From Myceligenerans salitolerans (GTDB lineage: Bacteria; Actinomycetota; Actinomycetes; Actinomycetales; Cellulomonadaceae): a DNA stretch of 32,828 nucleotides. The notes beneath the pieces were generated by a model. The model did not search any database and was not told where the DNA came from. It was given only the letters and a program-made list of their open reading frames with translations. Positions within the stretch are counted from its first letter, which is position 1. Each line of letters begins with the position of its first letter. The position numbers were made by a program, and so were the translations under genes. The stretch is from contig NZ_JAFMPK010000033.1 in assembly GCF_017349295.1 (NCBI RefSeq), positions 1-32,828 on the forward strand. The letters are read 5' to 3'. Of this stretch, positions 1 through 32,828 are shown piece by piece.

Positions 1-55
1 CGCCGGCACACGAGCAGGACCGCCGCGCGCCGGGCGTGCCTCGGGCCGGCGGCTC

Positions 56-1387
56 TCAGAGCCGGCCGGCGGCCTTCAGCGCCAGATAGGTGTCCGCCAG
101 GCGGGGTGCCAGGTCGTCCGGCAGGGCCTCGATCACCTCGGCGCCGTACCGGCGCAGCATGGTGGTCGCGGCCGTGCGCTCCAGGTCACCCCGGACCGCC
201 GCGGCGGCGTCGTACACCTCGGACGAGGACTCACGGCCCTTCGCCATCTCCGCCACCTCCTCGTCGGCGACCGACGCGACGACGACCTGGTGGTTGCGTG
301 TCAGCTGGTCGACGACGGCGAGAAGCCCGTTCTCGACGGCCGCCGGGTCGAGCGACGTCAGCAGCACGACGAGTGCACGCTGCGACATCCGTTCGCGCAC
401 CTGGCCGACGACACCCGGCCAGTCGGTCTCCAGCAGCACCGGCCCGACCGTGCTGAGCGCCTCCGCCATGGCCGGCATGAGCCGAGGCCCGGCCGCGCCC
501 TGCACCCGGGCCCGGACCGCACGGTCGTAGGCGACGAGCTCGACACGGTCACCCGCCCGGCTCGCCAGCGCGGACAGCAGCAGGGCGGCCTCGATGCTCG
601 CGTCCACACGCGGCGCGCCGATCTGGCTGCCGATCGCGCCGACCCGCGCCGCCGAGGTGCGTCCCGTGTCCAGCACGATCAGCACACGGCGGTCACGCTC
701 GGGACGCCAGGTCCGCACCACGACCTCGCTCCGGCGCGCGGTGGCACGCCAGTCGATCGAGCGGACGTCGTCGCCCACCACGTACTCGCGCAGTGAGTCG
801 AACTCCGTGCCCTCACCACGGACCTGCACGGCCGCCCGGCCGTCGAGCTCGCGCAGGCGGGCCAGGCGCGAGGGCAGGTGCTTGCGGCTCGCGAACTCCG
901 GCAGCACCCGCAGCCTGCCGGGAACCGGCAGCGTGTACTGCCGCCCGGCGATCCCGAGCGGGCCGAGGGTGCGGACCGTGACACCACCCGCGAGGCGGTC
1001 GCCCCGACGCATCGGCCGCAACGAGGTGGTCAGACGGACCGCCTCCAGGTGAGGCAGGTCGAGCGCGTGCCGGCCGGGGCCTCCGGGAACCGATCCGGTG
1101 GCGGCGCCCGCCGACGGCGGCCAGGCGTCGCGAACGACACCGCGCAGCCGTCGCCCGGACACGTTCCGGACCACCAGCTCCGACACCGCACGCTCACCCA
1201 GCCGGACCGACTGCGGGAGGAACCGCTGGACCTCGACACGCCGGGCGGAGGCGGCCAGGGCGATGTCCAGCCAGCACACGAGGACCACGAGCAGCGTCCA
1301 GGCGATCACCGTCCCGGCGCTGGGCCAGAGCAGTGCCGGGATCACGCCGGCCGCCATGAGCACGGCGGCCCGCCAGGTCAGAGCCAT
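56..1387 (-). CDS. DUF58 domain-containing membrane protein
   Basis: A 443-residue protein of the DUF58 family, the usual partner of MoxR AAA+ ATPases. Two hydrophobic helices fill roughly residues 5-45, so the N-terminus is membrane-anchored. A beta-rich middle section follows, then the DUF58 signature near residues 195-245 (DSLREYVVGDDVRSIDWRATAR, here split as DSLREY...RSIDWRATARR), leading into a VWA-like fold with VLIVLDTGR in the position of the MIDAS strand. The ATG start lies 10 bases after the moxR-like stop, so it is the last gene of a five-gene operon visible here. DUF58/MoxR pairs are thought to act as chaperones for metal or cofactor loading or cell-envelope complexes; the client is not known. 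I see no odd truncation. Family call is secure, exact role is not. Confidence 0.9.
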   Translation of the reverse strand: MALTWRAAVLMAAGVIPALLWPSAGTVIAWTLLVVLVCWLDIALAASARRVEVQRFLPQSVRLGERAVSELVVRNVSGRRLRGVVRDAWPPSAGAATGSVPGGPGRHALDLPHLEAVRLTTSLRPMRRGDRLAGGVTVRTLGPLGIAGRQYTLPVPGRLRVLPEFASRKHLPSRLARLRELDGRAAVQVRGEGTEFDSLREYVVGDDVRSIDWRATARRSEVVVRTWRPERDRRVLIVLDTGRTSAARVGAIGSQIGAPRVDASIEAALLLSALASRAGDRVELVAYDRAVRARVQGAAGPRLMPAMAEALSTVGPVLLETDWPGVVGQVRERMSQRALVVLLTSLDPAAVENGLLAVVDQLTRNHQVVVASVADEEVAEMAKGRESSSEVYDAAAAVRGDLERTAATTMLRRYGAEVIEALPDDLAPRLADTYLALKAAGRL

Positions 1388-1397
1388 CGGGCCCGCC

Positions 1398-2488
<1,091 letters not shown>

Positions 2489-2492
<4 letters not shown>

Positions 2493-3781
2493 GATCGATG
2501 GACCTCGCTCTCCAGGTTGTCGAGACTCCGGGCCAGCTCGGTGAGCCGACCGTCGTCGGCGGGCGGGGGCCCGTACAGCAGTTGTGCCACCTCGTCGGCG
2601 GACCGGTGTGTGGCGGCCGCCACCGCCTCGGTGACGGTCGTCGCGTCGGCAGACCGGGCCAGACCCAGCCGGTGTGCCATGCGATGGGCCGCGGAGGCCC
2701 GCAGGCCTGCCGCCGCGTGTCCGCGCGCCCGTACCGCACGGTACAGGCGTGCGCGCCCACGCATCGTCTCGGCCGAACGGACAAGCACGGGCAGCGGCTC
2801 CGTCACGAGCGGCCCGAGGCGCCGGCCGCGCCAGATCGCGAGCACCAGGCCGGTGAGCAGGAGGACCCAGACCACCGGTCCCGTGCCCCGGGGCAGGACG
2901 CTTCCGGCGCTTGCCTCGGGGCGAGGCGTCCTGACGTCGCCGTTGCCCTCCCCGCCACCGTCACCGGCCGACCCGCCAGGCGGGCCGTCCATCATGGTGG
3001 TGTCGAAAAGGTCGGGGACGAGCCAGGTCAGCTCGTCGTGCGCGCCGAGGGTCCACAGGGCGAGGGCGGCGTTGCCGCCGTCGAGCACGGTGTCGTTGCG
3101 GATCAGGGACTGGTCGTAGATCACGTGCACCCAGCGGCCGTCGACCTGCGCGCGGACGTACGCGAACCCGGCGCCGCCGGCGGCGGGCCAGCAGCGGTCG
3201 GCCTCGCCCCGCACGACGGTCAGACCCGTCTCCAGGCGGACGTCCTGCGCAGCACGGGCGGCGGGCGCCGCGCACCGTGGCCCGCCCGTGGCGGCCGGTC
3301 CCGAATACCACGTCTCGACCCGGCCGTCCGTGAAGGCCTCCAGGAGCTCGAAGTCCGGAGCGAGCAGTACGACGTCGGACTCGGTCGCCGCCAGCGCCTC
3401 GATCTGTCCCGGCTCGAAGTAGGCGGGGTGCGGGGTGATGAGCAGTGTCTGTCCCGCCGCCGCGCCGTCGAAGGCCGCGCGCACCGTACGGACCTCGTTC
3501 ACCCTCACACCGTGGTCGCCGAGCACCTGTGCGACGGCGCGCCCGCCGTCGTCCTCCGGGTTCTCGGTGGAATAGGGGATGTCCGAGCCCACCGGCCGCG
3601 TGAAGGCCAGGACGAAGACGAACAAGGCGATGGCGCCGACGACGAGAGCGATCCACCCGACCGTTCTCCACGGGAATCCTCGGCGGGTGGTACGCCCGAC
3701 GACGGGCGCGCTCGTCCCGGACCGGTCGACCGGGCGAGGCCCGGCGGCGGGTGGCGGGGCGGTGGTGTCAGTGGCGGTCAC
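2489..3781 (-). CDS. DUF4350 domain-containing membrane protein
   Basis: A 430-residue protein with a Pro-rich cytoplasmic N-terminus, one membrane helix near residues 37-60, an extracytoplasmic DUF4350 domain, a second membrane helix near residues 293-312, and a cytoplasmic C-terminal helical tail. The DUF4350 part begins with a PYSTENPEDDGGRAVAQVL segment and has alternating strands and helices resembling a Rossmann-type or ThuA-like fold (TLLITPHPAYFEPGQIEALA). Its GTG start overlaps the DUF4129 stop by 4 bases and its own stop overlaps moxR by 4 bases, so it is inside a tightly coupled operon. The family regularly accompanies MoxR and DUF58 genes in actinobacteria. Its biochemical role is not established. 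The call rests on motif wording plus context. Confidence 0.85.
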
Positions 3782-4515
3782 GGAGTGTCCACTCCTCGTT
3801 CCGACGTCGTGCCCTCACTGGCGAACGGGGCGCTGACCACGGCGACGGGCACTCCCGCGGCGTCGGGACCCGCTCCGGACGTGGCCGCCTCCCTGCGTTC
3901 GACGCGGGCCGCGGCGACCGCTTCGTCGAGTTCCCGCAAGGCGGCGTCGTCGGCCGCGGACGCGTCCTGGCCGCCGTACTCGACCTGGTCGAACAGCCCT
4001 GCGGCGAGGTGCAGCCGGGCGGCGAGCCCGGGCAGCCGTACGCCGACGTCGTTCGCCGCCTCCTGGGCGGTCCGGCCCGGACGCGGGTCGATCACGGCGC
4101 GTTCCTCGCAGGACCGCACCACGGCGCGGTACCGCTCCGCGACGGCCATCGACCACTGGCCGGACCGCGCGGCGGCGTCGGCGGCAGAACGCATCTGGGC
4201 GGCGGTACGGACGTCGTCCTTCTCGACGACGGCGGCCGAGCCCGCGGCCCTTCGCTCGCGACGCACCGGGCCCGCCACGAACCACGCGACCGCGAGCACG
4301 ACGGCCACGAGGACGACGATCACGATCGCCAGCTGTGTTCCGGCGAGTCCGGCGTCCGGGACGTCGAGGCTGCGGAACCAGTCCGTGACGGCCTCGACGA
4401 GACGCTGGAGCAGACTCTGCCGCTCGGCGTACTCCGCCTGCTGCAGCTCGTTCCGTAGCCAGTCGTGCGCCTCCTCGCGGCCGGGTTCGACCGGAGGTTC
4501 CATGCGTGGCGTCAT
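3778..4515 (-). CDS. DUF4129 domain-containing membrane protein
   Basis: A 245-residue protein. The N-terminal 60 residues look extracytoplasmic and amphipathic (EEAHDWLRNELQQAEYAERQ), then one membrane helix lies near residues 62-84 (LAIVIVVLVAVVLAVAWFV), followed by a basic stop-transfer stretch. The C-terminal cytoplasmic half carries the DUF4129 pattern AVAERYRAVVRSCEERAVIDPRPGRTAQE and then ARLHLAAGLFDQVEYGG. DUF4129 domains are also found at the C-terminus of transglutaminase-like proteins; here it stands alone. The ATG start overlaps the preceding gene's stop (ATGA). It is in the operon between the DUF7847-like membrane protein and DUF4350. Function is unknown beyond association with MoxR systems. 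Confidence 0.85.
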   Translation of the reverse strand: MTPRMEPPVEPGREEAHDWLRNELQQAEYAERQSLLQRLVEAVTDWFRSLDVPDAGLAGTQLAIVIVVLVAVVLAVAWFVAGPVRRERRAAGSAAVVEKDDVRTAAQMRSAADAAARSGQWSMAVAERYRAVVRSCEERAVIDPRPGRTAQEAANDVGVRLPGLAARLHLAAGLFDQVEYGGQDASAADDAALRELDEAVAAARVERREAATSGAGPDAAGVPVAVVSAPFASEGTTSERGVDTP

Positions 4516-5723
4516 CGGTCCGCCGTGGCCGCCGCGAGCTGGACGTCGAGGCCCTCACGACGCATCCGGGTGTCGATGTAGAGCAGAGCGACCACGGCAC
4601 CCATGAAGATCGTCTCCAGCAGGGCGACGATCAGCGTCGTGAGCGCCACGCCGATCTGCACGACGACGGGGCTGGCCATCACTGACGCGAAGCCGAACCC
4701 GTAGGAGACGGGCGCGCCGACGATCTGCCCGAGGAAGGAGAGGATCAGGTACGTGAGCAGGTAGATGCCGAGCATCCGCCAGAAGACGCCCCGCGTCAGC
4801 TGCCAGCCCCGCACGAGGGTGGCCCAGAAGCCCTGGCCCTCGAGCACGATCGCCGGCGCCATGAGCAGGGTGCGGACGACGAACCAGGCGCCGAAGACCA
4901 GAAGACCCGCGAGCGCCAGGAAGACGCCGAACACCCCGAGCCCGGTGTCGAGTGCGAACATGCCCGCCACCAGCGCGACGGCGACCAGGAACACGAGGAA
5001 CACGGCCAGCCCCTTCACCAGGCCGAGCGCGATGAGGAACCACCAGCGCGGGCCCACGCGACGCCAGGTCTCCGCCATGGTGACCTTCTTGTCGATGGCC
5101 GACTCGCTCACCGAGAGGGCGACGCCTCCCATGGCCAGCGGCGAGGCCAGTGACAAGGTCACCACCGTGCCCAGCGTGACACCGTAGAGGCCGGGGATCA
5201 GTCCGCTCATCTGGTTGAACGCGGCGAGATCCGCCGGATCGGTGCTCTCCGCCGCCACGACGTCCTCGAGTTGCCCCCACAGGTCGGCGAAGAACGTGGT
5301 CAGGGGCAGGCTGAGCAGCGCACCCACCGCGGCGGCGACCGCCAGCACGATGGTGGTGAATCCCAGGACCACGCCCGGGTTGTGCCGCACCGCCTGGAAG
5401 GCACCGTCGTAGATCTCTCCGAGGGAGAGGGGGCGCAGGGGGATGATGCCCGGCTTGTCGACGATCGGCGGCAGAGGCCCGGGCAGCCCGCTGCCCGGGC
5501 CCGGCTGCTGGCCGTGCGGCGTCTGCCCGTACTGAGCCTGTCCGTACTGCCCCTGCCCGTACTGCGGGGCAGACTGCGGCGATGCCGGCCCGGCCCCGGG
5601 CGCACCGGCCTGCCGGCCCGGAACGTACCCCGGTGCGTACTGACCGTAGCGCGGCGGCTCACCCCACCCGTTCTCGGGGGCGGGCGTGCCCGATCCGCCG
5701 TCGGGACTGGCTGGCGTCGTCAC
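4512..5723 (-). CDS. Polytopic membrane protein with YGQ-rich N-terminal tail (DUF7847/GlpQ-membrane-domain-like)
   Basis: A 403-residue protein. I chose the GTG at 5723 (protein starts VTTPASPDGG) because GGGAG sits 8 bases upstream; an earlier in-frame GTG at 5759 has no such site. The first 100 residues are Gly, Pro, Gln and Tyr-rich, with QYGQ repeats around residues 40-60. A PGIIPLRPLSLGEIYDGAFQ segment follows, which is the typical entry into the membrane domain shared with the membrane part of some glycerophosphodiester phosphodiesterases. About six hydrophobic helices fill the rest. It is the first gene of the five-gene operon and overlaps the DUF4129 gene by 4 bases. No catalytic phosphodiesterase domain is present. 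Its role is unknown; it is probably a scaffold or transport-like membrane partner of the MoxR system. Confidence 0.8.
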   Translation of the reverse strand: MTTPASPDGGSGTPAPENGWGEPPRYGQYAPGYVPGRQAGAPGAGPASPQSAPQYGQGQYGQAQYGQTPHGQQPGPGSGLPGPLPPIVDKPGIIPLRPLSLGEIYDGAFQAVRHNPGVVLGFTTIVLAVAAAVGALLSLPLTTFFADLWGQLEDVVAAESTDPADLAAFNQMSGLIPGLYGVTLGTVVTLSLASPLAMGGVALSVSESAIDKKVTMAETWRRVGPRWWFLIALGLVKGLAVFLVFLVAVALVAGMFALDTGLGVFGVFLALAGLLVFGAWFVVRTLLMAPAIVLEGQGFWATLVRGWQLTRGVFWRMLGIYLLTYLILSFLGQIVGAPVSYGFGFASVMASPVVVQIGVALTTLIVALLETIFMGAVVALLYIDTRMRREGLDVQLAAATADR

Positions 5724-5789
5724 AGGCTTGTCTCCCGGGTGTTCGTAGGCTTCCAGCACACCACGCCATGTCTCGCGGTGCGCGTCGCC

Positions 5790-5795
5790 ACCCTA
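5790..5795 (-). promoter_or_regulatory. Candidate -10 element for the MoxR/DUF58 operon
   Basis: On the minus strand this reads TAGGGT, a good fit to the TAnnnT -10 pattern of actinobacterial housekeeping promoters. It lies about 65 bases before the GTG start at 5723. No convincing -35 hexamer is visible 16-18 bases upstream. The 5724-5949 stretch otherwise holds no gene that I can support. Confidence 0.35.
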
Positions 5796-5949
5796 GCGCG
5801 ACACTCCGACGGGGCGGGCAGAAACGCCTCCCTTCCGGGCTTCCCGACCGGGTTCGCACCGGCCTCGTCACGGCCTCGCGGCACGAACGTCCGCAGGCCG
5901 GGACGGCCGGTCCGGCGACGCCCGTCGGACGGAAGGCGCGGACGCCGCG

Positions 5950-6786
5950 TCAGTCCCGCAGGTCGGGCACCGCGTACGGGAGGCGGTGCAGCAGGCTCGC
6001 GTGCTCGTCGGCACGCGCCTGGCGCAGGCGCGCCGCGTCTTCCTCCCGCAGGCGCCGCTCAGCCAGCACGGCGTGCAGGAACGCCTCGGGATGCGTCCCG
6101 GCGGGCGGCCCCGGGGCGACGTACGGCTCGACACGCCCGGCCAGGTCGTCCGCGAGACGCAGACGGGACTGGGGCGCCAGCTTGTGCGCCCTGCCGAGGA
6201 ACTGCCGGGCGGCGAGCGCCAGGCCGTCGGGCAGCCGGCGCATGTCGGTGGTGTCCGCCCATGCCGCCAGTTCGCGCGGCATGATGACGGGCGCCGACGG
6301 TGGGTGACCGCCGCGGACACGTGCCACGTAGGTGCCGGCCCCCAGGTCACCGAGCCGCTTCCCGCGGCGGTTGATCAGCGAGGTGATGACGGCGAGAAAC
6401 CCGAAGGTGAGCCACAGCTCGAAGACGCCGACCACGGCACGGACGAACGCGTGGCGGAAGCGGATCGGGCCGCCGTCGTCCCGGACGACGCGGATGCCGG
6501 CGGCGAGCTTGCCGAGCGAGCGCCCGCGGGTCAGGGTCTCGACGGCCGTCGGTACGCCCACCATGACCATGAGTGTGACCAGGACGTTGGTGATCATCAG
6601 CGTGTCCAGTCCGGACTCGCCCCGCAGGAACTGGTCGGTCAGCCATCGGACCGCGATCGCGATCAGGAAGACGACCACGATGAGCAGCACGAGGAGGTCC
6701 AGCAGCACCGCGAGGGTGCGTGAGATGAACCCGGCGGGGCGTGCGTCGAGGAGCACTCCCTCACCGATGACGATGCCGTCGTGCAC
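5950..6786 (-). CDS. RDD family membrane protein
   Basis: A 278-residue protein of the RDD family. The GTG start at 6786 is preceded by AAGGAG with a 5-base spacer. Residues 18-30 give the RPAGFISRTLAVLLD entry, with the family's Arg and Asp positions, followed by about three membrane helices (near 25-48, 60-80 and 110-135). The second family motif appears as TRGRSLGKLAAGIRVVRDDGG. Residues 160-278 form a soluble, charged helical tail with AWADTTDMRRLPDGLALAARQFLGRA, typical of actinobacterial RDD proteins next to SpoIIM genes. It is divergent from the SpoIIM gene, with 89 bases between. RDD proteins have been linked to transport and salt tolerance in some bacteria; here the link with SpoIIM and MoxR points to an envelope role that is undefined. 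Confidence 0.9.
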   Translation of the reverse strand: MHDGIVIGEGVLLDARPAGFISRTLAVLLDLLVLLIVVVFLIAIAVRWLTDQFLRGESGLDTLMITNVLVTLMVMVGVPTAVETLTRGRSLGKLAAGIRVVRDDGGPIRFRHAFVRAVVGVFELWLTFGFLAVITSLINRRGKRLGDLGAGTYVARVRGGHPPSAPVIMPRELAAWADTTDMRRLPDGLALAARQFLGRAHKLAPQSRLRLADDLAGRVEPYVAPGPPAGTHPEAFLHAVLAERRLREEDAARLRQARADEHASLLHRLPYAVPDLRD

Positions 6787-6864
6787 GTGGTCTCCTTGCT
6801 CGGGCTGTGTCGCGGGCGTCCTGCGCCCCGGTCAAAATCTAAGGGATGGCTCGGGCGTGAGGCA

Positions 6865-6870
6865 GACTAT
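6865..6870 (+). promoter_or_regulatory. Candidate -10 element giving a leaderless SpoIIM-like mRNA
   Basis: GACTAT lies 5 bases before the GTG start at 6876, the spacing expected if transcription starts at or next to the start codon. No Shine-Dalgarno sequence stands at normal distance before that GTG, which fits a leaderless transcript. The -35 is not evident. The same 89-base gap also contains on the minus strand a TTGACC -35-like hexamer and TTAGAT, which may serve the RDD gene. Confidence 0.3.
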
Positions 6871-6875
6871 CGGCC

Positions 6876-7865
6876 GTGGACATCGATGCCTTCACCGCCG
6901 TGCACTCGAAGGAGTGGGACCGTCTCGCGCAGCTCGCGGGCCGGAGGCGCCTGGACGGCGCAGAGGCGGACGAGCTGGTGCGGCTCTACCAGGCCGTGGC
7001 GACCCACCTGTCCACGGTGCGGTCGGCCGCGCCCGATCCCGCGGTCGTGACGCGGCTGTCCGAGCTGCTGGTGCGCGCCCGCGCGAAGATCGCGGGTGCG
7101 CACGAACCCGCGTGGCGCGGTGTCGTGCGGTTCGCGGTGGTCACGGCTCCCGCGGCGGTCTACCGCATCCGCTGGTGGACGCACGCGGTCACCGCCGCCG
7201 CGCTGGCGGTCGCGGTGGTCGCGGGGGTGAACGTGGCGACCGACCCGGAGGCGCTGCGCGCCATGGGACCGCCGTCCGTGCAGGAGCAGTACGTCAACCA
7301 GGCGTTCGCGGAGTACTACGATCCCGGTGCGGGATTCGCGGGCGTGGTGTGGAGCAACAACTTCCGGATCGCGTTGTTCAGTATCGGCGGCGGGATCACG
7401 GGGATCGTCCCGCTGTTCGTGCTGTGGCAGAACTCCGTGAGCGTCGGTGCGATCGGTGGGATGATGGCCGCCCACGGCGAGCTGGACACGTTCCTCACGC
7501 TGATCGCCCCGCACGGCCTGCTCGAGCTGACGGCGATCTTCGTGGCCGGGGCCGCGGGTCTGCGTTTCTTCTGGTCGTGGATCGATCCCGGGCCCCTCAA
7601 GCGGTCGGCGTCCCTGGCGCGTGAGGGACGATCCCTCATCACGGCCGGGATCACCCTGATGGCGGCGCTCGGCGTGTCGGGCCTGATCGAGGGGTTCGTC
7701 ACCGGGTCGTCGATGTTCTGGTGGCTGAAGATCCTCATCGGAGCGGTCGCGCTGGGGGCATTCTGGGCGTATGTGTACGTCCTCGGCGGGCGAGCCGTGC
7801 GTGACGGCGAGACCGGTGACCTGTCGTCCGACGAGGCGGGAGCCTACGCGGTGACCGCGGGCTGA
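6876..7865 (+). CDS. Stage II sporulation protein M (SpoIIM)-like membrane protein
   Basis: A 329-residue integral membrane protein of the SpoIIM family. The first 95 residues are soluble and helical (DRLAQLAGRRRLDGAEADELVRLY). About five to six membrane helices follow. Family motifs are NNFRIALFSIGGGITGIVP (about residues 163-181) and P212-H213-G214 with Glu217 in the PHGLLEL element. In Bacillus, SpoIIM works with SpoIID and SpoIIP in septal peptidoglycan remodelling, but actinobacterial homologues occur in organisms that do not form endospores, usually beside RDD, MoxR and DUF58 genes as here. It is divergent from the RDD gene. A different, envelope-related job is likely. The family call is strong; the sporulation name should not be read as function. 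Confidence 0.9.
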   Translation: MDIDAFTAVHSKEWDRLAQLAGRRRLDGAEADELVRLYQAVATHLSTVRSAAPDPAVVTRLSELLVRARAKIAGAHEPAWRGVVRFAVVTAPAAVYRIRWWTHAVTAAALAVAVVAGVNVATDPEALRAMGPPSVQEQYVNQAFAEYYDPGAGFAGVVWSNNFRIALFSIGGGITGIVPLFVLWQNSVSVGAIGGMMAAHGELDTFLTLIAPHGLLELTAIFVAGAAGLRFFWSWIDPGPLKRSASLAREGRSLITAGITLMAALGVSGLIEGFVTGSSMFWWLKILIGAVALGAFWAYVYVLGGRAVRDGETGDLSSDEAGAYAVTAG

Positions 7866-7880
7866 GCCGGGCCCGCGGGT

Positions 7881-7906
7881 CCGGTGTCCGACACACCGGC
7901 TACCGT
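7881..7906 (+). promoter_or_regulatory. Hairpin and candidate -10 between SpoIIM-like and GGT genes
   Basis: A 7-bp perfect stem, CCGGTGT/ACACCGG, with a 5-base loop occupies 7881-7899, 16 bases after the SpoIIM-like stop, and may be a weak terminator. It is followed directly by TACCGT at 7901-7906, 6 bases before the GTG at 7913. As no Shine-Dalgarno sequence precedes that GTG, a leaderless start is plausible. Both readings are inference. Confidence 0.3.
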
Positions 7907-7912
7907 GACGTC

Positions 7913-9868
7913 GTGCCCTTCGCTCCACCGCCCGCGCCCACCACCCGTCCCGACCTCACCGGCACGTTCGGCATGGCCGCGTCCACGCACTGGATCGCGA
8001 CCGCCACCGCCCAGTCCGTCCTGGAGCGCGGCGGCAACGCGTTCGACGCCGCCTGTGCCGGCGCGTTCGTGCTGCACGTCGTGGAGCCGCACCTGAACGG
8101 GCCCGGCGGCGACATGACGGCCGTGCTCGCCAGCGCCGCCGATCCCGGCAGGCCCCGCGTCCTGGCCGGTCAAGGCCCTGCGCCTGCTGCGGCGACCATG
8201 GAGCACTACCGCTCCGAGGGACTCGACCTCGTGCCGGGCTCGGGTGCTCTCGCGTCCGCCGTTCCCGGCGCCGTCGACGCCTGGCTGCTGCTCCTGCGCG
8301 AGCACGGCACGTGGACCGTGCGGGACGTCCTGGCCCACGCGATCGGCTACGCACGGGACGGCCATCCGGTCCTGGAGCGCGTGGCCCTCACCATCGCGGC
8401 GGTCCAGGGACTGTTCCGGGAGCACTGGCCGACCTCGGCCGCGCACTGGATGCCGGGCGGCGCTCCGCCCAGCCCGGGTGACCTCGTCACCAACCCTGCC
8501 TATGCCGACCTGCTGGAGTCCTTGGTCGAGGCCGCCGACGGCGCCGGATCGCGCGGGGCGGGCGTGGACGCCGCGCGCCGCCGGTGGCGCGAGCTCACCG
8601 GGCCCGCGATCGAGGAGTTCGTCCGCACGCCGCACCGGCACTCCGACGGCGCGGACCACGCCGGCGTCATCACGGCCGCCGACGTCGCGGGATTCCGCGC
8701 CACGTTCGAGGAGCCGGTCACGGCCCGGTTCCGCGACTGCACCGTCGCCAAGACCGCGGCCTGGGGACAGGGGCCCGCCCTTCTCCAGACGCTCACCATC
8801 CTCGACGGGTACGACGACGAGTTCCTGGACCCGTCCACCGTGGCGGGTGTCCACACGATCGCCGAGGCGCAGAAGCTCGCGCTGGCGGACCGCGACGTCT
8901 GGTACGGGGACGTGGCGCCGTCGTGCGCCGATACAGGGCCGGCCGCCGGTGCCACGGGGCCGGCCGTCCCGGGGTCGGGATCGGCCGCACCGGACGCCGC
9001 CGCGAACGCCGTACCGCTGGGTCACCTGCTCTCCACGGAGTACGCGGCCCGGCGTCGCGCCCTCATCGACGTGACCGCGAGCCACGAGCTCCGTCCCGGC
9101 GAGGTGCCGGGACGGACGACGCCGCCGGTGCCTCCCCTGCGCACCGAGTACGCGACCACCGCGCCAGCGGGTTCCCTGCCGGGGGCGCCCACGGGCGGAG
9201 CCGCCGCGGGGGTGGGTGAGCCGACAGTTCCCCACGAACCCGCGGCCGCCGAGCCGTCCCCGGACGCCCGAGGGGTCACCCGTGGCGACACCTGCCACAT
9301 CGACGTGGTCGACCGCTGGGGGAACATGATCAGCGCGACACCGTCGGGCGGCTGGCTGCAGTCCTCGCCCACCATTCCCGCCCTGGGCTTCTGCCTCGGT
9401 ACACGCCTGCAGATGACCTGGTTGGACCCCGCCTCGCCGTCGGCCCTCGTGCCCGGGAGGCGGCCCCGCACCACCCTGACCCCGACGCTCGTGCTGCGCG
9501 ACGGGGAACCGGTGCTCGCCTGCGGCTCCCCCGGCGGCGACCAGCAGGACCAGTGGCAGCTGCTGTTCCTGCTGCGCGTCCTCGTGGGCGGCTACACCCC
9601 GCAGGAGGCGATCGACGCCCCGGCCTGGCACACGACCTCGTTCCCGGGGTCGTTCTGGCCGCGCACCTGGACGCCGGGCGGGCTGGTGGTCGAGGACAGG
9701 CTGGGTGCGGACGTGATCACGGCGCTCAGCGCACGCGGCCATCGGATCACGCGAGCGGGCGACTGGACGCTGGGCCGCCTGTCCGCCGTCACCCGTGAGC
9801 CGTCGACGGGCGTTCTCGGCGCGGCGGCCAACTCGCGTGGCGCCCAGGGCTACGCGGCAGGCCGGTGA
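7913..9868 (+). CDS. Gamma-glutamyltransferase family protein (Ntn hydrolase)
   Basis: A 651-residue member of the gamma-glutamyltransferase/cephalosporin-acylase-like Ntn hydrolases, which cleave themselves into two subunits. The N-terminus has the family start GMAASTHWIATATAQSVLERG, then GGNAFDAACAGAF and a GPGGDMTAVL element. The predicted processing point is before Thr460 in GDT-CHIDVVDRWGNMISATPS, matching the TTHYSVVD motif of classical enzymes with Cys in place of the second Thr. The small subunit has GGDQQDQWQLLFLLRVL and the C-terminal LGAAANSRGAQGYAAGR. No signal peptide or lipobox is visible, so it is probably cytoplasmic, unlike periplasmic E. coli GGT. An Ala/Gly/Pro-rich insertion lies near residues 342-365, and another near 415-450. 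Substrate could be glutathione-like, ergothioneine-pathway or mycothiol-related gamma-glutamyl compounds; not determinable here. Confidence 0.9.
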   Translation: MPFAPPPAPTTRPDLTGTFGMAASTHWIATATAQSVLERGGNAFDAACAGAFVLHVVEPHLNGPGGDMTAVLASAADPGRPRVLAGQGPAPAAATMEHYRSEGLDLVPGSGALASAVPGAVDAWLLLLREHGTWTVRDVLAHAIGYARDGHPVLERVALTIAAVQGLFREHWPTSAAHWMPGGAPPSPGDLVTNPAYADLLESLVEAADGAGSRGAGVDAARRRWRELTGPAIEEFVRTPHRHSDGADHAGVITAADVAGFRATFEEPVTARFRDCTVAKTAAWGQGPALLQTLTILDGYDDEFLDPSTVAGVHTIAEAQKLALADRDVWYGDVAPSCADTGPAAGATGPAVPGSGSAAPDAAANAVPLGHLLSTEYAARRRALIDVTASHELRPGEVPGRTTPPVPPLRTEYATTAPAGSLPGAPTGGAAAGVGEPTVPHEPAAAEPSPDARGVTRGDTCHIDVVDRWGNMISATPSGGWLQSSPTIPALGFCLGTRLQMTWLDPASPSALVPGRRPRTTLTPTLVLRDGEPVLACGSPGGDQQDQWQLLFLLRVLVGGYTPQEAIDAPAWHTTSFPGSFWPRTWTPGGLVVEDRLGADVITALSARGHRITRAGDWTLGRLSAVTREPSTGVLGAAANSRGAQGYAAGR

Positions 9869-9897
9869 CACGGGGGCGGCAGGCCGGTGACACGGGG
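9854..9897 (+). repeat. Exact 22-bp tandem duplication across the GGT stop codon
   Basis: Positions 9854-9875 are repeated without change at 9876-9897. The first copy contains the last codons and TGA stop (9866-9868) of the GGT-family gene; the second copy is a non-coding echo with the same TGA 22 bases later. It looks like a recent slippage or unequal exchange event. Confidence 0.9.
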
Positions 9898-10020
9898 CAG
9901 AACCGGGCGGCTGTCGCGGACTCTTCTCGCGGGAGTCCGACCGTGCAGGTATGTTTCCAACGGGTGACTTTATTGTCGGACACTTTCCCGAATGTCGGGT
10001 GAACCCGTAAGTTGCCCTCT

Positions 10021-10039
10021 GGTCCCGGACCACGGGACC
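10021..10039 (+). promoter_or_regulatory. Hairpin in the leader of the subtilase gene
   Basis: A 7-bp perfect stem GGTCCCG/CGGGACC with loop GACCA lies 22 bases before the ATG at 10061, just ahead of the AGGGAGC ribosome binding site. The DNA from about 9945 to 10010 is noticeably richer in A and T than the surroundings (TATGTTTCC, ACTTTATTGT), so the promoter is probably there. I cannot assign exact -35 and -10 boxes. Confidence 0.35.
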
Positions 10040-10060
10040 CACCAACCTCAGGGAGCAACC

Positions 10061-11578
10061 ATGCGCATGCGACACCCCCGTCCCGCGCGCGGCCTCGCGG
10101 TCGCGTCGGTGGCGGTACTCGCCGCCACGACGTTCGGCCTCTCGGCGAGCGCCGCGGCCACGGACGAACCGAGCTCGACGCCCGTCCCGATCGTCACACC
10201 CGACGGCGAGACGTTCTCGTACGTGGTCAACGCCCGGCACGCGAACCCGGGCCACACCCGTCTGGCGGAGCGGGCCGTCCGGTCGGCCGGCGGCGTCGTC
10301 GTCCAGTCGTGGCCGGAGATCGGCGTGGTCGTCGCGCACTCCACCAACGGGTCCTTCCGGGACGACGTCGTCTCGGGACCGGGCCGGTGGGTGGTCGACT
10401 CGGTCGGCGCCACGCGGACCGCCTCGCCGTACGAGGGCACGCCCGAAGAAGTTGCCGGTCCGCGCGCGCAGCGGTCTCCGTCACTGCGCGCAGGCGCGCT
10501 CACCGACGGCGCGACGGCGGACGCGGCCACCGACGAGGAGTTCGACGTGATGGTCGAGGAGGACCCTCGTGAGAACGAGCAGTGGGACCTGTCCCTGATC
10601 CAGGCGGACGCCGCCCACGAGCTCACCGACGGTTCCGCCGACGTCGTCGTCGGCATCCTGGACAGCGGCATCGAGGCCGACCACCCGGACCTGGCCGGCC
10701 AGGTGTCCGAGGACCTGTCGGTGAACTGCACCGACGCCGGTCGTCCCGACACGTCGGCCGAGGGCTGGTGGCCCACCACCTCGTCGCACGGTACGCACGT
10801 GGCCGGCACGGTGGCCGCGGCACGCAACGGCACGGGCATCGTGGGCGTGGCGCCGGGCGTGACGATGGCGTCGGTCAAGGTCGTCAACGACGAGGGGTAC
10901 ATCTTTCCGGAGTACGCCGTCTGCGGGTTCATGTGGGCCGGGCTCCAGGGCATGGACGTGACGAACAACAGCTACTACGTCGACCCGTTCATGTACTGGT
11001 GCGAGGACCAGCCCGACCAGTACGCCGCCAAGGAGGCGGTGCGCCGTGCCGTGGAGTTCTCGACGCGCCGGGGAGTCGTCCACGCCGCCGCGGCCGGCAA
11101 CGCCGCCACGGACCTGTCCACCAACACCAGCGACAGCAGCAGCCCGAACGACTCGGAGCCGGTCGACCGCGTCATCAACTCGGGCTGCGAGGACATCCCC
11201 GCCGAGCTCGACGGCGTCGTGACGGTGTCCTCGATCGACGCCGAGGCGAACCTGTCGAGCTTCTCGAACCGCGGCCTCGGCGAGATCGACGTGGCCGCAC
11301 CGGGGTCCCAGATCCTGTCCACGGTGACGGGCCACGGCTACGCGCTCTACAGCGGCACATCGATGGCGTCCCCGCACGTCGCGGGCGTTCTCGCGCTGAT
11401 GAGGTCGGAGCACCCCGACTGGTCGCCGCGGTTCCTGGAGTCACAGATCCGCGCCCAGGCCACCGACCACGCGTGCGGACCGGTGGATCGCGGTGCGGAG
11501 TGCGTCGGCTCGCCGGCGGAGAACTCGTTCTACGGCGACGGCATCACGAACGCGCTGAGGGCGGTCACGGACGGCTGA
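10061..11578 (+). CDS. Secreted S8 family serine peptidase (subtilase)
   Basis: A 505-residue secreted protease precursor. The ATG at 10061 is chosen over an upstream in-frame ATG at 9992 because it has AGGGAGC at good distance and begins a classic signal peptide (MRMRHPRPARG, then hydrophobic to ASAAA near residue 32). A propeptide resembling inhibitor I9 follows (FSYVVNARHANPGHTRLAERA). The catalytic triad is visible: Asp201 in GILDSGI, His243 in SHGTHVAG and Ser434 in SGTSMASPH; oxyanion Asn347 is in AAAAGNAATD. There is no C-terminal domain, membrane anchor or sortase motif, so it should be released outside the cell. Several Cys residues in the mature part may form disulfides. It stands alone on its strand, convergent with the acyltransferase gene. 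Specificity cannot be read from sequence. Confidence 0.95.
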   Translation: MRMRHPRPARGLAVASVAVLAATTFGLSASAAATDEPSSTPVPIVTPDGETFSYVVNARHANPGHTRLAERAVRSAGGVVVQSWPEIGVVVAHSTNGSFRDDVVSGPGRWVVDSVGATRTASPYEGTPEEVAGPRAQRSPSLRAGALTDGATADAATDEEFDVMVEEDPRENEQWDLSLIQADAAHELTDGSADVVVGILDSGIEADHPDLAGQVSEDLSVNCTDAGRPDTSAEGWWPTTSSHGTHVAGTVAAARNGTGIVGVAPGVTMASVKVVNDEGYIFPEYAVCGFMWAGLQGMDVTNNSYYVDPFMYWCEDQPDQYAAKEAVRRAVEFSTRRGVVHAAAAGNAATDLSTNTSDSSSPNDSEPVDRVINSGCEDIPAELDGVVTVSSIDAEANLSSFSNRGLGEIDVAAPGSQILSTVTGHGYALYSGTSMASPHVAGVLALMRSEHPDWSPRFLESQIRAQATDHACGPVDRGAECVGSPAENSFYGDGITNALRAVTDG

Positions 11579-11586
11579 TCCGCGGG

Positions 11587-11626
11587 CGACGACGGCCGTG
11601 GCGAATGCCCGCCACGGCCGTCGTCG
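11587..11626. terminator. Bidirectional terminator between subtilase and acyltransferase
   Basis: A perfect 17-bp inverted repeat (11587-11603 with 11610-11626) around the 6-base loop AATGCC. It begins 8 bases after the subtilase stop and ends 15 bases before the stop of the convergent acyltransferase gene. There is no T-tract, as is common for actinobacterial hairpin terminators. Confidence 0.85.
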
Positions 11627-11641
11627 AGTGCCCCTGCTCGC

Positions 11642-13714
11642 CTATCCGAGTCGCTCCCTCAGGACCGGCACGGCGGAGAGCGCATAGGTGTTGGTCACGT
11701 GCGATCCCTGCCGGTAGACGAGCACGTTCCCGATAACCGCGGGGCAGCGGGTCTCGTCGCAGAACAGGTCGGCAACGCGGACGACCTTCACGGCCGGCAC
11801 GCGGTCCGCCGCGGCCTTCTGCGCGCGAGCGCCGCTGCCCTCGAGACCTGCGGCCCTGTCGAAGGAGCACGCCGACAGCTTGTCCGGGTTCTCCGCGACG
11901 CACTTGTACACCTCGCCTCCGGCCACGCCGACCGGGGACGGGTTGTCCAGGATGGTGGTCACGTCGATCCCGGAGGCGACGAGCTTCTTCCAGGCCCGCG
12001 CCATCCCGTCCACCATGGCCTTCCGCGACGGCTCCCCCGTGACGGGATCGATCGCCAGACCGTGCCGTTGGGACAGGATCACCGCGTCGGGCTTCATCTC
12101 GGCCAGTTCACCCAGCAGCGCGGTGTTGTACTCCTGACACTCTTCGTACACGGGCCCCTGGGTCGCCGGCACCGCGTCGTACAGCCCGCAGGACGACTTG
12201 GTCGCGACGAGCAGACGCCAGCCTTCGTCCTGGGCGATCCGGTCGATGGCGTCGACCCACTGCAAGGCCTTCGAGTCGCCGGCCAGCACGACGAGCTTGC
12301 CGCCCTCCGGGTCACCGTACTCGCAGTAACTGGGCACGACAGCGTCCTGCGGCACCTGGCAACCTCGGTCGTAAGCACTCGGGATGTCGTCCACGGCGGC
12401 GACCGGCTGGGGCGTCATCGCTCCGACCGAATCGGTGGTTTCGACGCCGGTCCGGCTACCGTCGCCGTTCTGCCGCAGCACGGCGGCCCCCCGTGCCTCA
12501 CCCTCCGCCACGGTCCCCACCTGGGGCACGGCCCGCACCAGCGCGAACCCGGCCAGGACGCCCACCAGCGTCAGCACGAGGCCCAGCGTCAGGGTCCGGC
12601 CGGCGGACCGGGCCAGCGACGGCGCCCGCCGGACCGGGTTCTCGACGAACCGGAGAGAGAGCCACGCCGGCACGATCGACCCGATGACGACGAGCGTGCC
12701 GGTGAGGGCGTCGATCCCACCGAAGACGTTCGTGGCGCCGATCAGGAGCGGCCAGTGCCACAGGTACAACGAGTACGACAGCCCGCCGATCCACACCATG
12801 GGGCCGGTCGAGAGCAGCCGGGGCGCATGCCCGTTGGATCCCGAGACGACCACGGCGGCCGTGGCCAGGGTCGGCAGCAGAGCCATGGAGCCGGGCCAGG
12901 CGACCGTCTCGTCGAGCAGGAGCGCACACGCCGCGATGACCGCCAGCCCCGCCCAGCCGAGGAACCGGGCGGCAAGTGCCGGCACCTTGACCCACAAGGG
13001 CGCGCCGACGGCGATGAAGGCTCCGATCGCGAGCTCCCAGAGTCGCGTCGTCGTGACGAAGAACGCCTCGGCGGGCAGGTTCGCCGTCGCCGTGACGGAC
13101 CAGACCAGCGAGGGAACGCCGACGAGGGCGAGGCCCACCGCCATCGTCGGCCGGAGACGGACGCCCGTGCGCCGCACGACGAGGGCGACGACGAGCAGCA
13201 CCAGCGGCCAGACGATGTAGAACTGCTCCTCGACGGCGAGCGACCAGAAGTGCTGCACGGGCGACTGCGACGTTCCCTCGGCCAGGTAGTCCACGGAACG
13301 CTCCGCGAGACGCCAGTTCACCAGGTAGATCGCCGCGGCCACGATGTCACCGCCGAAGGTCGCCCATTCCACGACCGAGCCCGTGAGCCGGGTCACGAGC
13401 GCCGACACCGCCAGGACCAGGGCCGCGGCGGGAAGCAACCGCTTCGCGCGACGCGCGTAGAACTCCTTGAGGGAGACCCGCCCGGTGCGCTCGACCTCCC
13501 GGATGAGAAGCCCTGTGATCAGGAATCCCGACAGCACGAAGAAGACGTCGACACCGATGAATCCACCCGAGACGATGCCCCACCCGGCGTGGTACAGCAG
13601 GACCAGGCCGATCGCCACGGCCCGGAGTCCTTCGATGTCGGGCCGGAAACCGGCGTGCGCTGTCGGAGCCGCGACGTGGGCGCGCCGCCGATCCGTGGAT
13701 GCGGTAAGGGTCAT
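11642..13714 (-). CDS. OafA-type membrane O-acyltransferase with C-terminal SGNH domain
   Basis: A 690-residue protein with the acyltransferase-3 membrane domain (about residues 23-390, 10-11 helices) fused to a periplasmic SGNH-hydrolase-like domain (about 430-690). The N-terminus has FRPDIEGLRAVAIGLVLLYHAG with the expected catalytic His42, and later FFVLSGFLITGLLIREV and FYARRAKRLLPAAALVL. The family transfers acyl groups, usually acetyl, across the membrane to surface glycans. In the SGNH domain the nucleophile is Ser481 in AGDSKALQW and the His is His672 in YRQGSHVTNTY; the Asp that normally stands three residues before that His is Gln669. The ATG has GGAG about 5 bases upstream. It is divergent from a glycosyltransferase gene, so it probably decorates the glycan made by this locus. 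Confidence 0.92.
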   Translation of the reverse strand: MTLTASTDRRRAHVAAPTAHAGFRPDIEGLRAVAIGLVLLYHAGWGIVSGGFIGVDVFFVLSGFLITGLLIREVERTGRVSLKEFYARRAKRLLPAAALVLAVSALVTRLTGSVVEWATFGGDIVAAAIYLVNWRLAERSVDYLAEGTSQSPVQHFWSLAVEEQFYIVWPLVLLVVALVVRRTGVRLRPTMAVGLALVGVPSLVWSVTATANLPAEAFFVTTTRLWELAIGAFIAVGAPLWVKVPALAARFLGWAGLAVIAACALLLDETVAWPGSMALLPTLATAAVVVSGSNGHAPRLLSTGPMVWIGGLSYSLYLWHWPLLIGATNVFGGIDALTGTLVVIGSIVPAWLSLRFVENPVRRAPSLARSAGRTLTLGLVLTLVGVLAGFALVRAVPQVGTVAEGEARGAAVLRQNGDGSRTGVETTDSVGAMTPQPVAAVDDIPSAYDRGCQVPQDAVVPSYCEYGDPEGGKLVVLAGDSKALQWVDAIDRIAQDEGWRLLVATKSSCGLYDAVPATQGPVYEECQEYNTALLGELAEMKPDAVILSQRHGLAIDPVTGEPSRKAMVDGMARAWKKLVASGIDVTTILDNPSPVGVAGGEVYKCVAENPDKLSACSFDRAAGLEGSGARAQKAAADRVPAVKVVRVADLFCDETRCPAVIGNVLVYRQGSHVTNTYALSAVPVLRERLG

Positions 13715-13821
13715 GATTCTCCAGGATGCGCCAGTGGCAGGCGAGCTCGCGTCGAGGGGTCCTTGGCGGGCGGGACCCGCACGATGGTCCGAGGTTAACG
13801 GCCGCGGAGCTGCCCCTGGTA

Positions 13822-13827
13822 ATGCTA
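13822..13827 (-). promoter_or_regulatory. Candidate -10 element (CGCCGGTAGCATT) for the acyltransferase gene
   Basis: On the minus strand the 13 bases CGCCGGTAGCATT at 13821-13833 contain TAGCAT. The identical 13-mer precedes the hybrid glycosyltransferase gene near 31590. The start codon is about 107 bases downstream. A clear -35 is not visible. On the plus strand TACCAT at 13852-13857 could serve the divergent glycosyltransferase gene starting at 13902. Confidence 0.35.
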
Positions 13828-13901
13828 CCGGCGCGGTCTCCGCGGCCCCGGTACCATGACACGTCGCCGCAGGACGTCACGATCGGATCAGAGAGTCATC
13901 C

Positions 13902-16148
13902 ATGAGCAGCACACGCACCGACCTCCCCGCCCTCGCCGAGGCGATCCTCGCTCTCCGGGTGCCGCCGGCGAGCGTGACCCGGGCGGCGCTGCGCACGGAA
14001 TCGGACGACTACCGCGCACTCCTCGCCGAGGTCCGCGACCGTTCGGCGAGCTGGGCACGGCCGGCCTGGGCGGCGGCACACGCCCATTCGTACTCGGGCA
14101 TGGCGATGAGTGACGCGGAGCGGGACGAAGCTCTCACCGAGCTCCTGGACGTGGCCCATCACAAGCCGAAGGCACTCCAGGCGACGCAGGCCACCCTGCT
14201 GGCCGAGCTGCTCATCGAGGCACGCCGGACCGACGAGCTCAGCCGTCTCCTCCCCACGCTGCCCCTCGCTCCTCGCACGCTGCTGCGCCTGCGCACCGAT
14301 CTCGCCAATCCGTGGGTCACTCCCTCCTCGACCGAAGAGGCGTGGCTGGAACGCGTTGCGGAACTGCTCGGTGGTCTCACACCGGTGGCGCTCGCTCCCG
14401 CGGACGGCGCGGCCACGCCGTTCGACCGGCTGAAGGGCACGGCGACGCCGGGGAGCGTCCACGGAGAACTCGTGACGATCGTCGTGAGCTCCTTCCGGCC
14501 CGGTCCGGACCTCCTGACGGCCGTCCGCTCCCTGATCGACCAGACGTGGGCGGAGCTGGAGATCCTCGTCGTCGACGACGCCTCCGGGCCGGAGTACTCG
14601 GAGATCTACGCGCGAGTCGAAGCGCTCGACCCGCGGGTCAGGGTGATCACACAGGAGCAGAACGCCGGCACGTACGCGGCGCGCAACCGATCCATCGACG
14701 AGGCGCGCGGCGTCTACGTCACCTTTCACGACTCGGACGACTGGGCGCATCCCGAGCGCATCGAGCGCCAGGTCGCACCGCTCGCCACCGATCCCGAGGT
14801 GTCGGCTGTCCGGGCCACGGCGTTCAAGATGACCGAGGACCTGGTCCTCGCACGCCGCCGCAATCTCAACGAGATGCCGGGCCCGCCCACGCTGATGTTC
14901 CGTCGCGAGCAGGTGTGGCCTCTGCTCGGAGCTTTCGACACGGTCCGCAAGGCCGCCGACACCGAGTTCCAGCTCCGTGTCGAGAGTGCGATCCCGGGCC
15001 GCCTGGAGGACCTCGACGAGCCGCTCCTCATCATGCGCATGGGCGCCGGCTCCCTCTCGCGGGACGACTTCCGTCACGGCTGGCGCCACTCGGCGCGCCT
15101 CGTCTACCAGTCCGCCGCACGGTCGTGGCACCGCGAGATCCGTGCCGGCGCATCGCCGTACCTGGACCGTTCCGGCCCGCGCGCCTTCCCCAGCCCGCGC
15201 AAGTTCCTCGCGCATCCGGAGCCGGCCGCCCCGTTCGACGTCGTCGTCCTCGGGGACTGGCGGTACGACGGCGCACGCGAGCGCGACGCCCTCACCTGGA
15301 TCGCCAGGGTGGCCGACGCCGGGCACCGGGTCGGCCTCCTCCAGGTCGAGGGAGTCAACCTCGACAGCGGCTCACCGGTCGAACTGCTGCGCCCGGCACA
15401 GCGACTCGTCGCTCGGGGCGCCGTCGAGCATCTCCCGTGGGACGAGCCGATCACCGCCGCCGCGGCGGTCGCCGTCGATCCCACGGTCCTGTCCTTCCTG
15501 CCTCGCCCGGAGCCGGGGCTACGGACGGACAGGATGGTCGTCCTGACCGACCGGACGCCGACGACCCCAGGAGCGCCGCTCGCTGGCTACGACCCGCAGC
15601 ATGTCGTCAGGGCCGCCGCCCGGTTCGGCGCGGAGGTCGTCTGGAGCCCGCGGGTGGGTGACGCGGCCGCCCCGGGCGGTGGCGCGACGACGGAAGCCCG
15701 CCTCCCGGTCGCCTTCGCGTCTCCGGAGAGCATCAGCATCCGGACAGCCGACCGGGTCACCGCCGTGGTGGTGCTGGACGACGACGTGGCCGCTCTCGAA
15801 GCGACCGCGGCCACCGTTCGCACCCTCCTCGACGACGGGCGCGACGTCCGCATGCGTCTGAACGCGCACCAGCGCCGCGTCCTCGTGCCGGCGTTCGAGG
15901 ACGCGGCGACGATGCCGGTGCTCTTCGGCACGGCGGACATCTCGGTGAACCAGCTGCTCGCCTCGTCGACCGAGGCCGTCGTTCTCGGGACCGCCACGCC
16001 GACGTCCTACCACCGTCTCGCCGCGGAGTGCGCCGCGCTCGGCGTGGAACTGCGTGCGCCCATGGGAGCCCCGGAGACGGAGAACGCCTCGACCGACGAG
16101 ACCGCGGCCTTGAAGGCCTGGATCGGCGAGATCACGACCACGGCCTGA
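13902..16148 (+). CDS. Large family-2 glycosyltransferase with extra N- and C-terminal domains
   Basis: A 748-residue protein, about twice the size of a simple family-2 glycosyltransferase. Residues 1-180 are helical and unrecognised, rich in Leu and Ala (ELLDVAHHKPKALQATQATLL). A GT-A catalytic domain covers about 188-430: LVTIVVSSFRPGPDLLTAVRSL, VVDDASGPEY, NAGTYAARNRSIDEARG, and the metal-binding HDSDDWAHPERI near 276-287, followed by ADTEFQLRV. Residues 445-748 form another alpha/beta region starting FDVVVLGDWRYDGARERDALTW, which could be a second, GT-B-like domain. No membrane helix is seen, so it is cytoplasmic. ATG is preceded by AGAGAG. It is divergent from the acyltransferase gene and probably belongs to the same glycan pathway. 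Sugar donor and acceptor are not predictable. Confidence 0.85.
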   Translation: MSSTRTDLPALAEAILALRVPPASVTRAALRTESDDYRALLAEVRDRSASWARPAWAAAHAHSYSGMAMSDAERDEALTELLDVAHHKPKALQATQATLLAELLIEARRTDELSRLLPTLPLAPRTLLRLRTDLANPWVTPSSTEEAWLERVAELLGGLTPVALAPADGAATPFDRLKGTATPGSVHGELVTIVVSSFRPGPDLLTAVRSLIDQTWAELEILVVDDASGPEYSEIYARVEALDPRVRVITQEQNAGTYAARNRSIDEARGVYVTFHDSDDWAHPERIERQVAPLATDPEVSAVRATAFKMTEDLVLARRRNLNEMPGPPTLMFRREQVWPLLGAFDTVRKAADTEFQLRVESAIPGRLEDLDEPLLIMRMGAGSLSRDDFRHGWRHSARLVYQSAARSWHREIRAGASPYLDRSGPRAFPSPRKFLAHPEPAAPFDVVVLGDWRYDGARERDALTWIARVADAGHRVGLLQVEGVNLDSGSPVELLRPAQRLVARGAVEHLPWDEPITAAAAVAVDPTVLSFLPRPEPGLRTDRMVVLTDRTPTTPGAPLAGYDPQHVVRAAARFGAEVVWSPRVGDAAAPGGGATTEARLPVAFASPESISIRTADRVTAVVVLDDDVAALEATAATVRTLLDDGRDVRMRLNAHQRRVLVPAFEDAATMPVLFGTADISVNQLLASSTEAVVLGTATPTSYHRLAAECAALGVELRAPMGAPETENASTDETAALKAWIGEITTTA

Positions 16149-16155
16149 CGCCCGC

Positions 16156-16230
16156 CCGGAGGTGGGCCCTCCGGAAGGCCGGAGCGCGAAGGGCGGATCC
16201 AGCGGGCCGGCCCGCTGGATCCGCCCTTCG
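16156..16230. terminator. Convergent terminator region with perfect 44-base palindrome
   Basis: A 7-bp hairpin (CCGGAGG/CCTCCGG, 16156-16174) is followed by a perfect 44-base palindrome at 16187-16230, with arms 16187-16208 and 16209-16230 and no spacer. It lies between the stop of the plus-strand glycosyltransferase (16148) and the stop of the minus-strand small membrane protein (16245). It can act in both directions. No T-tract follows. Confidence 0.85.
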
Positions 16231-16244
16231 GCGTCGGTGGCCCG

Positions 16245-16589
16245 TCAGCCCGGCGTCTGCGCGCGACGACGCTCGGCCTCTTCGAGGCGGGCGGCGTCCA
16301 GCGAGGACAGCAGACGACGCTCCATCAGCTCCAGACGCTTGTCGAGTGCACCCAGACGCGCCTGTACGTCACCGTTCGACGCGGCGACGCCGCTCGGCAC
16401 GCGAGCGGGCCGACCGCTGTTCCGTGCCGCGCGCCGGTCGGCCAGCACGACGGTCACGGCGAGCGCGGCGATCGCGAGCGCGAGCGCGGCCAGAGCCGGC
16501 TCGGGCAGACCGACGAGCGAAAACACCGCGGCGAGCAGACCGAGCCCTGCCGTGGCCACCGAGACCAGATGGAACTTCGACACCTTCAC
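16245..16589 (-). CDS. Small membrane protein with C-terminal coiled coil, unknown function
   Basis: A 114-residue protein I do not recognise. After a short N-terminus (VKVSKFHL) there are two hydrophobic helices, near residues 8-26 and 30-50, then a basic linker (DRRAARNSGRPARV) and an amphipathic C-terminal helix (RLGALDKRLELMERRLLSSLDAARLEEAERRR) with heptad-like spacing of Leu, suggesting a coiled coil. The start is GTG at 16589; a second GTG two codons later is also possible. It follows cysN by 46 bases on the same strand and may be cotranscribed with it, or have its own promoter. The topology suggests a membrane anchor that holds a partner through the coiled coil, but that is inference. 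Confidence 0.75.
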   Translation of the reverse strand: MKVSKFHLVSVATAGLGLLAAVFSLVGLPEPALAALALAIAALAVTVVLADRRAARNSGRPARVPSGVAASNGDVQARLGALDKRLELMERRLLSSLDAARLEEAERRRAQTPG

Positions 16590-16635
16590 CTGCTACCGCT
16601 CCTTGGTCGTGGAGATGCTGATCGGGAATCGCCGC

Positions 16636-17967
16636 TCAGTAGCCGTGGGCCACGGCGCCGATCATGCCCGCCGCGACCGTCCGGTTCGTGGACTCGTCCA
16701 CCAGGATGAACGAGCCGGTCTGCCGGTTGGTCTGGTACTGGTCGACGAACAGCGGCTGCGTGACACGCAGCTTGACCCGCGCGATCTCGTTGAGCTTGAT
16801 CTCGGTCACCTCTTCGTCCCGGTGCAGCGTGTTCACGTCCACCCGGTAGTTGATGCCCTTGACCATGGCCCGCGCCCACCGCGTGGTGTGCTTGATGGCG
16901 TACTTCTTGCCCTGCGTGAGCGAGGCGCTCTCGTCCATCCAGCAGATCTGGGCGTCGATGTCCTGCGTCACGGTCGGCGCGTTGTTCGGCCGGCAGATCA
17001 TGTCGCCGCGCGAGATGTCGATCTCGTCGGTCAGCCGGACGGTCACGGACATCGGCGGGTACGCCTCGTCGACCGGGCCGTCGGCGGTGTCGATTGACTC
17101 GATCGTCGACTCCAGGCCCGAGGGCAGGGTGAGAACCCTGTCGCCGGGCTTCATCACGCCGGACGCCACGGTGCCCGCGTAGCCGCGGTAGTCGCGCGCG
17201 TCGTTCTGCTGCGGCCGGATCACGTACTGCACGGGGAAGCGCACGTCCACCAGGTTGCGGTCGGAGGCCACGTGCAGGCGCTCGAGGTGGCTGAGCAGCG
17301 TGGTGCCCTCGTACCAGGGCATGTTCTCCGACCGGTCGACCACGTTGTCGCCCTTGAGGGCCGACACCGGGATGAAGGTCATGTCCGGCACCCGCAGACG
17401 GGCGGCGAACTCGGTGAACTCGTGACGGATGTTCTCGAAGACCTCCTCCGAGTAGTCCACGAGGTCCATCTTGTTCACGCACACCACCACGTGCGGCACG
17501 CCCAGCAGGGTGGCCAGGAACGTGTGGCGGCGCGACTGCTCCAGCACGCCCTTGCGCGCGTCGACCAGGATCAGCGCGACGTCGGCGGTCGACGCCCCGG
17601 TGACCATGTTGCGCGTGTACTGGATGTGCCCGGGCGTGTCCGCGATGATGAACTTGCGCTTCGGCGTGGCGAAGTAGCGGTACGCCACGTCGATGGTGAT
17701 GCCCTGCTCGCGCTCGGACCGCAGCCCGTCGGTCAGCAGCGCCAGGTCCGTGTAGTCGTTGCCGCGGTCCTTGCTGACCTGCTCCACCGACTCGAGCTGG
17801 TCCTCGAAGATCGTCTTGGAGTCGAACAGCAGACGCCCGATCAGCGTCGACTTCCCGTCGTCCACCGACCCCGCCGTCGCGAACCGCAGGAGGTCGGTGG
17901 AACCGGCCTCGTACACACCGGGCTCCTGCGCGACCGCGCTCCCGGTGCCCTCCGTCGCCGTCGTCAT
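16636..17967 (-). CDS. cysN: Sulfate adenylyltransferase subunit 1 (GTPase subunit)
   Basis: A 443-residue GTPase subunit of ATP sulfurylase. With CysD it converts ATP and sulfate to adenosine 5'-phosphosulfate (APS) plus pyrophosphate, driven by GTP hydrolysis, in the cytoplasm. Motifs: P-loop GSVDDGKST at 33-41, DTPGHIQYTRNM (G3), and VCVNKMDLVDY (G4), followed by the translation-factor-like beta-barrel domains. I place the start at the ATG at 17967 because it overlaps the cysD stop by one base (TGATG); a longer in-frame reading up to 18111 would run through cysD. There is no C-terminal APS kinase domain, unlike mycobacterial CysNC; kinase is encoded separately at 20882. Operon order is cysQ, cysD, cysN. 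Confidence 0.97.
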   Translation of the reverse strand: MTTATEGTGSAVAQEPGVYEAGSTDLLRFATAGSVDDGKSTLIGRLLFDSKTIFEDQLESVEQVSKDRGNDYTDLALLTDGLRSEREQGITIDVAYRYFATPKRKFIIADTPGHIQYTRNMVTGASTADVALILVDARKGVLEQSRRHTFLATLLGVPHVVVCVNKMDLVDYSEEVFENIRHEFTEFAARLRVPDMTFIPVSALKGDNVVDRSENMPWYEGTTLLSHLERLHVASDRNLVDVRFPVQYVIRPQQNDARDYRGYAGTVASGVMKPGDRVLTLPSGLESTIESIDTADGPVDEAYPPMSVTVRLTDEIDISRGDMICRPNNAPTVTQDIDAQICWMDESASLTQGKKYAIKHTTRWARAMVKGINYRVDVNTLHRDEEVTEIKLNEIARVKLRVTQPLFVDQYQTNRQTGSFILVDESTNRTVAAGMIGAVAHGY

Positions 17968-18869
17968 CAGAAGTAGCCTTCCTTCTTGCGGTCCTCCATG
18001 GCGGCCTCGCTCACCTTGTCGTCGCCGCGTGTCGCGCCGCGTTCGGTCAGGCGCACCGCCGCGACCTCCTCGACGACCTGACGCATGGTCGTCGCCTCGG
18101 ACTCGACGCACGCGGTCAGGTTCGCGTCCCCGACCGTGCGGTAGCGGGTGAGCCTGACCTCCGCCGTCTCGCCCTCCTTGAGCGGGGTGAACTCGTTGAC
18201 CTCGTACAGCATGCCTCCCCGGTTCACCACCTCGCGCTCGCGCGCGAGGTAGAGATCCGGAAGATCGATGTCCTCGGCCTCGATGTACGACCAGATGTCG
18301 AGCTCGGTCCAGTTCGACAGCGGGAAGACACGGATCGACTCACCCATGTGGACGCGGCCGTTGTACAGGTTCCAGATCTCCGGACGCTGGTTCTTCGGGT
18401 CCCACTGGCCGAAGTCGTCACGGAAGGAGAACACGCGCTCCTTGGCACGTGCCTTCTCCTCGTCGCGACGGCCGCCACCGAACGCGGCGTCGAAGCCGTG
18501 CTTCTCCAGCGCCTCGAGGAGAACCGGGGTCTGGATGCGGTTGCGCGAGCCGTTGGGCTCCTCCTGCACCAGACCGCGGTCGATGGCCTCGGGCACCGAC
18601 GCCACGACGAGCTGCACCCCGAGACGGGAGGCCCACCGGTCACGGCAGTCCAGCACGGTCTGGAAGTTCAGGCCGGTGTCCACGTGCAGGATCGGGAACG
18701 GGATACGCGCCGGCGCGAACGCCTTGGCCGCGAGGTGCAGCATGACGATGGAGTCCTTGCCGCCGGAGAACATCAGCACCGGGCGCTGCATCTCCGCGAC
18801 CACCTCGCGCATGATGTGGATGGCCTCGGCCTCCAGGCTGCGCAACTGGCTCAGGACGTGACTCTTCAC
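17967..18869 (-). CDS. cysD: Sulfate adenylyltransferase subunit 2
   Basis: A 300-residue catalytic subunit of ATP sulfurylase, of the PP-loop ATP pyrophosphatase superfamily. The PP-loop SGGKDS is at residues 35-40. Other family features are HVDTGLNFQTVLDCRDRW, AFGGGRRDEEKARAKERVFS and the C-terminal GDDKVSEAAMEDRKKEGYF, with length close to the family norm. The start is GTG at 18869, 3 bases after the cysQ stop, with GGAAGG about 10 bases upstream. The stop overlaps the cysN start by one base. The enzyme supplies APS for either cysteine synthesis or, after phosphorylation, sulfotransfer. No APS reductase (cysH) is seen in the window. Confidence 0.97.
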   Translation of the reverse strand: MKSHVLSQLRSLEAEAIHIMREVVAEMQRPVLMFSGGKDSIVMLHLAAKAFAPARIPFPILHVDTGLNFQTVLDCRDRWASRLGVQLVVASVPEAIDRGLVQEEPNGSRNRIQTPVLLEALEKHGFDAAFGGGRRDEEKARAKERVFSFRDDFGQWDPKNQRPEIWNLYNGRVHMGESIRVFPLSNWTELDIWSYIEAEDIDLPDLYLAREREVVNRGGMLYEVNEFTPLKEGETAEVRLTRYRTVGDANLTACVESEATTMRQVVEEVAAVRLTERGATRGDDKVSEAAMEDRKKEGYF

Positions 18870-18872
18870 TCC

Positions 18873-19754
18873 TCAAGCACCTTCCTTGCTCAACGATGCG
18901 ACGTTCGATTCGACCCCGACGGAGTCGAGCAGCTCGCGAAGCCGCGCAGCGAGTGCCGGGTGACACACGAACAGGTCGGGGAGCCAGGGACTCTCCCGGT
19001 TGTACTCGAGCGGCGACCCGTCGAGACGGGTGCACACGAGTCCGCGAGCCTGCGCCACCGCGACCGGTGCCGCCGAGTCCCACTCGTACTGCCCGCCGCC
19101 GTGGACGTAGGCGTCAACGGTACCCCCTGCGACGGAGATCACCTTGACGCCGGCCGAACCCATCGGCACGAGCTCGACGTCGCCGCGCTGTGCCAGGGTA
19201 GCCACGAACTCGGGCGGCCGGCTCCGGCTGGCCGCGATCCGGAGCGGACGCTCGCCCCGTAGCACGGCCTCCGCGTCCGCGGGACCACCGGGGCTCGTGT
19301 CGGCGGTGGTCAGGGTGGTGCCCCGGCCGGGCAGGCCCACGGCCCCGACCGTCAGGCCCGCACCGCGCTCCCAGAGCGCCACGTGCACGGCGAAGTCGTC
19401 ACGCCACTCGCCCTCGGGCCCGTCGGCCCCGGTGTGGCGCTCCGCGAACTCCCGGGTGCCGTCGAGCGGGTCGATGATCCACACACGATCTGCACGCGTG
19501 CGCGACACATCGTCCTTCGCTTCCTCGGACAGTGTCGCGTCCTGCGGCCGGGCCGCGGCGAGAGCGCGCGCCAGCCAGTCCTGAGCGGCGGCGTCACCGG
19601 CGTCCTTGAACGCCTTCTGGTCGAAGTCGCCGCCCGTGGCGTCGACGCCGGCGCGGAGTGCGAGGAGCACCTGCCCGGCTCCGTCGGCCAGGGCTTGCGC
19701 CAGGGCGGTGTCATCGAGCGACCCCGCGGGAAGGTGGGGTGAGGGCGAGTTCAT
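18873..19754 (-). CDS. cysQ: 3'(2'),5'-bisphosphate nucleotidase, CysQ/inositol monophosphatase family
   Basis: A 293-residue Mg-dependent phosphatase of the inositol monophosphatase superfamily. It has the metal-binding IIDPLDGTREF motif with Asp95 and Asp98, an upstream LSEEAKDD element supplying the family's acidic residue, and the C-terminal YEWDSAAPVAVAQARG. CysQ hydrolyses 3'-phosphoadenosine 5'-phosphate (PAP), the by-product of sulfotransferase or PAPS reductase reactions, and may also act on PAPS. I chose the ATG at 19754 (GGAG 4 bases upstream) because the family homology starts just after it; an ATG at 19853 would add 33 basic, low-complexity residues. First gene of the cysQDN operon; divergent from the TauE/SafE gene. 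Its presence argues that PAPS is consumed by this organism. Confidence 0.9.
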   Translation of the reverse strand: MNSPSPHLPAGSLDDTALAQALADGAGQVLLALRAGVDATGGDFDQKAFKDAGDAAAQDWLARALAAARPQDATLSEEAKDDVSRTRADRVWIIDPLDGTREFAERHTGADGPEGEWRDDFAVHVALWERGAGLTVGAVGLPGRGTTLTTADTSPGGPADAEAVLRGERPLRIAASRSRPPEFVATLAQRGDVELVPMGSAGVKVISVAGGTVDAYVHGGGQYEWDSAAPVAVAQARGLVCTRLDGSPLEYNRESPWLPDLFVCHPALAARLRELLDSVGVESNVASLSKEGA

Positions 19755-19780
19755 CAGTCTCCAGCCGGCGTCCAGGGGCG

Positions 19781-19888
19781 CAGTGACACCCCGGAGTCCG
19801 CGCGCGGAAAGCGAACGGGTGAAACCCCGAGGTCGCGCCGAGGCTACCATTCGACGATCGGCGCCGCTGATGGCACACTGATCGTCGA
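19781..19888. promoter_or_regulatory. Divergent control region between cysQDN and tauE-cysC
   Basis: The 162-base gap carries back-to-back -10-like hexamers that overlap: TAGCCT on the minus strand (19841-19846) and TACCAT on the plus strand (19845-19850). A 9-bp inverted repeat, TCGACGATC (19851-19859) and GATCGTCGA (19880-19888), covers the expected plus-strand start site. Two similar 18-base elements (19817-19834 and 19781-19798, 13 of 18 identical, core GTGAnACCCCG) are 36 bases apart in the cysQ leader. These look like operator sites, which would allow joint sulfur-responsive control; no regulator gene is in the window. Confidence 0.4.
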
Positions 19889-19916
19889 GATCTCCGGCCG
19901 GAAAGGTAGGAAACGA

Positions 19917-20885
19917 ATGGTCGACCTCCCCCTTGTCCTGGGCGGCCTGCTCGTCGGCTTCGTCGTGGGCCTGACCGGAATGGGCGGCGGCGCGCTGATG
20001 ACGCCGATGCTGATCTTCGTCTTCCGGGTGGACCCGCTCGTGGCGGTCTCCTCCGACGTCGTGGCCAGTCTCTTCATGAAGCCCGCCGGCGCCTTCGTGC
20101 ACCTGCGCCGCCGCACCGTCAACCTGCCTCTCGTGGGCTGGCTGTGCTTGGGCTCCGTCCCGGCAGCCTTCTCCGGCGCCCTCCTGATCAAGGTCATCCC
20201 GTTCGGGGACCAGCTCGACACCGTGCTGCGGTACGTTCTCGGCGTCGCACTGCTGCTCGCCTCGTTCGGGCTGGTGGTACGAGCCGTCCTGCAGATGGTG
20301 CGCACGCGCTCCGCGCTCGGTGAGGGTCCCGTGGCGCCGAGCGCGCCCAGCCTGGTGGTACGGCCGCTCCCGACGGTCCTGCTCGGCGCGGTCGCCGGAC
20401 TCATGGTGGGCGTCACCTCGGTGGGTGCCGGCTCCATCATCATCGTCATCCTGCTGCTCATGTACCCGGCCCTCAAGGCCTCCCAGGTGGTCGGCACGGA
20501 TCTGGTGCAGGCCGTCCCCCTGGTCGCCGCCGCATCCCTCGGTCACCTCCTGTACGGCGACTTCTCGCTGGGACTGACGGTCTCGCTCCTCATCGGTGCG
20601 ATCCCCGGTGCCTGGTTCGGCGCACACGTCTCGAGCCGCGCACCGGGCGGCATCATCCGCCGCGCCCTCGCGATCCTGCTCCTCGCCTCCGCGCTCAAGC
20701 TGCTGGGTGCGCCCCTCTGGCTCGTTCTCGCCGCGGCCGGCGGTGCGCTGGTGGGCGGCAACCTGGTATGGATCTGGGTGAAGCGACGCTTCGGCGCGCC
20801 GGCCCTCCCGGCGCCCTCACCCAGCACGACGCCGTCCCCTCCGGACGAGCCCGCCCGCATCGACGAATCGAGCCGCCGCACATGA
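19917..20885 (+). CDS. TauE/SafE family sulfite/sulfonate transporter
   Basis: A 322-residue membrane protein of the TauE/SafE (DUF81) family with about eight helices. Family markers are [21 protein letters not shown] near residues 18-38 and the second-half repeat [26 protein letters not shown], which reflects internal duplication. [18 protein letters not shown] and [17 protein letters not shown] are the matching second elements. Relatives export sulfite, sulfoacetate or other organosulfur anions, and some may import sulfate; direction cannot be decided here. AGGAAA precedes the ATG by about 4 bases. Its stop overlaps the cysC start (ATGA), so the two are translationally coupled, which ties transport to sulfate activation. 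The C-terminal 25 residues are Pro/Ser-rich and cytoplasmic. Confidence 0.92.
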
Positions 20886-22081
20886 CCGACTCCCCCGCCC
20901 GTGTCCTGACCGACGACGAGCTCGACGTCCTCGAGCTCGCACTCGGCGGCGCCGTTCCGCGCCTGCCGTTCGTGACGGGGCCCGTCACGCTCACGGACAC
21001 CGAGAACACACCGCTCGCCGAGGTGGGCGCCGACGGCTCGCCGACGCCGGTCAAGCCGATCGCGGCAGCTCTCGGACCGCAGTGGGACGAGCGCCTGCGC
21101 GTCCCGGCCCGGGACGTCGCCGCCGCCGTCGCCCCGGGGACGACGGCGGTCTGGACGGACGAGGTGCCGACGGTGGAGGACGCCGCCACGATCGCTCGCG
21201 TGGCGGAACGCGGCGGCGTCCTCCTTCTCGTCCCGGCGTCCCGGCGCACCGCTCCGGGCACGGTCGGCGCGGCGGGGCTCACCCGGGCGGTGGTCGCCCT
21301 CGCGGAGGAGATCCCGGGAAGACCTCGGGTCGTCGTCGTCCCGTACCCGCACCGTTCCACGACGGCGGTGGCGCCCGTCGACGTGACACCTGCCGACGTG
21401 GCGACGGCCTACGGCGCGGAGCGTCTGCTCGTGCCGGGCGAGGAGCGCTCGCCGGAGACACGCGCCGCCCTCGCGGACCTCCCGCGGGCGCACGCACGAG
21501 CCGTCGCCGCGCTCTACCCCGCCGCCTCGGCGCGCGAGGTGGAGCGTGCCGCCGCGGCCGGGCACGGCCGTGGCACCGTGGTCTTCTTCACCGGCCTGTC
21601 GGGCTCGGGCAAGTCGACGGTCGCCCGCGCCCTGGCCGCCGAGCTGGACGACGACGGCCTCGGGACCACCCTGCTCGACGGTGACGCCGTGCGGCACCAC
21701 CTCTCCAAGGGCCTGGGCTTCGATCGCGAGTCGCGGGAGACCAACGTGGAGCGGATCGGCTACGTCGCCTCGCTCGTCGCCAAGCACGGTGGCATCGCCG
21801 TGGCGGCACCCATCGCGCCCTTCGCGGCGAGCCGGGCGACGGTCCGCGGCCTGGCCGAGGCCGCGGGAGCACGCTTCCTGCTGGTGCACATCAGCACGCC
21901 CCTGGAAGTGTGCGAGGCGCGCGACCGCAAGGGCCTGTACGCCAAGGCCCGGGCCGGCGAGATCCCGGACTTCACGGGCATCAGCTCGCCCTACGAGACG
22001 CCCGACGACGCCGATCTGACGATCGACACGAGCGAGGTCTCGGTCGAGGACGCGGTGAACCAGGTCCGCGCCGCCCTCTGA
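20882..22081 (+). CDS. cysC: Adenylyl-sulfate kinase with ATP-sulfurylase-like N-terminal domain
   Basis: A 399-residue protein whose C-terminal half is an APS kinase, making PAPS from APS and ATP. Walker [10 protein letters not shown] is at 238-246; [25 protein letters not shown], then [29 protein letters not shown] are characteristic. The position of the Ser that is phosphorylated in E. coli CysC (ISP) reads IAP here, a change also seen in some bifunctional enzymes. Residues 1-225 resemble the N-terminal PUA-like part of single-chain ATP sulfurylase ([28 protein letters not shown]), but I find no QxRN or HxxH catalytic motifs, so this part is probably not active. ATGA overlap with the TauE/SafE gene. 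Standard CysC is about 200 residues, so this is double length. Confidence 0.93.
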
Positions 22082-22092
22082 GGGGCGGCGCG
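22067..22092. terminator. Bidirectional terminator overlapping the cysC stop codon
   Basis: A perfect 10-bp stem (CGCGCCGCCC at 22067-22076 with GGGCGGCGCG at 22083-22092) has loop TCTGAG. The TGA stop of cysC (22079-22081) lies within the loop. The hairpin ends 7 bases before the stop of the convergent glycosyltransferase gene at 22100, so it can serve both genes. Confidence 0.75.
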
Positions 22093-22099
22093 CCAGGAG

Positions 22100-23023
22100 T
22101 CAGGCCTCCGGGGGGCGCGTCCCGTCCAGGGCGAAGCGGGTCACCTCACGCCAGCCGCCGAGCTTGTCGCGCGACCTCACGGCGAAGGCCAGGCGGACCG
22201 CCGGCGCCTCCCACCCGAAGACCCGGTTGAACACGACCGCGCGGGCGTGGGCGTCGCGGCCGCCCCAGCGGGAACCCGAGCTCTCCACCGGATGGATGCC
22301 GTACACGAACGGGACGGCGTCGCCGGCGAGGCCCGCGCGCAGGAGGTCGGCGATGAGGATGTACTCGTCGCCGAGGTACAGCTCCGCGCCGGCCCCGAAG
22401 CGCTCGTCGAACCAGACGTCGTGCGCGCGCAGCTGGGAGACGTCCACGAGCATCTCGTAGGTGGCGGCCTTCGCGGAGTTGAACAGCGTCAGCGGGGTGA
22501 TCTCGGGCGCGTAGCGCTTGCGGGGCTCGCCGTCGGCCCCCATGCCGCGGCCGAGGGCGATCGCCTTGCCGGTGGCACGCAGGTGCTCCGCGCCGCGACG
22601 CACGCCCTCCAGGTCGACGCGCACGTCGTCGTCGCAGAACAGCAGGTAGCGCCCGCGGGCGTGGCGCAGCGACGCGTTGCGGCTCCTCGCCACGCCACGT
22701 CCGGGCACGCGCACCAGACGCACGCCGTCCGGCGGCGAGAAGCCCTCCGGCAGGTCGCCCTGGACGCACAGGAGCAGGTCGAGGTCGTCGGAGCGTTCCG
22801 GCCAGACGACGTCGCCGGCACGCTCGGCGAGCGACGAGTAGGCGATCGTGAGCAGCGGGACCGCGGCGCCGTCGTCGGGCACCCACCCGGCCGATGCCTC
22901 GCCGTTCGACACGGGCCCCGCGGGTCCGGCGGGACCGCGGCGGACATGCCCGCGCCCGGCAGGCACGTCGTTCTCGGGCACCCGGTTCCCGGGCGCCGGC
23001 TCCCCGGACGTCTCAGCCATCAT
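22100..23023 (-). CDS. Family-2 glycosyltransferase
   Basis: A 307-residue glycosyltransferase. The first 50 residues are Gly/Pro-rich and look disordered. The GT-A domain begins near 56 (VPLLTIAYSSLAERA), continues with DLDLLLCVQGDLP, ARSRNASLRHARGRYLLF, and the metal-binding acidic cluster Asp131-133 in FCDDDVRVD. An ELYLGDEYILIADLLRAG segment fits the acceptor-side acidic motif. No membrane helix is present. The start is ATG at 23023 or the adjacent ATG at 23020; the ribosome site is weak, and the gene begins only 17 bases after the upstream hybrid gene stops, so translation is likely coupled. It is the last gene of the surface-polysaccharide run and faces cysC. Confidence 0.85.
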   Translation of the reverse strand: MMAETSGEPAPGNRVPENDVPAGRGHVRRGPAGPAGPVSNGEASAGWVPDDGAAVPLLTIAYSSLAERAGDVVWPERSDDLDLLLCVQGDLPEGFSPPDGVRLVRVPGRGVARSRNASLRHARGRYLLFCDDDVRVDLEGVRRGAEHLRATGKAIALGRGMGADGEPRKRYAPEITPLTLFNSAKAATYEMLVDVSQLRAHDVWFDERFGAGAELYLGDEYILIADLLRAGLAGDAVPFVYGIHPVESSGSRWGGRDAHARAVVFNRVFGWEAPAVRLAFAVRSRDKLGGWREVTRFALDGTRPPEA

Positions 23024-23040
23024 GACGATCGCCGTCGGGC

Positions 23041-24930
23041 TCAGCGCGTGGCCCGCGCGGCCCAGGTGTCGACCGCGGTGCGCACCGCGTCGGCCACCTC
23101 GTCCAGCTTCGCCTCGCTCACCCGCTCGGTCACCACGAGGTCCGACAGGTTCGCGGCGTTCAGGTCGAGCGGCACGCTCACCGGCTCGAACGTACGGCTC
23201 AGGCCGGCGCCCAGCGAGTAGTCGCGGTACTTGACGCCGTTGCCGTGCACGGTGCCCTCCATGCCCTCGAACACCACGAGCGCGCACGGGATGCCGTAGG
23301 AGTGGCACGCGATCATCACGTGCATCGCGCTGGTGACGACGGCGTCGTACTCGTTCAGGCGCCCGACGAACGCCTCGATCTCCTCGGGCGAGGACATGAG
23401 GACCGACAGCTCGTCCCAGCCGTCCGGCAGCACGACCGGGAGGTTCGCGTGCGTGAAGTGGCGCACGAGGGCGACGCGGCCGTTGGTCTCCCCACGCTCG
23501 TGCGGGTAGATCCGTGACAGCAGCAGACCCGGGTCGCCGAACGAGGTGACCTCCGGACCACCGGACTCCGTGACCCGCGCGGCGGTGATCGGTCCGCGCA
23601 GCGACACGTAGGTGGCCTTCGGCTCGAGCGAGATGTCGTCACTGGAGATGCCGGTGCCGACGACGACCGACTTCGGCTTGACGAACCGGCCGATCGAGCC
23701 CACCGACAGGAGGTGCGGACGGCTCACCGGCGCGGCCGGCTCCAGGAAGCGCAGCGGGCGCCCGCTGTAGTGGGCGAGCACCAGCGGCGACAGCCAGTCG
23801 CCGAAGTTGCCCGGGTAGGGGCGCGGCCACCAGGCCAGCGGGATCGGCGTGCCCTCGCCGGTCGTGCGGAAGTGGACGAACGTGTCGGCGGCGCGCTTGG
23901 CGTCGCGCTCGGCGTCGTCGACGGGGCCCAGCTGCTCCAGCCGCGACCACAGCTCGGCGACCTTGTCGGCCCTGCCCGCCTGACCCTCGCGGACCAGCCG
24001 GTTCGCGATCCGGATGCGGCGGCCGGATCCGCTGAAGCCCTCCTTGAGGCCGTGCGTCAGCACGTGCGTGACACCGACCCGGTCGGCCACGAGGCGCAGC
24101 GAGTTGCGCGCGTCCCCCGGCAGCTTGCGCTCGACCTTCTTCAGCACGTCGAGCACGCGGCGCCGCATCGGCACGCCGGCCGCCGCCGAGCCTCCGGGCA
24201 GACCAGCACGGCCGTGCTGGACGACCTTGCCCTTGAACTCCTCGACGTTGCCGCTCGAACCGAACGAGAAGAACGGCGTCACGTCCGTGATCTCCGGCTT
24301 CGCCTTGGAGAACACGGCGACGGACGGGATGATCTGGAACGACAGCGACTCGGCGTTCTTGCGCCAGGACTCCTCGAAGAAGTAGTCGTCGGTCGCCTTG
24401 ATGTCCCGGCCCGCGGCCTCCGCCGCGGCGGCGTCGGCCACGAAGCGGCGCGCGGCCGGGCTCGTGTTGACGCCCCAGAAGGCCGGCTCCCAGAACCGCG
24501 TGCGGTTCGCGTACCCGATCGACAGCGGCGACGAGAACCCACGCTGGAAACCGATGATGTCGGCGGAGAAGTCCGCGATCAGCGGCGGGAACGACGACAG
24601 CGAGCAGTCGACGTCGATCCAGTACACCTTCTTGTCCGGGTGCTTCTCGCACACCTCGGCCAGGAACGGCACCTTTCTGCGTGTCACGTCCGCCCAGTCG
24701 AGTCCCTCGGGGATCTCGATCTCCCGCAGGTCGTGCGCGACGCCCAGCCGGTCCAGCGCGGCGCGGAGCCGCTCACCGTGCCCGCGGTAGTAGTCGTCCG
24801 CCGTGTAGAAGGAGCAGACGATCACGTCGTCGCGGGGCGCCTCGTGGCGGGGCTCGGCCAACTCGGTCTCCGTCGTGGTGTCGCTCTCGACCACGGCATT
24901 CTGGTCGGGCGTGCTGATGTCGGTCGTCAT
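23041..24930 (-). CDS. Hybrid protein: N-terminal DxD glycosyltransferase-like domain plus polysaccharide pyruvyltransferase domain
   Basis: A 629-residue two-domain protein. Residues 38-265 look like a GT-A-fold nucleotide-sugar transferase: DDVIVCSFYTADDYYRGHG, VPFLAEVCEKHPDKKVYW, then the DxD motif Asp106-Val-Asp108 (IDVDCSL) and FWGVNTSPAARRFV. Residues 265-360 are basic and helical. Residues 370-629 match the polysaccharide pyruvyltransferase family: NFGDWLSPLVLAHYSG, VVVGTGISSDD, SLRGPITAARV, SFGDPGLLLS and a final SAMHVMIACHSYGIPCALV. Such domains add ketal-linked pyruvate from phosphoenolpyruvate to sugars, although some members do other phosphate-linked transfers. ATG at 24930 has GGAAAG close upstream. 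It has its own structured leader. A fusion of these two domains is unusual. Confidence 0.85.
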   Translation of the reverse strand: MTTDISTPDQNAVVESDTTTETELAEPRHEAPRDDVIVCSFYTADDYYRGHGERLRAALDRLGVAHDLREIEIPEGLDWADVTRRKVPFLAEVCEKHPDKKVYWIDVDCSLSSFPPLIADFSADIIGFQRGFSSPLSIGYANRTRFWEPAFWGVNTSPAARRFVADAAAAEAAGRDIKATDDYFFEESWRKNAESLSFQIIPSVAVFSKAKPEITDVTPFFSFGSSGNVEEFKGKVVQHGRAGLPGGSAAAGVPMRRRVLDVLKKVERKLPGDARNSLRLVADRVGVTHVLTHGLKEGFSGSGRRIRIANRLVREGQAGRADKVAELWSRLEQLGPVDDAERDAKRAADTFVHFRTTGEGTPIPLAWWPRPYPGNFGDWLSPLVLAHYSGRPLRFLEPAAPVSRPHLLSVGSIGRFVKPKSVVVGTGISSDDISLEPKATYVSLRGPITAARVTESGGPEVTSFGDPGLLLSRIYPHERGETNGRVALVRHFTHANLPVVLPDGWDELSVLMSSPEEIEAFVGRLNEYDAVVTSAMHVMIACHSYGIPCALVVFEGMEGTVHGNGVKYRDYSLGAGLSRTFEPVSVPLDLNAANLSDLVVTERVSEAKLDEVADAVRTAVDTWAARATR

Positions 24931-24968
24931 ACAACTTTCCGTGGACTCACCGCGGATGGTGCGGCTCT

Positions 24969-25030
24969 GGGGTGGGCTCCTCGGGCCCACCCCCGCATAC
25001 GCGGGGATGCGCCGTCCGCCCACGAGGGTA
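24969..25030 (-). promoter_or_regulatory. Structured leader with two overlapping hairpins and candidate -10
   Basis: On the minus strand TACCCT (25025-25030) is a plausible -10 for the hybrid gene at 24930. Just downstream lie hairpin B (stem CCCCGC/GCGGGG, 24991-24996 with 25001-25006, 4-base loop) and hairpin A (9-bp stem, 24969-24977 with 24985-24993, 7-base loop). They share bases 24991-24993 and cannot both form fully. This could be a terminator for the upstream operon or an attenuator. The whole gap from 24931 to 25119 has no gene. Confidence 0.4.
24986..25014 (+). repeat. Solitary sequence resembling a type I-E CRISPR repeat
   Basis: Read on the plus strand, the 29 bases have the geometry of a type I-E repeat: 5 bases, 6-bp stem CCCCGC, 4-base loop, GCGGGG, then ATGCGCCG, compared with CCCCGC-loop-GCGGGG-ATAAACCG in E. 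coli. Only one copy is present; no second copy lies at about 61-base spacing on either side, and no cas gene is in the window. It may be only a GC-rich hairpin. Confidence 0.3.
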
Positions 25031-25119
25031 GCGGAGAACTTCGGGAGGACACGCGCGGCGCGACGCGGCCGCTCGCGGTCCCGGCAGGCTGAACGGGCGG
25101 GGAACGCCGTCAGGCGCTG

Positions 25120-26157
25120 TCAGGAGTGATGCTCCGGGCCGCGGAGGAAGCCCGCGCCCCACGACAGGTGCATGACCGCGAGGACCCCCGGCAGCAGCGC
25201 ACGCGCGCGGAGCGGCAGGCGCCGGCCCTCGCGGAGCGACCCCGCCACCACGCCCAGGACGTAAGCTCCCGGAACCGCGAGGCCCCACAGCAGCCACGGC
25301 GTGGTGAACGCGCCCACCACGCCCGCGGCGAGACCCGCCACGATGCCGCACACGGCGGCCGGAGGGGCCAGGTAGCGCACGCTCGCGGTGTCGGGGTACT
25401 GCCGCATGACGTGGTTGCGCCAGCGTCCGGAGCGGAAGAACTGGGTGACCAGCTGCCGCCAGGTACCACGGGGCCGGTAGCCGACACGAAGCGCGGGATC
25501 GAACCAGACCGTGTGCCCCGCCTGCCGGAGCCGGTAGTTCAGCTCCCAGTCCTGGGCCCGCAGGTACGCCTCGTCGTACAACCCGACGGCCTCCAGGGCA
25601 TCCCGGCGGAACGCGCCGAGGTACACCGAGTCGGCCGGCCCGGCGCGTCCGCCCGTGTGGAATGGGGCCGAGCCGATGCCGAGCGGTGAGCTCATCGCCA
25701 CCGCGACGGCCTTCTCGAAGGCCGTACGGCCCTCGGGCACCATGATTCCGCCGACGTTCGCCGCGCCCGAGGACAACAGGACGCGCACCACCTGTGTCAC
25801 GTAGCCGGACTCGAGGTGGCTGTGACCGTCCACGCGCACGAGCAGGTCGTGCCGCGCGGCACGGATGGCCGCGTTGAGCCCGGCCGGCGTCCACCCGGCG
25901 GGATTGTCCACGACGGTGAGCCGCGGCTCCTCCGCGGCCAGCTTCCCGGCGATCTCGGCCGTCCGGTCGTGGCTCGGCCCGACGGCGAGCACCACCTCGA
26001 ACGGACCGGCGTAGTCCTGCGCGAGGATCCGCTCGACGGCTTCCGCCAGGTCGCGCTCCTCGTTGCGGACGGTGAGGAACACGGAGACGCCGGGCGCCGG
26101 CCCGGAGGTCTCGGGCACAGTCCCGGAAACGCCGGACGCATCAGACATGCGGGACAT
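25120..26157 (-). CDS. Membrane-associated family-2 glycosyltransferase (ExoA-like)
   Basis: A 345-residue protein with a GT-A domain followed by membrane helices, the layout of succinoglycan ExoA-type enzymes. SVFLTVRNEERDLAEAVERIL starts the catalytic domain; the DxD-equivalent is Asp110 in RVDGHSH, and the general-base motif is QDWELNYRLRQAG (202-214), close to the ED/QxxRW pattern. Two to three hydrophobic helices occupy about 255-335. The enzyme probably adds a sugar to a lipid-linked intermediate at the inner face of the membrane. Start is ATG at 26157, one base after the stop of the exporter ATPase gene, with another ATG three codons in. Translation coupling to the exporter suggests both serve one polymer. 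Confidence 0.88.
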   Translation of the reverse strand: MSRMSDASGVSGTVPETSGPAPGVSVFLTVRNEERDLAEAVERILAQDYAGPFEVVLAVGPSHDRTAEIAGKLAAEEPRLTVVDNPAGWTPAGLNAAIRAARHDLLVRVDGHSHLESGYVTQVVRVLLSSGAANVGGIMVPEGRTAFEKAVAVAMSSPLGIGSAPFHTGGRAGPADSVYLGAFRRDALEAVGLYDEAYLRAQDWELNYRLRQAGHTVWFDPALRVGYRPRGTWRQLVTQFFRSGRWRNHVMRQYPDTASVRYLAPPAAVCGIVAGLAAGVVGAFTTPWLLWGLAVPGAYVLGVVAGSLREGRRLPLRARALLPGVLAVMHLSWGAGFLRGPEHHS

Positions 26158-26158
26158 G

Positions 26159-27751
26159 CTAGCCCTCGTCGGTCCGGTCGCGCGGGTCGGTCACCCTGAT
26201 GACCGGGATCGCCTCGGTGTCCGGAGCGGGCTCGGCCGATCGCGGCTTCCGCTGCCCCACCCAGGACCTCCGGGACCGGCCGAGCGCCGCCTCCGAGCGG
26301 GACAGCGGCCTGCCCAGGTCCGGGAAGCCGGTCTCCGACGTCGACGACGGCCAGCGCGGCACACGAGGAACGGCCGGCTCCACGACGGGCCGCGTCTCAG
26401 GAGCCGCCAGCGGGTCGGTGTCGCCACCCCCGGTGCGGTCGGAATACCCGCCGCTCGCCCGGTCGGACCGCACGTCCTCCCACGTGAGCCTGCGCAGCGT
26501 GCCGGTCGACGGGCGCGCGTCGTCCTCGGTCACCCGGCGGAGCGCACCGGTCGCCGGACGGGAACTCTCCGGGGAGACCCGGCGCAGCGAGCCGGTGGCC
26601 GGGCGACCCTCCGTGTTCACCGAGCGCAGTGTTCCCGTGGCCGGGCGCACCTGGTCCTGGGACACCTGGCGGAGCGAACCGGTCACCGGACGCAGGTCCT
26701 CCTGGGTCACCCTGCGCAGCGCGCCGGTCGCCGGGCGGCCCGCCTCGGCCGGCCGCGCATGCTGCTTGTGCTGCCCGGCGACCTTCACGGGGCGCTTGCC
26801 GTTCTGCTTGCCCTTGCCGGCTCCCCTGCCCTTGCCACCGCCCTTGCGGCGACCGCCGGGACCGATCTTCCCGCCGGCCTTGGCCTGACCGTTCTTGCCC
26901 TTGATGTACTTCTGGTACTCGTCGCACACCGTGTCGACATCGCCGTCCATGCGCACCTGGCCCTGGTCGAGCCAGATGACACGCGTGCACATCGCCCGCA
27001 CCGAGGCGATGGAGTGGCTCACGAGGAACACCGTGCCGGCCTCCTCGCGGATCTTCTCGATGCGCTCCTTGCTCTTCTTCCGGAACGCGGCGTCACCGGT
27101 GGCCAGCGCCTCGTCCACCATGAGGATGTCGGGCGTGACGATCGTCGAGATCGCGAAGCGCAGACGCGCGGCCATGCCGGAGGAATAGGCGTTCATCGGG
27201 AGGTAGACGAAGTCGCCGAGGTCGGCGAAGTCCACGATCTCCGGCACCTTCGCCCGGGCCTCGGCCTCGGACATGCCCAGCGCGAGACCACCGATCGTGA
27301 TGTTCCGCTCCCCGGACAGATCCTTCAGCAGGGCCGCGTTGACGCCCAGCAGGGACGGCTCGCCGGAGAGGTACACGCGGCCCTTCGACGGGGGGTGGAG
27401 CCCCGCGACCGCGCGCAGCAGAGTCGACTTGCCCGAACCGTTCGTCCCGACGATGCCGATCGCCTCGCCGTGACGCGCCACGAACGAGACGCCGCGTACG
27501 GCGCGCACCTCCGTGATGGCGCCCACGCTCTGCCGGGCGCGGCCGACCATCCGGTTGAACAGGGACCGGTTGGCGCCGGAGACGGGCTTGCCGCCGAACA
27601 CCCGGTAGGTGACGTGCACGTCGTCCACGATGACCGACGGGGCGCCGAGCTCCGTGCGGACCGCGCGGTCCGGGAGATCCTCGGCGTCGATCTCGAAGTC
27701 GATCTCCTCGGGTTCCCCCTTCGGGGACCTGCTGGGCACGTTGTCAGTCAC
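26159..27751 (-). CDS. Polysaccharide/teichoic acid ABC exporter, ATP-binding protein (Wzt/TagH-like) with repeat tail
   Basis: A 530-residue ABC ATPase. The nucleotide-binding domain covers about 38-275: VIVDDVHVTYRVF, Walker A GTNGSGKST at 102-110, the YSSGMAARLRFA signature variant typical of Wzt/TagH proteins, and Walker B ILMVDEAL. Residues 278-335 are Lys/Gly-rich (GGRRKGGGKGRGAGKGK). Residues 339-423 hold six copies of RPxTGxLRR(V/L)(T/S), then an acidic-to-basic disordered tail. Typical Wzt tails are a glycan-binding beta-sandwich; that is absent. The GTG start overlaps the permease stop by 8 bases. The pair resembles the galactan exporter of mycobacteria and teichoic acid exporters of Firmicutes, so lipid-linked glycan export is the likely job. 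Confidence 0.93.
   Translation of the reverse strand: MTDNVPSRSPKGEPEEIDFEIDAEDLPDRAVRTELGAPSVIVDDVHVTYRVFGGKPVSGANRSLFNRMVGRARQSVGAITEVRAVRGVSFVARHGEAIGIVGTNGSGKSTLLRAVAGLHPPSKGRVYLSGEPSLLGVNAALLKDLSGERNITIGGLALGMSEAEARAKVPEIVDFADLGDFVYLPMNAYSSGMAARLRFAISTIVTPDILMVDEALATGDAAFRKKSKERIEKIREEAGTVFLVSHSIASVRAMCTRVIWLDQGQVRMDGDVDTVCDEYQKYIKGKNGQAKAGGKIGPGGRRKGGGKGRGAGKGKQNGKRPVKVAGQHKQHARPAEAGRPATGALRRVTQEDLRPVTGSLRQVSQDQVRPATGTLRSVNTEGRPATGSLRRVSPESSRPATGALRRVTEDDARPSTGTLRRLTWEDVRSDRASGGYSDRTGGGDTDPLAAPETRPVVEPAVPRVPRWPSSTSETGFPDLGRPLSRSEAALGRSRRSWVGQRKPRSAEPAPDTEAIPVIRVTDPRDRTDEG
26483..26737 (-). repeat. Six in-frame 33-base repeats coding RPxTGxLRRVT
   Basis: Copies lie at 26705-26737, 26660-26692, 26615-26647, 26573-26605, 26528-26560 and 26483-26515, with periods of 45, 45, 42, 45 and 45 bases. 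Protein copies start at residues 339, 354, 369, 383, 398 and 413. Invariant positions are Arg, Pro, Thr, Gly, Leu and Arg; the last position is Thr, Ser or Asn. Spacers are acidic (QED, EDD, WED). The repeats differ at third codon positions, so the protein sequence has been kept by selection or the duplications are old. Confidence 0.95.
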
Positions 27752-28694
27752 GCCCGTACCTTTCCTCGGCGGCCCAGAAGTAGATGAAGCCTCCCACCAG
27801 GATGAACAACGCCCATCCGCCGGCCCAGGCCCAGAGCCAGGGGTCGTAGGGAATGGTCGCGTCGTCCATCATGATCATCCGGAAGAGCCGCAGGAACACC
27901 GCGACCGGCTGGTACTCCAGGATCGCGCGGACGATCGTCGACGTCTGATCGGTGCCGTCCACGAAACGTGTGATCGGGAACAGCACGCCGGACCCGTACA
28001 TCAGCAGGCGCGTGATGAACGGCAGCACCTGCAGCAGGTCGGGCTTGCCGTAGCCGTACCGGGCCATGAAGAAGCTGATACCGGTGTTGAGCAGCGTGAC
28101 GAGCGCGAGAGCGGGAACGATCTCCAGCCAGTGCCAGGTCAGCGTGATGACCTTCAGGTCCTTGTCGGTGACGTATCCCAGGTATCCGGACGCGAGCGTG
28201 AACAGGCACATCACACCCACCGTCGGGATGAACAGCGTCAGGCTGGTGATGACGTTGGCCAGCGGCAGCACGGCCCGCGGGAACCGCAGGGACCGCACGA
28301 GCTGCATGTTGCCGTCGATCGCGCGGGCGCCGCTGCTGATGGCGTTGTCCATGAGGCGGAAGATGAAGACGCCGATCACGATGAACGCCACGACGTTCTC
28401 CACGCCGCGGTCCGCGCCGAGGATGAAACCGAAGATCAGCGTGTAGATGATCGCGTTCAGCGTCGGGTTGAGCGTCGCCCACATCTGCCCCAGGAACGAC
28501 CCCTGGTGCTTCGCGTACGCCTTGGACGTGGAGAAGACGCGTATGAAGTCACGGCGCGCCCAGAGCTGCTTCAGGTAGGTCCCCATCCGGGGACGGACCC
28601 CGGCCTCCTCGAGGCCGTGCTGCTGGGCGAGCGCCCTCGCCTCGGCCGAAGACAGCGGCTCGGATGCCGCCGCTCGATTCTCGGTGACGGTCAC
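27744..28694 (-). CDS. Polysaccharide/teichoic acid ABC exporter permease (Wzm/TagG-like)
   Basis: A protein of about 316 residues with six membrane helices of the ABC-2 exporter type. After a soluble N-terminus (EPLSSAEARALAQQHGLEE) comes an interface helix with YLKQLWARRDFIRVFSTSKAYAKHQGSFLGQMW, then NPTLNAIIYTLIFGFILG; the RSLRFPRAVLPLANVI loop is typical of Wzm. The start is uncertain: GTG at 28694 has GAGGAG and AAGGAG upstream (short and long spacing), while an earlier GTG at 28733 has no clear ribosome site. The stop overlaps the ATPase gene by 8 bases, as expected for a transporter pair. Together they should move an undecaprenyl-linked polymer across the membrane. Confidence 0.92.
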   Translation of the reverse strand: MTVTENRAAASEPLSSAEARALAQQHGLEEAGVRPRMGTYLKQLWARRDFIRVFSTSKAYAKHQGSFLGQMWATLNPTLNAIIYTLIFGFILGADRGVENVVAFIVIGVFIFRLMDNAISSGARAIDGNMQLVRSLRFPRAVLPLANVITSLTLFIPTVGVMCLFTLASGYLGYVTDKDLKVITLTWHWLEIVPALALVTLLNTGISFFMARYGYGKPDLLQVLPFITRLLMYGSGVLFPITRFVDGTDQTSTIVRAILEYQPVAVFLRLFRMIMMDDATIPYDPWLWAWAGGWALFILVGGFIYFWAAEERYGRD

Positions 28695-28755
28695 GGACTC
28701 CTCGTTCTCCTTCGTGCCGGGGCGTCCGGGCACACAGGGATCTTGATCGGGCCTC

Positions 28756-28761
28756 AGTCTA
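28756..28761 (-). promoter_or_regulatory. Candidate -10 element before the exporter genes
   Basis: TAGACT on the minus strand lies in the gap between the large hybrid gene (stop at 28813) and the permease gene. A CTGACC hexamer occurs 15 bases upstream and again at 21, neither at the ideal distance. It would allow separate expression of the exporter and its downstream glycosyltransferase. Confidence 0.3.
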
Positions 28762-28812
28762 ACGACGCGTGAGGCTGGTCAGGGTCAGTGGGACAACGCT
28801 CCGGTGGCCCGG

Positions 28813-31548
28813 TCAGTGCCCCTCGCCGGCGGCCGGGACGCCGCCGGATCCGGCGGGAGCGCCCGCGGCCGCGACCCGCTCCGCGAGCCTCGTCTCGGCC
28901 GCCTGCCAGTGTTCCTGGCAGGTCGAGTACTCGGCGCTCCACGGCTTGCGGTGCCCGGCCCAGTGGATCAGCTTGGCCTCGCGCACGTCCTCCTGCGCCG
29001 GGAACGCGTTCCACGCCGGGTCCATCACGACACGTGTGTTCCCGGCGTAGGCGTTGAGCAACTGCTGGTCGTTGAGCCCGTACATGCCGGCCCACGGCAG
29101 GTAGTTCTCGGCGAACCCGTCGGCGCGCATCCGGTTCAGGTTGAGCACCATGATGCCGGCGTTGAAGGCGACGTAGTCGTAGGTCTGGTGCGCCGACATC
29201 CGCCGCAGGAACTCGTTCGCCACCGCCGCACCGCCCGGCATCTTCTTGGTTGTGACCCACGTGTTGCGGAACCCGGACAGGAAGTACCGCCCGGCGGCGT
29301 CGCGAGCGGCGAGCGGCGCGTCCCCGAGCTCGAGGTCGTAGAGCTCGGCGATGTCGGTGAGCAGGACGGCGTCGATGTCGTGGTAGACCACCTTGTCCAG
29401 CTCCGGCAGCAGGTACGGCAGCAGCAGACGGTCCATGGTGGCCACGGTGATGTGCGAGAGCATGCCGCTGATCGCCCCGTACTCGATGCCGTCGCACGGC
29501 AGCCAGTGGATCTCCAGCTCGGGGAACAGCGCGTTGAACGCGTCGATGTCCTCCTGCGAGTGGTCGCGGCACTGCACGTAGAGCACGGTGGGCCGCTCGG
29601 CGTGGTCGGCCAGCGCGGTCGCGACCACCTTGGCCTGCTCCTTGAGGTTCCCGTCCATGGCGATCGACACGTGCACGGGCGCGCCGTCGCGCTCGACCAG
29701 CGCGGGCCGGACCTGCTCGCGGGACCGCACCCGGGCGACGACGTCGTCCAGGTCGAAGGGCAGCGGGTCGTTGGTTCCCGGCGCCGCGAGCCGTCGCCGC
29801 GCCTCGGCCACCTCCGGCTCGCACGCCTCGGCCCACGCCGCGTAGACCTCCTCCGGCTTCTTCCCGGCAAGGATCTCGGCGAACGCGATGTCAAGGAGGC
29901 GGGTGATGCGCTCCTGCATCGCGCGCCGGTCGGCCTCGGTCGCGTCCAGCAGCCCGTTGAAGCGGATGTCGGCGGCGCGCCTGGGCCGGAACTCGACATC
30001 GGCGCCGATCGCCCACGTGGGCAGGTAGCAGTGCAGGCGGGAGGTGACGATGCGGGAGTACTCGGTCTGGTAGCCCTCCAGCAGCCGGACGGCCTCGTCG
30101 ATGTTCTCGGCCAGGGTGCGGTCCCGGACGGCGTCGTACTCCTGCTTGATCGTGGCGGCGCCGCGCGGGGCCGGGGTGTCCACGTACACGGCGGGCTTGC
30201 CCGCACCGGCGCGCCTGCGCTCGAAGAGGCCGTTGACGGTGGTGGTCAGGCAGCCGGAGAAGAACGCCGGGACTCCTGCGGCGAGCAGCAGATAGACCGT
30301 GTTCCAGTCGCGGCAGCCGACCGGTCCGTGCGCCCGGAGGTACTCGACGGCCTCGGGGGTGAGCATCTCCAGCCGGTTCACGTGGAACGAGACGAGGATG
30401 GGCTTGAGGTTCGGGTGGAACGGGAAGTCCGGGATCAGGCCGAACGCCGAGTTCATGTACCAGCCGAACCCGAGGGTCCAGGTGTTCTCCGGGATCGGGT
30501 CGGTGGACGAGGCGTCGCGGTTCATCTCGACGAGGTGGACGGTGCGCTCGGGCCCGCCGTCGACACGGTGCTCGGCCGGGACACGGGCCGCGAGCCGCCC
30601 GAAGCTCCGGGCCAGGTCCTCCTGCCCGGTGAACGTCAGCCCGGTCCGCCGCACCAGGTGCGACGACGCCGCGATGGTCTGCACGTAGTCGCCGATGTTC
30701 TGGGTGGTCATCTTCCGGTCGGGCGTGCGGTAGCCCATGACGGCGAACGGCACGGCACCGTCGGCCACCGGCGCGGGCTCGGCCGGCTCGGCCTCCCGCC
30801 GCACCCACTCCGCCAGCCAGTCCAGGCGCCCGGCCGCCGCCGAGCCCTCCGGCGCCTCGGCGGCGAGCCGCTCGTACAGGCGCGCGGCGGTCTTGCCGCG
30901 ATGCGTGGCGAGCGTCGCCTCCAGCACGCCGAGCGCGCCGTCCACGTCGAGCGCGGGCTGCGCGAGGACGACGTCGGCCAGGGCGTCGAGCGCCGCCGGG
31001 TCCTTGCGCGCGGCGACCCGCGCGTACTCGCGGGCGGCCCACTTCGCGGCGGTCTCCAGCGGGACCTCACCGAACCGGGTCCAGGCCAGGTTGTCGAAGC
31101 TGTAGTACTCGGCGGCCACCGCCTCACCGAGCGTGCCGGCGACGCGCGTCGCGTCGTCGCGCATGAGGGACTGGTTGAGGCTGCGCATCGAGACGTCGTC
31201 CCGTGCCGCGATGAGCCCTCGCACGCCCTCCACGACCGCGGCCTCCAGCGGCAGGCCGCGCTCCAGGGCACCAGCCATGTCGGCCTTGGCGACGGTGGCC
31301 CGCGCGCGCCGGCGGTTCTCCATCTCCTCCTCACGCGTCAGGGTGAGGGGCGGCACGACGCCGGTGGCGCGGCCGGCGTGCAGGTTGGTCTCCCCACCGA
31401 GGATCGCGACGATCCGGTCGTAGGCGAGCACGTACCGGCGCAGCCGCCGCACCTTCTCCGCCGGGCCCGTCCCGGAGAGGCGGGAGAGCGCGGGGCGCGC
31501 GACGGACGCCACGGTCCGGCGCATTCGTTGGGAGAAGGATCCGCTCAT
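28813..31548 (-). CDS. Three-part hybrid: helical N-domain, pyruvyltransferase-like domain, GT8 glycosyltransferase domain
   Basis: A 911-residue protein. Residues 1-265 are mostly helical and Ala/Arg-rich, unrecognised. Residues 271-600 look like a polysaccharide-pyruvyltransferase fold: TTQNIGDYVQTIAASSHLV, VHLVEMNRDASS, GPVGCRDWNTVYLLLAAGVP, FSGCLTTT and, near 505, SRLHCYLPTWAIG. Residues 620-890 form a family-8 glycosyltransferase: VHVSIAMDGNLKEQAKVVATAL, DRLLLPYLLPELDKVVYHDIDAVLL with the metal-binding Asp724-Ile-Asp726, YVAFNAGIMVLNLNRMR, NDQQLLNAY and the C-terminal IHWAGHRKPW. No membrane helix. ATG has GGAAAG 6 bases upstream. The domain order is reversed relative to the 629-residue hybrid of the same locus. 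Donor sugars are probably hexoses, as for GT8 enzymes, but this is not certain. Confidence 0.85.
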   Translation of the reverse strand: MSGSFSQRMRRTVASVARPALSRLSGTGPAEKVRRLRRYVLAYDRIVAILGGETNLHAGRATGVVPPLTLTREEEMENRRRARATVAKADMAGALERGLPLEAAVVEGVRGLIAARDDVSMRSLNQSLMRDDATRVAGTLGEAVAAEYYSFDNLAWTRFGEVPLETAAKWAAREYARVAARKDPAALDALADVVLAQPALDVDGALGVLEATLATHRGKTAARLYERLAAEAPEGSAAAGRLDWLAEWVRREAEPAEPAPVADGAVPFAVMGYRTPDRKMTTQNIGDYVQTIAASSHLVRRTGLTFTGQEDLARSFGRLAARVPAEHRVDGGPERTVHLVEMNRDASSTDPIPENTWTLGFGWYMNSAFGLIPDFPFHPNLKPILVSFHVNRLEMLTPEAVEYLRAHGPVGCRDWNTVYLLLAAGVPAFFSGCLTTTVNGLFERRRAGAGKPAVYVDTPAPRGAATIKQEYDAVRDRTLAENIDEAVRLLEGYQTEYSRIVTSRLHCYLPTWAIGADVEFRPRRAADIRFNGLLDATEADRRAMQERITRLLDIAFAEILAGKKPEEVYAAWAEACEPEVAEARRRLAAPGTNDPLPFDLDDVVARVRSREQVRPALVERDGAPVHVSIAMDGNLKEQAKVVATALADHAERPTVLYVQCRDHSQEDIDAFNALFPELEIHWLPCDGIEYGAISGMLSHITVATMDRLLLPYLLPELDKVVYHDIDAVLLTDIAELYDLELGDAPLAARDAAGRYFLSGFRNTWVTTKKMPGGAAVANEFLRRMSAHQTYDYVAFNAGIMVLNLNRMRADGFAENYLPWAGMYGLNDQQLLNAYAGNTRVVMDPAWNAFPAQEDVREAKLIHWAGHRKPWSAEYSTCQEHWQAAETRLAERVAAAGAPAGSGGVPAAGEGH

Positions 31549-31584
31549 GCTCGTCTTTCCGTGGTGGGAGGGGATGCGGATGAA

Positions 31585-31590
31585 ATGCTA
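31585..31590 (-). promoter_or_regulatory. Candidate -10 element (CGCCGGTAGCATT) for the 911-residue hybrid gene
   Basis: TAGCAT on the minus strand lies 37 bases before the ATG at 31548, inside the 13-mer CGCCGGTAGCATT (31584-31596), which is identical to the one before the acyltransferase gene. A GGGAGG-like stretch and GGAAAG lie downstream. No obvious -35. The 157-base gap holds nothing else that I can support. Confidence 0.4.
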
Positions 31591-31705
31591 CCGGCGACCG
31601 GCTCGTGCTCCCGGCCGATGCCCGCGACCCGCGGTTCGCAGACGGCGACGTCACGCCTGGTCCGCGCCAGGCACCTCCCGGCAGGCCCGGCCCCCGCCGT
31701 CGGTC

Positions 31706-32818
31706 TCACGGGGACAGGACGAGACGGCGGGCGCGGACCAGCGCGCGTGCGGTCGACCGGGCGGCGCGGCGCGCGGCGCGCTCCACGGCATCACGGCCCC
31801 GGTCCAGCCGTGTGGGCGAGATCCCGCGGCGCAGCGCCTCGCGCGCCGCCGCGAGATCACCCGAGGCCGCATGGGCGAAGACCTGCCGGCGCGCTCGTGG
31901 CAGGGAGGCGAAGGTCACGGGGCTGAGCCGGGCCAGGATGTCGGCCAGCGGCTCCGCGAGGCGCTCGCGCAGCTCGTCGTCCGTGGCTCCGGGCCCCGGG
32001 TCGCCGAGGGCGATGCGCACCGCATTCCAGAGGTACGAGCGCAGGAGCATTCCCGAGTAGACGGTACGCACGCGGTCCCCCGCTCCGGTGAGCAGCGGGG
32101 CGCACAGGCGTTCCTGTTCGAGGTAGACGAGCTGCGCCTCGGGGGTGGCGCCGAAGGTGGTCATCGAGCCGTTGCCGAACCGCTGGCGGTAGCGGTACAC
32201 GACATCGGGGACCAGGTCGGTGCGGGCCGCGACGGTGGCACGGGCCATCGCGACGATGTCGTTGGACCGGCGGGAATTCTCGAACCGGATGCCGTGGGCG
32301 TCCCAGAAGGCGCGGCGGAACACGCGGTTCCAGCAGGCACGGTTGCGCACCAGCCCGGGTTCGTCGGCGACGGTGACCCCGGTTCTCGCCTCGGTGACGT
32401 GCCGTGTGACCGGCACGTCCGAGCCCGGCCGCGGCTCAGGACCGTCGCCGTCGGGGAACCGCACGAAGTTGCCGACCGCCATGTCCGATCCGCTCGTGCG
32501 CAGTGAGGCCAGCAAGGCGCCGTAGGCACCGGGCGGCACGACGTCGTCCCCGTCGGCGAACGCGAGGTACTCACCGCGCGCGAGGGCGACTCCCTGGTTC
32601 CGCGCCGGTCCACCGCCGGACTGACCGGCTGCGACAAGCCGGACACGCGGGTCACGGAACGCGGCGACGATGTCGGGGGTCCCGTCCCGTGAGCCGTCGT
32701 CGACGACGACGACCTCCAGCCGGACGCCTTCCTGCCCGAGGACGCTGCGCAGGCACTCGTCGACCCACGGCGCGACGTCGTGGGTGGGAATCACGACACT
32801 CAGCTCGGGGGCCGTCAT
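31706..32818 (-). CDS. Family-2 glycosyltransferase
   Basis: A 370-residue glycosyltransferase, complete within the window. The GT-A domain begins at once: LSVVIPTHDVAPWVDECLRSVL, then VVVVDDGSRDGTPDIV, ARNQGVALARGEYLAFADGDD with the DxD residues Asp89 and Asp91, and NRVFRRAFWDAHGIRFE in the acceptor-binding half. Residues 225-370 are helical and basic, with a strongly Arg/Ala-rich C-terminal tail (DAVERAARRAARSTARALVRARR) that may bind membrane surface. The layout is like teichoic-acid or capsule main-chain and tail-adding enzymes (TagF/CpsJ-type GT2). It starts with ATG at 32818, close to the window edge, so its promoter and operon partners lie outside. It is the first glycan gene of this strand seen here. 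Confidence 0.9.
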   Translation of the reverse strand: MTAPELSVVIPTHDVAPWVDECLRSVLGQEGVRLEVVVVDDGSRDGTPDIVAAFRDPRVRLVAAGQSGGGPARNQGVALARGEYLAFADGDDVVPPGAYGALLASLRTSGSDMAVGNFVRFPDGDGPEPRPGSDVPVTRHVTEARTGVTVADEPGLVRNRACWNRVFRRAFWDAHGIRFENSRRSNDIVAMARATVAARTDLVPDVVYRYRQRFGNGSMTTFGATPEAQLVYLEQERLCAPLLTGAGDRVRTVYSGMLLRSYLWNAVRIALGDPGPGATDDELRERLAEPLADILARLSPVTFASLPRARRQVFAHAASGDLAAAREALRRGISPTRLDRGRDAVERAARRAARSTARALVRARRLVLSP

Positions 32819-32828
32819 GGTGCGACAC

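Follow-up and report, generated by a model that had tools for sequence, protein, structure and literature searches.

A predicted disordered repeat tail with conserved candidate phospho-threonines on a glycan-exporter ATPase of Myceligenerans

Results

Locus and family of the exporter ATPase

The window (the whole stretch of Myceligenerans salitolerans DNA analysed, 32,828 nucleotides) encodes a TagH/Wzt-like ABC exporter ATPase with a long C-terminal tail, set amongst glycosyltransferase and related genes on the same strand (Table 1). The gene for its cognate permease, for which both the Pfam and the NCBIfam match lie below cut-off, overlaps the start of the ATPase gene by 8 bp, and Myceligenerans pegani TRM65318 has the same locus.

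Table 1. Positions of the exporter genes, their neighbours and the segments of the ATPase within the window
Feature	Positions	Strand	Basis
Polysaccharide pyruvyl transferase-like protein, same locus	23041..25023	(-)	Pfam
GT2 glycosyltransferase, immediately downstream of ATPase	25120..26157	(-)	Pfam
TagH/Wzt-like ABC exporter ATPase with long C-terminal tail, 530 aa	26159..27751	(-)	ORF, GTG start; Pfam; NCBIfam
N-terminus and nucleotide-binding domain, residues 1-284	26900..27751	(-)	AlphaFold2 pLDDT; family matches
Gly/Lys-rich linker, residues 285-338	26738..26899	(-)	Composition: 15 K+R, 1 D+E, 0 S/T
Array of six units [RH]P-x-T-G-x-L-R-x-[VLI]-[TS]-x-[DE]..., residues 339-427	26471..26737	(-)	
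Unit 1, RPATGALRRVTQEDL, from residue 339	26693..26737	(-)	
Unit 2, RPVTGSLRQVSQDQV, from residue 354	26648..26692	(-)	
Unit 3, RPATGTLRSVNTEG, 14 residues, from residue 369	26606..26647	(-)	
Unit 4, RPATGSLRRVSPESS, from residue 383	26561..26605	(-)	
Unit 5, RPATGALRRVTEDDA, from residue 398	26516..26560	(-)	
Unit 6, RPSTGTLRRLTWEDV, from residue 413	26471..26515	(-)	
Post-array tail, residues 428-530 (103 residues)	26162..26470	(-)	Three-species alignment; context score
Cognate permease, ABC-2 type, Wzm/TagG-like	27744..28733	(-)	Pfam ABC2_membrane, E 2.8e-4; NCBIfam galactan_ABC_perm, E 9e-12
911-aa glycosyltransferase, GT8 at C-terminus, same locus	28813..31548	(-)	Pfam

Beside the glycan locus, at window positions 16636-22081, lie genes for CysN, CysD, a CysQ-like phosphatase, a TauE-type exporter and an APS kinase, named from their Pfam domains; all five are also found in genomes G001 and G003, and four in G002, where CysN falls beyond the stretch read. 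These sulfate-assimilation genes would supply PAPS, which suggests that the product may be a sulfated surface glycan; Pfam named no sulfotransferase among the window proteins scanned. An acyltransferase-3 fused to an SGNH domain and a large GT2-domain protein, encoded at 11642-16148, are possible further glycan genes. In G003 the sulfate-assimilation genes share 74-97% identity with those of the window and stand beside a different exporter (ATPase 58%, permease 45%, one GT2 protein 53%), and counterparts of the GT8, pyruvyl-transferase, GT2_a and GT2_c genes were absent from the 19 kb examined. Judged by this comparison with the window (locus L081), most of the exporter and glycosyltransferase block has been exchanged in a manner resembling a serotype switch.

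Pfam assigns the ATPase to ABC_tran (PF00005; 63 bits against a cut-off of 25, residues 86-216), and a Walker A motif (GTNGSGKST) and a signature-like motif (YSSGM) are readable in it. The best NCBIfam models are those of teichoic acid and galactan exporter ATPases, all with scores below cut-off. The closest match of the nucleotide-binding domain (NBD) is to the TagH/TarH models PRK13545 and PRK13546, and the ATPase resembles TagH/TarH also in that its gene adjoins an ABC-2-type permease and glycosyltransferases; however, it scores far under the curated equivalog cut-offs (211 against 538 and 189 against 320 bits), and the model match ends at residue 289-292, leaving the tail uncovered. The NBD is likewise similar to the galactan exporter ATPase Wzt/RfbE (NF050108), a model of 244 residues that ends with the NBD and to which the protein scores 175 bits against a cut-off of 400.

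A sequence-only reading of this locus had ended the NBD near residue 275; in the AlphaFold2 model, with mean pLDDT of 72-95 per ten-residue block from residue 81 to 290, the domain instead extends to about residue 284-287. That reading had also remarked on the missing glycan-binding Wzt domain. No C-terminal beta-sandwich sugar-binding domain is found in the ATPase by Pfam at E<=0.01, ABC_tran being the sole match above cut-off, so the absence stands; it is not, however, special to this protein, since 27 short-tailed relatives have no room for such a domain either. Like the O-antigen Wzt proteins, the ATPase is a glycan-exporter subunit with a C-terminal extension, but theirs contains a carbohydrate-binding domain whereas that described here is predicted to be disordered. 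We therefore place it outside the sugar-binding Wzt type.

Architecture of the tail

Between a Gly/Lys-rich linker and a post-array segment, the tail holds six motif copies at residues 339, 354, 369, 383, 398 and 413, exactly as first reported, spaced by 15, 15, 14, 15 and 15 residues. The interval originally given for them, 26483-26737, covers precisely the six 11-residue cores; inclusion of the last spacer extends it to the array limits in Table 1. P-x-T-G-x-L-R occurs six times, whereas no shuffled sequence, out of 20000 made from the tail and 20000 from the array, contained it more than once. At the DNA level Tandem Repeats Finder identifies both a 45-bp unit (5.5 copies, 67% matches) and a higher-order block of 132 bp (1.9 copies, 78% matches), so the array probably grew in part by doubling of a three-unit block; its self-identity reaches 0.46 for a lag of 15 and 0.58 for one of 44, whereas lags of 10-14 and 16-18 give 0.01-0.19.

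In the AlphaFold2 model, which was built on 11 aligned sequences, pLDDT stays under 50 over residues 288-521; only one other of those sequences possesses the tail, so that low confidence here is support for disorder rather than proof. On this basis the 246-residue tail is predicted to be intrinsically disordered. RPATG resembles the LPxTG sortase signal; a sortase signal was nevertheless rejected, as the protein is an ATPase subunit and no hydrophobic stretch follows the motif.

Distribution of the array

A 220-residue tail query matched 3 of 221 family genomes, all Myceligenerans, whereas the NBD was matched at E<=1e-60 in 100 of the 221, paralogues included. The repeats are thus not confined to this strain, three species having the array, with 6 units in the window, 5 and an RPAASS remnant in G002, and 6 in M. 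pegani; the remnant was left out of the unit count and the identical G001 and L033 tails were counted once, giving 17 units in total. Neither the family nor the genus search found the tail in the fourth Myceligenerans genome, G003. Amongst the best 30 NBD relatives by score, the three tail-bearing proteins are accompanied by 27 that end 3-47 residues past the domain. Several relatives terminate in a short basic stretch similar to the Gly/Lys linker; lower-scoring relatives and paralogues can have tails of up to ~90 residues, quite different in sequence and none with the array. Relatives lacking the RPxTGxLR core, which the sequence-only reading had named as evidence against a docking or phospho-regulated tail, therefore do exist, both outside the genus and in one of the four Myceligenerans genomes.

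Searches further afield returned weak matches. With an array profile, 28 of 396 order genomes matched at E<=0.01, the organism's own genome and G002 strongly and the rest at E 3e-4 to 0.01; in the weak loci translated in six frames (18 of the 27 weak order matches and 7 weak loci from the genus search) no more than one TGxLR appeared in the best frame. Two weak matches in 396 phylum genomes (E 2e-5 and 5e-5) came from a short frame and from a protein whose repeat is unrelated. Four plasmid records (E 5e-4 to 5e-3) and one phage (5e-3), all from unrelated hosts, were taken as low-complexity matches, and four solved structures matched the array at E 0.02-0.6. Amongst all loci collected, only the three tail-bearing genomes contain two P-x-T-G-x-L-R motifs within 60 residues of one frame. 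Across the genomes sampled, then, the array appears lineage-restricted, with no homologous array outside Myceligenerans, although a very diverged one could be missed because the tail and array searches of family, order and phylum genomes scored 12-13 candidates per genome. The titles and abstract openings retrieved for Myceligenerans, Wzt/Wzm, TagH and ABC/FHA literature contained no description of the tail.

Paralogous exporter ATPases of the family form a second class (L152-L181; e.g. L032:1909-3024), whose conserved tail differs and reads RYRKWAWA...EAKxIIEDAFAER-[EQD]-T-x-V..., with RH[VA]R at its end. The pattern [DE]T.[VIL] matched 21 of its 30 loci, in L181 at another site, and the nine misses read QTxV by eye; Thr lies in [EDQ]TxV in 29 of the 30. 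This tail resembles the GarA phospho-motif.

Conservation and selection

Across the 17 units, P2, T4, G5 and R8 are invariant, L7 is kept in 16 and R1 in 15; position 13 is Asp or Glu in every unit, and position 11 has 10 T, 5 S, 1 N and 1 P. Codon differences were counted between the window, G002 and M. pegani (33-36 core and 21-23 spacer codons), the core being defined as R1, P2, T4, G5, L7 and R8, the columns invariant across the window's own six units. For the three pairs the core gave dN/dS of 0.066, 0.050 and 0.024 at dS of 0.48-0.66, similar to the NBD (0.017, 0.065, 0.074), compared with 0.39, 0.26 and 0.18 for positions 3, 6, 9, 10 and 11, and 0.47, 0.42 and 0.49 for the spacers; each of the three pairs shows the order core < middle < spacer, on small counts. 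Values for the linker (0.13, 0.28, 0.32) and the post-array part (0.19, 0.22, 0.26) were also obtained. The G002-M. pegani pair, which is independent of the choice of columns, shows 15 synonymous and 1 nonsynonymous core difference over 33 codons. Between species, strong purifying selection acts on the motif core whilst the spacers drift.

These values bear directly on the possibility that the array is a functionless product of neutral tandem expansion by replication slippage. The varying unit number, the duplicated 132-bp block and the restriction to three species would all fit such an origin; the low core dN/dS relative to the spacers indicates that the repeat is kept at the protein level, beyond slippage, and already disfavours neutrality, which we regard as very improbable.

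A second possibility is that the tail is a basic segment that binds polyanions or membrane, its linker and Arg cores keeping the ATPase close to lipid headgroups, nucleic acid or an anionic glycan without any specific partner. The composition of the linker (Table 1) and the short basic tails of several relatives agree with this, but the array itself is no more than mildly basic (16 K+R, 10 D+E), the acidic position 13 is retained throughout, and basicity in general would give no reason for T4 and G5 to be invariant; we judge this explanation improbable.

Candidate phosphorylation sites

Phospho-regulation of the tail had been suggested from the likeness of its terminal RRV-T/S to a basophilic kinase context. 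Our results are compatible with phospho-regulation, but probably not with the terminal residue as its main site, as this is T or S in 15 of 17 units and N in one of the six window copies. Because it is invariant in 17/17, the Thr of TG is probably the better candidate. M. tuberculosis Thr sites whose phosphorylation falls on PknA depletion are reported to be enriched for acidic residues at -1, -3 to -6 and +7, for Pro at -1 and +2, for Leu or Val at +3 and for Lys or Arg at +4 (PMC7164672). A review lists, for M. tuberculosis, T-X-(X/V)-phi-(P/R)-I preceded by acidic residues and, for S. coelicolor, pT-x-E (PMC6888350). Thr with Leu at +3 and Arg at +4 is represented in these two descriptions of bacterial motifs, and a basophilic RRxT is not. 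T4 is followed by Leu at +3 and Arg at +4, its acidic residues within the array lying only at -5/-6; it has no acidic +7 (position 11 being T/S), and its +5 residue is Arg, Lys, Gln or Ser, not the Ile of the review motif. A published kinase context for Thr therefore does occur in the tail, with each published motif matched only in part, by descriptors that are mainly mycobacterial and in a search made after T-x-x-L had already been noticed.

A context score (an acidic residue at -1 or -3 to -6, L/V/I at +3, and either K/R/P at +4 or Pro at -1/+2), which additionally accepts Ile at +3 and Pro at +4, selected 9 of 20 tail Thr and 13 of 536 background Thr from the NBD and 19 other window proteins (GT2_a at 22100-23308 and the unclear ORFs at 6867-7928, 7844-10339 and 16162-17097 being left out of the background). 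Simpler scores were enriched too, the +3 and +4 criteria alone selecting 7/20 and 25/536. Six scoring repeats are not six independent matches and to that extent count against the result as evidence; with the repeats collapsed to one each, 4 of 12 tail Thr qualify (p = 2.7e-4). In the post-array part alone 3 of 8 Thr qualify, a number reached in 25 of 20000 composition shuffles: T453 (PETRPV) and T512 (PDTEAIPV) are conserved in the three species, and T445 is not. Enrichment of T11-x-[DE] was not significant (5/20 against 59/536, p = 0.07).

FHA domains can prefer Leu at pT+3, the residue found in the repeat. Descriptions of Rad53 FHA1 name Asp, Ile and Thr at this position, and that of Rv2623 names Val for its T237, which counts against the match. 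The Pkinase search, confined to the organism's own genome, gave 11 matches over cut-off; this genome also has 5 FHA matches, and on contig C19 two of each kind lie within ~8 kb. The tail-less G003 has FHA matches too, seven in number, and presence of the tail therefore goes with no particular FHA partner.

Discussion

The tail is real, selected and lineage-restricted, a variant of a regulated or docked glycan exporter. That it is a disordered, multivalent linear-motif tail is likely, and the docking tail originally proposed is supported as a class by predicted disorder, repeat conservation and purifying selection on the core.

The reading that we prefer, at a probability of roughly 0.4, is that threonines of the tail are phosphorylated by a PknA/PknB-type kinase and that the strip is then bound by FHA proteins, the exporter being clustered, placed or switched as a result. 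The disordered strip on the cytoplasmic exporter ATPase would offer a partner five or six motif copies, ~15 residues apart; the kinase would phosphorylate the invariant Thr of each P-x-T-G-x-L-R, together with T453 and T512; FHA-domain proteins would bind the phosphorylated strip; and exporters would then cluster, take their place at growth sites, or switch with envelope growth. We infer phosphorylation, FHA binding, clustering or placement, and the effect on export. Phospho-Thr reading leaves the invariant P2 and G5 unexplained.

Conservation of P2, G5, L7 and R8 besides the Thr, selection on the core and nearly constant spacing would suit a phosphorylation-independent form of multivalent docking, in which the RPxTGxLR core is itself the ligand, the repeats raise avidity, and a site of synthesis or growth is coupled to export. 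The partner might be a glycosyltransferase of the locus, a DivIVA/SepIVA-type coiled coil or another exporter copy; a precedent is the coiled-coil protein GpsB, which is reported to recruit the exporter TarG in S. aureus (PMC9241681). No partner was found, however, and a tie to the GT8 enzyme was rejected: homologues of the 911-residue protein occur in 31/221 family genomes and the tail in 3, so the enzyme does not need the tail. A GpsB arginine ligand was likewise rejected, the tail matching neither the arginine motif nor the spacing of such ligands. We consider docking of this kind plausible, at rather less than even odds and nearly as probable as the phospho-Thr reading.

For the phospho-Thr reading, a precedent is Rv1747 of M. 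tuberculosis, an ABC transporter reported to be controlled and clustered through phospho-Thr and FHA domains (PMC5549992, PMC9312465). Both are envelope ABC transporters with a disordered cytoplasmic region, albeit predicted here; the FHA domains of Rv1747, however, lie in its own chain, whilst Pfam at E<=0.01 detects none within the exporter ATPase, which contains only candidate phospho-sites. The ATPase for this reason falls outside the Rv1747 type. Mycobacterial CwlM offers a second comparison, having a conserved C-terminal tail with a Thr that is phosphorylated by PknB, and acting on envelope synthesis (PMC4946905); the tail Thr here are candidates by comparison, and CwlM is no exporter, nor is a repeat array mentioned for its tail (PMC4946905). 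A more specific version, in which the array is a six-fold phospho-threonine barcode whose graded phosphorylation enables FHA proteins acting in trans to gate or cluster the exporter, as a modular in-trans counterpart of Rv1747 recently acquired in one genus with a particular glycan locus, seems to us rather unlikely.

In Gram-positive bacteria outside a few models, how the export of wall and capsule glycans is coupled to growth and kinase signalling is, to our knowledge, mostly open. A repeat tail with countable conserved Thr sites makes a compact test case, in which one could vary how many sites there are and follow export, clustering and localisation. Should the tail prove to be a phosphorylation-independent docking strip, it would still point to a partner, one that could be fished out with a single peptide.
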